A program made the position numbers and the translations under genes. 54,003 nucleotides of DNA from an uncultured Hyphomicrobium sp. GTDB taxonomy: Bacteria; Pseudomonadota; Alphaproteobacteria; Rhizobiales; Hyphomicrobiaceae. The notes beneath the pieces were generated by a model, which was not told the origin of the DNA, ran no database searches, and saw only the letters and a program-made list of their open reading frames with translations. Below, piece after piece: positions 1-54,003 of this stretch (the stretch's first letter is position 1; each line of letters opens with the position of its first letter). The DNA lies in the NCBI RefSeq assembly GCF_902826555.1, contig NZ_CADEFI010000023.1:1-54003 (forward strand). The letters run 5' to 3'.

Positions 1-88
1 CCTCGACTTCACCGCTAACGGCGTCTCCGGAACCGAGGACTTCGAGGATCTGCACATCTACGCCCTCGGCGGCGCGATCTTCTTCTAG
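1..88 (+). CDS. 3' end of a probable outer-membrane beta-barrel protein (partial)
   Basis: Only the last 28 codons are in the window, in the frame starting at base 2 and ending at a TAG at 86-88. The tail alternates hydrophobic and polar residues and ends in two phenylalanines (GGAIFF). A terminal aromatic residue after an amphipathic strand is typical of the last strand of outer-membrane porins and is what the BAM machinery recognises. The porin call is an inference from this tail alone. A clear terminator follows directly. Confidence 0.5.
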   Translation, partial: LDFTANGVSGTEDFEDLHIYALGGAIFF

Positions 89-98
89 GCTGGGGGAT

Positions 99-159
99 GT
101 AAGGGAGCATTTGGCTGCTTGTCCTCCTCCGGAGGTTGCCGGGTGCTCCCTTACTTTTT
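99..159 (+). terminator. Rho-independent terminator after the beta-barrel gene
   Basis: An 11-bp perfect stem, GTAAGGGAGCA at 99-109 against TGCTCCCTTAC at 144-154, encloses a loop of about 34 bases and runs directly into five T residues. It lies just after the stop at 88 and before the HTH gene, so it probably ends the upstream transcript. Confidence 0.75.
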
Positions 160-316
160 CGCCGATGCGTTTGGCCGAACGGCACTACTGGAGGGCAGCG
201 TTTTCCCAATCGCGCGGCCCTCTTTTTATTTGCAACAGGGCCCTCGGGCCCGAGGCAATCGCATCGCGCGCACACACGCACACTTGTTGAGCGCGCCGTC
301 CGCAAAGGAAGCCTGA

Positions 317-697
317 ATGACGCACCTCGAGCAAAACCACAACGTTCTCATCGCCGCGCGCAACCTCACCTCGCAGCAGAAGCGAATCCTGTTCCTTCTC
401 GCCCTCGGGCATCAGAACAAGGTGATCGGCGCCGCACTCGGTCTGACCGAAAGCTCGATCAAGTCCCATATGACTCAGATCCTGCACGCACTCTCCTGCT
501 CGAACCGAACGCAGGCCGCACTCGTCGCGTTGTGCCTCCAGCATCAGCTCAAGATCGACGATATTGTCGGGCGCCGCCGCGTGCTCACCGACGAGAGCAT
601 TCCGACCGACCACCAGCTGGATGCGGAGTTTCTCGGCGGACCCGCGCCGCGCCGGAAGATCGGCTACCCGTACGGTAACGGCGCGTCGACCTGCTGA
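317..697 (+). CDS. small LuxR-type helix-turn-helix regulator
   Basis: A 126-residue protein whose residues of about 15-78 form a LuxR/GerE-type DNA-binding domain, with the family pattern LTSQQKRIL, then GLTESSIKSHMTQIL, then a leucine/alanine-rich last helix. There is no receiver or autoinducer-binding domain, so it is a stand-alone HTH protein. The tail from about residue 90 is basic and looks disordered. The ATG is preceded by AAGGAAG at good spacing. It follows the terminator at 99-159 and is probably transcribed on its own. Target genes cannot be told from the sequence. Confidence 0.75.
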   Translation: MTHLEQNHNVLIAARNLTSQQKRILFLLALGHQNKVIGAALGLTESSIKSHMTQILHALSCSNRTQAALVALCLQHQLKIDDIVGRRRVLTDESIPTDHQLDAEFLGGPAPRRKIGYPYGNGASTC

Positions 698-767
698 GCC
701 CACGCGGGCCCTAGCGCGGCGGCTTTGCCGTCCGCGCTACCCTCGCTTTCTCTCATGAAAAGACGCG

Positions 768-1292
768 CTATTGCGCGGGAGCCGTGCCGAAGGCCGGATG
801 GCGTACCTTGTCGCCAGGCTTCAACCCCATGCGCTCGGCTGCACCACCGGCGATTTCGAGCACCGCCGTCACTGGCCCTTCGGAGGCGATGACCCGCTCC
901 GACAAAGGCTCGGTGCGTGCTTCGATGCGATGGACGGTGCCGTCGGCGCGGATGAACACCATATCGAGCGGGATGTAGGTATTGCGCATCCACATGGTGA
1001 GCTCGGTGGGCTGCTTATGCGGGAACAGCATACCTTTGGTTTCCGGCAAACTGGTCCGGTACATGAGGCCGTAGGCCTGCTTCTCCGGCGTTGCCGCGAC
1101 CTCGACGTCGAGGGCATGGACGCCGCTGGCGGTGACGAGCTCCAGGCGTTCCTCCTGGGCGGCCTTGCTTGCTGCGGCCGACGATTCGGCGAGGGCCGCG
1201 TCGGAGCGGACCACAGCTCCCGTCAGGGCTGCCGAAAAATGCAGAAGGGCCACCCCAACGGCAGCCCTCCTCGAATAGCGTACATCCCGCAT
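768..1292 (-). CDS. DUF192 family exported protein
   Basis: A 174-residue protein with an N-terminal hydrophobic export signal (about residues 10-35) and a DUF192 domain over roughly residues 48-170. The domain is recognised by YGLMYRTSLPETKGMLF, the MWMRNTYIPLDMVF segment and the VLEIAGGAAERMGLKPGD end. DUF192 proteins are small beta proteins of unknown function that are common in Alphaproteobacteria and often sit next to cold-shock genes. Here a double cold-shock protein lies immediately upstream on the same strand (gap about 64 bases), so the two are probably co-transcribed. Confidence 0.8.
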   Translation of the reverse strand: MRDVRYSRRAAVGVALLHFSAALTGAVVRSDAALAESSAAASKAAQEERLELVTASGVHALDVEVAATPEKQAYGLMYRTSLPETKGMLFPHKQPTELTMWMRNTYIPLDMVFIRADGTVHRIEARTEPLSERVIASEGPVTAVLEIAGGAAERMGLKPGDKVRHPAFGTAPAQ

Positions 1293-1356
1293 CGGTACAT
1301 CCCTATCGATCGCTGCCCGACATCATCACGGACGCCGGCGCCGATCAATGGACACG

Positions 1357-1959
1357 TCAGTGGGGCGACGTGATGCCCGTGGTCGAGCCGTCCGGCTTCA
1401 GCTCAGCGGCCATGCAACCCTTTGAGCCCATGCCCCAGCGAACCTGGACCATCTGACCGGGGCGCAGCTCGGTGAAGCCGAAGCGGCGCAGCGTTTCCAT
1501 GTGGACGAAGATGTCTGGCGTGCCCTCGCCCTTGGTCAGGAAGCCGAAACCGCGCACCCTGTTGAACCACTTGACGATCACGCGCTCCCAGTCGCTCTCT
1601 GGTTGTACGTGGACGTGTGTCCTTTGGGGCAGGAGCGAGGGGTGGATCGCGGTCGATTCGTCCATGGAGAGGATGCGGAAGGCCTGCATGCCCTTCGGAC
1701 GGCGAAGGACCTGGCAGTGGATGCGGGCCCCTTCGTAGGCGGTCTGATAGCCGCCGGCCCGGAGGCACGTGACGTGCAGCAGCACATCGGCAAGACCATT
1801 GTCGGGAACGATGAATCCGTATCCCTTCGCGACGTCAAACCACTTAATGATTCCAGCGATCTCGAAGACCTCGAGACCACCCTCTTCCAGGCGCTCGAGC
1901 TCGCCTTCAGCCAATACTCCGCCGCCCGGAAACTCCGGAGGTAGCTTGGAATCCCCCAT
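1357..1959 (-). CDS. cold-shock protein with two CSD domains
   Basis: A 200-residue protein with two cold-shock domains, at about residues 36-98 (GIIKWFDVAKGYGFIVP) and 127-189 (VIVKWFNRVRGFGFLT). Each has the RNP1-like KGYGFI / RGFGFL aromatic patch and an RNP2-like segment (VLLHV, IFVHM) that bind single-stranded nucleic acid. The double-CSD layout of about 200 residues is usual in Rhizobiales, unlike the single-domain 70-residue CspA. It likely acts as an RNA chaperone. The N-terminal 35 residues are acidic and not part of a domain. The DUF192 gene follows on the same strand. Confidence 0.88.
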   Translation of the reverse strand: MGDSKLPPEFPGGGVLAEGELERLEEGGLEVFEIAGIIKWFDVAKGYGFIVPDNGLADVLLHVTCLRAGGYQTAYEGARIHCQVLRRPKGMQAFRILSMDESTAIHPSLLPQRTHVHVQPESDWERVIVKWFNRVRGFGFLTKGEGTPDIFVHMETLRRFGFTELRPGQMVQVRWGMGSKGCMAAELKPDGSTTGITSPH

Positions 1960-2528
1960 CGTATTTTACCCCGCCTTACTTGGCCGATATTCACGGCCTA
2001 CGTTGAACTTATACGTCACTTCGACAGCGGTGCGGCCTCTGCCCTCTACATCGACCGCGTGCATGTCTTCCGCAACGATCCGAAGAATACCACCTCAAGT
2101 GATCGAGGCTAGCCCCCGGCCCCCGGACGAGACTTCTCGGGCGCATCGGCGCAAGGCATGTCCACATGAGTGCTGGTTTCTAAATCACTGAGTTCGTTTA
2201 CCATTTATTAGTATTCCAATGCTGCGGAAATTTTCTTCTATGCTCCCGGAACAGATGAACCGAACCTGTTGTCAACTGGGCTTTTGCGGGTCCGAGCACC
2301 CCTCCGGCCCAGGGGGTGATTCGCTCTCGCGAAGCCCCGTGACCAGGGCATTCGGCTCCGATCCGGAGGCGAATTGATGGCTCGCCGACGGTGCCCCTCC
2401 GGGCTGGGGATAACTCGATGGAAATGGAATAAGATTGAAATCCGAGCGATCCCGCCAACTTGGAGAAGTCCGCTGCCGATGTTCTGCCTGTGTTCTTCGT
2501 GTCTATTCTGCAACAATAGGGTGGCGAG
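1960..2528. other. intergenic region between divergent genes, no gene seen
   Basis: About 570 bases separate the cold-shock gene (minus strand) from the glyoxalase-like gene (plus strand). Short open frames here lack family resemblance. The segment of about 2190-2260 is AT-richer than its surroundings and may hold promoters. For the next gene, GGTGGCGAG directly upstream of the ATG at 2529 can serve as ribosome binding site. A cold-shock 5' UTR would fall at the left end, but I cannot support a defined structure. Confidence 0.5.
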
Positions 2529-2969
2529 ATGAGATTCCTCCATTCCATGGTCCGCGTTCGCGACCTCGAGGCGAGCCTCGCCTTCTACACGGGACTGCTC
2601 GGTCTGGTTGAAATCCGGCGGGTCGAAAATCGGGCGGGGCGCTTCACGCTAGTCTTCCTGGCGGCGCCGTTGGATCAGGCGCGTGCGGCCGACGAGTGGG
2701 CGCCTCTCCTCGAGCTCACCTACAATTGGGATCCCGAGGATTACGGCTCGGCCCGCAATTTCGGGCACCTGGCGTTCGAGGTGGACGATATCTATGCGAC
2801 ATGCGCGAAGCTCGCGGCAGGCGGAGTGACGATCCTGCGCCCGCCGCGAGATGGACGTATGGCGTTCATCCGCTCGCCAGACCAGATCTCCATCGAGCTG
2901 CTGCAGAAGGGGGCATCGCTCGCACAAGCAGAGCCTTGGGCCTCCATGCCAAACACGGGCACTTGGTAG
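2529..2969 (+). CDS. glyoxalase I-like (VOC superfamily) enzyme
   Basis: A 146-residue VOC-fold protein that closely follows lactoylglutathione lyase GloA: it opens with [18 protein letters not shown], and the four metal ligands expected of glyoxalase I are all present (His5, Glu62, His80, Glu123). GloA isomerises the hemithioacetal of methylglyoxal and glutathione to S-lactoylglutathione in the cytosol. The length and the four ligands fit a complete single-domain enzyme. It is monocistronic by position. The C-terminal 20 residues run past the usual family end and are not conserved. Confidence 0.82.
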
Positions 2970-2989
2970 ACGTGGCGCTTGGTAAAGTT
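2962..2989. promoter_or_regulatory. candidate operator upstream of cysH (shared motif)
   Basis: CTTGGTA occurs twice in the same orientation (2962-2968 and 2978-2984). The second copy is part of TTGGTAAAGTT (2979-2989). The identical 11-mer lies upstream of cysJ at 11903-11913. Two sulfate-assimilation units sharing this motif suggests a common regulator, but the site is about 195 bases from the cysH start and this is inference from two sites. Confidence 0.35.
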
Positions 2990-3183
2990 GCGCGTTCGGT
3001 CCCTAAAAAAGCAAAGGCTGGCGCTGCACATGCTGCTCTGCAAGAAAACGTTCCCCTGGTTGGCTGTGGCGCAACAATTTTTCTCTATTGTTGTCGATAT
3101 GGAATGACATCCTATTCTTATTTCTCAGATCCCCTTTATTTAAGAACGCCATTTCATTAGGTTCCGGGGGATCGGAGGATTTC

Positions 3184-3987
3184 ATGACCAAGGCAAATGT
3201 TCGGGCACGCGCCGGTCGCTCGGCCGGGGCGGAGGCGGTGCATTCTGAGCCCGCGGCCGGCGAAGAGCTTGCGCGACAGCTCGACCAGACGCTTTCCGAG
3301 CTCGACAGTCTGGAAAAGCGTCTTTTGGCGATTGCCGACGCAATTCCGGGGCGGGTCACTTTTTCTACCAGCCTCGGTCTTGAGGACCAGGCCGTCCTGC
3401 ATGGAATCGCCGCGACCGAGCGCACCTTCGACGTGTTCACGCTCGATACCGGACGGCACTTCCCCGAGACGCTCGAGACACTGGACGCAAGCGAACTGCG
3501 CTACGGCCTCAAAGTGCGCGTTGTCTTTCCGGATGCCGCGGACGTTGAGCTGCTGGTCGCCCGCGACGGCATCATGGGCTTCCGCCAATCCATCGAGGCG
3601 CGGAAAGCCTGCTGCGAAGTGCGCAAGGTGCGTCCCCTGAACAAGGCGCTCGCAGGGGCCGCCGGCTGGATCACGGGCCTCAGGCGCGACCAGTCGTCCG
3701 GGCGCGCGCACGTCCCCTTTGCGACGTGGGATGGCGAGCATCAGCTCGTAAAGCTCAACCCCATCGCCGACTGGAGCCTTGAAAAGCTCGAGGCCTACAT
3801 CGAAGAGCATGCCGTTCCAGTGAACCCACTGCATGCACGCGGCTTCCCTTCCATCGGCTGCCAGCCGTGCACGCGTGCGATCCGCCCCGGTGAGGACATC
3901 CGCGCCGGCCGCTGGTGGTGGGAGAACGAGGACGGAAAAGAATGCGGGCTGCACAATCGCCCGAAGCCGAAAGAAGCACACGCATGA
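3184..3987 (+). CDS. cysH: adenylylsulfate (APS) reductase, iron-sulfur type
   Basis: A 267-residue reductase that turns activated sulfate into sulfite using thioredoxin, in the cytosol. The PP-loop-like substrate region ([11 protein letters not shown], residues 59-68) and LDTGRHFPE (88-96) are typical. The [4Fe-4S] ligands of the APS-using class are present: adjacent Cys143-Cys144 and Cys226/Cys229 (CQPC). The catalytic Cys254 lies in the C-terminal ECGLH motif. I chose the ATG at 3184 because GATCGGAGG precedes it; an in-frame TTG at 3088 would add a stretch that does not look coding. It overlaps cysD by four bases (ATGA). The Fe-S motif predicts APS rather than PAPS as substrate. Confidence 0.93.
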
Positions 3988-4889
3988 CGCAAGCGATATC
4001 GCATCTCGACCTGCTTGAAGCGGAGAGCATTCACATCTTCCGCGAGGCGGCCGCACAGTTCCGCAAGCCGGTGCTGCTCTACTCGATCGGCAAGGATTCC
4101 ACGGTGCTTCTGCATCTGGCGCGCAAAGCGTTCTGGCCGGGCAAGCTGCCGTTCCCGCTGCTCCATATCGACACGCGGTGGAAGTTCCGCGACATGATCG
4201 AGTTTCGCGACAAGACGGCGCGCGATTTCGATCTCGACCTCATCGTGCACACGAACGAGGACGGCGCGGCGAAGGGCATCAACCCGATCGACTATGCTCC
4301 GTCGGTCTATACCGACGTCATGAAGACGGTGCCGCTCAAGCAAGCCCTCGACAAATACGCGTTCGACGCCGCCTTTGGCGGAGCGCGCCGCGACGAGGAG
4401 GCGAGCCGCGCCAAGGAGCGCGTGTTCTCGTTCCGCGCCGAAGGACATCGCTGGGATCCACGCCGGCAACGGCCTGAGATGTGGCGGCTGCTTAACGGCC
4501 GGCTCGGTGCCGGCGAAACGGTGCGTGTGTTCCCGCTCTCCAACTGGACCGAGCGCGACGTGTGGCGCTACATCCTGCGCGAAAAGCTCGACGTGGTGCC
4601 GCTCTATTTCGCGGCCGAGCGCCCGACGATCATTCGCAATGGCCAGCTTCTGATGAAGGACGACGACCGCCTGACGCTCAAGCCGGGCGAAGAGCTCGTC
4701 AACCGGCGCGTGCGGTTCCGCACCCTCGGCTGCTATCCGCTGACCGCCGCCGTCGAATCCGACGCCGCCGACATCGAGAGCGTGGTGGCCGAAACGCTCG
4801 GCGCGCGCACCTCGGAGCGGCAGGGGCGTCTCATCGACCACGACCAGGCCGGCGCCATGGAGAAGAAGAAGCAGGAAGGGTATTTCTAA
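3984..4889 (+). CDS. cysD: sulfate adenylyltransferase subunit 2
   Basis: A 301-residue protein matching CysD along its whole length. It has the PP-loop [12 protein letters not shown] near residue 35, the [20 protein letters not shown] segment, and the usual end [12 protein letters not shown]. With CysN it makes adenylylsulfate (APS) from ATP and sulfate, driven by GTP hydrolysis in CysN. The ATG at 3984 overlaps the cysH stop, and the stop codon shares one base with the cysN ATG at 4889, so cysH, cysD and cysN are translationally coupled in one operon. Confidence 0.96.
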
Positions 4890-6448
4890 TGACCGCGCAC
4901 TCCAATGCCCTTCCGAAGTCGAAGGCCAAGGCGGCCAAAGCACCTCTCAAGGTCGTCTCCGACGAAACGTCCACCGCATCGTCGACCGCGGTCGATCTCT
5001 CGAAGATCGCGCCCGAGCTTTCCGGCATGCTGCGCATCCTCACGTGCGGATCGGTCGACGACGGCAAGTCGACGCTGATCGGCCGCCTGTTGTGGGATGC
5101 AACCGATCTCTACGACGATCAGCGCGAGACGATCGAGCGCGGCAAGAAGGTGGACGGCGGAAATCCGGATTTCAGCCTGCTCATGGACGGCCTCGTCGCC
5201 GAGCGCGAGCAGGGCATCACCATCGACATCGCGTGGCGCTACTTCGACACGGCGACGCGCCGCTTCGTGGTCATCGACAGCCCGGGGCACGAGCAATACA
5301 CGCGCAACATGGCGTCGGGCGCGTCTCACGCGGACGTCGCCATCCTGCTTATCGACGCGCGGCACGGCATCAAGAAGCAGACGCGCCGGCATGCCGCCAT
5401 TCTCGATCTCGTGGGTGTGAAGCGCGTCATTCTCGTCGCCAACAAGATGGATCTCGTCGACTGGTCGGAATCGGCGTTCCGCAAGATCGAAGCGGATTTC
5501 GAAACCTTCTCCTGGCGCTTCGGCTTCTGGGAGGTCACATCGATTCCGGCGGCAGCCGTGTCGGGCGACAACGTCGCGCGGCGGTCCGAGACCATGCCCT
5601 GGTACACGGGGCCGACGCTGCTCGAGCATCTCGAAGCGCTGCCAAGCCGCGTCACCGAGCCTACCGGGCCCTTCCGGTTTCCGGTGCAAACGGTGCTGCG
5701 CGACAGCCGCAACGATTTCCGCGGCCTCGCTGGAACGGTGAGCGGCGGCAGCGTGCGCGTCGGCGAGACCGTGGTCGATGCGCTGTCGAAGCGCAGTGCG
5801 AAAGTGCTTCGCATTGCCACCATGAGCGGGGATCTCGAACAGGCCTCGCAGGGACAGGCGGTGGCCATTCAGCTCGACACCGACATCGACGTGGCGCGCG
5901 GGGCCGTACTCTCCAAGGCCGATGCGCGTCCGGTGACGGCGCGCGTTCTCGAAGCGCGCCTGGTGTGGCTCAGCGAGACGCCATACGATCCGCGCGGCTC
6001 GTACCTTCTGCGCACCGCAACAGATCTGACCCCCGTCTCCAACCTCAAGATCCGGGCCCTGCTCGACCTCGAAACGCTCGAGACACATCCGGCCGATGCG
6101 TGCTCGACGAACGACATCGCACTTGCCGACATCGCTCTCGGGCGGCCGGCGGCCATCGATACCTTCGGCGACGCGCCGGAGACGGGCAGCTTCATGCTGG
6201 TCGATGCGATCACGGGCGCCTCCATAGCCGGCGGCGTGGTGAGCGTGGCCAAGGCGGAGGCGGCCGCTGCGGACGAGAACACCTTCCTGCTCACGCGCTC
6301 CATGTTGGCGCGGGGTCTCAACTCGGATCTCCGCGACAAGGCGCAATCGGAAGCCGAGTTCCGCAGGCGGGCGAACGAGGTCGCCCTGATCCTCCGGGCG
6401 GCCGGCGTTAACGTCGCCATCGAGAGTGCCGACGACTACTCGATCTAG
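4889..6448 (+). CDS. cysN: sulfate adenylyltransferase subunit 1 (GTPase)
   Basis: A 519-residue GTPase of the EF-Tu/CysN family. It has the P-loop GSVDDGKS (54-61), the DSPGHEQYTRNM switch II region, NKMDLVDW for guanine specificity, and the beta-barrel domains after it. It couples GTP hydrolysis to APS formation by CysD. An approximately 45-residue Lys/Ala/Ser-rich N-terminal extension precedes the G domain. The protein ends shortly after the beta barrels, so the APS-kinase (CysC) domain found in NodQ-type fusions is absent. That fits the APS-type CysH next door. The start is set by overlap with the cysD stop. Confidence 0.95.
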   Translation: MTAHSNALPKSKAKAAKAPLKVVSDETSTASSTAVDLSKIAPELSGMLRILTCGSVDDGKSTLIGRLLWDATDLYDDQRETIERGKKVDGGNPDFSLLMDGLVAEREQGITIDIAWRYFDTATRRFVVIDSPGHEQYTRNMASGASHADVAILLIDARHGIKKQTRRHAAILDLVGVKRVILVANKMDLVDWSESAFRKIEADFETFSWRFGFWEVTSIPAAAVSGDNVARRSETMPWYTGPTLLEHLEALPSRVTEPTGPFRFPVQTVLRDSRNDFRGLAGTVSGGSVRVGETVVDALSKRSAKVLRIATMSGDLEQASQGQAVAIQLDTDIDVARGAVLSKADARPVTARVLEARLVWLSETPYDPRGSYLLRTATDLTPVSNLKIRALLDLETLETHPADACSTNDIALADIALGRPAAIDTFGDAPETGSFMLVDAITGASIAGGVVSVAKAEAAAADENTFLLTRSMLARGLNSDLRDKAQSEAEFRRRANEVALILRAAGVNVAIESADDYSI

Positions 6449-6649
6449 GGCTCTCAAAGGACCGATGATTCACGCTTATGGCACTCTTCGCGCCGCCGAT
6501 TCACGTCGCGCCTGATAGGCGGCGCAACGATCGGGGCGACTAGAGCCTGAAGCGATCATGGTCTTGTCGCCTGCGGTGATTTCTTGATCGTCACATAAGC
6601 TCATCTCTGCTATCGGTTGGCGGCAATAACGGAAACACCGCCTACCAAC

Positions 6650-7390
6650 ATGGATGAAATCGCTCTCTACGTGATCATCGGCTTTGTGGCTCAGATGATC
6701 GACGGCGCCATCGGCATGGCCTATGGCGTGACCGCTACGTCGGTGCTGCTCAGCACCGGCGTGCCGCCCGCTACGGCGAGTGCCTGCGTGCACGCCGCCG
6801 AGACCTTCACCACGGGAGCGTCCGGTCTTGCGCACTGGAAGCTCGGCAACGTGGACCGGCAGCTCTTGTGGCGCCTTGCGCTCCCGGGCGCGATCGGCGG
6901 AGCAATCGGCGCCTATTTGCTGTCCGAGGTCAACGGCGACACGCTAAAGCCCTTCATCAGCGTCTATCTGATGCTGCTCGGTCTCGTCATCATCTGGAAG
7001 GCGCTCGCCAAGAAGCCGCTCGGGACGCCTCAATTGCGCACCGTGGCGCCGCTTGGCTTCTTCGGCGGCATACTCGATGCCATCGGCGGTGGTGGCTGGG
7101 GACCGATCGTGACCTCCACCCTGCTCGGGCAAGGCGCGACACCGCGCTATGCCATCGGCTCCGTCAACCTGGCCGAGTTCTTCGTCACGCTCGCGATCTC
7201 GACGACGTTTTTTCTCACGGTGGGCCTCGGGCTTTGGCCGATCATCACCGGGCTCATCATCGGCGGCGTGATTGCCGCTCCGTTTGCGGCGCTCGCGGCC
7301 AAGCACGTCCCAGCCAAAATGCTGATGCTCGTCGTCGGTTGCGTCGTCGTCGGCCTCAGCCTCAACACGCTCGTCAGAGCCTTGCAGTAG
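6650..7390 (+). CDS. TauE/SafE family anion transporter
   Basis: A 246-residue inner-membrane protein with about eight hydrophobic segments and the two family repeats, each opening with a Gly/Ala-rich stretch (GFVAQMIDGAIGMAYGV and FFGGILDAIGGGGWGP). TauE/SafE proteins export or import sulfite, sulfonates or other organic anions. Its position between cysN and a second TauE/SafE gene, only four bases downstream, points to movement of sulfur oxyanions. An in-frame TTG at 6617 would add 11 residues; I prefer the ATG at 6650, though no strong ribosome site decides it. Direction of transport and substrate are not visible. Confidence 0.82.
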   Translation: MDEIALYVIIGFVAQMIDGAIGMAYGVTATSVLLSTGVPPATASACVHAAETFTTGASGLAHWKLGNVDRQLLWRLALPGAIGGAIGAYLLSEVNGDTLKPFISVYLMLLGLVIIWKALAKKPLGTPQLRTVAPLGFFGGILDAIGGGGWGPIVTSTLLGQGATPRYAIGSVNLAEFFVTLAISTTFFLTVGLGLWPIITGLIIGGVIAAPFAALAAKHVPAKMLMLVVGCVVVGLSLNTLVRALQ

Positions 7391-7394
7391 TCCG

Positions 7395-8201
7395 ATGCTC
7401 GACACCTCTCTCCTTTCTCTCTGGTCACTCATCATTCCGGGCGGATTCGTGGTCGGCTTCCTGGTCGGCATGACAGGCGTCGGCGCAGGCTCGCTGATGA
7501 CACCGTTCCTCATCGCGCACGTCGGCGTGCAGCCCGCGCTCGCGGTCGGGACCGATCTCCTGTTCGCCTCGATCACGAAAGCCTCTGCGGCAGCGCCTCA
7601 CCACAACTTCGGGAACGTGAACTGGCGCATCGTGCGATGGCTCGCGGCGGGAAGCGTGCCGGGATCGGTCGCCATGCTGGCGCTGATCGAATGGCTGGAG
7701 CCCGACCTCGCGACGATGGCGCACGTCATCAAGAGCGCGCTCGTGGTAGCGCTGATCCTCAGCTCGGCGGCGATCCTCGTCTATCCGATGATGCTCAAGC
7801 GCAAGGCGATCAGCAGCGTCGAAGCGGGATCGGATCAGCCCGTGCGTCCGCTGCCGACGCTGCTGCTCGGACTGCTCCTCGGCTCCATCGTAACGCTGAC
7901 GTCGGTGGGTGCGGGCGCTATCGGCGTCGTGGTGCTGACGCTGCTTTATCCGGCGCTCAGGACGCGGCATCTCATCGGCACCGACATCGTGCACGCGGTT
8001 CCTCTGACGCTGGTGTCGGGCCTCGGCCATCTCAGCATGGGGAACACGAACTTTACGCTGCTCGGTCTGTTGCTGGTCGGCTCTCTGCCCGGGATCGCCA
8101 TCGGCTCCCGGCTGACGGGCAGGCTGCCGGACAAGCTTCTGCGAGCCGCGCTCGCCGCGATCCTCGTATTCGCCGCCTATCAGCTGTGGCTGAAGAGCTA
8201 G
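7395..8201 (+). CDS. TauE/SafE family anion transporter (second copy)
   Basis: A 268-residue membrane protein, again with about eight hydrophobic segments and the paired Gly-rich repeats (GGFVVGFLVGMTGVGAGSLM near residue 16; GLLLGSIVTLTSVGAGAIG near 158). It is clearly of the TauE/SafE family but not a recent duplicate of its neighbour, since the repeat sequences differ. The four-base spacing suggests coupled translation. It ends 31 bases from the convergent cysI stop. Sulfite or a related anion is the likely substrate, from context only. Confidence 0.82.
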   Translation: MLDTSLLSLWSLIIPGGFVVGFLVGMTGVGAGSLMTPFLIAHVGVQPALAVGTDLLFASITKASAAAPHHNFGNVNWRIVRWLAAGSVPGSVAMLALIEWLEPDLATMAHVIKSALVVALILSSAAILVYPMMLKRKAISSVEAGSDQPVRPLPTLLLGLLLGSIVTLTSVGAGAIGVVVLTLLYPALRTRHLIGTDIVHAVPLTLVSGLGHLSMGNTNFTLLGLLLVGSLPGIAIGSRLTGRLPDKLLRAALAAILVFAAYQLWLKS

Positions 8202-8232
8202 GCCGCGCGGCTCGCGCACCGCGCAGGCGACG

Positions 8233-9969
8233 TCAGACGAGCGTGATGTCGCTGTGGAAGGTGTTGCCGCCGAGGGTAGGCTTCACGACGCCGGCGCGGA
8301 TGACGAAGTCACCGAACCGCTCGTCCTGCTCGCGCTCGTTGGCGTAGCGGATCAGCAGGGGCTCCAGCAATTCGAGGATGCGTGCCTTGCCGACGTCCTG
8401 CGCATAGAGCTTGTTCAACCGTGTGCCGTCGTGCGCTGCGCCGAGGTAGAGGTTGTAGAGGCCCGGCGCGCGTCCGACGAGACCGATCTCGGCAATGAAG
8501 GGGCGCCCGCAGCCGTTGGGGCAACCGGTCATGCGGATGACGATGTCGTCGTTCCTCAACCCCGCCTTGTCGAGCGAGCTCTCGATGGCCGTGATCAGCT
8601 CGGGCAGGAAGCGCTCGCTTTCCGCCAACGCGAGACCGCAAGTGGGAAGCGCGACGCAGGCAATCGAGTTGCGGCGCAAGCCCGAGGACGTGGCGATGCT
8701 CACGCCATGCTGCTTGAGGAGCGCCTCGATCTTCGCCTTCTGCTTGGTGGCGACATTGCAGATGATGAGGTTCTGATTTCCGGTGACGGCAAACGTGACG
8801 CCGCCCGCCTTGGCAATCTCGCGCAGCGCCGTGCGCAGATGGAAATCCGGAACGTCCTTGATGCGGCCGCTGTCGATGTAGAGACCCAAGTGCCATTTCT
8901 TGTCAGGGCCCTGACGCCAGCCCAGCGGGTCGCCCATGGTCGTGAACTTGAATGGCCTCGCCTCGCCGAGCTTGTAGCCGAGGCGGCTCTCGACCTCGGC
9001 GCGGAACTTGTCGAGACCGAAGCGCTCTATGGTGTACTTGAGGCGCGCGTTGGCGCGGTTCTCGCGGTTGCCCCAATCGCGCTGCACGAGCATGACCTTC
9101 TCGGCGACATCGATCGCCTGCTCGGGCGTGCAGAAGCCCATCACGTCGGCCGTGCGCGGGAAGGTGGCGGTGTCGCCATGCGTCATGCCCATGCCGCCGC
9201 CAACGGACACGTTCCAGCCCTGGAGCGCGCCCTTGGCATCCGTGATGGCGATGAAGCCCAGGTCATGGGCGAACACGTCGCCGTCGTTCACCGGCGGAAC
9301 GGCGATGACGATCTTGAATTTGCGCGGCAGGTAATGGCGGCCATAGAGGGGCTCGGTATCGGGTGCGGCCGGGCGCGTCTTGTCCTCGACCTTCTCGCCC
9401 TCGAGCCAGATCTCGTGATAGGCGCTGGTCTTCGGCAAAAGATGATCGCTCACCTTGCGGGCGAAATCGCCGGCAGCGGCGTGGACCGGAGAGAAGAACG
9501 GGTTGGCCGCGACCATGACGTTGCGGTTGACGTCGCCGCAGGCTGCGATGGTGTCGAGGCAGGCACCGTTGATGGCCTGCATGGTGCGGCGCAGGTTCGA
9601 CTTGATGACGCCGTGATACTGGAACGTGGCGCGCGTGGTGAGACGCAGCGTGCCGTTGGCGTACGTGCCGGCGATGTCGTCGAGCTTCAGCCATTGATCC
9701 GGCGAGACGATACCGCCGGGCAGCCGCAAGCGGATCATGAAGCTATAGGCTTTCTCCAGCTTCTTCTTCGCCCGCTCGCCGCGCACGTCACGGTGGTCCT
9801 GCATGTAGGAGCCGTGAAACTTGATCAGCTGCGTGTCGTCCTCGGCGATGGCGCCGGTCTCGACGTGCGACAGGCCATCGACGATGGTGCCGCGCAGATA
9901 GTGGCTGTCCTCTTTCAGGAACTCGTTCTTGGCGCGTTTGTCGGTCATGGGGTTCTCAGTCATCGGCAT
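8233..9969 (-). CDS. cysI: sulfite reductase hemoprotein beta subunit
   Basis: A 578-residue sulfite reductase that carries out the six-electron reduction of sulfite to sulfide with siroheme and a [4Fe-4S] cluster. The four cluster ligands are visible as Cys438 and Cys444 (CVALPTCGLALAE) and Cys483 and Cys487 (TGCPNGCGRP); the last also ligates siroheme. The arginine/lysine sulfite-binding segments TTRATFQYHG and RHYLPRKFKI are present. Two further in-frame ATGs lie within the first eight codons, so the exact start is open by a few residues. cysJ lies directly upstream on the same strand, giving a cysJI operon. Confidence 0.95.
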   Translation of the reverse strand: MPMTENPMTDKRAKNEFLKEDSHYLRGTIVDGLSHVETGAIAEDDTQLIKFHGSYMQDHRDVRGERAKKKLEKAYSFMIRLRLPGGIVSPDQWLKLDDIAGTYANGTLRLTTRATFQYHGVIKSNLRRTMQAINGACLDTIAACGDVNRNVMVAANPFFSPVHAAAGDFARKVSDHLLPKTSAYHEIWLEGEKVEDKTRPAAPDTEPLYGRHYLPRKFKIVIAVPPVNDGDVFAHDLGFIAITDAKGALQGWNVSVGGGMGMTHGDTATFPRTADVMGFCTPEQAIDVAEKVMLVQRDWGNRENRANARLKYTIERFGLDKFRAEVESRLGYKLGEARPFKFTTMGDPLGWRQGPDKKWHLGLYIDSGRIKDVPDFHLRTALREIAKAGGVTFAVTGNQNLIICNVATKQKAKIEALLKQHGVSIATSSGLRRNSIACVALPTCGLALAESERFLPELITAIESSLDKAGLRNDDIVIRMTGCPNGCGRPFIAEIGLVGRAPGLYNLYLGAAHDGTRLNKLYAQDVGKARILELLEPLLIRYANEREQDERFGDFVIRAGVVKPTLGGNTFHSDITLV

Positions 9970-9979
9970 GTGGCGGGTC

Positions 9980-10028
9980 GGCGATCGGGGGTTCGGCGCG
10001 GTATGCCGTGCGCCTATTGCCGATCGCC
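9980..10028. repeat. inverted repeat between cysJ and cysI
   Basis: GGCGATCGG at 9980-9988 is complemented by CCGATCGCC at 10020-10028, spaced by 31 bases, just after the cysJ stop. It could fold in the cysJI mRNA and affect relative expression. There is no T-run, so it does not look like a full terminator. Low confidence in function. Confidence 0.35.
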
Positions 10029-10037
10029 TCGTGCCGT

Positions 10038-11831
10038 CTAGTAAACGTCGCGTTGGTAGCGGTTGGCCTTGGCAAGCTCCTTGAGCTTCGCTCGGCCGAC
10101 CTCTTCGTCGCCTTTGGCGGCCTCGGCGAGGATCTTGACGAGGGTCGTGTCAACGTCCTTGGCCATGCCCTTCTCGTCGCCGCACACGTAGATGTGCGCG
10201 CCGTCGTCGAGCCATTTCAGAAGCTCCTCCCGGCGCTCCCACAGGCGGTGCTGGACATAGATCTTCTCCGGCTGATCGCGCGAGAAGGCAACGTCGATGC
10301 GCGTGAGCGCGCCCGAAGCGAGGTGATCCTGCCATTCGAGCTGATAGAGGAAATCGTTCGAGAAGTTACGCTCGCCGAAGAAAAGCCAGCTCTTGCCCTT
10401 GTCACCGTTCTCGGAGCGCTCCTCGATGAAGCCGCGGTAGGGCGCGACGCCGGTGCCGGCGCCGATCATGATGATCGGGCGGTCGCCGTCGGCGGGAAGC
10501 GCGTAGTGTTTGTTGGGCTTCACGTAGATACGCGCCTTGGTGCCCACCTTGCAGCGGTCGGCAAGATAGGTCGAGGTGACGCCGTTGCGGGACCGCCCAT
10601 GTGACGTCCAACGCACCGCACCGACGAGAAGATGGGCTTCGCCGGGATGAGCCTTGAGGCTCGACGCGACCGAATAGAGGCGGCCCGGCAGCGGACGGAG
10701 CAGCTTCACGAACTGGTCTGAAGTGAGCTTCTCCGGAAACGCTTCGAAGAGATCGACCAACTGGCGGTCGGCGGCGAAGCGGGCGAGCTCGCCCTCCTCC
10801 AAGAGCTTGGCCACGTCCTTGCGGCCGGTGAGCTTGGCGTAGCCGTCGACAAGCGGACGGGAGAGGGTGGTGATGTCGAAGCCGTGAATAAGCTTGAGCT
10901 TCAGGGCGGCGTCGCTCGCGAGACCAACCGCTTTCAGCAGGTCCTCAGCGAGACCGGGATCGTTCTCGGGATAAAGGCCGATGGCGTCGCCGGGCTTGTA
11001 GACGAAGCCTTCCTCCGCGATGGCAAATTCCACGTGCCAGGTTTCGCGCGAGGATCCGGTGCCATTCAAGTTGATCAGGGCCGAGATCTCGGCTTCGACC
11101 GGATTCTCGGCGGTGAAGCGCGGCTCATCGTCGTCATCGGCGGCGGGCGCGCTTTTGAAATCGACATGCACGACCGTTGTCGCCTGCTGCGTGTCCGCGG
11201 GCGCGATCACCTCGAGCGCTTTGTCGGTCCATGCCGCCGCGGCTTTCTGGAAATCGAGATCGAGATCCTGGCGGTCGGCAACGCGCGTGCCGCCGAGGGC
11301 TTCGAGACGGGCGTCGATCTGACGGCCCGTCTGGCAGAAGTTGACGTAGGCCGTATCGCCCAGCGCGAGCACGGCGAAGCGTACGCCCTCGAAACGCGGC
11401 GCGTCGTCGGCCATCAGCGCCTTGTGGAAATCGGCGGCGCGCTGCGGCGGGTCGCCCTCACCCCACGTCGAGATGTAGACGATGAGGTTCTTCGCTTTGG
11501 CGATGACGGAGAGATCGGCATCCGCCATGTCGACGACCTTGGCGTCGAAGTTCAGCTTGGCGGCGAGCTTCTTGGCCTTCAGGGCCAAGGTCTCGGTGTT
11601 TCCGGATTCGCTGCCGTAGAGAATAGTGAGCGGCTGGCGCGGGCGTGGTGCCTGGGGAGCCGGGGCGATCGCGGCTCCGGCGAGCTGACCTTGTGCGGCG
11701 TCGAGACCGGCGAGGAAGCCAGACAGCCAACTGCGCTGCAGGGGTGTCGAGCGCTGAACGAGTTGGTTCAGCACATCGATATCCTCCGCCGTAAACGGCG
11801 CATTCTTCGGCAAAAACGGCACCGCGGTCAC
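10038..11831 (-). CDS. cysJ: sulfite reductase flavoprotein alpha subunit
   Basis: A 597-residue NADPH-dependent diflavin reductase that feeds electrons to CysI. Order of domains: flavodoxin with FMN loop SESGNTE (74-80) and STWGEGDPP; FAD-binding domain with RLYSVASS; NADP-binding domain with GAGTGVAPYRGFIEER and YVCGDEKGMAKDV; and the C-terminal tyrosine usual for this family. I chose the GTG at 11831 because AGGAGG sits six bases upstream; an upstream TTG at 11888 would add 19 residues without a site. The first 65 residues before the flavodoxin domain are a family-typical leader. It is transcribed ahead of cysI. Confidence 0.95.
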   Translation of the reverse strand: MTAVPFLPKNAPFTAEDIDVLNQLVQRSTPLQRSWLSGFLAGLDAAQGQLAGAAIAPAPQAPRPRQPLTILYGSESGNTETLALKAKKLAAKLNFDAKVVDMADADLSVIAKAKNLIVYISTWGEGDPPQRAADFHKALMADDAPRFEGVRFAVLALGDTAYVNFCQTGRQIDARLEALGGTRVADRQDLDLDFQKAAAAWTDKALEVIAPADTQQATTVVHVDFKSAPAADDDDEPRFTAENPVEAEISALINLNGTGSSRETWHVEFAIAEEGFVYKPGDAIGLYPENDPGLAEDLLKAVGLASDAALKLKLIHGFDITTLSRPLVDGYAKLTGRKDVAKLLEEGELARFAADRQLVDLFEAFPEKLTSDQFVKLLRPLPGRLYSVASSLKAHPGEAHLLVGAVRWTSHGRSRNGVTSTYLADRCKVGTKARIYVKPNKHYALPADGDRPIIMIGAGTGVAPYRGFIEERSENGDKGKSWLFFGERNFSNDFLYQLEWQDHLASGALTRIDVAFSRDQPEKIYVQHRLWERREELLKWLDDGAHIYVCGDEKGMAKDVDTTLVKILAEAAKGDEEVGRAKLKELAKANRYQRDVY

Positions 11832-12400
11832 CCCGCTCCTCCTCAACTTCCCTCTGGGCTCACCGGGCGCTTCACGCCACGGGGCCAACTACTTACCAGT
11901 CTTTGGTAAAGTTCGCCCTACGCCAATGGTCCGGCGCCCTTTGCCGGGCTTACACCAACGTAGAATAATTTTCCATTGCTTTAAGGTCGCTCCATGTCGA
12001 TCGCAAATTTATTCCGGCTTGCCGCGTCAGAATAGACTACCATTGCGGACAACATTCCAAAATCGCGCCCTCGCCTCCACGCGGACCGGCCGAGGTGGAT
12101 GGTCGCCTCCGTCAACGGTGTCGGACGGCTGCATTCTCCTACTCAACCGAGTTCGCACCCGCAATGCGCCGCAGCGTCCGCTCTTGCGCTGCTCGCCGCC
12201 GTCACACGAAGTCGTGACGCACTGTTACTTCTCCGGAAAAGCCGACTGTGGTTACCTCAGGGCATGGGGGATCGCGCTTGACAAGCTCGGCACGATCCGC
12301 AGATTGGGGCGGTCAAAAAAGACTGACTGCCTCAAGGGGGCCCTCGGCGGGGCGCTCTTCACGGAAAGCAGCTCACCGAGACCCTAAGGAGGATTATATC
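11832..12400. other. intergenic region between cysJ (minus) and pqqA (plus)
   Basis: A divergent region of about 570 bases. The left end holds the candidate cysJ operator (11893-11913). The right end must hold the promoter of the pqq operon. A 153-codon open frame spans much of it, but the translation has no recognisable family, no ribosome site and unlike composition, so I treat it as noncoding. The pqqA ribosome site AAGGAGG is at the far right. Confidence 0.55.
11893..11913. promoter_or_regulatory. candidate operator upstream of cysJ
   Basis: TTACCA (11893-11898) and TGGTAA (11904-11909) form a short inverted repeat with a five-base spacer. The right half extends into TTGGTAAAGTT (11903-11913), which is also found upstream of cysH. 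It lies about 60 bases upstream of the cysJ GTG, a plausible promoter position. The regulator is unknown. Confidence 0.4.
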
Positions 12401-12490
12401 ATGAAGACCTGGACCAAGCCCGCAGTGCGCGAAGACAACGTCGGCCTCGAGGTTACCTCGTATCTGCCGGCCGAGATCGACCTCATCTAA
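12401..12490 (+). CDS. pqqA: PQQ precursor peptide PqqA
   Basis: A 29-residue peptide that is the ribosomal precursor of pyrroloquinoline quinone. The crosslinked Glu and Tyr are present as Glu17 and Tyr21 in EVTSY, with the conserved leader start MKTWTKP. The SAM enzyme PqqE, with PqqD as chaperone, joins the two side chains, after which they are excised. A strong AAGGAGG lies eight bases before the ATG, fitting the high expression pqqA needs relative to the enzymes. pqqB follows after 190 bases with a hairpin between them. Confidence 0.97.
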   Translation: MKTWTKPAVREDNVGLEVTSYLPAEIDLI

Positions 12491-12544
12491 TCGATCCGTT
12501 CGCGAAACGCCTTGGAAACCTTGGGCGTTTGAGCAGTTTTGGCG

Positions 12545-12568
12545 CGGCGGTCGAAACTTCGACCGCCG
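12545..12568 (+). promoter_or_regulatory. hairpin between pqqA and pqqB
   Basis: An 11-bp perfect stem, CGGCGGTCGAA (12545-12555) against TTCGACCGCCG (12558-12568), has almost no loop and is followed by TCGCTGTTTC. It sits between pqqA and pqqB. It could stabilise the pqqA 3' end or partly terminate, lowering pqqB-E relative to pqqA. No strong T-run follows, so partial read-through is expected. Confidence 0.6.
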
Positions 12569-12680
12569 TCGCTGTTTCAGCCTCCGGGAGCCTCCTTCGA
12601 CGGCCTCCGGCTTGGGCTCTTCGTCATAATGTCCGCGGCGCCGCTTTCGGCGAGGCACGCCGCTTCAAAGCGAAATTATC

Positions 12681-13613
12681 ATGCTGATCAGGATCCTGGG
12701 GGCAGCTGCTGGCGGCGGCTTTCCTCAGTGGAACTGCAACTGTCGCAATTGCGCCGATGTCAGAGCGGGGAAGCCAGGCTTCCGCGCCCGGACGCAATGC
12801 TCCCTTGCCGTCTCTGCCAACGGTACGGATTGGGTGCTGCTGAATACGGCTCCCGACCTGCGCCAGCAGATCAACGACACGCCAGAACTCGGCGCACGAC
12901 GCGACGGCGGTTTGCGCAACAGCCCGATCAAGGCGGCGGTGCTGACCGGCGGCGACGTTGATTTCATCGCCGGTCTCCTCGACCTGCGCGAGCTGCAGCC
13001 CTTCGCGGTTTACGGCTCGACGCGCGTTTTGGCGACGCTTGCCGCAAACTCCGTCTTCAACGTGCTCGATGCGTCCGTTGTGCCGCGGCGCGCGCTGCCG
13101 CTCGGATCGCCCATCGCCATCGAGGGCGCAGAGGGCGACACCGGTCTCGTGGTCGAAGCCTTCGCCGTGCCGGGCAAGATCGCGCTTTACCTGGAAAGCG
13201 GCGCCGCGACCGAAAACTACGGCAGCCGCGAGGGCGATGCCATTGGGCTCAAGGTGTCGGCACCGGCGACCGGCAAGAGCTTCTTCTACGTTCCGGGCTG
13301 CGCGGTGGTCGACGAGGAGCTCGCCGCTCGTCTCAAAGGCGCGCCGCTCGTCTTCTTCGATGGTACGCTCTACACGGACGACGAAATGATCCGGCAGGGC
13401 CTCATGAAGAAGACCGGCCAGCGCATGGGACACATCAGCATCTCGGGGTCCGCGGGCTCCATCGCCGCGTTCGAGCCGCTGCGTGTCGCCCGCAAAGTCT
13501 ATGTTCACATCAACAATTCCAACCCGGTGCTGGATGACAACTCACCCGAGCGCCGCGCAACGGAAGCCGCCGGCTGGGAGGTCGGCACCGACGGAATGGA
13601 GATCTGCCTATGA
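12681..13613 (+). CDS. pqqB: PQQ biosynthesis protein PqqB
   Basis: A 310-residue metallo-beta-lactamase-fold protein, full length for PqqB. The start region LGAAAGGGFPQWNCNCRNC is diagnostic. PqqB is an iron-dependent hydroxylase that acts on the excised Glu-Tyr intermediate in PQQ synthesis in the cytosol; older annotation calls it a PQQ transport factor. No clear ribosome site precedes the ATG. The stop overlaps the pqqC start by four bases, so pqqB and pqqC are translationally coupled. Confidence 0.96.
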   Translation: MLIRILGAAAGGGFPQWNCNCRNCADVRAGKPGFRARTQCSLAVSANGTDWVLLNTAPDLRQQINDTPELGARRDGGLRNSPIKAAVLTGGDVDFIAGLLDLRELQPFAVYGSTRVLATLAANSVFNVLDASVVPRRALPLGSPIAIEGAEGDTGLVVEAFAVPGKIALYLESGAATENYGSREGDAIGLKVSAPATGKSFFYVPGCAVVDEELAARLKGAPLVFFDGTLYTDDEMIRQGLMKKTGQRMGHISISGSAGSIAAFEPLRVARKVYVHINNSNPVLDDNSPERRATEAAGWEVGTDGMEICL

Positions 13614-14380
13614 GCGAGCGCCGTACACAGAGTGATACGCAAGCGCTTTGGAGCCCCGACGAGTTCGAGGCCGCCATCCAGGCGGTCGGTGCCGAGCGCT
13701 ATCACGACAAGCATCCGTTCCATAAGCTTCTGCACGGCGGCAAGCTCAGCAAGGGGCAAGTGGCCGCCTGGGCGCTCAACCGCTACTGCTACCAGTCGGC
13801 GGTGCCGCGCAAGGATGCCGCCCTCGTCAGCCGCGTTTTCGACCGGCAGCTTCGCCGGGACTGGATCCACCGCGTGCTCGAGCACGACGGGGCGGGCGAC
13901 GATCCCGGTGGCATCGAGCGCTGGCTGGTGCTCACGGACGGGCTCGGTCTCGATCGCGATTACGTGCAGAGCATGAGCGGAGCTTTGCCGGCCACGCGCT
14001 TTGCCGTCGAAGCCTACGTGCGTTTCGTGCGAGATGAACCGCTCGTTGTCGCCGTCGCCTCATCGCTGACCGAGCTGTTTGCGCCCAAAATTCACAAGGA
14101 GCGCATCTCCGGCATGCTGGAGAACTATGATTTCATCGACGACACGGTGATGGCGTACTTCAAGAAGCGCCTCGTGCAGGCTCCCTTCGACGCCGACTAC
14201 GCCTTGAACTACATTAAAGCGCACGCCAAGACGCGGGCCGAGCAGGAAGCCTGCGTCGATGCAGTGCGCTTCAAGTGCAACGTGCTTTGGGCCCAGCTCG
14301 ATGCGCTGCACCATGCCTATGTGACGCCGGGTTGGATTCCTCCCGGCGCGTTCGACCCGGAGACGCTCAAAAATGTCTGA
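13610..14380 (+). CDS. pqqC: pyrroloquinoline-quinone synthase PqqC
   Basis: A 256-residue cofactorless oxidase that performs the final ring closure and eight-electron oxidation to PQQ. It is recognised by HPFHKLLHGGKLSKGQV and the following NRYCYQSAVPRKDAAL segment. The N-terminal 15 residues are variable. In Methylorubrum extorquens pqqC and pqqD are fused; here they are separate, with pqqD starting inside the pqqC 3' end (14373, eight bases of overlap). Confidence 0.96.
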   Translation: MSERRTQSDTQALWSPDEFEAAIQAVGAERYHDKHPFHKLLHGGKLSKGQVAAWALNRYCYQSAVPRKDAALVSRVFDRQLRRDWIHRVLEHDGAGDDPGGIERWLVLTDGLGLDRDYVQSMSGALPATRFAVEAYVRFVRDEPLVVAVASSLTELFAPKIHKERISGMLENYDFIDDTVMAYFKKRLVQAPFDADYALNYIKAHAKTRAEQEACVDAVRFKCNVLWAQLDALHHAYVTPGWIPPGAFDPETLKNV

Positions 14381-14693
14381 GACGTCCGAGCCACCGCGTA
14401 GCGCACCCACCCGGCTGATCGTCGCCGGGGAGACGGTTCTTGCGATACCCAGGCACATCAAGCTTCGGCACGACCCGGGGCGCGGGCGCTGGATCATTCT
14501 GGCGCCGGAGCGCGTGTTCAACCCCGACGAGACGGCGGTTGAGGTGCTCAAGCTCCTCGACGGACAACGTTCCGTGAATGCCATCGCGGAAACCTTGTCT
14601 CAGACCTACCAGGCCCCACTTGACGTTGTGACAAACGACATTTTGGCCATGCTTCAGGACCTGACCGACAAGGGCGTCCTGGTGAAGGCCTAG
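14373..14693 (+). CDS. pqqD: PQQ peptide chaperone PqqD
   Basis: A 106-residue winged-helix RiPP recognition element that binds PqqA and presents it to PqqE. The family segments are the RHDPGRGRWIILAPERVF beta strand region and the LLDGQRSVNAIAETL helix. It is slightly longer than stand-alone PqqD (about 90 residues) because of about 20 extra N-terminal residues. It overlaps pqqC and is 12 bases ahead of pqqE. Confidence 0.95.
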   Translation: MSETSEPPRSAPTRLIVAGETVLAIPRHIKLRHDPGRGRWIILAPERVFNPDETAVEVLKLLDGQRSVNAIAETLSQTYQAPLDVVTNDILAMLQDLTDKGVLVKA

Positions 14694-14705
14694 ACAGGAG
14701 CGACC

Positions 14706-15926
14706 ATGAACGAGATCGCACCGACCCACGTCACGGAAACGGCGATGCCCGCTTGCGCGCGCACGGCGGACGGGAAGCCGATCGCCGATCCGGGTCCGGA
14801 CCCAGCGCTCTGCGCGCGGGCGCCGATCGGCATGCTCTGCGAGCTTACGCACCGCTGCCCACTGCAGTGTCCGTACTGCTCGAACCCGGTGGAGCTCGAA
14901 CGGGCCAACACCGAGCTCACCACCGCGGAGTGGCAGGATGTCATGCGCCAGGCGGCGCGTCTCGGCGTGCTGCAGATCCATCTCTCGGGCGGCGAGCCCA
15001 CGGCTCGAAAGGACCTCGAGGACATCGTCAAGGTGGCGGCTGAGGTCGGTCTCTACACGAACCTCATCACGGCCGGCGTAACGCTGACGCGCGAGCGCCT
15101 GACGAAGCTGGTCGAGGTCGGGCTCGATCACGTCCAGCTCTCGGTGCAGGACGTCGACGCCGAGAACGCCGACCGCATCGCAGCCTATAAAGGCGGCATG
15201 GCGAAAAAGATCCAGGTCGCGGGCTGGGTGCGCGAGGCCGGACTGCCGCTGACCATCAATTGCCCCATCCATCGCCAGAACATTCACAACGTGCCGCGCA
15301 TGATTGACTTTGCGGTCGAAATGGGCGCGGGGCGTGTTGAGATCGCGCACGTTCAATACTACGCATGGGCGCTCATGAACCGTGCCGCCCTGATGCCGAC
15401 CAAGGAAGCGTTCCTGGTCGCGGCCAAGCAAGTGGAAGAGGCGCGCGAGAAGTACAAGGGCGTGATCGTCATCGACGCCATCGTGCCGGACTATTACGCG
15501 AAGTTCCCGAAACCCTGCATGGGCGGCTGGGCACGCGGCATCGTCAACATCACGCCGTCGGGGCGCGTGCTGCCCTGCCACGCGGCGGAATCGATCAAGA
15601 CGCTGAAGTTCGACAACATCAAAGATAAGCCGTTGGCGGACATCTGGCTGAGTGGTGAGGCGTTCGAGGCCTACCGGGGCACGAGCTGGATGAAGGAGCC
15701 CTGCCGGAGTTGCCCCCGTAAGGAAGTCGACTACGGTGGATGCCGGTGCCAGGCCTTCGCGCTCACCGGGGACGCCGCAAATACGGACCCGGCGTGCTCC
15801 CTCTCGCCGTTACATGCCCAATGGCAGGCGGTTGCCGAGGTCGAAAGCCATAGCGAGCCGCCGGAATTCACGTTCCGGCGTGTGGGCGGTGCAGCAAAGA
15901 AGCCCGAAACGCATAACGTGTCTTGA
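14706..15926 (+). CDS. pqqE: radical SAM enzyme PqqE
   Basis: A 406-residue radical SAM/SPASM enzyme that forms the carbon-carbon bond between Glu and Tyr of PqqA. The SAM cluster motif CPLQCPYC gives Cys51, Cys55 and Cys58. The C-terminal SPASM region carries many cysteines (KPCMGGW, LPCHAAES, EPCRSCPRKEVDYGGCRC, DPACSLS) for two auxiliary clusters. The N-terminus is about 40 residues longer than in some PqqE proteins. AGGAGCGACC precedes the ATG. It is the last gene of pqqABCDE here; pqqF/G-like peptidase genes are not in the window. Confidence 0.96.
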   Translation: MNEIAPTHVTETAMPACARTADGKPIADPGPDPALCARAPIGMLCELTHRCPLQCPYCSNPVELERANTELTTAEWQDVMRQAARLGVLQIHLSGGEPTARKDLEDIVKVAAEVGLYTNLITAGVTLTRERLTKLVEVGLDHVQLSVQDVDAENADRIAAYKGGMAKKIQVAGWVREAGLPLTINCPIHRQNIHNVPRMIDFAVEMGAGRVEIAHVQYYAWALMNRAALMPTKEAFLVAAKQVEEAREKYKGVIVIDAIVPDYYAKFPKPCMGGWARGIVNITPSGRVLPCHAAESIKTLKFDNIKDKPLADIWLSGEAFEAYRGTSWMKEPCRSCPRKEVDYGGCRCQAFALTGDAANTDPACSLSPLHAQWQAVAEVESHSEPPEFTFRRVGGAAKKPETHNVS

Positions 15927-16085
15927 GCGGAACCTAGCGGTCAAGTACAGCTTTGAAATGGGCCGGGTGCGGCATCGTGTTCACACCCGGTTCAGGCAAA
16001 AATTGCCAGTATGCGACGCCTGTCAGGAGGTTCGGGAGACCGAGCGGCAGGTCTAGGTTCGAAAAGACTTCGGAGGATTCGGAAG

Positions 16086-16460
16086 ATGCTCAAGTGGGTT
16101 CTGGCGGCTGCCGCCATCGCGGCCGCGCCCTTCACTGCGTCGGCGCAGGACGTCGAGGCCGGCGCTGCCGTCTTCAAGAAATGCGCGGCTTGCCATCAGG
16201 TCGGCGCTGACGCCAAGAACGGCCTCGGCCCGTCTCTCAATTGCGTCGCCGGCAAGCCGGCTGGCCATCACGAAGGTTTCGCTTACTCGGAAGCCGTGAA
16301 GAACTCGGGCATCACCTGGACCGACGACAACCTGCTCCACTGGATGGAGAAGGATGATGCCGTCATCAAGGGCAACAAGATGATCTTCCCGGCCGGCGTC
16401 AAGAACGAGGACGACCGCAAGAACCTGCTGGCTTACATCAAGTCGCAGTGCAAAGAGTAA
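16086..16460 (+). CDS. class I (c2-type) cytochrome c
   Basis: A 124-residue periplasmic cytochrome: signal peptide with cleavage near AQD at about residue 21, haem motif CAACH, and a Met ligand in NKMIFPAG. The YSEAVKNSGITW segment is typical of cytochrome c2/c550. A cysteine (LNCVAG) replaces a residue that is usually not cysteine in c2, and another lies at the C-terminus (SQCKE); they might form a disulfide. Position after pqqE suggests a link to quinoprotein electron transfer, but it is a separate unit (160-base gap) closed by a terminator. Confidence 0.9.
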   Translation: MLKWVLAAAAIAAAPFTASAQDVEAGAAVFKKCAACHQVGADAKNGLGPSLNCVAGKPAGHHEGFAYSEAVKNSGITWTDDNLLHWMEKDDAVIKGNKMIFPAGVKNEDDRKNLLAYIKSQCKE

Positions 16461-16485
16461 GCTCTCAAGGCTTGCATTAATTGGA

Positions 16486-16512
16486 ACGCCGCGGATGCAT
16501 CATCCGCGGCGT
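16486..16512. terminator. bidirectional terminator between cytochrome c and folK
   Basis: A 12-bp perfect stem, ACGCCGCGGATG (16486-16497) against CATCCGCGGCGT (16501-16512), with a three-base loop, followed by CTTTCATTT on the plus strand. It lies exactly between the convergent stops at 16460 and 16516. Confidence 0.8.
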
Positions 16513-16515
16513 CTT

Positions 16516-17025
16516 TCATTTCTCAACCTCGAAAGGCACGACGTCCGCTGCGTCGACACGCGCAAGCCAATGGGCGAGACCGTGACCGGCGACCTCGAGA
16601 TCGGGTGCGATTTCCATCAGCGGCACGAGCACGAACGCGCGCTCGACGATGCGCGGATGCGGCAACGTGAGGCCCGGCTCGTTCAGGATCACACCACGGT
16701 ATGCCAGCACGTCGACGTCGATGATGCGCGGCCCCCAGCGCTCACGCCGCACGCGCTTCATCTCCTGCTCGACGCCGAGGCAGCGCGCGAGAAGCTCGTG
16801 CGGCGTGAGATCCGTCGTGACGGCGATGCAGGCGTTCGCGAACCAATCCTGATCCAGTACGCCCCACGGGGCCGTGCGGTAGACGCGCGAGGTTTGCACG
16901 AGGCGAACGTCACCCCCCTCCGTCAGCAAGGCAACGGCACGGGCGATGTTGGCGGCCTTGTCGCCGATATTCGAGCCGAGCCCGATCAGCGCGTCGTAGG
17001 CAGGGCGAGGCGCCCCGTCAGTCAT
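16516..17025 (-). CDS. folK: 2-amino-4-hydroxy-6-hydroxymethyldihydropteridine pyrophosphokinase
   Basis: A 169-residue HPPK that transfers pyrophosphate from ATP to the hydroxymethylpterin, a step leading to folate. Family motifs: ALIGLGSNIGDKAANI at the start, SRVYRTAPWGV.DQDWFANA, and the catalytic RWGPRIIDVDVL loop ending in LPHPRI. The ATG at 17025 lies inside the 3' end of pcd (eight-base overlap), so it is coupled to that gene. In this cluster it may serve both folate and the pterin branch of H4MPT; that dual use is inference. Confidence 0.94.
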   Translation of the reverse strand: MTDGAPRPAYDALIGLGSNIGDKAANIARAVALLTEGGDVRLVQTSRVYRTAPWGVLDQDWFANACIAVTTDLTPHELLARCLGVEQEMKRVRRERWGPRIIDVDVLAYRGVILNEPGLTLPHPRIVERAFVLVPLMEIAPDLEVAGHGLAHWLARVDAADVVPFEVEK

Positions 17026-17395
17026 ACTTAATATATGCGAAGCGCTGATCGCCGGCCGGCGTGCCTTCAAGGGCGTTGTCCTCGAGGCCCGGCTGCCAAT
17101 GCACGACGTCCTCAATCTTCTTCGCCAGCGTCAGGTCCTTGCCGGTGATGCCTTTGGCGGAATGTGTCACAAGCCGGACCTCCACCCAGGCATAGGACGC
17201 CGTGATATCCGGGTGATGCCACGCCGCCTCGGCAAGATGGCCCACGGTGTTGATCACCATCAGCGTGCCTTTCCAGCCCGACGTCTTGTATGTGCGGCGG
17301 ATCCACCCGTCTTCCAGGCGCCAATGGGGCAGGTTCTCGGCCAGCCATGCCGTGACCTCGGCGTCAGAAAGTGGCTTCTCGCGGGGGCTGCTCAT
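17018..17395 (-). CDS. pcd: pterin-4a-carbinolamine dehydratase-like protein
   Basis: A 125-residue protein with the PCD signature EAAWHHPDITASYAWVEVRLVTH around residues 56-78, including the His-His-Pro core. Canonical PCD dehydrates 4a-hydroxytetrahydropterin. In methylotrophs a pcd gene lies among H4MPT genes and is thought to serve pterin chemistry there; the exact reaction in H4MPT synthesis is not settled. GAGGAGAG precedes the ATG. It is divergent from mptG (121 bases) and coupled to folK. Confidence 0.88.
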   Translation of the reverse strand: MSSPREKPLSDAEVTAWLAENLPHWRLEDGWIRRTYKTSGWKGTLMVINTVGHLAEAAWHHPDITASYAWVEVRLVTHSAKGITGKDLTLAKKIEDVVHWQPGLEDNALEGTPAGDQRFAYIKYD

Positions 17396-17516
17396 ATTGC
17401 TCTCTCCTCGCCTTTCGTAGACAAATACGCCTACATCCTTGCGTCTGGGCGGACCCTAATGCCCGGCCCCATCCGACGCAATCGGCGAACACATCTCCAA
17501 GGACGCACCTCGAACG

Positions 17517-18485
17517 ATGCTAGATGCTCCCCCGGTCAAAGGCTGTCGCGTGTCCGCGCCCGCGCGTCTGCACCTGGGCTTCCTCGATCTCAACGGCAGC
17601 CTCGGGCGCCGGTACGGATCGATCGGTCTCGCGCTCGACGCGCCGAGCACCGATGTCCATGTCGCGCGCGCGGCGGCGACTTCCGCCTCCGGACCCGAGC
17701 AGGACCGCGTGCGGCAGGTCGTGGAGCGCTGCCGGGCCGCGCTCGGACTCGCGGGCCACTACCGTGTCGAGGTCAGCCGCGCCATTCCCCCCCATGCCGG
17801 GCTCGGATCGGGGACACAGCTTGCGCTCGCCGTCGGGCTGGCGCTGATGCGGCTCGAGGGCCTGTCGCTGACGGCGCAGCAGATCGGCGACTTGGCGGGA
17901 CGCGGGGCGCGCTCGGCGATCGGGATGGCGGCTTTCGAGAACGGCGGGTTCATCGTCGACGGCGGGCGGGGAGCGCTCGACCAGCCGCCACCGGTGCTGA
18001 TCCAGATGCCCTTCCCCGAGGCCTGGCGCGTGCTGCTGGTGCTCGACACAAGAGCACAAGGCGCGCACGGAGACCGTGAGACACAGGCGTTCGCGGCGTT
18101 GCCGCCGTTCCCCGACGCTCTCGCCGACCGGCTCTGCCGCCTTGTTCTGATGCAGCTCGTGCCCGGCCTCAAGGAAGCGGATCTGGCGACCTTCGGCGCC
18201 GCGTTAACCCAAATCCAGGGCATCGTCGGCGGCCATTTTGCTGCAGCGCAAGGGGGCAGCCCCTGGACCTCGCCCGCCGTCGGCGAACTCCTGAACCGCG
18301 CCGGCACGCTCGGCGCGACCGGGATCGGGCAGACCTCGTGGGGGCCCACGGGGTTCGCTTTCACCCCCTCCCCCGATGTGGCAGACCGCCTCTATCATTC
18401 TTTAGTCGAAGACGCTAAAGCGAGGGGCCTTCAAATCGCGATCGTTCGGGGACGCAACGCCGGCGCGACGCTCGTGACCGACTGA
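17517..18485 (+). CDS. mptG: beta-ribofuranosylaminobenzene 5'-phosphate synthase
   Basis: A 322-residue GHMP-kinase-fold enzyme, the first committed step of H4MPT synthesis: it condenses 4-aminobenzoate (or 4-hydroxybenzoate) with PRPP and loses CO2. Recognised by SAPARLHLGFLDLNGSLGRRYGSIG near the start, the GHMP-type loop IPPHAGLGSGTQLALAVG, GRGARSAIGMAAFENGGFIVDGG, and QTSWGPTGFAF near the C-terminus. It starts an H4MPT gene run on the plus strand and is divergent from pcd. The ATG at 17517 fits the family N-terminus. Confidence 0.93.
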   Translation: MLDAPPVKGCRVSAPARLHLGFLDLNGSLGRRYGSIGLALDAPSTDVHVARAAATSASGPEQDRVRQVVERCRAALGLAGHYRVEVSRAIPPHAGLGSGTQLALAVGLALMRLEGLSLTAQQIGDLAGRGARSAIGMAAFENGGFIVDGGRGALDQPPPVLIQMPFPEAWRVLLVLDTRAQGAHGDRETQAFAALPPFPDALADRLCRLVLMQLVPGLKEADLATFGAALTQIQGIVGGHFAAAQGGSPWTSPAVGELLNRAGTLGATGIGQTSWGPTGFAFTPSPDVADRLYHSLVEDAKARGLQIAIVRGRNAGATLVTD

Positions 18486-18544
18486 AGGCGCCGGAACTCA
18501 ACATCCAAGAGCGGCAATGCCACACGTGAACGGGAGACGACCCA

Positions 18545-19444
18545 ATGAGTGAAGCCACGCCGATACTGCACATGCTTTCGCCGCAGAAGCATATGAGCCC
18601 GTTCGACGTGAATATGGCTGCAGACGCTGGCTACAAGGTCATCGTCCCTTACATCAACGTGACGCTCGACGAGACGACGGCGCTGGTGCAGGACGCGATC
18701 TTCTCGCGTCCGCCGGACTACGGCGTTCGCACGGGCGTCTTCATCGGCGGCAAGGACGCGATCCTCGCCCTCGATATGATGGAAGCCGCGCGCAAGGCCA
18801 TGGTGCCGCCGTTCCAGCTGTCGGTGGTTGCCGATCCCGCGGGCTCGTTCACGACGGCGGCCGCGATGGTGGCGTGCGTCGAGAGAGTTCTGAAGTTCAA
18901 GTTCGGCCGCGGCTGGAAGGGCACCAGGGTCGCCGTGTTCGGCGCCACCGGCGTCGTAGGCTTCGCCTCGTCGATCATCACGGCGCTTGAAGGCGCGCAG
19001 GTGCGGCTCGTCGCGCATCGCGGCGTCGATCGGGTCATCAAGTCGGCTGCCGTCTCGAAAGAGCGCTTCGGCGTCGATCTCGAAGCCGTCGCGGGCGAGA
19101 CCGATGATCAGAAGCGCGAGATCATCGAGAACGCCGAGGTCATCTTCGCCGCGGCCGCCGCCGGCGTGCAGGTGATCTCGAAGGAGCAGAAGGAGTTCGC
19201 CAAGAACCTGCTCGTGGTTGCGGACGTCAATGCCGTGCCGCCTCCGGGCGTCGAGGGCATGGAGCTGTTCATGGACGGCGAACCGCTGCCGGGCTGCAAC
19301 GCGCTCGGCGTCGGCCCGCTCGCCATCGGCGACGTCAAGTACAAGACCGAGTCCGGTCTCTTCAAGCAGATGATCGCATCGAAGGAGCCGCTGTCGCTCG
19401 ATTTCCGTCACGCTTTCGCGCTGGCACGCCAGCTCGTTTCTTGA
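18545..19444 (+). CDS. mtdB: methylene-H4MPT dehydrogenase MtdB
   Basis: A 299-residue cytosolic dehydrogenase that oxidises methylene-H4MPT to methenyl-H4MPT with NAD or NADP. It starts LHMLSPQKHMSPFDVNMAADAGY and has DPAGSFTTAAAMVA, then the Rossmann loop VAVFGATGVVG near residue 120. This pattern and its place between H4MPT synthesis genes and mch identify MtdB rather than the tetrahydrofolate-active paralogue MtdA. GGGAGACGACCC precedes the ATG. The stop overlaps the TTG start of the next gene by four bases. Confidence 0.93.
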   Translation: MSEATPILHMLSPQKHMSPFDVNMAADAGYKVIVPYINVTLDETTALVQDAIFSRPPDYGVRTGVFIGGKDAILALDMMEAARKAMVPPFQLSVVADPAGSFTTAAAMVACVERVLKFKFGRGWKGTRVAVFGATGVVGFASSIITALEGAQVRLVAHRGVDRVIKSAAVSKERFGVDLEAVAGETDDQKREIIENAEVIFAAAAAGVQVISKEQKEFAKNLLVVADVNAVPPPGVEGMELFMDGEPLPGCNALGVGPLAIGDVKYKTESGLFKQMIASKEPLSLDFRHAFALARQLVS

Positions 19445-20592
19445 CGGGCGAAGCGGTCCTCATTGCCGCCTTCTCCGCGCGGGCGCTCGCAGCGTCCGCG
19501 CGGCGGGCCGGCTACAGGCCGCTGGTCGTCGACTGCTTCGGCGATAGCGACACGGTCGCGCTTGCGGAAGCCTCCCGATGCCTGCCGGCGCGGGTTCAGG
19601 TGGGCTTCACGTTCCGCCCTCTCCTGGCGGCGCTCGAAGAGCTTGCGTCCGCCTCCCCCTCGCCTCCGGTCGGCCTCGTGCTCGGGGCGGGCTTCGAGTG
19701 CAATCCGCGCCTCGTGGCCACGCTCGGCGAACGCTTCACGCTGATCGGCAACGATGCGGAGACCATCCGGCGGGTCAAGGATCCGCAGCAGTTCTTCTCC
19801 GTGCTCGACGACATCGGGATCCCGCATCCGGAGACGCGGCTCGACGCGCCGGAAGATACTGCCGGATGGCTCATGAAGCGCATCGGCGGCAGTGGCGGAT
19901 TACATATTCACACGTGCCCCGCGAAGCCGCGGCCCGACAAGCGGCGCTATTTTCAACGGCGCACCGCGGGCGAGCCGATCTCGCTGATGGGGCTGGTCTC
20001 GGAAAAGAGCGCGGCCTTTGCCGCCAGCCGCCAGTGGGTGAGCCCGTTGGCCCGCCGCGCGTTCCGCTACGGCGGCGCGGCAGGGTCGCTGCCGCTCGAC
20101 GAGGATCTGGAAGCACGCCTCATCGACATGAGCCTCGCCGTATCGGACGCGCTCAAGCTTTGCGGTATCGTTTCGTTCGACTTTCTGGTCAACGACGGCG
20201 AGCCGTCGCTGCTGGAGGTGAACCCGCGGCCGGGGGCGACGCTCGACGTGTTCGACGACAAAGCCGGCACCCTTTTCAAGGCTCATGTGGAAGCTGCGCG
20301 CGGCGGCGATCCTGCCGCGCTGTTGGCCTCCGACTGGCATCCCCCCATTGCCCGCGCCGCCGCCTTCCTCTACGCAGACCGGGGCCCGTTCACGGCCGGC
20401 GCCGTCAACTGGCCGGACTGGTCAGCCGATCGCCCGCGCCCCGGCAGCAGCATCGGCGCGGGACAGCCGGTGGCGACGGTGATGGCCGAGGGCGACGACA
20501 TCGACGTGGTGCAGGACACCTGCGTTCGGCGCTTGGGGGCGCTCGAGACTTTGCTGTATGACACTTCAAACGAACAAGGAGCTCGACTATGA
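19441..20592 (+). CDS. ATP-grasp protein of the H4MPT/methylofuran cluster (Orf5 type)
   Basis: A 383-residue ATP-grasp enzyme: an N-terminal Rossmann-like segment (AVLIAAFSARALAASARRAGY), a central nucleotide domain with MKRIGGSGGLHIH, and the metal-binding LLEVNPRPGATLDVF at about residues 258-272. It corresponds to the protein called Orf5 in Methylorubrum extorquens. Archaeal MfnD, an ATP-grasp ligase joining glutamate to tyramine in methanofuran synthesis, is a plausible functional relative, so a glutamate-tyrosine ligase role is my inference. It uses a TTG start inside the mtdB stop and overlaps mch by four bases. Confidence 0.78.
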   Translation: MTGEAVLIAAFSARALAASARRAGYRPLVVDCFGDSDTVALAEASRCLPARVQVGFTFRPLLAALEELASASPSPPVGLVLGAGFECNPRLVATLGERFTLIGNDAETIRRVKDPQQFFSVLDDIGIPHPETRLDAPEDTAGWLMKRIGGSGGLHIHTCPAKPRPDKRRYFQRRTAGEPISLMGLVSEKSAAFAASRQWVSPLARRAFRYGGAAGSLPLDEDLEARLIDMSLAVSDALKLCGIVSFDFLVNDGEPSLLEVNPRPGATLDVFDDKAGTLFKAHVEAARGGDPAALLASDWHPPIARAAAFLYADRGPFTAGAVNWPDWSADRPRPGSSIGAGQPVATVMAEGDDIDVVQDTCVRRLGALETLLYDTSNEQGARL

Positions 20593-21557
20593 GCAGCACT
20601 CAAGCCTTCGCGCCGAGCGTCAACGCGCGCGCGGCAAAACTGGTCGATGATCTGGCGGCGAATGCGCAGGCGCTCCGCTGCTCCGTGAAGACGGGAGCGG
20701 CCGGCGAGCGGTGCATCGATCTCGGCGCGGGAGTGCCGGGCGGGCTCGAGGCGGGACGCAGGCTCGGCGAGATCTGCATGGGCGGGCTCGGCACGGTGAC
20801 GCTCACCTCCTCGTCGGGGCTCGAGCGGTGGCCGCTCGGCGTCGTCGTGCATTCTTCCAATCCGGTCGTCGCCTGCCTCGGAAGCCAGTACGCGGGTTGG
20901 ACCATCAGCGATGACGCCGGCTTTTTCGCGCTCGGCTCAGGACCGGCACGCGCACTCTCGCGCGTCGAAGAACTCTACAAGGAGCTCGGCTACACCGATC
21001 ACCACAACAAAGGCGCGCTGGTGATCGAGGGCGATAACGCGCCGCCGCCCCACGTCGCGACCAAGGTTGCGCAAGCGTGCGGCATCAATCCCAGCGATCT
21101 GACCGTGCTCTTCGCCCCGACCGGCAGCCTCGCCGGTACGGTGCAGATCGCCGCGCGCGTGCTCGAGGTGGCGCTGCACAAGGCCCATTCCCTCCACTTC
21201 GATCTCAACAACATCATCGACGGGTACGGCGTGGCGCCGATCGCGCCGCCGATCCCGGATTTCGTCCGCGCCATGGGGCGGACCAACGACGCCATCATCT
21301 ACGGCGGACGTATCCAGCTGTTCGTGCGCGGCGGCGATGCGGAAGCGGAAAAGCTCGCTCAATCGCTGCCGTCCAACACCTGTTCGATCTACGGCAAACC
21401 GTTCGCGGAGATTTTCGCGTCCGTGGGCGGGGACTTCTACAAGATCGACGCCTCGCTGTTCAGCCCTGCCGTCGTGACGGTCTCGAACCTCGATACCGGC
21501 TCGTCCTTCCACGCCGGCAAGCTCGCGGCCGATATCGTCGACGCAAGCTTCAGGTAA
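20589..21557 (+). CDS. mch: methenyl-H4MPT cyclohydrolase
   Basis: A 322-residue cytosolic enzyme that hydrolyses methenyl-H4MPT to 5-formyl-H4MPT between MtdB and the Fhc complex. Characteristic segments are DLGAGVPGGLEAGR, the MGGLGTVTL strand, VVACLGSQYAGW, LFAPTGSLAGTVQIAARVLE and LHFDLNNIIDGYG. The length is standard and there are no gaps. It starts inside the 3' end of the Orf5-type gene (ATGA), so these are translated together. Confidence 0.96.
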   Translation: MSSTQAFAPSVNARAAKLVDDLAANAQALRCSVKTGAAGERCIDLGAGVPGGLEAGRRLGEICMGGLGTVTLTSSSGLERWPLGVVVHSSNPVVACLGSQYAGWTISDDAGFFALGSGPARALSRVEELYKELGYTDHHNKGALVIEGDNAPPPHVATKVAQACGINPSDLTVLFAPTGSLAGTVQIAARVLEVALHKAHSLHFDLNNIIDGYGVAPIAPPIPDFVRAMGRTNDAIIYGGRIQLFVRGGDAEAEKLAQSLPSNTCSIYGKPFAEIFASVGGDFYKIDASLFSPAVVTVSNLDTGSSFHAGKLAADIVDASFR

Positions 21558-21621
21558 TGGGGTGCGCTTTGCCTCTCTCCTGCCGGGAGAGGCGAAAAGG
21601 CCCGCGTTGGAAACGGAAGGC

Positions 21622-22563
21622 ATGAACCAGGCGGTCTCAGCGACGGACTTGAGCGACGCAACCCCTTCGGGGCCGCGCATCGCGCTGTTCGTCGAGGACG
21701 GTTCCGGCGATTGGCATGCGCGGCGCCTGAAAAAGGCGATGGAAGCACGCGGCGCGCGCGTCGTGACGACGACGCTTTCCGCCTGCGCTTTCGACACGAC
21801 CTCGGCATCGGGCGTCGACATTCCGGGCTTTGACGGGCTGCTGCCGGACGGAGCTTTCGTGCGCTCGGTCTCGACGGGTACGCTCGAGCAGATCACGTTC
21901 CGGCTCGGCATCCTGCATGCGCTAAGAGAAAGCGGGATCCGCGTCTGGAACGACGCGCGTGCCATCGAGCGCTGTGTCGATAAATCGACGGCGACGTTCA
22001 TCTTCCAGAAGGCCGGACTACCGACTCCGCCAACACGGGTTGTGGAGACGCGCGCGCGTGCGCATGCTCATCTCACCGCCGATCCGCGTCCGTTCGTTCT
22101 CAAGCCCTTGTTCGGAAGCCAGGGCAACGGCGTGCGCCGCGCGCACGCGCCCGATGAGCTGCCTCCGCCCGAGGACGTCGGCGACGTCTACTACATGCAG
22201 CACTATCTGCGCGCGCCCGATGCCACGTTGTTCGAGGACTGGCGCGTCTTCGTCTCGCAGGGACGCGTGCTCTCCGCCATGGTCCGGCGCGGCAAGACCT
22301 GGATCACGAACGTGCATCAGGGGGCGGAGCCGCTCGCGCACGATCCGTGCGAGGACATGAGCCGGCTCGCGCTCGCCGCTGCCTCCGCAATCGGAGCCGA
22401 CTATGCGGGCGTCGATCTCATCCGCGATCAAGATGGGCAACTGATGGTGCTCGAAATCAATTCGAACCCCGCGTGGAAAGGGCTCCAGAGCGTGACGGCG
22501 ACCGACATCGCCGACACATTGGCTGGCGATTTTCTTGGAGCCGTCACAAAGGTCATCGCGTGA
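21622..22563 (+). CDS. RimK-like ATP-grasp glutamate ligase (Orf7 type)
   Basis: A 313-residue ATP-grasp ligase: the ATP-binding KPLFGSQGNGVRRA near residue 165, a DWRVFVSQGRVLSAMVR stretch, and the Mg site MVLEINSNPAWKGLQ. It resembles RimK and the archaeal H4MPT:glutamate ligase MptN, and matches Orf7 of Methylorubrum. It probably adds glutamates to H4MPT or to methylofuran, which carries a glutamate tail. I chose the ATG at 21622, preceded by GGAAGG; the upstream GTG at 21562 would cross a small hairpin (GCCTCTC/GAGAGGC, about 21571-21593) that looks like a spacer. The stop overlaps the next ATG. Confidence 0.82.
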   Translation: MNQAVSATDLSDATPSGPRIALFVEDGSGDWHARRLKKAMEARGARVVTTTLSACAFDTTSASGVDIPGFDGLLPDGAFVRSVSTGTLEQITFRLGILHALRESGIRVWNDARAIERCVDKSTATFIFQKAGLPTPPTRVVETRARAHAHLTADPRPFVLKPLFGSQGNGVRRAHAPDELPPPEDVGDVYYMQHYLRAPDATLFEDWRVFVSQGRVLSAMVRRGKTWITNVHQGAEPLAHDPCEDMSRLALAAASAIGADYAGVDLIRDQDGQLMVLEINSNPAWKGLQSVTATDIADTLAGDFLGAVTKVIA

Positions 22564-23432
22564 TGGGCTTCCCGCTCGATCGCGACACCATCGAAGCCGC
22601 TTTCGTCGCGGCGTGCCACGCGGAACTCATCGCGTTGAAGCCCGGCAACGTGCATGTTCACGCCGCCGGACACGGCATGGAGATCTCGCATTTCGAGAAA
22701 GCGGCCGCCGCGGCCGCGCCGTTTCTTGCCGATCCTCTGCGCGGGGTCGGCGCGCGCATCCTGGGTGCGGTCGGCGCCAGCGTTGCGGCCTCCGGCCTTA
22801 ATACCAACCTCGGCATCGTGCTGCTGTGCACGCCGCTTGCCGTTGCGGCGGGCGCTCGCGAAGGGGGGAGCGACCTGCGCGAACGTCTCGCACAGGTCCT
22901 GGACCGGCTCGACCGGGTTGACGCGGATCAGGCGTTCCAGGCCATCGTCATCGCAAATCCGGCCGGGCTCGGACGGGTCGAGAGCGGCGACGTGGCCGGA
23001 CCGACGACCATGACGCTCAAAGAAGCGATGGCATTGGCCGCGGGGCGTGACCGGGTTGCACGTGCTTACATCACGCGCTTCGACGACATCTTCACTCTGG
23101 GGCTGCCTACGCTTCAGGCAGCTCGCCGCGCTGCCGCAAATGAAAGCCTGGCCATTACTGCGCTGCACATGAATCTTCTTGCTTCGTTCCCGGATAGTCA
23201 TATTGCGCGCAAGCACGGCAGCGAAGCGGCCGAGACCGTGCGTGCCGAGGCCGAGCAATTTGCGGCTTTCTGGAGGCCGGTCCCCACCCCTCAGACCTCC
23301 CCGCGCCTCCTCGAATGGGACGCCAGCCTCAAGGCCCGCGGGCTAAACCCCGGCACCACCGCCGACTTCGTCGTTGCTACTATTTTTGCCGATAAGCTCA
23401 TTCATCGGAGTGCGACCACACTGCCCTCCTAG
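22563..23432 (+). CDS. CitG/MdcB-like triphosphoribosyl-dephospho-CoA synthase homologue
   Basis: A 289-residue all-helical protein of the CitG family: LIALKPGNVHVHAAGHGMEISHFEKAAA near the start, then NTNLGIVLLCTPLA, and DVAGPTTMTLKEAMALAA. True CitG makes the prosthetic group of citrate lyase from dephospho-CoA and ATP. No citrate or malonate lyase gene is present; instead it is coupled to the Orf7-type ligase and followed by fae, as in other H4MPT methylotrophs. A role in making or attaching a ribosyl group for a C1 cofactor is conceivable, but the reaction is unknown. Confidence 0.8.
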   Translation: MGFPLDRDTIEAAFVAACHAELIALKPGNVHVHAAGHGMEISHFEKAAAAAAPFLADPLRGVGARILGAVGASVAASGLNTNLGIVLLCTPLAVAAGAREGGSDLRERLAQVLDRLDRVDADQAFQAIVIANPAGLGRVESGDVAGPTTMTLKEAMALAAGRDRVARAYITRFDDIFTLGLPTLQAARRAAANESLAITALHMNLLASFPDSHIARKHGSEAAETVRAEAEQFAAFWRPVPTPQTSPRLLEWDASLKARGLNPGTTADFVVATIFADKLIHRSATTLPS

Positions 23433-23651
23433 CCCCTTGTCGAACCCGTAATCCTAGGGCTATTAAGGGGCGGCGCTTAGCGCCCTATCCGGCCAACCGG
23501 TGCGGTGACGCCAGTCATCGTTCGCTGCAACTGGGATAGCTTTCTAACTGCAGCCGGCCCTCACACCTCGGGCGGACGCTCCTAGCGAACGTCGTCGATC
23601 GGACGCTCGGGGCGCGTTGGTTTTTGTTTAATCAAGGAAGGGAACCCCCTA
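23433..23651 (+). promoter_or_regulatory. fae upstream region
   Basis: A gene-free stretch of about 219 bases. The left part has GCCCCTT (about 23435-23441) complementary to AAGGGGC and a small GGCGC-TTA-GCGCC hairpin, possibly ending the preceding operon. The right part, with AAGGAAGGG upstream of the fae ATG, should carry the strong fae promoter. I cannot assign -35/-10 boxes with confidence. Confidence 0.45.
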
Positions 23652-24164
23652 ATGGCCAAGATCAATCGCGTACTGGTCGGCGAGTCGCTCGTCGGTGACG
23701 GCAACGAAGTCGCTCACATCGACCTTGTCATCGGACCGCGCGGCAGCGCAGCTGAGACCGCGTTCGTCAACGCGCTCGCAAACAACAAGGACGGCTTCAC
23801 GACGCTGCTCGCAGTGATCGCGCCGAACCTGCCCTGCAAGCCGAACACGATCATGTTCAACAAGGTCACCATCAAGGACGCCCGCCAGGCTGTCCAGATG
23901 TTCGGCCCCGCCCAGTACGGCGTCGCCAAGGCCGTCCAGGACTCGGTCGCCGAGGGCGTGATCCCGGCCAACGAGGCTGACGACGTTTTCGTTCTCGTCG
24001 GCGTGTTCATCCACTGGGAAGCTGCCGACGACGCGAAGATCCAGGATTACAACTATCGCGCCGTTAAGGAGGCCATCGCTCGCGCCGTCGCCGGCAAGCC
24101 GACGGCCGCCGAGGCCACCGCTCAGCGCAACTCGGTCGCGCATCCGTTCGGTGCGAAGACTTGA
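23652..24164 (+). CDS. fae: formaldehyde-activating enzyme
   Basis: A 170-residue cytosolic enzyme that joins formaldehyde and H4MPT to give methylene-H4MPT, the entry to this pathway. It matches Fae throughout: [29 protein letters not shown] carries the catalytic His22, followed by the hinge [15 protein letters not shown] and [10 protein letters not shown]. In methylotrophs Fae is among the most abundant proteins. The codon pattern (consistent C-ending codons) fits strong expression. It is flanked by a 219-base upstream region and its own terminator, so it is likely transcribed separately. Confidence 0.97.
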
Positions 24165-24313
24165 AGCGGAAACCGTCCACAGCAGGAAAATGATGCACCC
24201 CCAGTAAAGGCGGGTCTGCTGCAGCGATTGGGAAGACTACTCTCCGGCCGTTGGAACGGCTGAAGACTTCGGGTGGAACCTTCACCATCCACTCGCAAGT
24301 GGACTGAAACTTC

Positions 24314-24348
24314 AGGGCCTGGTTGCGCAAGCGATCGGGCCCTTTTTC
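24314..24348 (+). terminator. terminator after fae
   Basis: AGGGCC (24314-24319) pairs with GGCCCT (24338-24343), with TTGCGCAA in the loop able to self-pair, and the stem runs into TTTTTCTTT. It lies between fae and the convergent HisA-like gene. Confidence 0.7.
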
Positions 24349-24368
24349 TTTGCCTGGCGGGGCTGCCG

Positions 24369-25055
24369 CTAATCCGCAAGCTCCTCGAGATCGCGGGCAC
24401 CGATCTTGCCGTTGTGAAGCGCCGTGGCGACGAGCGCGCCCGCGGCGCCGATGTCACGCAGCGCGCGAACGTCGTGCGCGTCGCGTACGCCGCCTGCCGC
24501 AAAGATCTTGCGGCCACCGGCACGGGCGACGATCGATGCAAGGCGCGCGAGGTCCGGCCCCTCGCCGCTGCCGACGCGGGCGAGCGTCATGACGATGACG
24601 CGGTCTGGCCAAAGGGATGCGTCGGCCAGGAGTCCGGGCGGACCTATAAATTCGTCGCCGCGGAAGTCGAGCGACAGGGGAGCCGTGAGACCGGCCGTCT
24701 CGCGCGTACCGCTGTATCCCGCCAACGTCGCGAGCGACTCCGAGCCGACGACGGGCACCTGCTTCGCGAGCCGAGGGACCGTTTGCCCTCCATCATCGAT
24801 CCAGATTTCCGAACCGGGCCAAGCGTCCGCGAGGCGCCTCTGCGTCGCTGCATCCGCGCCGCGCCCCTCGATGCCGTCCAGATCCGCAACATAGAGCGTC
24901 TCGAACGGGAAGAGCGTCCTTAACCCTTTCGCCACCGCAACGGGATCCGAACCCTCGGCGAGAGGCGTTTGGAGCGGCAGATAGCGGGCGCGATCGCCGC
25001 GGCGCGCGGCCACGGCTACGCCACCCCGCACATCGACAACCGGAATGACCTGCAT
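24369..25055 (-). CDS. HisA/HisF-related TIM-barrel protein of the C1 cofactor cluster
   Basis: A 228-residue TIM barrel similar to HisA: MQVIPVVDVRGGVAVAA with the first-strand aspartate, YVADLDGIEG, WIDDGG, LSLDFRGDEF and KIFAAGGVRDAHDVRAL. No other histidine genes are nearby, and it sits between fae and a MfnF-like gene. HisA-like proteins recur in H4MPT clusters without an assigned reaction. An isomerisation of a phosphoribosyl-type intermediate in cofactor synthesis is a reasonable guess from the fold. Start is the second of two adjacent ATGs (25058 or 25055); no strong ribosome site decides between them. Confidence 0.78.
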   Translation of the reverse strand: MQVIPVVDVRGGVAVAARRGDRARYLPLQTPLAEGSDPVAVAKGLRTLFPFETLYVADLDGIEGRGADAATQRRLADAWPGSEIWIDDGGQTVPRLAKQVPVVGSESLATLAGYSGTRETAGLTAPLSLDFRGDEFIGPPGLLADASLWPDRVIVMTLARVGSGEGPDLARLASIVARAGGRKIFAAGGVRDAHDVRALRDIGAAGALVATALHNGKIGARDLEELAD

Positions 25056-25150
25056 CATCTCACGGGGCCCATGGTCCCAACGTTCCCGGGGCTTCCTTCT
25101 CCCGGCCAGTGATGTAACACAAGGGCGCGGCGCCCAGGGAAGGAACACAT

Positions 25151-26179
25151 ATGACGATTACGGCCGGCCTCGACGTAGGAGGAGCACACCTCAAGGTGGC
25201 GCTGGTCGAGGACGGGCGCGCGACGGAAGTGCGCCAGATCGCTTGCCCGCTGTGGCAGGGGCTCGACAAGGTCGAGGCGGCGTTCGCGGAGGCGGCACCG
25301 CTGCTCGCGCAAGCCTCGCGTTTCGCCGTCACCATGACGGGGGAGCTTTCGGATCTGTTTCCCGATCGCGAGACCGGCGTCAGGACTCTGGTGACGCTGG
25401 TGTCGTCCAAGCTCGGAGACGGCGTACGATTCTGGATGGGGCAGAAGGGGGACTTCGGAAGCGCGGACGCGGCTGTCCGCAACCACGGCGACGTCGGCTC
25501 GATGAACTTTCTCGCCACGGCGACGTTGATCGGTCGGAAACTGTCCGATGCGGTGTTGATCGACTTCGGCTCGACGACCGCCGACATCATTCCGATATCG
25601 GGCGGGCGACCGGTGCCGCGCGGCCTCTCCGACGCCGAGCGGCAGACCACGGGCGAGCTTGTCTACACCGGCACGACACGGACAGCGGTAATGGGCGTCG
25701 CGACGCGTGCGCCCTTCGACGGACAATGGGTGAATCTGGCACGTGAATATCTGGCAACGATGGCGGACGTGCGTCGCATCCTCGGCGAGGATCTCGCCGA
25801 AATCGATCAGCATGCGACCGCCGATGGAAAAGGAAAATCACGAGCCGAGAGCATTACAAGGCTCGCGCGCATGCTCGGGCGCGATGCGTCGGACGGCGAT
25901 GAGGCGCAATGGCAGCGTGTCGCCGCATGGCTCAGGGAAGAGCAGCTGCGCTCGATCACAGACGGCGCATTTCAAGTGCTCTCCGCGCGCGCGCTTCCAG
26001 ACACGGCCCCGTTCGTCGCGGCCGGCATCGGCGCACCCGATGCCGCGGTGGTCGCCACTCGGCTCGGACGGCAGGTTGTGCTCTTCGGCGAACTTGCCGG
26101 CGCGAGCGAGAATGCGCGCCGGAGCTCCACCCATTGCGCACCGGCCGTTGCGGTGGCGCTTTTGCTCGACGCCGCATAA
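25151..26179 (+). CDS. H4MPT-linked C1 transfer pathway protein (MfnF-like, ASKHA fold)
   Basis: A 342-residue protein of the hydantoinase/oxoprolinase-related family seen in H4MPT clusters. The nucleotide-binding ASKHA pattern is visible as AGLDVGGAHLKVALVE at the N-terminus and VLIDFGSTTADIIPIS near residue 135. The archaeal homologue MfnF joins the furan phosphate to the tyramine-glutamate part in methanofuran synthesis; by homology and context this is probably the methylofuran equivalent. AAGGAACACAT precedes the ATG. It is divergent from the HisA-like gene, with 95 bases between. Confidence 0.8.
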   Translation: MTITAGLDVGGAHLKVALVEDGRATEVRQIACPLWQGLDKVEAAFAEAAPLLAQASRFAVTMTGELSDLFPDRETGVRTLVTLVSSKLGDGVRFWMGQKGDFGSADAAVRNHGDVGSMNFLATATLIGRKLSDAVLIDFGSTTADIIPISGGRPVPRGLSDAERQTTGELVYTGTTRTAVMGVATRAPFDGQWVNLAREYLATMADVRRILGEDLAEIDQHATADGKGKSRAESITRLARMLGRDASDGDEAQWQRVAAWLREEQLRSITDGAFQVLSARALPDTAPFVAAGIGAPDAAVVATRLGRQVVLFGELAGASENARRSSTHCAPAVAVALLLDAA

Positions 26180-26321
26180 ACGTATTGCGACGCAAAACAA
26201 ATCCTTTACGCAGACCTTAAAAGTTTTCCTCAGATACGCGACGCGGTCTGAACGGTGCTCTCATGCGTGTTTGCTAGACTCACCCCAAAATGAGCAAAAA
26301 AGCTCGTTATGGGGGAGGCCC

Positions 26322-26462
26322 ATGAAGACCACGCTCACGATCCTTGCGGCGGTCGTCATGCCGGGCGGGTTCATCGTCCTGGCAGTGGCGCTCGGCACGT
26401 TCCTGATTGCCCGTCACCGGGCCCGCACGAAGACCGTGACGGTCGCGGTTGCCGCGCCGTAA
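26322..26462 (+). CDS. 46-residue single-span membrane peptide
   Basis: A small frame with an excellent ribosome site (GGGGGAGG) and an ATG at 26322. The peptide has a hydrophobic helix of about residues 5-30 (TILAAVVMPGGFIVLAVALG), then a basic stretch RHRARTK and a short hydrophobic end. It is convergent with the DUF447 gene. No family recognised. The site and codon use make it likely to be translated. Confidence 0.55.
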   Translation: MKTTLTILAAVVMPGGFIVLAVALGTFLIARHRARTKTVTVAVAAP

Positions 26463-26471
26463 CCGATACGC

Positions 26472-27056
26472 CTACGTCTTGCGAGCCGCACCGGCATCGC
26501 CGCGGCGGAAGGCGTGCACACGATCCATTAACCAGCCCCACGCTTCCAGCTCGCGCGGGCCCGCGGTCTTCGAAATCGCAATCTCCAGATACTTGAGCTC
26601 GGCGTCGATCTTTTCCGGCGGGAGCATGGCAAGCCGCGTCGTCAGCACGGCCAGCTCCAACACCGCCGCCTCAGCGCGGTTGTAGCCGCTCCAGACGGCG
26701 TGACTTGCGGCATGGACCACCTTGCAGTGAAAGCGCGGGCGTTGCGGATCGTCGGTCACGTTCCCGACCGCAAGCTCCCAATGGGAGACGGCATCGGCGA
26801 GGCGCACGCCTGGCACCTCGTCGGCGGGCACGGTGGGCCAGTCACGGCGGCCCGTAACGCAACCGGCGAAAACACGCACATCGCCCGTGTGGCTCGCAAC
26901 TGCGAACGGGTTGGCGTTCAGGTTGTCGAGCGTACGCGAGGGCATGAATGGCGCGATGATCCAGCCATCGCCGTCCTCGATCAGGCCGAGGGGCGCGATG
27001 TGCGCCTTTCCCGCGGCGTCGGTCGTCGTCACGATGGTCTCGACGATGCGTGGCAT
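26472..27056 (-). CDS. DUF447 family protein of the H4MPT/methylofuran cluster
   Basis: A 194-residue protein with the DUF447 pattern: MPRIVETIVTTTDAAGKAHIAPLG, RTLDNLNANPFAVASHTGDVRVFAGC, then RPRFHCKVVHAASHAVWSGYNRAEAAVLE and a helical C-terminus. DUF447 has a split-barrel, flavin-reductase-like fold and is shared by methanogens and H4MPT bacteria; its reaction is unknown. The ATG at 27056 has GGAGGG upstream. It is the last gene of a minus-strand run that begins at 31942. Confidence 0.8.
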   Translation of the reverse strand: MPRIVETIVTTTDAAGKAHIAPLGLIEDGDGWIIAPFMPSRTLDNLNANPFAVASHTGDVRVFAGCVTGRRDWPTVPADEVPGVRLADAVSHWELAVGNVTDDPQRPRFHCKVVHAASHAVWSGYNRAEAAVLELAVLTTRLAMLPPEKIDAELKYLEIAISKTAGPRELEAWGWLMDRVHAFRRGDAGAARKT

Positions 27057-27069
27057 GGGCGGCCCTCCG

Positions 27070-27747
27070 CTACCTGACCTTAGTGACGCGCGTCGCATGC
27101 GCGGCGGGCGCCGTCAACCGCGTGACGGTGCTGCGTCTCGTGGATGTGCGGTATCCGCGACGTGCAACGACATCAAGCAATTGAGACAGTGTCGCGTCGT
27201 CGCCGCGGCCGAGCACGCGCCAGGCCAAACCGGCCCGCTCGACGATGACGGGGAAGACGGGATCGACGATGCCCTGACGGGCGAGCGTCGAGGCCGGCGC
27301 CGTGCGGCGTACCCGGCGCGACTTGACCAACACCAGCTCGGCGTCGCCTAACCGTTCGGCGAGGCGCGCGGCGAGACCGTCCGACGTGATCGACCAGTCC
27401 CGCGGGATGCGGCGGTCTCCGGCGCAGAGGCTCGCAGGGAGCCAGACCGGAATGCGGTTGCGGCGCCACGCGCGCGCGAAGCCTTCCAAAGTCTCGGCCC
27501 CGAGCAGCCGCGGCTCGAGCGCGATCATAGCGTCCGCCATCTGGTGCATGGCGAGGAGCGCCATGTCGTGCGCGGTCTCATCCGAGAAGCCCAGCGCCGC
27601 CTGCGTCTCGCGCACCGCGTCGGCAAATGCACCGCCGCCGGGAACGACCACGACGGGGCGGCGCGCGCGAGCGACGAGGGCCAGCAGCACACGGAGGCGC
27701 CCGCTCTCTGCGAGGCTGCCGCCGAGCTTGAGGACGACAGGTGTCAC
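27070..27747 (-). CDS. amino-acid-kinase-fold protein, MfnE-like
   Basis: A 225-residue protein with the amino-acid-kinase signatures VVLKLGGSLAESGRL, VVVVPGGGAFAD and DWSITSDGLAARLAERLGDAELVLVKS. Archaeal MfnE, of the same fold, phosphorylates aminomethylfuran methyl phosphate to the diphosphate before MfnF acts. With mfnB two genes upstream and a MfnF-like gene nearby, an equivalent role in methylofuran synthesis is likely. The last 25 residues are basic and low-complexity. The start overlaps the FolB-like gene's stop (ATGA). Confidence 0.8.
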   Translation of the reverse strand: MTPVVLKLGGSLAESGRLRVLLALVARARRPVVVVPGGGAFADAVRETQAALGFSDETAHDMALLAMHQMADAMIALEPRLLGAETLEGFARAWRRNRIPVWLPASLCAGDRRIPRDWSITSDGLAARLAERLGDAELVLVKSRRVRRTAPASTLARQGIVDPVFPVIVERAGLAWRVLGRGDDATLSQLLDVVARRGYRTSTRRSTVTRLTAPAAHATRVTKVR

Positions 27748-28166
27748 AGCTGGACCGGCCGCGTGCGATAGATCTCGACGCCGCGCACGGGGCCGCGCTC
27801 GAGCTTCTCGATGCGAATGCGCATGGCATCGATGCGCGGGTTGGCGAGTCCGCGCTCGGCAATGGCCTCGGCGAGGGTCTCGATCAGGTTGATATGGTCA
27901 CCGCTCGTCAGGTCGTTCACGGCATCGATGATGTCCGTGTAGGACGGCACGGTCTCCATGTCGTCTTGCGCCGCGCGGACATTGGGCGCGAGATATGCAT
28001 CGATGGAGAGGCGAACCTTCTGCGTAACGCCCTTCTCCTCGGCATAGACGCCGATGTTGCAGTCGATCACCCAATCCTTGATGAAAATGCAGTCGCGGCC
28101 GAGTGCTTCCGGTGCCTTGGTGGTGGCGTAGGCTTGGATCGGGTGCGTGGACTTCGGCGCGGTCAT
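27744..28166 (-). CDS. folB: dihydroneopterin aldolase-like protein
   Basis: A 140-residue FolB-type protein: IFIKDWVIDCNIGVYAEEKGVTQKVRLSI followed by SYTDIIDAVNDLTSGDHINLIETLAEAIAE, the helix with the conserved Glu. FolB cleaves dihydroneopterin to the hydroxymethylpterin used for folate and also for H4MPT. The copy here is embedded between the MfnE-like kinase and mfnB with four-base overlaps on both sides, so it likely serves H4MPT synthesis; another folB for folate may exist elsewhere. About 25 extra N-terminal residues precede the domain. Confidence 0.87.
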   Translation of the reverse strand: MTAPKSTHPIQAYATTKAPEALGRDCIFIKDWVIDCNIGVYAEEKGVTQKVRLSIDAYLAPNVRAAQDDMETVPSYTDIIDAVNDLTSGDHINLIETLAEAIAERGLANPRIDAMRIRIEKLERGPVRGVEIYRTRPVQL

Positions 28167-28900
28167 AGCGTGGGTTCCAGGGTCCTACCGTCGGTGCGAG
28201 CCGGCACCGGAATGGCGTTGCGTACGGCCGCGAGCGCTGCCGGATCGAGGCTGCCCCGGCGATCCGAGGCGCGGCACAGCGCACCGCGGAAACCGAGCAC
28301 GTCCGGCTCAAGCGCAAGCAATTCCGGCACCTGCGCGAGACGCAGCGATCCCGCCAGTCCAGCAAACAATCCCGCCGCGTGCGCATCCCCGATGAAGGCG
28401 CGCAACGCACTTTCGCTCACGTGATCGCGCAGCGTGCGCCCGTCTTTCCCGGCGGTGTCTAGCATGACGCCCGCGAACCCGGCCTCACCGAGGGCGGGGA
28501 CGAGTGCGCCGTCGCGCGGTGCGTCGGCGATCAGAACGGCGACGAGCGGCGTTTCCCGCGCGAGGTGCCGTCCGAGATGGGCGATGGTGGCCAGCGCGTC
28601 TCCACCCGGGAAGAGGCCGATCTTGACGATGTCGCAGCCGGTGGCCGCCATGGCCGCCGCTGCTTCGAGCACGCGCTCGGGATCGGCCGGCAAGTCGCCG
28701 ATGGTGGCGCTGATCGGAAGGTGGGCGGGAGTGGCCGCGCGAATACCCGCAACGACATCGTGGCACAACGCGCCGAGAGCGCCCTTTGCCGGGTCCTTGC
28801 AATCGATGATATCGACCCCGCCGACGGCAGCGAGATGCGCTTCGGCCTCATTCGTCACGCTGGCAAGAAGGCGGACGAGCCGATGCTTCGTCGTCGTCAT
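28163..28900 (-). CDS. mfnB: (5-formylfuran-3-yl)methyl phosphate synthase
   Basis: A 245-residue TIM-barrel protein of the former DUF556 family. ASVTNEAEAHLAAVGGVDIIDCKDPAKGALGAL at the start carries the conserved aspartate and lysine; ISATIGDLP and GCDIVKIGLF follow. MfnB condenses two glyceraldehyde-3-phosphates into the furan of methanofuran. I chose the ATG at 28900, right after GCGGGAGCTC; the frame stays open upstream through the ABC gene but is not coding there. It begins 10 bases after the ABC ATPase stop. Confidence 0.88.
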   Translation of the reverse strand: MTTTKHRLVRLLASVTNEAEAHLAAVGGVDIIDCKDPAKGALGALCHDVVAGIRAATPAHLPISATIGDLPADPERVLEAAAAMAATGCDIVKIGLFPGGDALATIAHLGRHLARETPLVAVLIADAPRDGALVPALGEAGFAGVMLDTAGKDGRTLRDHVSESALRAFIGDAHAAGLFAGLAGSLRLAQVPELLALEPDVLGFRGALCRASDRRGSLDPAALAAVRNAIPVPARTDGRTLEPTL

Positions 28901-28910
28901 TCGCGGGAGC

Positions 28911-29663
28911 TCACGTCTCGTGGAAGATGCGCCGCTGCTCGGCCTGGACCTTCTCTCTGTCGGTCCGCTCGGCGGGGGAGAGGCGCACGGTCTCGTCCTG
29001 GCCGATAGTCGCATTTGCACCCGACATGCGCAAGATGCGGGTGCCCAGCATTACGGCCTCCGCACGATCATGGGTAATGAAGATCACGGTCGTCGGGCGC
29101 CGATTCCAAAGGCCGATCAAAAGCTCGCGCAAGCCCTGAGCGGTCGGGTCGTCGAGCGAGACAAAGGGCTCGTCCATCAGCAGCACGTCGGGCTCCGTTA
29201 TGAAGCCGCGGGCGAGCGCAGCGCGGCGCTGCATGCCGAGCGACAGGCGCTCGGGGTACTGGGAGGAGAAGCCTTCCAGGCCGACCTGGCGCAGCAGGTC
29301 CTCGATTTGCGCGTGGCGAGGGTCGCCGTCGGGGAGAACGAGAGCGATGTTCTCGTACACCGTGCGCCAGGGCAGCAGGCGCGGCGACTGGAAGATGTAA
29401 CCCACTTTCGTGTCCGGGCCACCGAGAACGACGTCGCCCTCGTAGTCGGGATCGAGACCGGCGATGATGTTGAGGAGCGTCGATTTCCCGCAGCCGGACG
29501 GCCCCGTGATGACGACGAACGAGCGCGGCTCGATGCCGATCGAGATGTTCTTGAGAACCGTCTGCTCCGGACGCGTGCCGGACGCCGGAAAGATCTTGTG
29601 ATCGACACGGATCTTCAAGCTGCTGTTAGCGAGGTCGCTCGCCTGTTCGCTTACCTGCGCCAT
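28911..29663 (-). CDS. ABC transporter ATP-binding protein (NitT/TauT type)
   Basis: A 250-residue ATPase with Walker A GPSGCGKST (54-62), Q-loop FQSPRLLPWR, Walker B VLLMDEPFVSLDD and H-loop ITHD. The signature motif reads LSLGM (140-144) instead of the usual LSGGM/Q, a change in a nucleotide-contacting position. It pairs with the permease and binding protein upstream, overlapping the permease by 13 bases. The type imports nitrate, sulfonates, formylaminopyrimidines and similar solutes. Its tight link to mfnB suggests a C1-cofactor related solute; the substrate is unknown. Confidence 0.9.
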   Translation of the reverse strand: MAQVSEQASDLANSSLKIRVDHKIFPASGTRPEQTVLKNISIGIEPRSFVVITGPSGCGKSTLLNIIAGLDPDYEGDVVLGGPDTKVGYIFQSPRLLPWRTVYENIALVLPDGDPRHAQIEDLLRQVGLEGFSSQYPERLSLGMQRRAALARGFITEPDVLLMDEPFVSLDDPTAQGLRELLIGLWNRRPTTVIFITHDRAEAVMLGTRILRMSGANATIGQDETVRLSPAERTDREKVQAEQRRIFHET

Positions 29664-30439
29664 TTGTTCACCCGGGCGGCAATAGGTTGCAGGATGGCGA
29701 ACTCAATAATCTGCACGACGATGATGAATGCGAGCGCATACGCCAAGATCATCGACACGTCGAACATCTGGAAATACGTGCCGAGCTGGAATCCGACACC
29801 GTTGGAACGCCCGAGAAGCTCGACGACGAGGACGATCTTCCAGACGAGAGAGAGCCCCGTGCGGGCCGAGGCGAGGAAATACGGCGCGAGCTGAGGCAAT
29901 ATCACGTGACGCAAGGTCTTCCACGGACCGAAGCGGTACATGTGCGCCATCTCGGCGAGATCCCGCGAGAGAGCGCGGGCGCCCTCGCGCACAGTCACCG
30001 CGACGTTCGGAAGCTTGTTGACGGCGACGGCGATGATGGCCGCGACCTCGGTGCGTCCGAACCAGACGTAACAAAGAATGATGATGACGAGCGCCGGGAG
30101 ATTCAGGAACAGAATGAGCCAACTGTCGAATGCCTGGTCGATGCGCCCATTACGCCCCATGACGATGCCAATTGCCGAGCCGATCAGCATGGCAAACACG
30201 AAGGCGATGGAAACGCGGAAGAGCGTCATGCCGATGTGATACGGGAGCTCTCCGCTCGCCGCCTCGCCCATCATGACCGCGAAGACGACCGTCGGCGTCG
30301 GAAGGTGGCGGTGCTGGAGCAGCAGCGCGATCAGCTCCCAGAACAGCAGGAAGCCGAACAGCGAGCCGACGCCCCAGGCGACCCGTGTCTGCCAGGGTTG
30401 ATCGGTGCTCGCGCGGGACAGTGGATTAGGTCGTTGCAT
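29651..30439 (-). CDS. ABC transporter permease (NitT/TauT type)
   Basis: A 262-residue inner-membrane permease with about six hydrophobic segments and the cytoplasmic EAA loop EGARALSRDLAEMAHMYRFGPWKTLRHVILPQL that contacts the ATPase. I chose the ATG at 30439, which overlaps the end of the binding-protein gene; an ATG 11 codons earlier is possible but lies deeper in that gene. It is part of the minus-strand operon 31942-26472. Confidence 0.9.
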   Translation of the reverse strand: MQRPNPLSRASTDQPWQTRVAWGVGSLFGFLLFWELIALLLQHRHLPTPTVVFAVMMGEAASGELPYHIGMTLFRVSIAFVFAMLIGSAIGIVMGRNGRIDQAFDSWLILFLNLPALVIIILCYVWFGRTEVAAIIAVAVNKLPNVAVTVREGARALSRDLAEMAHMYRFGPWKTLRHVILPQLAPYFLASARTGLSLVWKIVLVVELLGRSNGVGFQLGTYFQMFDVSMILAYALAFIIVVQIIEFAILQPIAARVNKWRR

Positions 30440-31412
30440 CGTGGAACAGCTTGGCGTCGAATTCGGTACCATTTCCCATCAGCTCGGCGTCACCGGCTTC
30501 GACGAGGACGGCCATGAGCTTCCTGGCGGATTCGAGCTCGGCCGGCCCCCAGGGCTTCGGGATGCCGGCGCGGTAAGCTGCAATGATGGCGTGGAACTCA
30601 GCGTCGGAGGAGGGCCTGACGATCCGGCGCAAGCGCTCCCAAGCGGCATCGTCGGTGGCCAACACCTTGTTCGCCTCCGCGACGACGCTCAGCAAAGCCG
30701 CAATCTCCTTGCCGTGTGCCGCCTCGTATTCTTCTTTCCAGATAAAGCCCACGAGCGACGGCACCGGGTCGATGCCGAGCTTTTTCATGATGTCGCCGAC
30801 GGTGAGGATTTCACGGAAGCCGCTACCGGTCAGGCGCGCCGAGTGCGTCCAGAAGTTCAGGCTTGCATCGATGCGGCCGGAGCGAAGCTCCTCAGCCAGC
30901 AGGGGCGCCGCGCCGAAGGATGGATGGGCGAAACTTGCCATGTCGCGGCCGAGCGTCTTCTTTGCGTAGGCGCGCAGCAGGAGCCAGCTCTTGTCGATGG
31001 CCGACCCCGCAACGCCAAGCGACTTTCCTTCCAAGCCCTCGATGCCCATGATGTCGCTCTTTTCGGGCACGACCAATGAGCCCAGCGCCGACGAATACGG
31101 CGCGAACTTGAGCTTTTCGCCCAAAGACCGCTGGCGCATGGCCCAGGTCCAGTCCGAGACGATGACGTCGGCTCCATCCGCGAGCAGCGCAACGGGGCCA
31201 GCCTGGTTCGAGGCGACGTCCACCACATCGATCTCGATACCGGCCTTCTTATCCAGCTCGAGGGCGCGAACCGTCTCGATGACCCAAGAAACAGAGCCGT
31301 ATTTCACGGAACCGACGCGCACCGACGTGCCGGCGGCGCGGACGGGAATCGGGATGGCGGCCGCTGCCAGGGCCAGCGCCCCATTTGCCAAGAGCCGGCG
31401 GCGATCGATCAT
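30426..31412 (-). CDS. ABC transporter substrate-binding protein (NMT1/TauA-like)
   Basis: A 328-residue periplasmic protein. The N-terminus RRRLLANGALALAAAAIP is a signal with a twin-arginine-like start, cleaved near VRAAG. The mature part has the NMT1/TauA pattern VRVGSVKYGSVSWVIETVRALEL, LLADGADVIVSDW and VAGSAIDKSWLLLRAYAKKTLG. Such proteins bind small organic anions or heterocycles; no ligand residues identify the solute. The ATG at 31412 overlaps the DUF2380 gene stop, and the 3' end overlaps the permease. Confidence 0.88.
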   Translation of the reverse strand: MIDRRRLLANGALALAAAAIPIPVRAAGTSVRVGSVKYGSVSWVIETVRALELDKKAGIEIDVVDVASNQAGPVALLADGADVIVSDWTWAMRQRSLGEKLKFAPYSSALGSLVVPEKSDIMGIEGLEGKSLGVAGSAIDKSWLLLRAYAKKTLGRDMASFAHPSFGAAPLLAEELRSGRIDASLNFWTHSARLTGSGFREILTVGDIMKKLGIDPVPSLVGFIWKEEYEAAHGKEIAALLSVVAEANKVLATDDAAWERLRRIVRPSSDAEFHAIIAAYRAGIPKPWGPAELESARKLMAVLVEAGDAELMGNGTEFDAKLFHDATT

Positions 31413-31942
31413 TTGGGCTTGTCCTCCGCTAGGAGGCGGTTCTTCACCAGCCAGCGGACGCCGTGCGCCCAGGCTTCGTCGGTGTTGCCCTGGATGAGCA
31501 CGCTCGACGTGCTGACAAGCTTGCTTTGCGCGACGTCGACGATGGCCACCGTCAGGCTCAAGTGCGTCTCCGAGATCTTGTCGATCAGGCTCGTCATGAC
31601 GAGATCTGCCTTGGCCTTGCCGGCGATGTCGATCTCGCAGCCGTTGCACTGGAAAATAGGCTGCGCCGCCGTGATGTCGGCGGCGATCGGCGCAATGTCG
31701 ATGACATCGTAGCGACCATTGGCGGACAGCAACTTCTGCAGCTGGTCGCGCGCCATGTCGAGACGGCGCTGCTCATCGGGACTTGGTCCGCGTTTGGCCG
31801 TGAAAAAATCCTCCTCGGACGACGGGAACGACATGTCGACCGGGAAAATTGCCAGCTTGGGCGCCGCCCCGGCAGCAACCGGGAACGTCAACGCCGCAAC
31901 GATCATCAGAGCAAGCCAAGCCGCCACTCGACCAATTCGCAT
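31409..31942 (-). CDS. DUF2380-like exported protein
   Basis: A 177-residue protein with a signal peptide (about residues 1-26, ending AAGAAPK) and then KLAIFPVDMSFPSSEEDFFTAKRGPSPDEQRRLDMARDQL, NGRYDVIDIAPI, FQCNGCEIDIAGKAKADLVMTSLIDKIS and TSSVLIQGNTDEAW. This fits DUF2380/DUF3280, periplasmic proteins of unknown role; the CNGC pair could be a disulfide. It is the first gene of the minus-strand operon. The ATG at 31942 is favoured; one four codons upstream sits too close to the AGGAGG. Confidence 0.7.
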   Translation of the reverse strand: MRIGRVAAWLALMIVAALTFPVAAGAAPKLAIFPVDMSFPSSEEDFFTAKRGPSPDEQRRLDMARDQLQKLLSANGRYDVIDIAPIAADITAAQPIFQCNGCEIDIAGKAKADLVMTSLIDKISETHLSLTVAIVDVAQSKLVSTSSVLIQGNTDEAWAHGVRWLVKNRLLAEDKPK

Positions 31943-32178
31943 AGACCTCGCCATCCTCCTCTGCGCCCGCGCAGGGCTTACACTATAACGTGCGTTTGGT
32001 GGACCTGGATTTGCAAGTGCAATGTCCGAAAGCGCGTGCTCACGGCCTGTAACAAAAGCGAGAGGGCAAGACGAGGTGAACTTGACAATTGGCAATTCGA
32101 TGCGATGTTCCGAGGGAACATGTTACAATATACCCCGACATTTCGGCTTGACCGGATTGTCAGGCGGGAGGACACGCG

Positions 32179-33540
32179 ATGAACGTTTCAACTGGGCCGG
32201 CATATCGGCCCGCCCGGTCTGTTTTGTGCCGTCCCCATGCCCCTTACCCTAGGGGATTTTCCTTCATTGCCGCGGCTTTTCTCCTGCTTGCTGCGCCGCT
32301 TCCCGTGCGGGCACAGGAGGGGGCACCTGAGGCCCCGGCAGCTCCTTCTGCGGCACCGGCGGCGCCTGCCGCACCCCCTGCCGCCGAGGCAGCGGCAAGC
32401 GATCCGGCAGCGCTGAAGATCCGTATTCTGATGGCTCGCGAATTGCGCGAGGATCGCCTTCCGCCGCTGTCGCTGCTCGATATCCCGCCGCCGGACGACG
32501 GCGTTGCCGGCGCCAAGCTCGCCATCTCCGACAACAATACGACGGGACGCTTCCTGAAGCAGGAGTTTACCCTCGACATCGTGCAGGCGGCAACGCCGGC
32601 TGAACTCGTGGCCGAAGTCGTAAAGCGCGTGGACGAAGGCATCGCGTACGTGGTTGCCGATGCTTCCGCCGGCACGTTGCTTCAGCTCTCCGACGCTCTC
32701 AAGGACAAGGACGCGGTCGTCTTCAATGCTTCCGCACCCGACGAAGCGCTCCGCGAGGAGCAGTGCCGGGTTAACATCAAGCACACTGCGCCATCGCGCT
32801 CCATGCTGACCGACGCGCTCGGGCAATACCTGGCGTGGAAGCAGTGGCGCAAATGGGTGCTCGTGGTCGGCCCTGCGCCCGAGGACAAGCTCTATGCGGA
32901 TGCCGTGCGGCGCACGGCGAAGCGTTTCGGACACAAAATCGTCGAGGAGCGGTCGTTCGCCTACGATCCCGGCAGCCGGCGCTCCGATGGCGGCTTCGAG
33001 CAAATCCAGCAGCAGATCCCGAGCTTCATGCAGGGCCTGCCCGAGCACGACGTGGTCGTGGTCGCGGACGAAGGCGAGCTGTTCGGCGAGTATTTCCCTT
33101 ATCGCACCTGGATTTCGCGACCGGTGGTGGGAACGGCCGGGCTGTTCGCAACGCCCTGGCATCCGGCCATCGAACTCTGGGGCGGTACGCAGTTCCAAAA
33201 CCGCTTCAAGCGTCTCGCGGGACGGACGATGCGGTCGCTCGACTACAACGTCTGGGAGGCTGTGCGCTCGGTCGGCGAGGCGGCGACGCGCAAGAACTCG
33301 GCGGATCCCAAGGTCCTCATTCCCTACATGCGCTCGCCGGAATTCGAGCTTGCGGCATTCAAGGGGCAGAAGGTCACTTACCGGGCCTGGAACGGGCAAC
33401 TGCGGCAGCCCGTCGTGCTCGCGACGGCCAAGATCCTCGTGACCGTTTCACCTCAGCCGGGCTTCCTGCACCAAACGACCGAGCTCGATACGCTGGGAGT
33501 CGATCAGCCAGAAACAAAGTGCACCGCCTTCAAGAAGTAA
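32179..33540 (+). CDS. PQQ-alcohol-dehydrogenase-associated ABC substrate-binding protein
   Basis: A 453-residue exported protein: long signal region, a low-complexity Ala/Pro stretch (about residues 48-75), then a branched-chain-amino-acid-receptor-like fold (IRILMARELREDRLPPLSLLDIPPPDDGVAGAKLAI... VVGPAPEDKLYADAVRRTAKRFGHKI). The family occurs only near PQQ dehydrogenase genes and corresponds to the binding component of the PedA1A2BC system needed for lanthanide-dependent growth in Pseudomonas putida. The first of five co-directional genes. The ligand is not proven; a lanthanide complex is the current idea. Confidence 0.82.
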   Translation: MNVSTGPAYRPARSVLCRPHAPYPRGFSFIAAAFLLLAAPLPVRAQEGAPEAPAAPSAAPAAPAAPPAAEAAASDPAALKIRILMARELREDRLPPLSLLDIPPPDDGVAGAKLAISDNNTTGRFLKQEFTLDIVQAATPAELVAEVVKRVDEGIAYVVADASAGTLLQLSDALKDKDAVVFNASAPDEALREEQCRVNIKHTAPSRSMLTDALGQYLAWKQWRKWVLVVGPAPEDKLYADAVRRTAKRFGHKIVEERSFAYDPGSRRSDGGFEQIQQQIPSFMQGLPEHDVVVVADEGELFGEYFPYRTWISRPVVGTAGLFATPWHPAIELWGGTQFQNRFKRLAGRTMRSLDYNVWEAVRSVGEAATRKNSADPKVLIPYMRSPEFELAAFKGQKVTYRAWNGQLRQPVVLATAKILVTVSPQPGFLHQTTELDTLGVDQPETKCTAFKK

Positions 33541-33568
33541 TGTGCGCGAACGACCAAGGAGCTTCGAC

Positions 33569-34549
33569 GTGACAATCAAACGGCAAGGCCTCGTTTCTGC
33601 ATTGGCCGCTTCTCTTCTTGCGCTCACGGCCTCGAACGCGATGGCCTTCAAGGTGTTCGTCTCGAACGAGAAGGAGAACACGATCTCGGTGATCGACAGC
33701 GAGACGCTTGCGGTCGTGCACACCATCAAGACCGGCAACCGGCCGCGCGGCATCATTCTCGCCAACGAAGGCAAGTGGGTGATCGTGTGTGCGAGCGACG
33801 ACCACAAGATGCAGGTGTTCGACACCAGCACCTTCGAGTTCGTCAAGGACCTGCCCTCGGGGCCCGATCCCGAGCTGCCGATCCTGCATACGTCGGGCAA
33901 TCCGCTCTACGTCTCCAACGAGGACGACAACCTCGTCACCGTCGTCGACATCTTCAAGGGCACGATCATCACGGACGTTCCGGTCGGCGTGGAGCCCGAG
34001 GGCATGGGTATGAGCCCGGACGGAAAGATCCTGGTCAATACGTCCGAGACGACGAACATGGCGCATTTCATCGATGCGCAAACGTTCAAGAGCATCGACA
34101 ACATCCTGGTCGACAACAGGCCGCGCGTGGCGGAGTTCACTGCGGACGGCTCGCAGGTTTGGGTCAGCGCGGAGATCGGCGGAACGGTGACCGTGATCGA
34201 GACCGCAACGCGCAAGGTTCTCGGCAAGGTTACGTTCGAGATTCAGGGCATCACCAAGGATGCGATCCAGCCGGTCGGCGTTCGCATCACGAAGGACGGC
34301 AAGAAGGCGTTCGTTGCGCTTGGGCCGGCCAACCGCGTGGCGGTGGTCGATGTTGCGACGCGGAAAGTGGAGAAGTACCTGCTGGTCGGCCAGCGGGTCT
34401 GGAACCTCGGCTTCACGCCTGACGAAAAGCTCCTATTTACCACCAACGGCACCTCAAACGACGTCTCCGTGATCGAGGTTGCGGCCGAGAAAGTGACCAA
34501 ATCGATCAAGGTCGGCCGGTATCCGTGGGGCGTGGTGGTCGCGCCTTGA
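33569..34549 (+). CDS. YVTN beta-propeller protein of the PQQ-ABC system
   Basis: A 326-residue periplasmic beta-propeller: signal peptide ending near AMAFK, then at least six blades with the pattern FVSNEKENTISVIDSETLAVVHTI, YVSNEDDNLVTVVDIFKG, WVSAEIGGTVTVIETATRKV, FVALGPANRVAVVDVATRKV and FTTNGTSNDVSVIEVAAEKV. This is the repeat protein that accompanies PQQ-dehydrogenase-linked ABC transporters. A second propeller of the same class lies at 45375-46346. The GTG at 33569 has AAGGAG seven bases upstream. Confidence 0.85.
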   Translation: MTIKRQGLVSALAASLLALTASNAMAFKVFVSNEKENTISVIDSETLAVVHTIKTGNRPRGIILANEGKWVIVCASDDHKMQVFDTSTFEFVKDLPSGPDPELPILHTSGNPLYVSNEDDNLVTVVDIFKGTIITDVPVGVEPEGMGMSPDGKILVNTSETTNMAHFIDAQTFKSIDNILVDNRPRVAEFTADGSQVWVSAEIGGTVTVIETATRKVLGKVTFEIQGITKDAIQPVGVRITKDGKKAFVALGPANRVAVVDVATRKVEKYLLVGQRVWNLGFTPDEKLLFTTNGTSNDVSVIEVAAEKVTKSIKVGRYPWGVVVAP

Positions 34550-34711
34550 CCGGAGCCGAGATGCATCTCAAATGCGGAACTCTTTCGTGGTGACAGAGCA
34601 AAGCTACCTGTCCAAGGTATCGTCGACTGATACATGTGGATGGGTGATAGTTACCGCCCAGAAAGATCGGATCGGCGTCCGGTCGCCCCTCACCGGAAAG
34701 CTCGGACAGAC

Positions 34712-35500
34712 GTGAACGATACCGCCAAACATAACCAGGGCTCGGCCTCGTCCGAGCCGGATGCGCTCGTCGTCAATGGCGTAAGCCACAGCTTCGGCGA
34801 GAAGCGCGTGCTCGACAACGTTTCGCTTACAGTGCCGCGCGGGTCGTTCGCCGTTCTCCTCGGCCTCAACGGCGCGGGCAAGTCGACCCTCTTCTCACTC
34901 ATCACGCGCCTCTACGACAACGTCTCGGGCGAGATCCGCATTCTGGGCCATGACGTGAGGCGCTCGCCCGGCGCCGCGTTGCAGCGGCTCGGCGTCGTAT
35001 TCCAATCGAAGACGCTGGATCAGGATCTTTCGCTGCACCAGAACCTGCTCTACCACGCCGCTCTGCATGGTTTCGGGCACCTAGAAGCGCGGCGGAGGGC
35101 GGCGGAGGCGCTTGCCATCGTCGGACTGTCGGATCGGGCGCACGAAAAGATCCGCAACCTTTCGGGCGGCCAGAGCCGGCGCGTTGAAATCGCCCGCTCG
35201 CTCATGCACCGGCCGGGATGCCTGCTGCTCGACGAAGCCACCGTCGGGCTCGACATCGGCTCGCGGGAAAGCGTAATCGGGATCGTGCGCGGCCTCGTGC
35301 AGCGCCAGGGACTCGGCGTGTTGTGGGCGACGCATCTCATCGACGAAATCGCGGATACCGATCTCATCGTGGTGCTGCACAAAGGAAAGGTCATGTTCTC
35401 AGGGCGGCTCGACGGCTTCCTGGCGGAGACGGGAGCCAAATCGGCCCGCGATGCGTTTCGCATCGTGACGGGAACGACCTCGACGGAGGAGGCGGCATGA
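34712..35500 (+). CDS. lutE: ABC ATPase of the PQQ-linked / lanthanide system
   Basis: A 262-residue ATPase with Walker A GLNGAGKST (51-59), signature LSGGQSRRVEIA, Walker B CLLLDEATVGLD and H-loop THLIDE. It belongs to the ATPase family paired with PQQ-alcohol dehydrogenases (PedB in Pseudomonas, LutE in Methylorubrum). I used the GTG at 34712; an ATG at 34634 would add 26 residues unlike the family. The stop overlaps the permease ATG. The symbol rests on family and order, not on a full alignment. Confidence 0.82.
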   Translation: MNDTAKHNQGSASSEPDALVVNGVSHSFGEKRVLDNVSLTVPRGSFAVLLGLNGAGKSTLFSLITRLYDNVSGEIRILGHDVRRSPGAALQRLGVVFQSKTLDQDLSLHQNLLYHAALHGFGHLEARRRAAEALAIVGLSDRAHEKIRNLSGGQSRRVEIARSLMHRPGCLLLDEATVGLDIGSRESVIGIVRGLVQRQGLGVLWATHLIDEIADTDLIVVLHKGKVMFSGRLDGFLAETGAKSARDAFRIVTGTTSTEEAA

Positions 35501-36585
35501 ACGTCGACATCGTGCGACCCGCCACGACCATCGAGGCGCAATACGGGGCCGACGCGCCCCGCCGGCTCGGGCCGTTGGGCTACCTCGCCTGCTTCCGCGG
35601 TATCGTCTGGCGCGAGGTGCTGCGCTTCCTGCATCAGCGCGAGCGGTTCTTCTCGGCGCTGGTGCGGCCGCTGGTATGGCTGTTCATCTTCGCCGCCGGC
35701 TTCCGGCAGGTGCTCGGCGTCTCGATCATCCCACCCTATGAGACTTATGTTCTCTACGAGGTGTATGTCGTGCCCGGCCTGCTCGGCATGATCTTGCTCT
35801 TCAACGCCATGCAGTCATCGCTGTCGATGGTGTACGACCGCGAGACCGGCGCCATGCGCACGCTGCTCGTCAGCCCGTTCCCGCGCTCGTTCCTGCTGCT
35901 GTCAAAGCTCGTCGGCGGCGTGGCGGTGGCTGCGATCCAGGCCTACGTGTTCCTCGGCATCTTCTATTTCTGGGAGGCCGACATTCCCTACACGGCGCAT
36001 CTTGCGCTACTCGGCGTGCCGGCACTTCTGTTCGTACTGCTCATCTTCAATGCGGCGACAGAGGTGTTCTCCGAGACCGTGATCGGGCGCATCATCATCG
36101 CCGCCACCGTGATCGAGGTCGCTATCCTGGCGGCTGCCGTCGCCTACTGGCAGCTTCCGCCTCCCTCCATGAACTATTTCGCGGTGTTGCCGGCGCTCCT
36201 GCTTGCTGGCCTCATGCTTGGATCCCTGTCGCTCTTCATCTCGTCGGTCATCAAGCAGCTCGAGAATTTTGCCGGCGTCATGAACTTCGTCATCTTCCCG
36301 ATGTTCTTCGCCTCGTCCGCACTCTATCCGCTGTGGCGGATCCGCGAGAGCAGCCCGTTGCTGTACGAGATCTGTCTCGTCAATCCGTTCACCTATGCGG
36401 TCGAGCTGATCCGCTTCGCGCTCTACGGGCAAATCGGTGCGCGCCTCGAGGACGGCTCGCTCGACCTTACAAACCTTTATGTTGTCACGGCTTATACGGT
36501 GCTCTTCCTAGGAGCGGCCGTCTATGCTTATAACCCCTCCAAGGGATTGATCGCCCGGCGCGGCGGCCCCGGCGGTGGGGGGTGA
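35497..36585 (+). CDS. lutF: ABC-2 type permease of the PQQ-linked / lanthanide system
   Basis: A 362-residue inner-membrane protein with six to seven hydrophobic segments and the ABC-2 pattern VYDRETGAMRTLLVSPFPRSFLLLSKL, then FASSALYPLWRI and NPFTYAVELIRFALYG. It is the partner of the ATPase (four-base overlap) and resembles PedC/LutF. ABC-2 permeases are mostly exporters, yet this family is required for lanthanide use, so the direction of transport is open. The end GGPGGGG is low-complexity. Confidence 0.82.
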   Translation: MNVDIVRPATTIEAQYGADAPRRLGPLGYLACFRGIVWREVLRFLHQRERFFSALVRPLVWLFIFAAGFRQVLGVSIIPPYETYVLYEVYVVPGLLGMILLFNAMQSSLSMVYDRETGAMRTLLVSPFPRSFLLLSKLVGGVAVAAIQAYVFLGIFYFWEADIPYTAHLALLGVPALLFVLLIFNAATEVFSETVIGRIIIAATVIEVAILAAAVAYWQLPPPSMNYFAVLPALLLAGLMLGSLSLFISSVIKQLENFAGVMNFVIFPMFFASSALYPLWRIRESSPLLYEICLVNPFTYAVELIRFALYGQIGARLEDGSLDLTNLYVVTAYTVLFLGAAVYAYNPSKGLIARRGGPGGGG

Positions 36586-36634
36586 GGAGCTTCAAAAGCC
36601 TTCGGCGAGGCTGGACAAACGAGAGAAACGACAA

Positions 36635-37339
36635 ATGACCAGGATCGCTCAGACGTTCACCATTCCTCTTGCTCTCCTCGGAGCGCTGGCCATCTCCGGC
36701 CCGGCACTCGCGGGGGCGGCAGCTCCCGGCGCGACGCAGACGGAAATCCAGGGCGAGCAGGAGGCTGCGCCTCCTCCCATCGACATGACCAAGGACTGGC
36801 CTTGCGTGCAGCACAAGGTGGATACCGTCTCCGTCGGCGCGATCTGGGATGGGCCGTCGATCGAGGGTGTGAAGGGGTGGTTCCGTGAGCCCGGCATGTC
36901 CGATCTGATCGAGCTCCTGGTCACTCGGCGCATCCCGGTAGAGGATGCCGAGCAGGCGATCCAGAAATTCGCCGAGGGGCTGCCCGCCGATAAAAAGGAC
37001 GAGAAGCTGACCCTGCTGTTCGCCGGCGTCTTCGACAAGATGAACGGCCAGCGTCGCAGCGTGATGAGCGGCATCGAGAAATACCAGAAGTCACAGAAAG
37101 AGCGTGCGACCGAGCTCGAGAAGCAGAGCACGGCGATCGGAGCCCTTGAAAGCAAGCGGCCGCCGGGCATTTCGGACGACACGCCCGAGCTTGCGGATGC
37201 GCGGGAGAAGTTCAACTGGGCGCAGCGAATTTTCCAGGAGCGCCAATCGACCATTCCGCTGGCTTGCGAGCTTCCGGTGCTGATCGAGGAACGGCTCTAC
37301 GCGCTCACGCGCACCATCCGCGGCCTCATGACAAGCTGA
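36635..37339 (+). CDS. exported protein of unknown function after the PQQ-ABC genes
   Basis: A 234-residue protein with a signal peptide (cleavage near ALAGAA). The mature part contains DWPCVQHKVDTVSVGAIWDGPSIEG, then a helical body rich in charged residues (KYQKSQKERATELEKQ is a likely coiled coil, about residues 150-170) and a second cysteine in IPLACELPVLIEERLYAL. The two cysteines could form a disulfide. I do not recognise a domain. Its position after the ABC-2 permease suggests a periplasmic accessory; comparable exported proteins exist in lut/ped clusters. Confidence 0.65.
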   Translation: MTRIAQTFTIPLALLGALAISGPALAGAAAPGATQTEIQGEQEAAPPPIDMTKDWPCVQHKVDTVSVGAIWDGPSIEGVKGWFREPGMSDLIELLVTRRIPVEDAEQAIQKFAEGLPADKKDEKLTLLFAGVFDKMNGQRRSVMSGIEKYQKSQKERATELEKQSTAIGALESKRPPGISDDTPELADAREKFNWAQRIFQERQSTIPLACELPVLIEERLYALTRTIRGLMTS

Positions 37340-37355
37340 GGCGGGGCATCGTCTT

Positions 37356-37943
37356 TTACGGGACGGGCGTGGCTTTCACGAGATCGAAGCCGGCTTGCTG
37401 CCAAGCGTCGGTACCTTCGGAAAACCAGATCACGTTCTTGTAGCCCCAGCTCAAGGCCCTTTTGCCGGCGTTCCAGGACATCCAGCAGTCCTTGAGGCAA
37501 AAGAACACCACGGGCTTGGCGAGATCGCCACCCGTGAGGTTCTTGAGGCGCGATGTGAAATAGGTCTCGAACTCCGCGGAGAGCACGCCGTAGCCGACAT
37601 TGGGAAGCCAATGGGCGCCGTCGATGGTCATGTGGGTCAGATCACGCCAGACGGTACCTGCGGGCAGGTTGGGCGGTTTCGGCGCACGCGGAAACACATC
37701 GATGAAAATAGCGGATCCGGCCTTGAGCAGCGTCTCGGCCTCGTCGGCATCGATCACACGGGCGCCGGTCAGAGTCTTGGGAACGGGCTTGCGGTAGTCA
37801 TCCGTGCGGTAGCCTTCAGGCTCGGAGACGTCAAACTCCTCGGCAGCGATGGCGCCGAGCGCGAGACAAAGCGAGAGCGCGGCGACGGGGACTGCCCCGC
37901 GCACCGCGCTCCATGCAAGTCGGATCAATGTCCCCCGGCGCAC
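37356..37943 (-). CDS. PQQ-associated Cys/Trp-motif rhodanese-like protein
   Basis: A 195-residue exported protein. After the signal (to about residue 34) it has a rhodanese-like fold: ARVIDADEAETLL, AIFIDVFPRAP, then VVFFCLKDCWMSWNAGKRALSWGYKNVIWFSEGTDAW. The motif here is Cys149-Leu-Lys-Asp-Cys153-Trp154 at the place where rhodaneses have their active-site loop. The family is known only beside PQQ-dependent dehydrogenases and is called the CXXCW protein. A thiol-disulfide or sulfur-transfer role is inferred. It is convergent with the gene before it and on the same strand as xoxFGJ. Confidence 0.82.
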   Translation of the reverse strand: MRRGTLIRLAWSAVRGAVPVAALSLCLALGAIAAEEFDVSEPEGYRTDDYRKPVPKTLTGARVIDADEAETLLKAGSAIFIDVFPRAPKPPNLPAGTVWRDLTHMTIDGAHWLPNVGYGVLSAEFETYFTSRLKNLTGGDLAKPVVFFCLKDCWMSWNAGKRALSWGYKNVIWFSEGTDAWQQAGFDLVKATPVP

Positions 37944-38041
37944 GCCGCACGTTCCGTTGTTTGTTAGTGGGTCTCACGTCGCACGGGGGCCTGCCGTATC
38001 AGCGAAATCCGCTTGCAGCGGTGGTCCCCGAAGCGTCTTTC

Positions 38042-38911
38042 TCAGTTCGTGCTCTTGGCGAAGCGCGGCTCGGTGATGAGCTTGTTGTCCTCGTCGACCA
38101 ACGGCACGCCGTACTCCAGCAACACCTTGTCGATGTCGCCCTGACGCTTGGCGATGACGTTGTTGATCTCATGCTTCCAAGCCGTCTCGCCGGCGCGCAC
38201 GCCCATGGTGATGCGATACTCGAGGTTGGGCAGGCCGGGCTGCTTGGCCTCCAGCATGGGGCTCACGTGAAGCTCCTCGCCGCCGCGCTTGGAGTACCAG
38301 CCGGCGTAGGGACCCCAGAGGACCCCGACGTCGATCTCGCCCGAGCGCACATCGTTGACCATGTCCTGCATGGGGTTTTGATAGCGCGTGTCGACGATGA
38401 AGAGATACGACTTGGCGGTGGGCATCAGGCCGGCCTTGGCCACGTAATCCGCAGCGGGCGCGCCCGCCTGGATGCCGACCTTCTTGTCCTTGAGCTTAGG
38501 ATCCAGGATCGAGGTGACGCCCTCGAGGCCCGAGCCCTTCTTCGTCACGAGCGCGTACGTCGTGCGGTAATAGTGATTGGTGTTGAGCGTAAACTCATCG
38601 GCCTGGACGGTGCCCATGATGAGGTCGCAGCGCTTCTCCGACAGCGTCTTGCGTACGAAGCCCGTGCCTTGCGGGAACCACGTATACTCGACCCTGGGGC
38701 GCTTCAGCTCGTCGGCAACGATGTGCGCGATCTTGTTCTCCAACCCCTCATCTTGCTCGTTGGAGTAGGGAAGGTTGGCAGGAGTTGCACAGACGCGGAG
38801 AACGTTGCGGTTCACAGCGTCTGCGAGATGGCCTTCGGCAGCGCCGGCACCGCCGGAGGCGGCAACCAGGCTACCGACAATGATGGCAGCGAATGCGGCG
38901 TGCTTTCTCAT
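38042..38911 (-). CDS. xoxJ: quinoprotein-associated periplasmic binding protein XoxJ
   Basis: A 289-residue exported protein with signal peptide to about residue 25 and a type II solute-binding fold: LRVCATPANLPYSNEQDEGLENKIAHIVADEL, RCDLIMGT, and DVGVLWGPYAGWYSKRGG. XoxJ homologues (MxaJ in the calcium system) bind no known solute and are thought to help activate or load the dehydrogenase or to couple it to its cytochrome. AGAGGAAG precedes the ATG. Gene order xoxF-xoxG-xoxJ on the minus strand is standard. Confidence 0.92.
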   Translation of the reverse strand: MRKHAAFAAIIVGSLVAASGGAGAAEGHLADAVNRNVLRVCATPANLPYSNEQDEGLENKIAHIVADELKRPRVEYTWFPQGTGFVRKTLSEKRCDLIMGTVQADEFTLNTNHYYRTTYALVTKKGSGLEGVTSILDPKLKDKKVGIQAGAPAADYVAKAGLMPTAKSYLFIVDTRYQNPMQDMVNDVRSGEIDVGVLWGPYAGWYSKRGGEELHVSPMLEAKQPGLPNLEYRITMGVRAGETAWKHEINNVIAKRQGDIDKVLLEYGVPLVDEDNKLITEPRFAKSTN

Positions 38912-38959
38912 GCTTCCTCTCTTGTTGCTTGAGGCAGCCGCCGAAAACTGCCAACTCGA

Positions 38960-39547
38960 TCAGCCTCCGATGCAGCTCTTCTCTGCCTCGATCGCCTCTT
39001 TGGGCTTCTCCGCGCGCTGGTCAGCGCTCAAGCGACCGCCCTGCAGGGCGTCGGTGGAGCGTGCGCGCAGGTAGACATAAAGATCGTCGATGTAACACAT
39101 GACGTTCGGGTTATCGCCGAGGGCGGGCATGATGTACTTGGTGCCAGCCACGTCGCGCTCCTGACCGCTCGAAACGACCTGGAGGAACTTCTCGTAGGTC
39201 ATGTTCTTGAGGGAGTCCTTCAGCGCGGGGGCGAAGGTGGAGCCTTCGGCGTTGGGGCCGTGGCAGACGTGGCACTCAGCGTGATAGCGGCGCCAGCCGG
39301 AATAGGTGTTCCAGTCAACCTGGATGACGTGATCGGTGTTCGCCGGATCGCGCTTGACGTCGTAGGTCGGCGTGCCGTCAGGGAGGACCCACTTGCCGTC
39401 CACGAATTTCTTACCCTCCTGGAAGGGCTTCTCGAAGACCGGATCCGGAACCGGGGCCTTGTCGTCCTGCGCGAATGCAGTGCCCACCGAAAGAGCCGCC
39501 AGGCTCAAGCCTGCGGCAACGACTAAACTAAAACCAAATCTCTTCAC
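38960..39547 (-). CDS. xoxG: cytochrome c electron acceptor XoxG
   Basis: A 195-residue periplasmic cytochrome c: signal peptide ending AFAQDD (about residue 26), a long N-terminal arm with the XoxG-type WVLPDGTPTYDVKRDPANTDHVIQVDW, haem motif CHVCH (92-96), and axial Met140 in YIMPALGD. Cys151 and Cys192 may pair. XoxG accepts electrons from XoxF. The start is GTG with GGGGA upstream. It lies 222 bases after xoxF with a hairpin between, so it is probably made at a lower level. Confidence 0.92.
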   Translation of the reverse strand: MKRFGFSLVVAAGLSLAALSVGTAFAQDDKAPVPDPVFEKPFQEGKKFVDGKWVLPDGTPTYDVKRDPANTDHVIQVDWNTYSGWRRYHAECHVCHGPNAEGSTFAPALKDSLKNMTYEKFLQVVSSGQERDVAGTKYIMPALGDNPNVMCYIDDLYVYLRARSTDALQGGRLSADQRAEKPKEAIEAEKSCIGG

Positions 39548-39720
39548 GCGCGTCCCCTGTTTCCTAATGGGTCTTCCTACCGTCTGTTCCTGGTTTTCAC
39601 AACTCCCGAACCAGGAACATCGATCTCACAATCCGGTGTATTTTTCCCGGGTCTTTCTTCAAAACTTGGTGACGCCGCCTCGCCGCTCAAGTGGTTTTGA
39701 AGATTACATTCAAGCAATAA

Positions 39721-39746
39721 ACCGGCGCGGGTTTCCCCGCGCCGGT
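39721..39746 (-). terminator. hairpin between xoxF and xoxG
   Basis: A perfect 11-bp stem: on the minus strand ACCGGCGCGGG, loop GAAA, CCCGCGCCGGT, then TTTATTGCTTG. The tetraloop is of the stable GNRA type. It starts 24 bases after the xoxF stop. It looks like a terminator with partial read-through into xoxG, or an mRNA 3'-end stabiliser. Confidence 0.75.
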
Positions 39747-39769
39747 CCAATGTTTCCTACCGTGCCATA

Positions 39770-41593
39770 TTAGGGCAGCGTGTAGACCGTGAAGGTGCCA
39801 CCGAGATCGGTGTACGACTTCAGGCCTGCGTAGTTGCCCACTGCGCCGAGGCCGTCCGTCGGCTTGTCGAGACCAGCCGCGAGGCCGATGCCAGCCCAGC
39901 CACCGACGCCCGAGAAGAGGCCGATGTACTGCTTGCCGCCGACTGCGTAGGTCATGACGTTGCCGATGGAGCCCGAAGGCAGACGATGCTTGAAGAGCTC
40001 AGCGCCGTCCTTCTGGTCGCGGCACTTGAAGTAGCCCTCAAGCGTGCCGTGGCAAGCGATGCCGCCAGCGGTGGTGAGAACGCCCGACCACACAGAGAAG
40101 GGCTCGTCGTGCTGGTGAACGATCTTGCCAGCAGCGCCATCCCAAATCGTGAAGTGGCCCGTGTTCGTCTTACCCTCAGGCGGGAACATCGAGAGCGTCG
40201 CACCAACGTACGGCTGGCCAGGCGTGTACGAAACCTTGAAGGGCTCGTAGTCCATGCAGACGTTGTTGATCGGCACGTAGAAGAGGTTCGTCAGCGGCGA
40301 GTAGGCAGCCGGCTGCTGATCCTTGAAGCCGAGAGCGGCGGGGCAAACGTTCTTGGAGTTCACGTCTGCGCCGTTGAGGAACGTCGACTTCGAAGCGACG
40401 ACGGTCGGACGACCGTAGTTGGGCTTCGACTTGTCGAGCTCAACGCCCGTCGACCAGTTCAGATCCTCGTCGTAAGGCTGAGCGACGAGCGGCTCGCCGG
40501 TGAGGCGATCGATCGTGTAGCCGAAGCCGTTACGGTCGAAGTGGGTGAGAACCTTGCGGTCTGCGCCACCGATCTTCTGCGTGGTGAGGATCGACTCGTT
40601 GACGCCGTCATAATCCCACTCATCGAACGGGGTCATCTGGTAAGCCCAGGCGGCCACGCCGGTGTCGGGGTTACGAGCGAACAGCGTCATCGACCACTTC
40701 TGGTCGATCTGCTTGCCGTCCGGTCCAGCGCGCTGCGCCGGGTTCCAGGTCGACGGGTTGCCCGTGCCGTAATAAACGAGGTTGGCTTCCGGATCGTAAG
40801 AGGCATAGCCCCAGGTCGAACCGCCACCAATCTTCCACTGGTCGCCGGTCCAGGTCTTGAGCGAAGAATCCTTGCCGACCGGCTTGCCGAGCGACAGGGT
40901 CTTCTCCGGGTCGACGAGGATGTCGGCATCCGGGCCCATGGAGTAGGCGCGCCAGGCGCGCTTGCCATCGGCGAGGTTGTAGGCCGTGACGTGGCAGCGG
41001 ACGCCGAACTCGGCGCCAGACGTGCCCATCAGCACTTTGTCGTTGACGATCAGAACGAAGCCCGTGTGGGTCTCGCCCTTCTTGGGATCGCCGTTGACGG
41101 CCTTCCACTTCTCTTTGCCGGTCTTGGCGTCGAGGGCGACGAGCGTGGTGTCGGCCTGACCAAGGACCAGAGTGTCGCCGGCGATCTGAACGCCACGGTT
41201 AACCGTGTCGCAGCACATAACCGGGATGACCGACGGATCCTGCTTCGGAGAGTACTTCCACAGAATCTTCGGGCCCGACGGGTCCGAAATGTCGAGAGCG
41301 AACACGTTGTTCGGGAACGCGGAGTTGAGGTACATCCGGTCGCCGACAACGATCGGCGAGCCTTCGTGACCACGAAGAACGCCCGTCGAGAACTGCCAAG
41401 CAACCTTGAGGTCCTTGACGTTCGACGTGTTGATTTGGTCAAGCTGAGAATACCGCCAGCCAGAATACTGGCCCTGCTGCATTGCCCAGTTATTCGGGTC
41501 CGACGTCGCCTTCTTGACGTCATCATTCGCCCAAGTCGGCGAAGTCAGAGCGACAGTGGCGAGCAGCCCGCATGCGAGTGCACTTCTGCGCAT
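39770..41593 (-). CDS. xoxF: lanthanide-dependent methanol dehydrogenase XoxF
   Basis: A 607-residue periplasmic PQQ enzyme that oxidises methanol to formaldehyde or formate. Signal peptide to about residue 22. The vicinal disulfide Cys127-Cys128 (PVMCCDT) stacks on PQQ. Metal ligands are Glu195 (SGAEFG), Asn279 (GTGNP) and the catalytic Asp327, with the extra Asp329 two residues on (DEWDYDG). That second aspartate marks the lanthanide-using XoxF/ExaF class; calcium enzymes have Ala there. The tryptophan-docking repeats of the eight-bladed propeller are evident. By overall sequence it looks like clade XoxF5. AAGGAGG precedes the ATG. No mxaF is in the window. Confidence 0.96.
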
Positions 41594-42146
41594 CGCGCTT
41601 CCTCCTTAAAGTTCTTGCCACGCTTGCAAGCGGCAGCGAACGACAGCGTGTCACAGCCCAGAACTACGGTTTGTTGGGATTTTTTCCCTTGTTATTCCGC
41701 TGACTTACGAATGGTGGCTCTTGCACTGACGAGCCCCCTGAAGCCATCGCTACCGTGGCACCCTTTTAGACACTTTCTCGTGAGGTCCGCAAGACAATCC
41801 GTGAGACCATTTTTCTTGCAACACCGATAGGACAAGCACTCTGACCCTTTTTTTGGGCCGTTTTATCGAACTTTTTTGCGCTGCATGATCAAATGGTGCG
41901 GTGCACGCCTAATTTTTCCCGTAACAAGATGGCTGTTGGCCGTCTTGTTATTTCATTCGCGATATGCATAATTTTTGGCCCTCGTTTTTCGTTTTCGCAC
42001 CATTTTTCCCGGCCAATCGCTTGAATTCCGGGCGATTTTCCCTACTTCAGTCGGGACAAATCCGCGCGCGGCACATCCGCACGCGACGCGTTGCGCCACA
42101 CCGACCCACGGCGTAAATCCTTCGTGTCACTCCAAGAGGTTGAGCC
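41594..42146. promoter_or_regulatory. divergent promoter region of xoxF and the metallohydrolase gene
   Basis: About 550 bases without a supportable gene. It is markedly more T/A-rich than the surroundings from 41660 to 42050. It has several runs of the form AT(4-6)CCC: 41679-41688, 41912-41920, 42002-42010 and 42035-42042, two of them in the identical 10-mer ATTTTTCCCG exactly 90 bases apart. An inverted repeat lies at 41922-41950. XoxF is strongly expressed and regulated by lanthanides in this group, so this region should carry those controls; no box can be assigned. Confidence 0.5.
41922..41950. promoter_or_regulatory. inverted repeat in the xoxF upstream region
   Basis: TAACAAGATGG (41922-41932) and CCGTCTTGTTA (41940-41950) pair over 11 positions with one G-T wobble, with a seven-base spacer. 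It lies about 330 bases upstream of the xoxF ATG and 200 bases upstream of the metallohydrolase GTG. It may be an operator or an RNA hairpin in a long leader. Confidence 0.5.
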
Positions 42147-43130
42147 GTGCCCGCCAGAGATCCGTTCCGTCTCGATCGCCGGTCATTACTGCGTGCCGCC
42201 ACTGCCTTTGCAGCGCTGGCGGCTGCGCTGCCCGTGCCCAGCCGCAGGGCACGTGCCGAGGCCAGCCGCAGCGCCGCGCCGTTCGCGGTGGAAATCGCTC
42301 CCGGCGTCCACGTTCACGCAGGACAGATTGCCGAGTACGCGCCCGACAACGAAGGCGACGTTTCGAATGCGGGATTCATCGTCGGGAAAGAGGCCGTGGC
42401 GGTGATCGACACCGGCGGCAGTGCGCACGTGGGGGCGCGTCTCCGCGCGGCGGTCCGCTCGGTCACACCGCTCCCCATCCGCTATGTGATCAATACCCAC
42501 ATGCATCCTGACCATGTGTTCGGCAACGCCGCCTTCGAGCAGGACAAGCCACACTTCGTTGCACACCATAAGCTCGCTCGCGGCTTGAGCGCGCGCGCCG
42601 ACCGCTACCTCTCGGTCAACAAGGAGGCGATCGGCGAGGCGGCATTCGCTGGCACGCGGGTGGTGCTTCCGACGCTTGCCGTCACCGATCCCTTGACGCT
42701 CGATCTCGGCGGGCGCCAGCTCCAGCTCACGGCGCAAAAGACAGCGCACACCGACAATGATCTCGTCATTCGAGACGACGAGACGGGAACGCTTTTCCTC
42801 GGCGATCTGCTGTTCTCGCAGCATGCCCCTTCACTCGACGGTTCAATCCTGGGTTGGATTTCGGTGCTCGATGCGCTGACCAAAATGCCTGCCCAGCGGG
42901 TGGTTCCGGGCCACGGCCCGGCGTCCATGGCCTGGCCCGACGCGGCGAAGCCGCTCCGGCACTATCTCGAGGTTCTCACGACCGAGATCCGCGCCCTCAT
43001 CAAGGACAACCGCACACTCTCCGACGCGACTGCCACCGTGGGCCTTTCGGAAAAAGATGCGTGGAAGCTGTTCGCAGACTATCATGCGCGCAATGTGTCG
43101 GCTGCGTTCGCCGAGCTCGAGTGGGAATGA
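42147..43130 (+). CDS. quinoprotein relay system zinc metallohydrolase (SoxH-like)
   Basis: A 327-residue metallo-beta-lactamase-fold protein with a twin-arginine-like signal (DRRSLLRAATAFAALAAAL). The two-zinc site is complete: HMHPDH at 118-123, His201, Asp220 and His256 (VPGHGP). It belongs to the SoxH-like family found beside PQQ dehydrogenases and described as a quinoprotein relay hydrolase; the substrate is unknown. Related enzymes include glyoxalase II-type thioesterases. The GTG at 42147 follows AAGAGG. The SoxYZ-like gene is next, 85 bases on. Confidence 0.87.
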   Translation: MPARDPFRLDRRSLLRAATAFAALAAALPVPSRRARAEASRSAAPFAVEIAPGVHVHAGQIAEYAPDNEGDVSNAGFIVGKEAVAVIDTGGSAHVGARLRAAVRSVTPLPIRYVINTHMHPDHVFGNAAFEQDKPHFVAHHKLARGLSARADRYLSVNKEAIGEAAFAGTRVVLPTLAVTDPLTLDLGGRQLQLTAQKTAHTDNDLVIRDDETGTLFLGDLLFSQHAPSLDGSILGWISVLDALTKMPAQRVVPGHGPASMAWPDAAKPLRHYLEVLTTEIRALIKDNRTLSDATATVGLSEKDAWKLFADYHARNVSAAFAELEWE

Positions 43131-43215
43131 GTTCGCATGGGCGGGCGAGAACGGCCCGTAAAGACCGACGAAGCGACAAGAAGCCAAGCGCCAAAGCGCC
43201 GAACTGGAGGACATC

Positions 43216-44040
43216 ATGGTCCCGACCGTCCGCATCACAGTCCCCTCCGCTCTCCTTCGCGGAGCGGCGGGCTTAGCCCTCGCGATGCTCGTCGCCGCAG
43301 GTGGCGCGCGAGCCGCCGACGAGGACGTGTGGCCGGCCCTCGAGAAGGACCTCTTCGGCGGGCGCACGGTCGTGGAGGACACGAATGCGGTCGTGCTCGA
43401 GGCGCCCTATCGGGCCGAGGATGCCGCGCTCGTTCCACTCACGATCCGCATTCCTGCCGCCAGCGCCAAGACGATGAAGAAGCTCATGCTCGTCATCGAC
43501 AAGAACCCGGCGCCGCTGGTCGCCGATTTCACGTTCGGCCCGGCGGCCGGTGACGGCGAGCGCGTGATCGAGACGCGCGTGCGCGTCGACATGTACTCCA
43601 ACATTCGCGCCATCGTGGAGACCGGCGACGGAAAGCTCGTCATGGCGACGAAGTTCGTGAAGGCGGCGGGAGGATGCTCCGCGCCAGCGCTCAAGGATAC
43701 GGACGCGGTGCTCGCAGAAGCCGGCAAGATGCAGATCAAGCACCTTGCCGCGACGGCCGACGGGCAGCGGGTAGGTCAGATCAAGATCCGTCACCCGCAG
43801 TACTCGGGCCTGCAGCTCAACCAGGCGACCGGCTACTACATACCCGCCAAGTTCCTGCGCGTCATCGACGTTGCGCGCGGCGGCGAGCGCGTGTTTCGCA
43901 TGGAAGGCGGCATCTCGCTCTCGGAAGATCCGAACATCCGCTTTACCTATGCGGGCGGAGGCGACGAGGCGATCGAGGTGACGGCCGAGGACACCGACGG
44001 AAAGGTGTTCAAGGGGCAGGCCGGGCCGAAGGGCTCGTAA
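43216..44040 (+). CDS. fused SoxYZ-like carrier protein, quinoprotein-associated
   Basis: A 274-residue periplasmic protein: signal peptide to about residue 33, a SoxY-like domain (about 38-150), then GGCSAPA with Cys154, and a SoxZ-like immunoglobulin domain (about 175-270; IKIRHPQYSGLQLNQATGYYIPAKFL). Cys154 is the only cysteine in the protein and sits where SoxY carries its covalently bound sulfur intermediate, except that here it is in the linker between fused domains. The cargo in this family is unknown. GGAGG precedes the ATG. A strong terminator follows. Confidence 0.87.
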   Translation: MVPTVRITVPSALLRGAAGLALAMLVAAGGARAADEDVWPALEKDLFGGRTVVEDTNAVVLEAPYRAEDAALVPLTIRIPAASAKTMKKLMLVIDKNPAPLVADFTFGPAAGDGERVIETRVRVDMYSNIRAIVETGDGKLVMATKFVKAAGGCSAPALKDTDAVLAEAGKMQIKHLAATADGQRVGQIKIRHPQYSGLQLNQATGYYIPAKFLRVIDVARGGERVFRMEGGISLSEDPNIRFTYAGGGDEAIEVTAEDTDGKVFKGQAGPKGS

Positions 44041-44062
44041 ACGCCAGAGCAGCGCGACCACA

Positions 44063-44092
44063 AAAAAGGCGCTTCGATCGAAGCGCCTTTTT
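44063..44092. terminator. bidirectional terminator
   Basis: A perfect 15-bp palindrome centred at 44077/44078: five A, then GGCGCTTCGA and its complement, then five T. It works for the plus-strand SoxYZ gene (stop 44040) and for the convergent gene ending at 44115. Confidence 0.88.
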
Positions 44093-44114
44093 CTTTATCT
44101 CGGGCCGTCGAGTC

Positions 44115-44501
44115 TCAGAAGCAGCGGATCTCGCCTTCGACCTGGGCCCGCTTCAGGTTCTTGACCTTCTCGAGCATGGCGGGTGCGTACATATAGGCGA
44201 CGCTCTCGCCACCCCGCTGGCGCACCGACATGATGGTCTCGGCTTCCTCGTACTGGTCGTAGGGCAACACGGATGCGATGACATCGATCGAGCAAGCGCA
44301 CTTGTCGAGGACGTCGCGCGTCGTGCCGTTGACCAGCATGCATCCGTAGATGTAGTCGCCGCGCGTGGCGGTCGGATAGTCGTTCACCAGCTTCGCCGCC
44401 GTTTTGTGCTCGGCGCATTCCTCGCCGATGGCGGCAGCGCCTGCGGCTATCAGTGCCAATCCTGCCGTTGCCAGAACCTTAGTCAGCTTGCTCATCGTCA
44501 T
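44115..44501 (-). CDS. small cysteine-containing exported protein
   Basis: A 128-residue protein with a signal peptide (to about residue 25) and a small helical mature part with five cysteines (EECAEH, YGCML, DKCACS, EIRCF) that may form disulfides. No domain recognised. The ATG overlaps the stop of the gene upstream (ATGA), so the two are coupled. Similar small proteins occur next to xox genes; whether it contacts the dehydrogenase or metal is unknown. Confidence 0.62.
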   Translation of the reverse strand: MTMSKLTKVLATAGLALIAAGAAAIGEECAEHKTAAKLVNDYPTATRGDYIYGCMLVNGTTRDVLDKCACSIDVIASVLPYDQYEEAETIMSVRQRGGESVAYMYAPAMLEKVKNLKRAQVEGEIRCF

Positions 44502-45178
44502 TTGGCTTCTCCCACACCCACGACCTTGATGTGCTCCTTAAGCTCGGGACCTGCCGCCTGCGTGCTCACGAAGTCGGACTGGAGATCAACGAAGAAGCCC
44601 GGCACTTGGTTGCTGACCACGATCGTAAATGCCGATTTGTGGAAGCCCTGCATTTTGCTTGCACTGGGATCCTCGGCAAACGGCGCGATAGCGACCTTGA
44701 ACGCGTCGATCTGCTTGCCGTTGTAGTCGACCTTGACCGGCTCGGCGTCTGCACCGGCGAGGGCCTCGCGGATCTTGTGCTTCAGGTACATGTGGCTGCC
44801 GCCAGCCAGCGAGTTGAAGGTCGAGACTGCGCGGTCGAGGTACCAGATGAACAATGGATTGATGGTCAGATCCGGCCAGTTCTGCGGATCGCGTGCGTTA
44901 GCGCCGGTGAAAATCTTGAAGATGACCTCGCGGGCGCCCTTGTCGTCGACCTTGGCCACGCTGAGGCGGATGTCGTCGGCGTAGTCCTTGCCGACGAGTT
45001 GCTCGTTGGAGCCCGTCTTCTCGAAGCGGTAGGTGACCTCGGAGCCCTTATCGATCAGGTCGAGCTGGCGGGTCTCAAACAGGATGGCGGCGGCCTTCGG
45101 CTCTCCGGCAGCGAGGGCCGCCGTGACCGGAAGCAAGGCCAGGCACAGAATTGCCGACGCACGTGCAAATCGGGACAT
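44498..45178 (-). CDS. exported protein of unknown function, xox neighbourhood
   Basis: A 226-residue protein: signal peptide (ARASAILCLALLPVTAALA), then a soluble region with AAAILFETRQLDLIDKGSEVTYRFEKTGS, a DDIRLSVAKVDDKGAREVIFKIFTG strand pair, PLFIWYLDRAVSTFNSLAGGSHMYLKHKIREAL and VVSNQVPGFFVDLQSDFVS. It reads as a single beta-rich periplasmic domain, and I know no family function. The ATG at 45178 begins the signal peptide; AAAAGGAGG is a few bases upstream. A gap of 196 bases separates it from the propeller gene, so it may have its own promoter. Confidence 0.65.
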   Translation of the reverse strand: MSRFARASAILCLALLPVTAALAAGEPKAAAILFETRQLDLIDKGSEVTYRFEKTGSNEQLVGKDYADDIRLSVAKVDDKGAREVIFKIFTGANARDPQNWPDLTINPLFIWYLDRAVSTFNSLAGGSHMYLKHKIREALAGADAEPVKVDYNGKQIDAFKVAIAPFAEDPSASKMQGFHKSAFTIVVSNQVPGFFVDLQSDFVSTQAAGPELKEHIKVVGVGEAK

Positions 45179-45374
45179 GTAACGTTTTCCTCCTTTTGGG
45201 CGCCATTCCGGCAGCCTTCTTGGGAAGTCTTCTAGCGCCAGGGGGGGCCTAGCGGCAATCTCCCGATCATGAAATCTCTGCAAGGCTTCGTTACCGTGCG
45301 TGAAAATGCCGTGTCCGAGCCCAATTTGCGGGCCCGAGGCTCCGCCAACCGAAGAGGCCGCGACCGGGCGGCTT

Positions 45375-46346
45375 TCATCTCAGGAAGAGGCCGAACGCCC
45401 GGGGACCGTCGCCGACGGCAATGCGCGCCGTGACCTCGAGAGTTGCCGTATCAATCCGCTCGAGCGTATTGGCCTCCCAGCAGGCCACGTAGACGGCCTT
45501 GCCCGTGGGGTCGGCCTCGATCCCTTCGGGGTAGTCGCCAACCTCGATGGTTTTCACAACGGCCAGTGTGGCGAGGTCGAACACCGTGACGGTGCCTCCG
45601 TACTGGTCGGTGACAAAGGCCCGACCGCCGGCGAGGGCCACGGCATAGGGGCGGTGGCCGACCTTGACGGTGCCCACGACCTTGCCTGCCGAGAGATCGA
45701 TGACGCTCACGTCGTCGCTGCCGACGTTGGCCGTGTAGGCGCGGCGCCCCTCGGCATCGACGGTGACCCCGAAGGGCCGTTCGCCCACCATGACGGTGCC
45801 GGTGCGCTGGAGCGTCGCCGCATCGATGAGAGAGACCTGGTTGCTGTCGCGGTCGGCCGTGAGGATGCGTGCGCCGTCCTTCGTCACGGCGACGCCCGAC
45901 GGCGATTTGCCGACCTCGACGCTGCCTGCGATTTTTGCCGTGGCCGGATCGACCACGTAGAGCTTGTGCTCATACCAATCGGCGACATAGACGCGGTCGC
46001 TCTTGGGATGCACCGCTATTCCAAGCGGCCCCTGCCCCACGGTCATGCGCGAGGCGATCGCGCGCTTGTCCGCATCGACGATCACCAGCTCCTTGCTTTC
46101 GGGAGAGGTGACGTAGGCGAACCGGCCGTCGGCTGAGACAGCAATACCCGCGGGCTTGCCGCCGATCTTGATCTCGGGCGCGGCGGTGCCGGCCGCGAGA
46201 TCAACGATCGAGAGCGAATCGCCCGTCTGGTTGGTGACAAAGGCTTCGCGTGCCGCGTCGGGATCCGCATCTGCAGATCCCGCACCCAGCCCGCAGCAGA
46301 AAGCCAGCACCAGCGCTATGCCCGCGAAGCGAGGGCCTGCCGGCAT
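45375..46346 (-). CDS. YVTN beta-propeller protein (second copy)
   Basis: A 323-residue exported propeller: signal to about residue 28, then seven blades such as FVTNQTGDSLSIVDLAAG, YVADWYEHKLYVVDPATAK, LTADRDSNQVSLIDAATLQ, YTANVGSDDVSVIDLSAGK and FVTDQYGGTVTVFDLATLA. It is related in pattern to the propeller at 33569 but not a close copy. Its start overlaps the SRPBCC gene's stop. A role as a periplasmic scaffold or binding protein for the quinoprotein system is inferred from position. Confidence 0.82.
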   Translation of the reverse strand: MPAGPRFAGIALVLAFCCGLGAGSADADPDAAREAFVTNQTGDSLSIVDLAAGTAAPEIKIGGKPAGIAVSADGRFAYVTSPESKELVIVDADKRAIASRMTVGQGPLGIAVHPKSDRVYVADWYEHKLYVVDPATAKIAGSVEVGKSPSGVAVTKDGARILTADRDSNQVSLIDAATLQRTGTVMVGERPFGVTVDAEGRRAYTANVGSDDVSVIDLSAGKVVGTVKVGHRPYAVALAGGRAFVTDQYGGTVTVFDLATLAVVKTIEVGDYPEGIEADPTGKAVYVACWEANTLERIDTATLEVTARIAVGDGPRAFGLFLR

Positions 46347-46873
46347 CAGCCGCCTTCCAGCTTCTTCTTCAGGGCTTCGAGGCCGGATTTGTAAACGCCG
46401 GTGACCGCCTTGACGGCCGCTTCGTCGCTGAGCTCCGGCGGCGGGTCGTTGTTGACATAACCGCGGTAGAACGCGCCCTTCCATTCCACCTTGGATTTAT
46501 CGCCCTCGGGGGTGACGGTGAACGAGGCGGAATAGTTCGTGACCGGCACGACCTTCACATCGACCTCGGTGATCTCATAGCTGAGGGTCTTGCCCTCGGC
46601 GTTGTACTTGGTCAGCTTCTCGAAGATCTGACCGCCGCCCTCGACCGTAAGCGTACGCGTGGCGCCGACGTCATTGCCGCCCTTGCCCTCTGTCTTCTTG
46701 AAGGCCGGATGCCAGCCCATGTCCTGGAAGTTTCCGACCACGGCCCACACCTTGTCGGCGGGCGCGTTGATGTCTACGGTCTCGACGACCTTCTGGCGCG
46801 AGGGACCGTGCGCGGATGCCGCAAGCGGCATCAGGCATACAAGGGCCAGGAACGAAGCAAACAATCTAACCAT
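46346..46873 (-). CDS. exported SRPBCC-fold protein
   Basis: A 175-residue protein with a signal peptide (to about residue 21, ASAHG) and an SRPBCC/START-like helix-grip domain: VVETVDINAPADKVWAVVGNFQDMGWHPAFKKTEG, RTLTVEGGGQIFEKL, and a long C-terminal helix. Such folds enclose small hydrophobic ligands. GGAGGACTCCCG precedes the ATG. It leads the two-gene unit with the propeller and is divergent from fhcB (189 bases). The ligand is unknown; periplasmic SRPBCC proteins are uncommon. Confidence 0.78.
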   Translation of the reverse strand: MVRLFASFLALVCLMPLAASAHGPSRQKVVETVDINAPADKVWAVVGNFQDMGWHPAFKKTEGKGGNDVGATRTLTVEGGGQIFEKLTKYNAEGKTLSYEITEVDVKVVPVTNYSASFTVTPEGDKSKVEWKGAFYRGYVNNDPPPELSDEAAVKAVTGVYKSGLEALKKKLEGG

Positions 46874-47062
46874 CGGGAGTCCTCCAGGGATTCGTAATCT
46901 GCTAGCCCTATCGCAAGCCGGCGCCGGACAATAATTAAGACTGGGTAAGGGCGCAATCGATGTGCTGATCCGTCGCCCGCAGCGCAGCATTCAACGTTGT
47001 TGTCTTGGACTTAAGTCCATGCTTTGGTTCCGCGCCAAATCAAATCACGAGACCGGTTGAAC

Positions 47063-48364
47063 ATGACGAATTGGACGCAAGCCCAGGCTCCGGGCAACCC
47101 TCCCAAGTCCAACGCGATCACCGACGTTGCTTGTCCCTTCTGCGGTCTCGTTTGCGACGATCTCGAGCTGGCGCGCGACGAGAAGGGCCTACACGTCACC
47201 AAGAACGGCTGCGAGAAGGCGGTCGCTGGATTCGAACGCAACGTGGATGGGGCCAAGCCGCAGATCGAAGGTCGCGATGTCGACCTGGCGACTGCCATCC
47301 AGGCTGCCACCGCCCTGATCCGGAAATCCTCCCTGCCGCTCTATGGCGGTCTCGGCACCGACGTCAACGGTATCCGTTCCGTGATGGCGCTCGCCGACAA
47401 GTCGGGCGGCGTGGTGGATCACGCGCTCTCCGAGGGCCAGTACAGGAACTTTCGCGTGCTCCAGACCACGGGCTGGATCATGACCACGCTGACCGAGACG
47501 CGAAACCGCGCCGACGTCATCATCGTGGTCGGCACCGACATTCAGAAGCTGCATCCGCGCTTCTTCGAGCGCATCGTCAACGTCGAGGCGTCGCTGCTTT
47601 CGGAGACGCCGGCGAAACGTACCGTCATCTTCATCGGCAAGGGGCTCGACCAGTCGGCCGTCAAGGGACCGCGCATCGGGGAGATCGTCACCCTTCCGTG
47701 CGACCTCGATCGCGTCGGCGAAATCGTGGGGGCGCTTTCGGCCGAGATCAGGGGCACGCCTTCAAGCGCCGATTCGGTGGCCGGGGTGCCAGCCGCCGAC
47801 ATCCGGGCCCTCGTCGAGCGGCTCAAGTCCGCCGCCTATCCGGTGTTCGTCTGGGCGCCGCCGGGCCTCAACTTTCCAAACGCGGATCTGGTCGTCAGCG
47901 CCGTCTCCGACCTCGTCAAGGAACTCAACGTCAAGTGGCGCGCCGCGGGTCTCGCTCTTGGCGGCAACGAAGGAGCGATCTCGGCCGGCGCCGTCAGCTC
48001 CTGGCAGAGCGGCTATCCGCTGCGGGTCTCGTTCGCCTCCGGCAAGCCCGACTATGATTTCCTGCGCTATGCCATTCCGCGCATGATCGCCAACGGCGAA
48101 GGCGACCTCCTCGTGTGGCTCGCCTCCTTCACGCCGGATCTCGGGCCACCGGCGACAAAGATCCCAACCATCGTGCTCGGCACGCCCGGCATCAAGCTCG
48201 CGAGCCCGCCGGCGGTGTTCATCCCGGTCGGCACGCCGGGAGCGGATCATGGCGGACGCATCATCCGCGTCGACAACGTCGTGTCGCTGCCGCTCCGCGA
48301 TCTCGGCCGCTCCAAACTTCCCAAGGCGTCCGACATTTTCGGTGCCATCGAACTCGCACTCTAA
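47063..48364 (+). CDS. fhcB: formyltransferase/hydrolase complex subunit B
   Basis: A 433-residue subunit related to formylmethanofuran dehydrogenase FwdB/FmdB. Near the N-terminus Cys24, Cys27, Cys31 and Cys50 form CX2CX3CX18C, the spacing of a [4Fe-4S] site (CPFCGLVCDDLE). The rest follows the molybdopterin-enzyme fold loosely. In Methylorubrum the Fhc complex runs in the hydrolytic direction without redox cofactors, so FhcB is considered structural. I chose the ATG at 47063; an upstream GTG at 47024 is possible. First gene of fhcBADC. Confidence 0.9.
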   Translation: MTNWTQAQAPGNPPKSNAITDVACPFCGLVCDDLELARDEKGLHVTKNGCEKAVAGFERNVDGAKPQIEGRDVDLATAIQAATALIRKSSLPLYGGLGTDVNGIRSVMALADKSGGVVDHALSEGQYRNFRVLQTTGWIMTTLTETRNRADVIIVVGTDIQKLHPRFFERIVNVEASLLSETPAKRTVIFIGKGLDQSAVKGPRIGEIVTLPCDLDRVGEIVGALSAEIRGTPSSADSVAGVPAADIRALVERLKSAAYPVFVWAPPGLNFPNADLVVSAVSDLVKELNVKWRAAGLALGGNEGAISAGAVSSWQSGYPLRVSFASGKPDYDFLRYAIPRMIANGEGDLLVWLASFTPDLGPPATKIPTIVLGTPGIKLASPPAVFIPVGTPGADHGGRIIRVDNVVSLPLRDLGRSKLPKASDIFGAIELAL

Positions 48365-48403
48365 TGTTTGTCGTGCTTTAAGCCCGCCTCGAGGACCCAA
48401 GCT

Positions 48404-50095
48404 ATGCTGATCAAGTTCACCGGCGGAACCGTGTACGACCCCTTGAATGGGGTCAACGGCGAGGTCCGTGATATCTACGCTCAGGACGGGCGCATCGTCG
48501 CCACGCCGCCGCCCGGCGCACGCGTCGATGCGGAGTATGCGCTTAACGGCCGCGTCGTCATGGCGGGCGCCATCGACCCGCACAGCCACATCGGCGGCGG
48601 CAAGGTCACCATCGGGCGCATGCTGCTGCCCGAGGATCACCAGGGCCACGAGGTTTCGCGCACGGAGCTTATGCGCTCGGGCTGCGGACATGCCGTCCCT
48701 TCGACAATGACGACTGGCTACCGTTACGCGGAAATGGGCTACACGGCCGCCTTCGAACCGGCGATGCTGCCGGCAAACGCGCGCCAGGCGCATCTCGAAA
48801 TGGGCGATACGCCCATGATCGACAAGGGCGCGTTCGTGATGCTCGGCAACGACGACTTCTTCCTGCGCGCGCTCGCGGGCAAGAAGGACTTCTCCTTCAT
48901 CAAAGACTACATCGCGTGGACCATGCACGCTGCGCAGGCGCTGGCGGTGAAGATCGTCAACCCGGGCGGCATCAGCGCTTTCAAGTTCAACCAGCGCAAA
49001 ATGGACCTCGACGAGAAGCACGTGTTCTACGGGCTCACGCCGCGCGACATCATCCTGACGCTCGCGCGCGGCATGAAGGAACTCGGCGTTCCGCATCCAA
49101 TCCATATTCACGGCTGCAATCTCGGCGTGCCCGGCAGCATGGATTCGACGCTGGCGACCATCCGCGGCGCCGAAGGGTTGCCGCTCCACCTGACGCACAT
49201 CCAATTCCACAGCTACGGCACGGAAGGAGACATGAAGTTCTCTTCCGGCGCGCCGCAGATCGCCGAGCTTCTGAACCAGACCCCGAACGTGTCGATCGAT
49301 ATCGGGCAGATCATGTTCGGCCAGACGTGCACGGCCTCCGGCGACAGCATGCGCCAGTACGGCAACACGAAGTCCTCGAACCCCAAGAAGTGGGTGGTGA
49401 TGGACATCGAGTGCGACAACGGCTGCGGCGTGGTGCCGATGAAGTACCGCGACAAGAGCTACGTCAATGCGCTGCAATGGGCGATCGGGCTCGAGCTGTT
49501 CCTGCTCGTCAACGACCCCTGGCGCATCTTCCTCACCACCGACCATCCAAACGGCGCGCCGTTCTACTACTATCCGCACCTCATCCGACTGCTCATGGAC
49601 CGCACGTTCCGCAACGAGATGCTGGAGAAGCTGCATCCGGGCGCGCAGGCGGCCACCATCCTGAAGACGCTGAACCGCGAGTACTCGCTTTACGAGATCG
49701 CCATCATGACACGCGCAGGACCGGCGAAGAGCCTCGGGCTGCGCGACCGCGGGCACCTCGGCGCGGGCGCGGTCGCCGACATCACCGTCTACGAGGACAA
49801 TGCCCAGGACCGCGAGGCGATGTTCAAGACGCCGCTGTTCGTGTTCAAGAACGGCGAGCAGATCGTCAAGAACGGCAAGGTCGTCAAGGTCGTCGCCGGT
49901 GCGACGCACGTCGTGCGGCCGGACTACGACAAGGGCATCGAGAAGACCCTGCGCGAGTATTTCGATCGCTATCACACCGTGAAGCTCGACAACTTCCGCC
50001 TCTCCGACCAGGAGATCGTCGACAGCAACTGCGGGCATACGGGCGGAGAATGCGGCTGCGTCATCGTTCAGCCGAGCGGACCGAGGATCTCCTGA
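48404..50095 (+). CDS. fhcA: formyl-methylofuran hydrolase subunit A
   Basis: A 563-residue amidohydrolase-fold subunit that hydrolyses formyl-methylofuran to formate. The first metal site is AIDPHSHIGGGK (His60, His62); further ligand regions are HPIHIHGCNLG, LHLTHIQFHSYG and TTDHPNGAPF. Its best match is FwdA/FmdA throughout, ending GHTGGECGCVIVQ. The ATG at 48404 follows GAGGACCC. fhcD starts two bases after its stop. Confidence 0.94.
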   Translation: MLIKFTGGTVYDPLNGVNGEVRDIYAQDGRIVATPPPGARVDAEYALNGRVVMAGAIDPHSHIGGGKVTIGRMLLPEDHQGHEVSRTELMRSGCGHAVPSTMTTGYRYAEMGYTAAFEPAMLPANARQAHLEMGDTPMIDKGAFVMLGNDDFFLRALAGKKDFSFIKDYIAWTMHAAQALAVKIVNPGGISAFKFNQRKMDLDEKHVFYGLTPRDIILTLARGMKELGVPHPIHIHGCNLGVPGSMDSTLATIRGAEGLPLHLTHIQFHSYGTEGDMKFSSGAPQIAELLNQTPNVSIDIGQIMFGQTCTASGDSMRQYGNTKSSNPKKWVVMDIECDNGCGVVPMKYRDKSYVNALQWAIGLELFLLVNDPWRIFLTTDHPNGAPFYYYPHLIRLLMDRTFRNEMLEKLHPGAQAATILKTLNREYSLYEIAIMTRAGPAKSLGLRDRGHLGAGAVADITVYEDNAQDREAMFKTPLFVFKNGEQIVKNGKVVKVVAGATHVVRPDYDKGIEKTLREYFDRYHTVKLDNFRLSDQEIVDSNCGHTGGECGCVIVQPSGPRIS

Positions 50096-50097
50096 CA

Positions 50098-51006
50098 ATG
50101 AGCGCCATCACGAAAAACGGCGTCACGATCGACGACACCTTCGCCGAGGCGTTCGGCATGAGCGGGCTCGGGCTCATCATCACCGCCGATACGCTCAAGT
50201 GGGCGCGGATCTCGGCGGAGGTCATGACCGGCTTCGGCACCTCGGTCATCGGCTGCGGTGCCGAGTGCGGCATCGACAAAGAACTCTCGCCTGACGAGAC
50301 GCCCGACGGGCGGCCCGGCGTGCGCGTGCTCATGTTCGGCTTCTCGCCGGATGCGCTCAGTCCGCAGCTCAGGAACCGGGTCGGCCAATGCGTGCTGACC
50401 AGCCCCGGATCGGCCTGCTACAACGGTCTCGACAGCCCGACCAAGCTCGGTCTCGCTGCCGGTCCGCGCTTTTTCGGCGACGGCTGGCAGACCGCAAAAA
50501 AGCTCGGCAAGCGGCGGTTCTGGCGCGTGCCCGTCATGGACGGCGAGTTCGTGATCGAGGACAAGTGCGGCGTGACGACGGAAGCCGTGGGCGGCGGCAA
50601 CCTGCTGGTGCTCGGACGTGACAGGGCGGGGCTGCTCGAAGCCACGGAGGCGGCCGTGGCGGCCATCGCGAAGATCGACGACGTGATCACGCCATTCCCC
50701 GGCGGCATCGTGCGCTCGGGCTCCAAGGTGGGCTCAAAGTACAAAGGCGCCATCGCCTCGACCAACGACGCCTTCTGCCCGACGCTCAAGGGCGCCGTGG
50801 CGACCGAGTGCAGCCCCGACACCATCGCCGTGCTCGAGATCGTCATCGACGGCCTCACCTCAAAGGCGGTCGCCGATTCCATGCGGACCGGTCTCAAGAC
50901 GCTGATCGAGATCGGCGCTGCCAAGGGCGTGACGCGCATCTCCGCCGGCAACTACGGCGGCAAGCTCGGCCCGCATCACTATCACCTGAAGGATCTGCTG
51001 CCATGA
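50098..51006 (+). CDS. fhcD: formylmethylofuran:H4MPT formyltransferase
   Basis: A 302-residue cytosolic enzyme that moves the formyl group between H4MPT and methylofuran; in methylotrophs it is part of the Fhc complex with FhcA, B and C. Recognised by NGVTIDDTFAEAFGMSG, the GCGAECGID segment, TTEAVGGGNLLVLG, GSKVGSKYKG and the C-terminal GGKLGPHHYHLKDLLP. Its length is standard for Ftr. It overlaps fhcC by four bases. Confidence 0.95.
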   Translation: MSAITKNGVTIDDTFAEAFGMSGLGLIITADTLKWARISAEVMTGFGTSVIGCGAECGIDKELSPDETPDGRPGVRVLMFGFSPDALSPQLRNRVGQCVLTSPGSACYNGLDSPTKLGLAAGPRFFGDGWQTAKKLGKRRFWRVPVMDGEFVIEDKCGVTTEAVGGGNLLVLGRDRAGLLEATEAAVAAIAKIDDVITPFPGGIVRSGSKVGSKYKGAIASTNDAFCPTLKGAVATECSPDTIAVLEIVIDGLTSKAVADSMRTGLKTLIEIGAAKGVTRISAGNYGGKLGPHHYHLKDLLP

Positions 51007-51812
51007 GCACGCTGAGCTTCAATCTGCGCACCGCTCCCACGGAGGTGCTCGACCTCTCCGCGCTCATCCCTTCGAAGCTGGCCCAGCTTTCGCTCGGCGA
51101 TGTCGCCCGCGTGGCGCTTGGATCGGTGCCCGACGCGCCGCTCGCCGGAGATGTATTCGACATCGCCGGCACGCCCGGCGACACGATTGTCATCTCCGGC
51201 GGGTCGCCCTTTCTCGACTACGTGGGCGCCGGCCTCGACGGCGGTACGATCATGGTCGGCGGGCCGGTCGGTGCCTACGCGGGGCGCGGCATGAAGAGCG
51301 GCAAGATCACGATCAGCGGCGATGCGGGCGCCTACCTCGCCTCGACGGCGACGGGCGGGCTCATCCACGTCAAGGGATCGGCCGGTGATTTTCTCGGCGG
51401 CACGCGTCCCGGCGACCGCTTCGGCCTGCTGGGCGGAACGGTGCTGGTGGACGGCAGCGTCGGCCAGCGCGCGGGCGAGCGCATGCGGCGCGGCGTGGTG
51501 GTGGCAAAGGGCAAGTTCGGCCCGGCGGCCGGCTCGCGCATGGTGGGCGGCACGCTCTGGACCGAGGCCGGGTTCGGAGCGCGTCCGGGGCCCCTGCTCC
51601 GTCGCGGCACGCTGATCGGACCATCTGTCGATGAGCTCCTGCCGACGTTTGCCGATTGCGGACGCGTCGATCCCGTCATCCTGCGTATTCTCTCGCGCTA
51701 CATCGCCGAGACGCTGGGACCGCTGGCGCCCAAGGCATTGCCGGCCACGGTGCGCAAGCTCGCAGGCGACCGGGCAACCATTGGCAAGGGCGAGATTCTG
51801 CTGACGGCCTAG
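51003..51812 (+). CDS. fhcC: formyltransferase/hydrolase complex subunit C
   Basis: A 269-residue subunit made mainly of a right-handed beta-helix of GX2GX3G repeats (GGTIMVGGPVGAYAGRGM, GKITISGDAGAYLAST, GGLIHVKGSAGDFLGG, GGTVLVDGSVGQRAGERM, GVVVAKGKFGPAAGSRM), as in FwdC and the glutamate synthase C-terminal domain. It holds the Fhc complex together. The C-terminal 60 residues are outside the helix. Last gene of fhcBADC; no clear terminator follows in the 103-base gap. Confidence 0.94.
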   Translation: MSTLSFNLRTAPTEVLDLSALIPSKLAQLSLGDVARVALGSVPDAPLAGDVFDIAGTPGDTIVISGGSPFLDYVGAGLDGGTIMVGGPVGAYAGRGMKSGKITISGDAGAYLASTATGGLIHVKGSAGDFLGGTRPGDRFGLLGGTVLVDGSVGQRAGERMRRGVVVAKGKFGPAAGSRMVGGTLWTEAGFGARPGPLLRRGTLIGPSVDELLPTFADCGRVDPVILRILSRYIAETLGPLAPKALPATVRKLAGDRATIGKGEILLTA

Positions 51813-51915
51813 CGCGCCGCGCAACCCTGGGTGGCCTATTGAAACTGAAAGCTGCTACGCTGCGTACCTCTATCGATCGAGCGCATACGAACGCTCGGCA
51901 CTTGGAGGAGGCGCC

Positions 51916-52116
51916 ATGCTCAGCATCATTCTTTCGGCTTGTCTGATCTCTGACCCGACTCAGTGCCGGGACTTCAAGATCCCGCTCGACGTCAGCATGG
52001 ATGCGCTCCATTGCACCATGGCAGCGCCGCCCTATTTCGCGCAGTGGGCGGAAGAGCATCCCAAGTGGCAGATCAAGCGCTGGAAGTGCCAGTCGTCGGC
52101 GCTCAACGACACTTGA
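51916..52116 (+). CDS. small conserved-looking four-cysteine protein
   Basis: A 66-residue protein with a strong site (GGAGGAGG) before the ATG. It has a short hydrophobic start (MLSIILSACLI), then DPTQCRDFKIPL, ALHCTMAAPPYFAQWAEEHPKWQIKRWKCQS. Cysteines at 9, 17, 33 and 58. The pattern resembles short hypothetical proteins common in Rhizobiales with no function. The N-terminus is too short for a typical signal peptide. Convergent with the next gene, six bases apart. Confidence 0.65.
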   Translation: MLSIILSACLISDPTQCRDFKIPLDVSMDALHCTMAAPPYFAQWAEEHPKWQIKRWKCQSSALNDT

Positions 52117-52122
52117 GCGCGC

Positions 52123-52296
52123 TTACGGGGTTTGTGTCTGCTCGACCGGCTGGGCGCTGTGCGGGGCGTTCGCGTACTTCTGCAGCACAATGATCCCGGC
52201 CAGGGCCAGCGACATCACCAGCGCCGTCACGGCGATGGACGGAATGGATCGCCGCGGCTCTGTTTCGACCTTCTTGATCTCGATCTCGGTTTCCAT
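52123..52296 (-). CDS. 57-residue single-span membrane protein
   Basis: A small protein with an excellent GGAGGAAAG site before the ATG. An acidic/basic N-terminal segment (METEIEIKKVETEPRR) precedes one hydrophobic helix of about residues 20-41 (IAVTALVMSLALAGIIVL) and a polar C-terminus rich in Gln and Thr. It is downstream of the DUF1194 gene on the same strand (114 bases). No family recognised. Confidence 0.6.
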   Translation of the reverse strand: METEIEIKKVETEPRRSIPSIAVTALVMSLALAGIIVLQKYANAPHSAQPVEQTQTP

Positions 52297-52410
52297 GGCT
52301 TTCCTCCGGGCATTAAACGTCCGACGACAGGCACGGTTCCGCACGGAGCGAGCCGCAGGCAAACGAGCGCAGGGGCGCTTGTTCCGGTGTAAGCCCTGAG
52401 GAAGACTGGC

Positions 52411-53196
52411 TCAGTCGGCGGCGCGGGCCTCTTTCTGAGGGGGCATTGTGCCGCTGATCTCGATCATGAACTTCTGGCGGATGGCGCGGCCGAAATCGCC
52501 GAAGCCGTGGGCCGGAAGGATGAACGATCCCGGGCCGCCCATGACGTTGTCGTGATACCAAGCTTCGAGCGTCGGTCCCTCGTCGCCTTCGAGGATCGGC
52601 AATCCGTTCACCGTCACGCCGGATGCCGCGAGCTCGTCGCGCACCAGAGCCGGCGGCTCCTCGGGATTGCAGTTCTCGCTGCCGTCTCCGGACACGTCGA
52701 CAACGGTGCGCAGTGCCTTGGCCGGGATCTGCGGAACGACCTTGTCCGAGATCGAGCGCAGCATGCCGGAGACGCACGTGAACTCGCCGGTCTGGCGCGG
52801 CAGGCTACGCACCTTGGCGGCGACGGTTGCTGCATCGGCGGCGCTGGCGATGCGATGCCACGGGAGCGCGAACTTCGGCTTGTCGGCCCAGGTGACCATC
52901 GAGAACAGGATGCCACCTTGCGGGCCATTGAGGATCGCTTTCTGCACCTCGGGATCTTCGAGCGCCTTGGCGATGCCTTCCATCTGCAGCTTGTAGCGGT
53001 TCTCGTCCACGGAGTTCGATACGTCGACAGACACGATGAGGGCGGTGTCGACCTCGGCCGGCATCTCCTGCGCCCAGGAGGCCGAGAAGAACGCAACCAA
53101 GGCAATCACCGCTACCACCGCCGCGGCCGCAATGCAGCCCCAAGCGAATGCCGAAACACGTGCTCTCATGATGTTGGTCTCGTTTGCCCGGATCAT
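52411..53196 (-). CDS. DUF1194 von Willebrand factor A-like exported protein
   Basis: A 261-residue protein with an N-terminal membrane/signal helix (about residues 17-42) and a VWA domain: ALIVSVDVSNSVDENRYKLQMEGIAKAL carries the MIDAS DXSXS motif, then TVVDVSGDGSENC. The pattern and length are those of DUF1194, a family of unknown role in Alphaproteobacteria. An alternative ATG at 53169 would give a shorter, more usual signal; neither has a clear ribosome site. It is divergent from the DUF2946-like gene. Confidence 0.8.
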   Translation of the reverse strand: MIRANETNIMRARVSAFAWGCIAAAAVVAVIALVAFFSASWAQEMPAEVDTALIVSVDVSNSVDENRYKLQMEGIAKALEDPEVQKAILNGPQGGILFSMVTWADKPKFALPWHRIASAADAATVAAKVRSLPRQTGEFTCVSGMLRSISDKVVPQIPAKALRTVVDVSGDGSENCNPEEPPALVRDELAASGVTVNGLPILEGDEGPTLEAWYHDNVMGGPGSFILPAHGFGDFGRAIRQKFMIEISGTMPPQKEARAAD

Positions 53197-53362
53197 CCGG
53201 CCGCGATCTTAACCCTCTCGGCCACCGCGCCGCCAGTGAAGTGTTCCCGAACTGTGGCGACAAAGGCACGGGATAGGCGGTGCTGCACGCTTGCCCACCT
53301 TGCCAAGGCCGGAAGCCTCTCTTACCCTCGCAGAGTTCGGCTCTCCGGGCGAGGAAACCTCC

Positions 53363-53749
53363 GTGCACGCACGCGCTGCCATAAACCTGATCCTGCTTGC
53401 GGTGCTGGCTGTTCGCAGCCTGCTGCCGGCTGGCTTCATGGTGCAAGCCGCGCATGCGTCGGACCGCACGTTCGATATCGTGATCTGCACGAGCACGGGG
53501 ACAAAGCTGCTTTCCGTGGATGCCGACGGCACCCCGGCGCCCGCAAAACCGCAGCATGTCGATAACGGGCTCTGTCCGTTTGCAGCGGCCGGCGCCACGG
53601 CTCTTGCGGCGGCCGCGCCCGACGAAAGCCTCGCCGGTGCCGCCGAATATGCAGCCGTCACATATACGCTTGCCGTCGCGCTCTTTTCCGAGACACCCAA
53701 GCCCGGGGCCGCGTCCGCCCGCGGGCCACCCGCCTCCGCGTTGATCTGA
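53363..53749 (+). CDS. DUF2946-like exported protein
   Basis: A 128-residue protein with an N-terminal hydrophobic segment and the pattern LLPAGFMVQAA, FDIVICTSTGTK and NGLCPFAAAG, typical of DUF2946-type proteins. These often sit next to TonB-dependent receptors or copper genes; the two conserved cysteines (ICTS, LCPF) may bind metal. The start is the GTG at 53363 with GAGGAAA upstream. The next gene, 90 bases on, begins like a TonB-dependent receptor. Confidence 0.65.
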   Translation: MHARAAINLILLAVLAVRSLLPAGFMVQAAHASDRTFDIVICTSTGTKLLSVDADGTPAPAKPQHVDNGLCPFAAAGATALAAAAPDESLAGAAEYAAVTYTLAVALFSETPKPGAASARGPPASALI

Positions 53750-53839
53750 TCCAATCGCGTCATCAGTGGCCGTGCGTCGCGTTCCGTTCTTCGGAAGTGC
53801 GCGCCAGCCGCTCGCTTCAGAGCAATGCGGAATTCCATC

Positions 53840-54003
53840 ATGTCCTCAATCGACCGACTTCATGACGTGTCACGTGCAAGCTTCACCCCCACTCGGGCGT
53901 GCAGCCTTGCCGGCGTCTCCATCGTTGCGCTTTGCGCCGCAGTCGCCCCGTCGTTCGGCCAGCAAAGCAACCAGAATTCGACCGAGCTTCCGCCGGTCAA
54001 CGT
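53840..54003 (+). CDS. 5' end of a probable TonB-dependent receptor (partial)
   Basis: The frame runs off the window after 54 codons. It has a signal peptide with an extended N-terminus (hydrophobic core LAGVSIVALCAAVAPSFG, cleavage near FGQQ), then NQNSTELPPVNV, a low-complexity stretch followed by a Pro-Pro-Val-Asn-Val that resembles the plug/TonB-box entry of TonB-dependent receptors. A second ATG five codons upstream (53825) is possible. The receptor call is inferred from this short piece and from the DUF2946-like neighbour. Confidence 0.45.
   Translation, partial: MSSIDRLHDVSRASFTPTRACSLAGVSIVALCAAVAPSFGQQSNQNSTELPPVN

Follow-up and report, generated by a model that had tools for sequence, protein, structure and literature searches.

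Why should relatives of sulfur-oxidation proteins be encoded around a lanthanide-dependent methanol dehydrogenase? In soils and in the sea, XoxF-type enzymes have a central part in the use of methanol, and the question is raised by a 54,003-nucleotide stretch of DNA from an uncultured Hyphomicrobium sp. (contig NZ_CADEFI010000023.1; hereafter the window), in which genes for a rhodanese-like protein, a SoxH-like hydrolase and a fused SoxYZ-like carrier were confirmed to flank a block of XoxJ, XoxG and XoxF genes (38042-41593, minus strand). A preliminary description of this DNA had reported a fused carrier with a single cysteine (Cys154), a SoxH with all metal ligands and a rhodanese-like protein with Cys-x3-Cys-Trp around xoxFGJ, all of which was borne out by coordinates, family cut-offs and residue conservation. 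The three genes are a real and widely conserved set (hereafter the set) that is tied to PQQ alcohol dehydrogenases (PQQ-ADHs) and not to sulfur oxidation. The kind is already known, as all three proteins fall into NCBI families that bear the name of PQQ dehydrogenases and the set has been discussed in recent papers; new here is the genome survey of its carrier and rhodanese-like protein together with PQQ-ADH and SoxB.

Gene arrangement

The following genes were assigned, the lut names by comparison and the MxaD name by analogy with PMC7391723:

32179..36585, plus strand: LutA/LutB/LutE/LutF-type ABC set (TIGR03863, TIGR03866, TIGR03864, TIGR03861)
36575..37339, plus strand: LutG orthologue (position after the LutF-type permease)
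37356..37943, minus strand: rhodanese-like protein, TIGR03865 (PQQ_CXXCW; 219.3 bits, cut-off 128)
38042..38911, minus strand: XoxJ-like periplasmic binding protein (TIGR03871; 282.3 bits, cut-off 212)
38960..39547, minus strand: XoxG-like cytochrome c (TIGR03874; 182.9 bits, cut-off 161.8)
39770..41593, minus strand: XoxF, lanthanide-type PQQ methanol dehydrogenase (TIGR03075, 663 bits, cut-off 480; motifs, tree position)
42147..43130, plus strand: SoxH-like di-zinc metallohydrolase (TIGR04559; 400.6 bits, cut-off 280)
43216..44040, plus strand: fused SoxYZ-like carrier (TIGR04557; 255 bits, cut-off 140)
44115..44501, minus strand: Orf6 orthologue, small protein (synteny, gene order)
44498..45283, minus strand: Orf7 orthologue (synteny; open reading frame as listed, true start probably later)
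46346..46990, minus strand: MxaD-like SRPBCC protein (Pfam PF10604, 121.9 bits)

The gene order, with SoxH and SoxYZ divergent from xoxF and the rhodanese-like gene after xoxJ, is common to other Hyphomicrobium loci, and the SoxH gene lies within 1.5 kb of the carrier gene in 64 of 80 loci. Synteny together with the co-occurrence described below excludes chance as the cause of the grouping. XoxF carries the lanthanide-type Asp (WDYD) and two vicinal cysteines (residues 127-128), and belongs to a clade which we take to be XoxF5.

The two "unknown" genes adjoining the carrier are, judged by synteny, orf6 and orf7, whose products have no match in NCBIfam or Pfam. Orf6 possesses a signal-like N-terminus (by eye), four invariant cysteines (54, 68, 70 and 127; 60/60) and an all-helical model (pLDDT 89.5). 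In our main sample of 190 Pseudomonadota genomes it occurs in 17, the same 17 that harbour the XoxF clade of the window. LutG, with Cys77 conserved in 43/44 and Cys231 in 44/44 sequences, is found in 16 of the 190, namely the genomes of this clade that possess the set. Loss of orf6, orf7 or LutG is already known to have a phenotype on methanol with lanthanum.

Proteins of the set

The carrier matches TIGR04557 over the entire model (255.0 bits, positions 1-226 of 226) and unites a SoxY and a SoxZ half in a single chain with one arm cysteine (NCBIfam, Pfam). It also matches the sequences of solved SoxY (2ox5, E 2e-10) and SoxZ (1v8h, E 1e-4), while falling far under the cut-offs for true SoxY (75.5 vs 125) and true SoxZ (45.5 vs 76). 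Cys154 (GGCSAPA) is conserved in 84/84 aligned carriers, and in all 84 the mature part holds a single cysteine, which rules out an internal disulfide. The same genome encodes two further fused carriers. Even where the assembled genome measures about 1 to 2 Mb, the carrier is retained next to xoxF.

The SoxH-like protein passes the TIGR04559 cut-off with a complete di-metal ligand set (H118, H120, D122 and H123 conserved in 66/69 aligned sequences; H201, D220 and H256 in 69/69) and has RRSLLR near its N-terminus, presumably a Tat-like motif. Its structure model (pLDDT 97.8) matches structures of the metallo-beta-lactamase fold; among the 50 matches listed, the closest solved folds belong to metallo-beta-lactamases, a dehalogenase and alkylsulfatases, and glyoxalase II is absent there, which does not exclude it. 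No SoxH was seen in 5 of 20 neighbourhoods, three of which sit at the end of a contig or on a short one.

The rhodanese-like protein exceeds the Pfam Rhodanese cut-off narrowly (22.7 vs 22.2 bits). Its active-site loop reads C149-x3-C153-W, a spacing for which the NCBI name 'CXXCW' is loose, and both cysteines are conserved in 48/48 aligned sequences and, in a second comparison, in 17/17. In two genomes (G028 and G143) carrier, rhodanese-like and thioredoxin genes stand in a row, and in G028 as well as in one of two fetched G143 loci a DsbD_TM protein comes next; a thioredoxin partner was seen in the fetched regions of only these 2 of 21 carrier genomes. TsoB, the NCBI model of a rhodanese/DsbD fusion, weakly matches the rhodanese-like protein of the window (24.9 bits) and the DsbD-like protein of G143 (24.5 bits; cut-off 805).

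Co-occurrence across genomes

The fused carrier was detected in 21 of the 190 genomes, spanning 8 families. A PQQ-ADH is present in 21/21 carrier genomes vs 16/169 others (Fisher p 3e-18), and a rhodanese-like protein over cut-off in 20/21 vs 0/169 (p 4e-26), p values which ignore relatedness among genomes; the rhodanese-like protein is absent from carrier genome G019. In a second sample of 318 genomes, all 9 with the rhodanese-like protein fall within the 23 carrier genomes. It is missing at E 1e-30 from the other 14, two of which (G210 and G331) have divergent copies.

The set is present in 16 of 17 genomes with the XoxF lineage of the window; one genome (G070) has this XoxF and Orf6 without the set. 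Conversely, 5/21 carrier genomes lack a XoxF of this lineage among the scored dehydrogenases (at most seven candidates scored per genome), which makes a formaldehyde-only role unlikely. In four genomes of one family (f11), each with between one and six PQQ-ADHs, the set is absent. The vicinal cysteines occur in 30/30 PQQ-ADHs aligned from the 16 set-free genomes, so the adjacent cysteines of the dehydrogenase do not require the set.

SoxB gave no match in the whole genome of the organism, whereas the same search exceeded the cut-off in 23 other genomes. Among carrier genomes SoxB is over cut-off in only 8/21 and, within the PQQ-ADH genomes, not clearly enriched with the set (8/21 vs 2/16 without; p 0.14). 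The view of the preliminary description that the set goes with PQQ dehydrogenases and not with thiosulfate oxidation is thus upheld, and a full sox operon in another part of the genome, which it had named as contrary evidence, is not present as far as SoxB shows. SoxA likewise gave no match in this genome, although the control genomes gave none in the same search either. A separate soxY-soxZ pair is located on another contig, adjoining a flavocytochrome c sulfide dehydrogenase-like gene. Among the recurrent neighbours inspected (by eye; 10 proteins in Pfam) there was no conspicuous YeeE-like gene.

Relation to known systems

The set is the same in kind as the families TIGR04557 ("quinoprotein dehydrogenase-associated SoxYZ-like carrier"), TIGR04559 ("quinoprotein relay system zinc metallohydrolase 2") and TIGR03865 and shares their neighbourhood with PQQ-ADH, XoxG and XoxJ. 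The same three proteins are encoded beside PQQ-ADHs in the ped cluster of P. putida (PP_2666, PP_2677, PP_2678), where the enzymes are PedE/PedH, unlike the XoxF of the window, and in M. extorquens (META1p1703-1705), whose operon in strain AM1 additionally has a thioredoxin-like gene (PMC12997753). For a thioredoxin of another locus (L204), no relative was found in the window. From the thiosulfate-oxidizing Sox system (SoxXA-SoxYZ-SoxB), with which the carrier shares SoxY and SoxZ domains and the arm cysteine, the set differs by its one fused chain, by the arm GGCSAPA instead of GGCGG (the latter from the NCBI model name), by having no SoxB match and by its link to PQQ-ADHs. In the SoxYZ-S2 and SoxYZ-S4 clades of symbionts (PMC11237559), a fused carrier is likewise paired with soxH, next to a PQQ-ADH or xoxF gene, and a role in carbon metabolism or protection from thiosulfate is already proposed there; the Thiodiazotropha genomes concerned also carry SoxB, whereas none was found in the genome of the window.

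Possible functions

The lone arm cysteine, the hydrolase and the Cys-x3-Cys protein suggest, tentatively and well short of an even chance, a periplasmic thiol relay serving PQQ-ADHs, chiefly those of the lanthanide type, with a sulfur nucleophile as the most likely cargo. An adduct would be bound covalently by the arm cysteine of the carrier and hydrolysed off by the SoxH-like enzyme, and the rhodanese-like protein would reset or load the carrier thiol, in some genomes perhaps fed by thioredoxin and a DsbD/CcdA-type membrane protein. The cargo may be sulfite, thiosulfate or persulfide, compounds that, if left free, would react with PQQ by addition or break open the vicinal disulfide of the dehydrogenase; a carrier S-sulfonate could be hydrolysed to sulfate and free thiol. 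Counted in favour of this relay are the co-occurrence of the carrier with PQQ-ADH and with the rhodanese-like protein, the single mature cysteine, the thioredoxin and DsbD neighbours and the TsoB matches. From the literature come the sulfur binding of SoxY carriers and the reported compensation for absent SoxB by SoxH in Sulfurimonas (PMC11237559), the inhibition by thiosulfate of H. denitrificans growth on methanol but not on formate, for which PQQ-sulfur adducts were suggested (PMC12997753), and a SoxYZ fusion with SoxH near the YeeE-like pmpAB of the same species (PMC11582611). Counted against it are that pmpAB does not respond to thiosulfate, the authors seeing no evidence of a role in oxidative sulfur metabolism (PMC11582611), the lack of a conspicuous YeeE-like gene among the neighbours inspected, the incomplete co-occurrence of rhodanese-like protein, SoxH and thioredoxin, and the minimal effect in P. 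putida RB-TnSeq without rare earths (PMC12997753). Nor is a sulfur load documented by the distribution of SoxB, which shows no clear enrichment with the set.

An unlikely function is maturation or redox control, in which the set would make, isomerise or repair disulfides of the dehydrogenase or of the four-cysteine Orf6. The authors of PMC12997753 propose disulfide formation or cofactor stabilisation, and the rhodanese loop, the thioredoxin and DsbD-type partners and the position of Orf6 beside the carrier are compatible with it; the vicinal cysteines in set-free genomes and the G070 genome, which has XoxF and Orf6 without the set, argue against it. In addition, the M. extorquens AM1 screen for lost XoxF1-made formaldehyde lists xoxG, xoxJ, orf6, orf7, lut, pqq and cytochrome maturation genes as hit at least 4 times and not META1p1703-1705, although paralogues could mask an effect (PMC7391723 Table 1). 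The same absence is expected of a step after formaldehyde formation, as in the proposal of the preliminary description, a periplasmic equivalent, on a protein thiol, of the glutathione route for formaldehyde, which we consider improbable. In a generalised form of this proposal, the carrier thiol would trap the aldehyde that the dehydrogenase produces, oxidation of the hemithioacetal would give a carrier thioester (formyl from methanol, other acyl groups from other alcohols), and SoxH would hydrolyse it and release the acid, reducing aldehyde leakage; this scheme as a whole is likewise improbable. It agrees with the link to aldehyde-making PQQ-ADHs, with SoxH being a metallohydrolase by family and fold, and with a co-directional row in one genome (G130) of cytochrome, binding protein, carrier, SoxH, dehydrogenase and aldehyde dehydrogenase genes (the first two and the last identified by eye). 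However, the set tracks one XoxF lineage more than aldehyde output, as the f11 genomes illustrate, no dedicated hemithioacetal oxidase was recognised among recurrent neighbours (XoxF itself not excluded), glyoxalase II is absent from the SoxH fold matches listed, with the caveat given above, and the rhodanese-like partner is left unexplained. What stands of this proposal is the association of carrier, hydrolase and thiol protein; its formaldehyde-specific version is not supported, given the carrier genomes lacking the window-lineage XoxF among scored dehydrogenases, the f11 genomes and the unrecognised oxidase. The Cys-Cys loop of the rhodanese-like protein, accompanied in two genomes by a thioredoxin and a DsbD/CcdA-type protein, is no less compatible with thiol or sulfur chemistry, and the sulfur-nucleophile relay is favoured over the formyl-thioester route. 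Least probable of all, and very much so, is a cryptic sulfur-oxidation branch passing electrons from a sulfur compound to the XoxG pool, with the adjoining dehydrogenase unrelated: homology to SoxY/SoxZ and the separate soxYZ pair beside the sulfide dehydrogenase-like gene speak for it, the low SoxY and SoxZ scores, the absence of SoxB matches in the genome and the PQQ-ADH in every carrier genome against it.

Conclusions

The survey sets boundaries for any function of the set: a PQQ-ADH is present wherever the carrier occurs in the 190-genome sample, SoxB is dispensable, the vicinal cysteines are not the reason for its presence, and 16 of 17 genomes of one XoxF lineage possess it. It also separates the set from Orf6, Orf7 and LutG, and the competing ideas thereby become testable in laboratory strains.

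Locus organization and proteins of the set

The locus opens on the plus strand with lut-type ABC genes and then a LutG-like protein, followed on the minus strand by the rhodanese-like Cys-x3-Cys-Trp protein (TIGR03865), XoxJ, XoxG and XoxF. After XoxF, the SoxH-like metallohydrolase (TIGR04559) and the fused SoxYZ-like carrier (TIGR04557) are again encoded on the plus strand, and two small minus-strand genes complete the order. The rhodanese-like protein, SoxH and the carrier (the set) all score above the curated cut-offs of NCBI families whose names refer to PQQ dehydrogenases, and the carrier scores far under the cut-offs of true SoxY and SoxZ. Its Cys154, previously described as the lone carrier cysteine in GGCSAPA, proved to be invariant and the sole cysteine of the mature protein in 84 of 84 relatives, 62 of which share the arm sequence GGCSAPA. 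The closest relatives of the carrier originate from Hyphomicrobium, which marks the genome as Hyphomicrobium-like, and 80 of the 213 confirmed relatives form the neighbourhood set; a viral scan for the carrier gave 34 pattern hits, none confirmed. Chance or misreading of the set is ruled out by the family cut-offs, synteny and co-occurrence.

The structural model of SoxH is a metallohydrolase with complete di-metal ligands, and its best solved fold matches are a Burkholderia metallo-beta-lactamase superfamily protein, chlorothalonil dehalogenase, class B beta-lactamases and alkylsulfatases. The predicted fold thus gives a generic metallohydrolase answer, by which thioester and sulfonate are not told apart.

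Co-occurrence with PQQ alcohol dehydrogenases

In a survey of 190 Pseudomonadota genomes, 42 passed the TIGR04557 cut-off; 21 of these, in which soxY and soxZ are separate and the match crosses an intervening stop codon, were left out, and the genuinely fused carrier is present in 21 genomes from eight families of the sample. PQQ alcohol dehydrogenases (PQQ-ADH) exceed the cut-off in all 21 carrier genomes vs 16 of the 169 others (Fisher p 3e-18, uncorrected for relatedness), in line with the co-occurrence with PQQ dehydrogenases that the preliminary description gave as known. None of the left-out genomes is among the 37 PQQ-ADH genomes. The rhodanese-like family (20 genomes) and SoxH (16 genomes) are over cut-off exclusively within the 21, and the remaining five carrier genomes contain a weaker SoxH match directly adjoining the carrier.

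Aligned were 89 ADHs from the 37 PQQ-ADH genomes (one of 90 rows, below cut-off, was left out); at most seven candidates were scored per genome, and ADHs may be missed in G000 (the genome containing the window), G054, G130, G146 and others. In the resulting tree, the clade containing the XoxF of the window (support 0.97), which we take to be XoxF5, comprises 17 genomes, 16 with the set and one, G070, without it. Near-identical PedH-like enzymes occur with the set in G062 and G146 and without it in G058. The lanthanide-type Asp occurs, in one or more ADHs, in 20 of the 21 set genomes; its absence from G054 and its presence in 9 of the 16 set-free PQQ-ADH genomes make a lanthanide requirement as such a weak candidate. 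Of the 59 ADHs from set genomes, 54 contain the vicinal Cys pair, as do 30 of the 30 from set-free genomes. The adjacent-cysteine motif, proposed as common denominator in the accessible text of PMC12997753, therefore does not call for the set, and the idea that the vicinal disulfide requires the set is rejected as stated.

Orf6, Orf7 and LutG neighbours

Two proteins flanking the set could be related to known lanthanide-dependent methylotrophy genes:

36575-37339, plus strand: LutG-like protein, located after the LutF-type permease in the place of LutG
44115-44501, minus strand: small unannotated protein beside the carrier, orthologue of Orf6 by synteny

The LutG-like protein is present in 16 of the 190 genomes and yielded only two sub-threshold Pfam matches. 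Gene order in G028 (xoxF, xoxG, xoxJ, three ORFs, the Orf6 gene, the gene of the type starting at 44498, pqqE, pqqC, pqqB) agrees with the gene numbers META1p1740 to 1750 given in Table 1 of PMC7391723; the 44115-44501 gene and the 44498-type gene therefore correspond, by synteny, to orf6 and orf7. Orf6 matches neither Pfam nor NCBIfam, and Orf7 has no Pfam match. Four cysteines of Orf6 are invariant (60 of 60), its model is confidently all-helical, and Foldseek matched it to nothing in the PDB up to an E value of 0.001. Orf6 occurs in 17 of the 190 genomes, and these coincide exactly with the members of the window XoxF clade, including the set-free G070. Deletion of orf6 and orf7 was reported to slow growth on methanol with La: the rate of 0.16 per hour fell to 0.03, and to 0.08 following a lag of 9 h (PMC7391723, accessible text). 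In the same text, from the sole relevant paper found for orf6 and orf7, neither the link of orf6 to the XoxF clade nor the four cysteines or the predicted fold is described.

Distribution among alphaproteobacterial genomes

A second sample of 318 alphaproteobacterial genomes, overlapping partly with the first (e.g., G000, G004, G028), was searched at strict limits that leave weaker relatives uncounted. The fused carrier was detected in 23 genomes (E 1e-54) and the rhodanese-like protein in 9 (E 1e-30); since all 9 are within the 23, the core formed by the carrier is wider than that of the rhodanese-like protein, with divergent copies of the latter present in two (G210, G331) of the 14 carrier genomes devoid of a match. 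Neighbourhoods were fetched for 20 of the 23 carrier genomes, G000, G004 and G028 being covered by earlier regions: 15 contain SoxH and 14 a PQQ-ADH, ten of the latter with XoxF-like scores above 900 bits.

Nine of the 23 carrier genomes measure 0.8 to 1.8 Mb (estimated completeness 71 to 97 %), five of which harbour a XoxF-like gene in the fetched flank. The carrier directly adjoins xoxFGJ in three of them (G296, G320, G414), and in G296 and G414 it is also accompanied by Orf6 and Orf7; no SoxH was found in the fetched flanks of the three, the carrier lying at a contig end in G320. Three loci (L236, L238, L245) from genomes low in GC and 1.2 to 1.4 Mb in size accommodate carrier, xoxFGJ and pqq (the latter identified by eye) in less than 20 kb, some of them also orf6/orf7 or a LutG-type gene.

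Sulfur-oxidation genes

Over the whole genome, G000 encodes three fused carriers, along with a single pair of separate soxY and soxZ genes:

L008, 7513-10252 (G000, contig C21): separate soxY-soxZ pair, adjoining a flavocytochrome c sulfide dehydrogenase-like flavoprotein

No SoxB match was obtained anywhere in G000; SoxA likewise gave no match, in a search in which the control genomes also remained silent. In the survey, SoxB is over cut-off in 8 of the 21 carrier genomes (and in 15 of the 169 others). Eight PQQ-ADHs of G000 are over cut-off, and the motif and tree position of one mark it as MxaF-like. The second fused carrier (within L006, 1-20000, contig C16) is flanked by two XoxF-like enzymes and adjoins an FGE-sulfatase-domain protein; its contig encodes five PQQ-ADHs over cut-off, and no SoxH was detected within these 20 kb.

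Thioredoxin and further neighbours

In G028 and G143, a gene for a WCPIC thioredoxin directly follows the carrier and rhodanese-like genes. G143 possesses three carriers, the surroundings of two of which were fetched, yielding together with G028 three such rows:

L204, 13553-16758: carrier, rhodanese-like protein, WCPIC thioredoxin
L207, 6470-9835: carrier, rhodanese-like protein, WCPIC thioredoxin
L210, 6940-9859: carrier, rhodanese-like protein, WCPIC thioredoxin

A DsbD_TM protein is encoded next in G028 and in one of the two fetched G143 loci (DsbD/CcdA-type membrane protein at L204 and L207). The rows look like a chain that passes reducing equivalents to the periplasm, and the adjoining thioredoxin and DsbD_TM genes point to a thiol that is to be kept or made reduced. 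As a general partner, the thioredoxin/DsbD pair was not borne out, thioredoxin being present in the fetched regions of only 2 of the 21 set genomes (a 20-bit hit about 8 kb from the carrier in G175 was left out of the count).

An ABC importer of the window is of a type whose families recur near the carrier (binding protein in 22 of 83 sources, permease in 19 of 83):

28911-31649, minus strand: NMT1/SsuA-type ABC importer (binding protein, permease, ATPase)

Relatives of its binding protein were found in 25 of 202 sources scanned, itself included. Pentapeptide-repeat proteins also recur by the set (by Pfam at L232, 7204-8040, between SoxH and carrier, and L048, 4559-5434; by eye at L206, 4573-5247, and L204, 16840-17133).

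Possible function of the set

The set has been discussed in PMC12997753, PMC11237559 and PMC11582611, whose accessible text proposes disulfide formation, cofactor stabilisation, a role in carbon metabolism, or protection against sulfur species for either PQQ or methanol dehydrogenase; that of PMC12423496, PMC12628762, PMC10848612 and PMC10875860 does not discuss it. In M. extorquens AM1, a screen selected mutants making less toxic formaldehyde via XoxF1, and the genes hit four or more times included xoxG, xoxJ, orf6 and orf7 as well as lut, pqq and cytochrome genes (PMC7391723, accessible text). The AM1 homologues of the set (META1p1703-1705) are missing from this list, and the string 1703 from the accessible text, which weighs against their being essential for the production of active XoxF, with paralogues as a caveat.

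An aldehyde thioester route, with a C1 adduct on Cys154 oxidised to a formyl thioester and released by the hydrolase, would suit the metallohydrolase fold of SoxH. The formaldehyde-specific role envisaged for it was not supported: 5 of the 21 carrier genomes have no XoxF of the window lineage among their scored ADHs (at most seven per genome), by which a formaldehyde-only role is rejected as stated. A literature search found no paper joining SoxYZ, formaldehyde and thioester, a weak negative with most subscription journals outside its coverage. The route appears unlikely. Disulfide or redox maintenance, to which the thioredoxin neighbours would be congenial and the vicinal Cys pairs of set-free genomes would not, is doubtful, and a branch of sulfur oxidation, despite the soxY-soxZ pair of G000, is improbable, as no SoxB match was obtained in the genome. 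The favoured, if tentative, reading is that the set represents a thiol relay that would clear sulfur nucleophiles from the PQQ enzyme.
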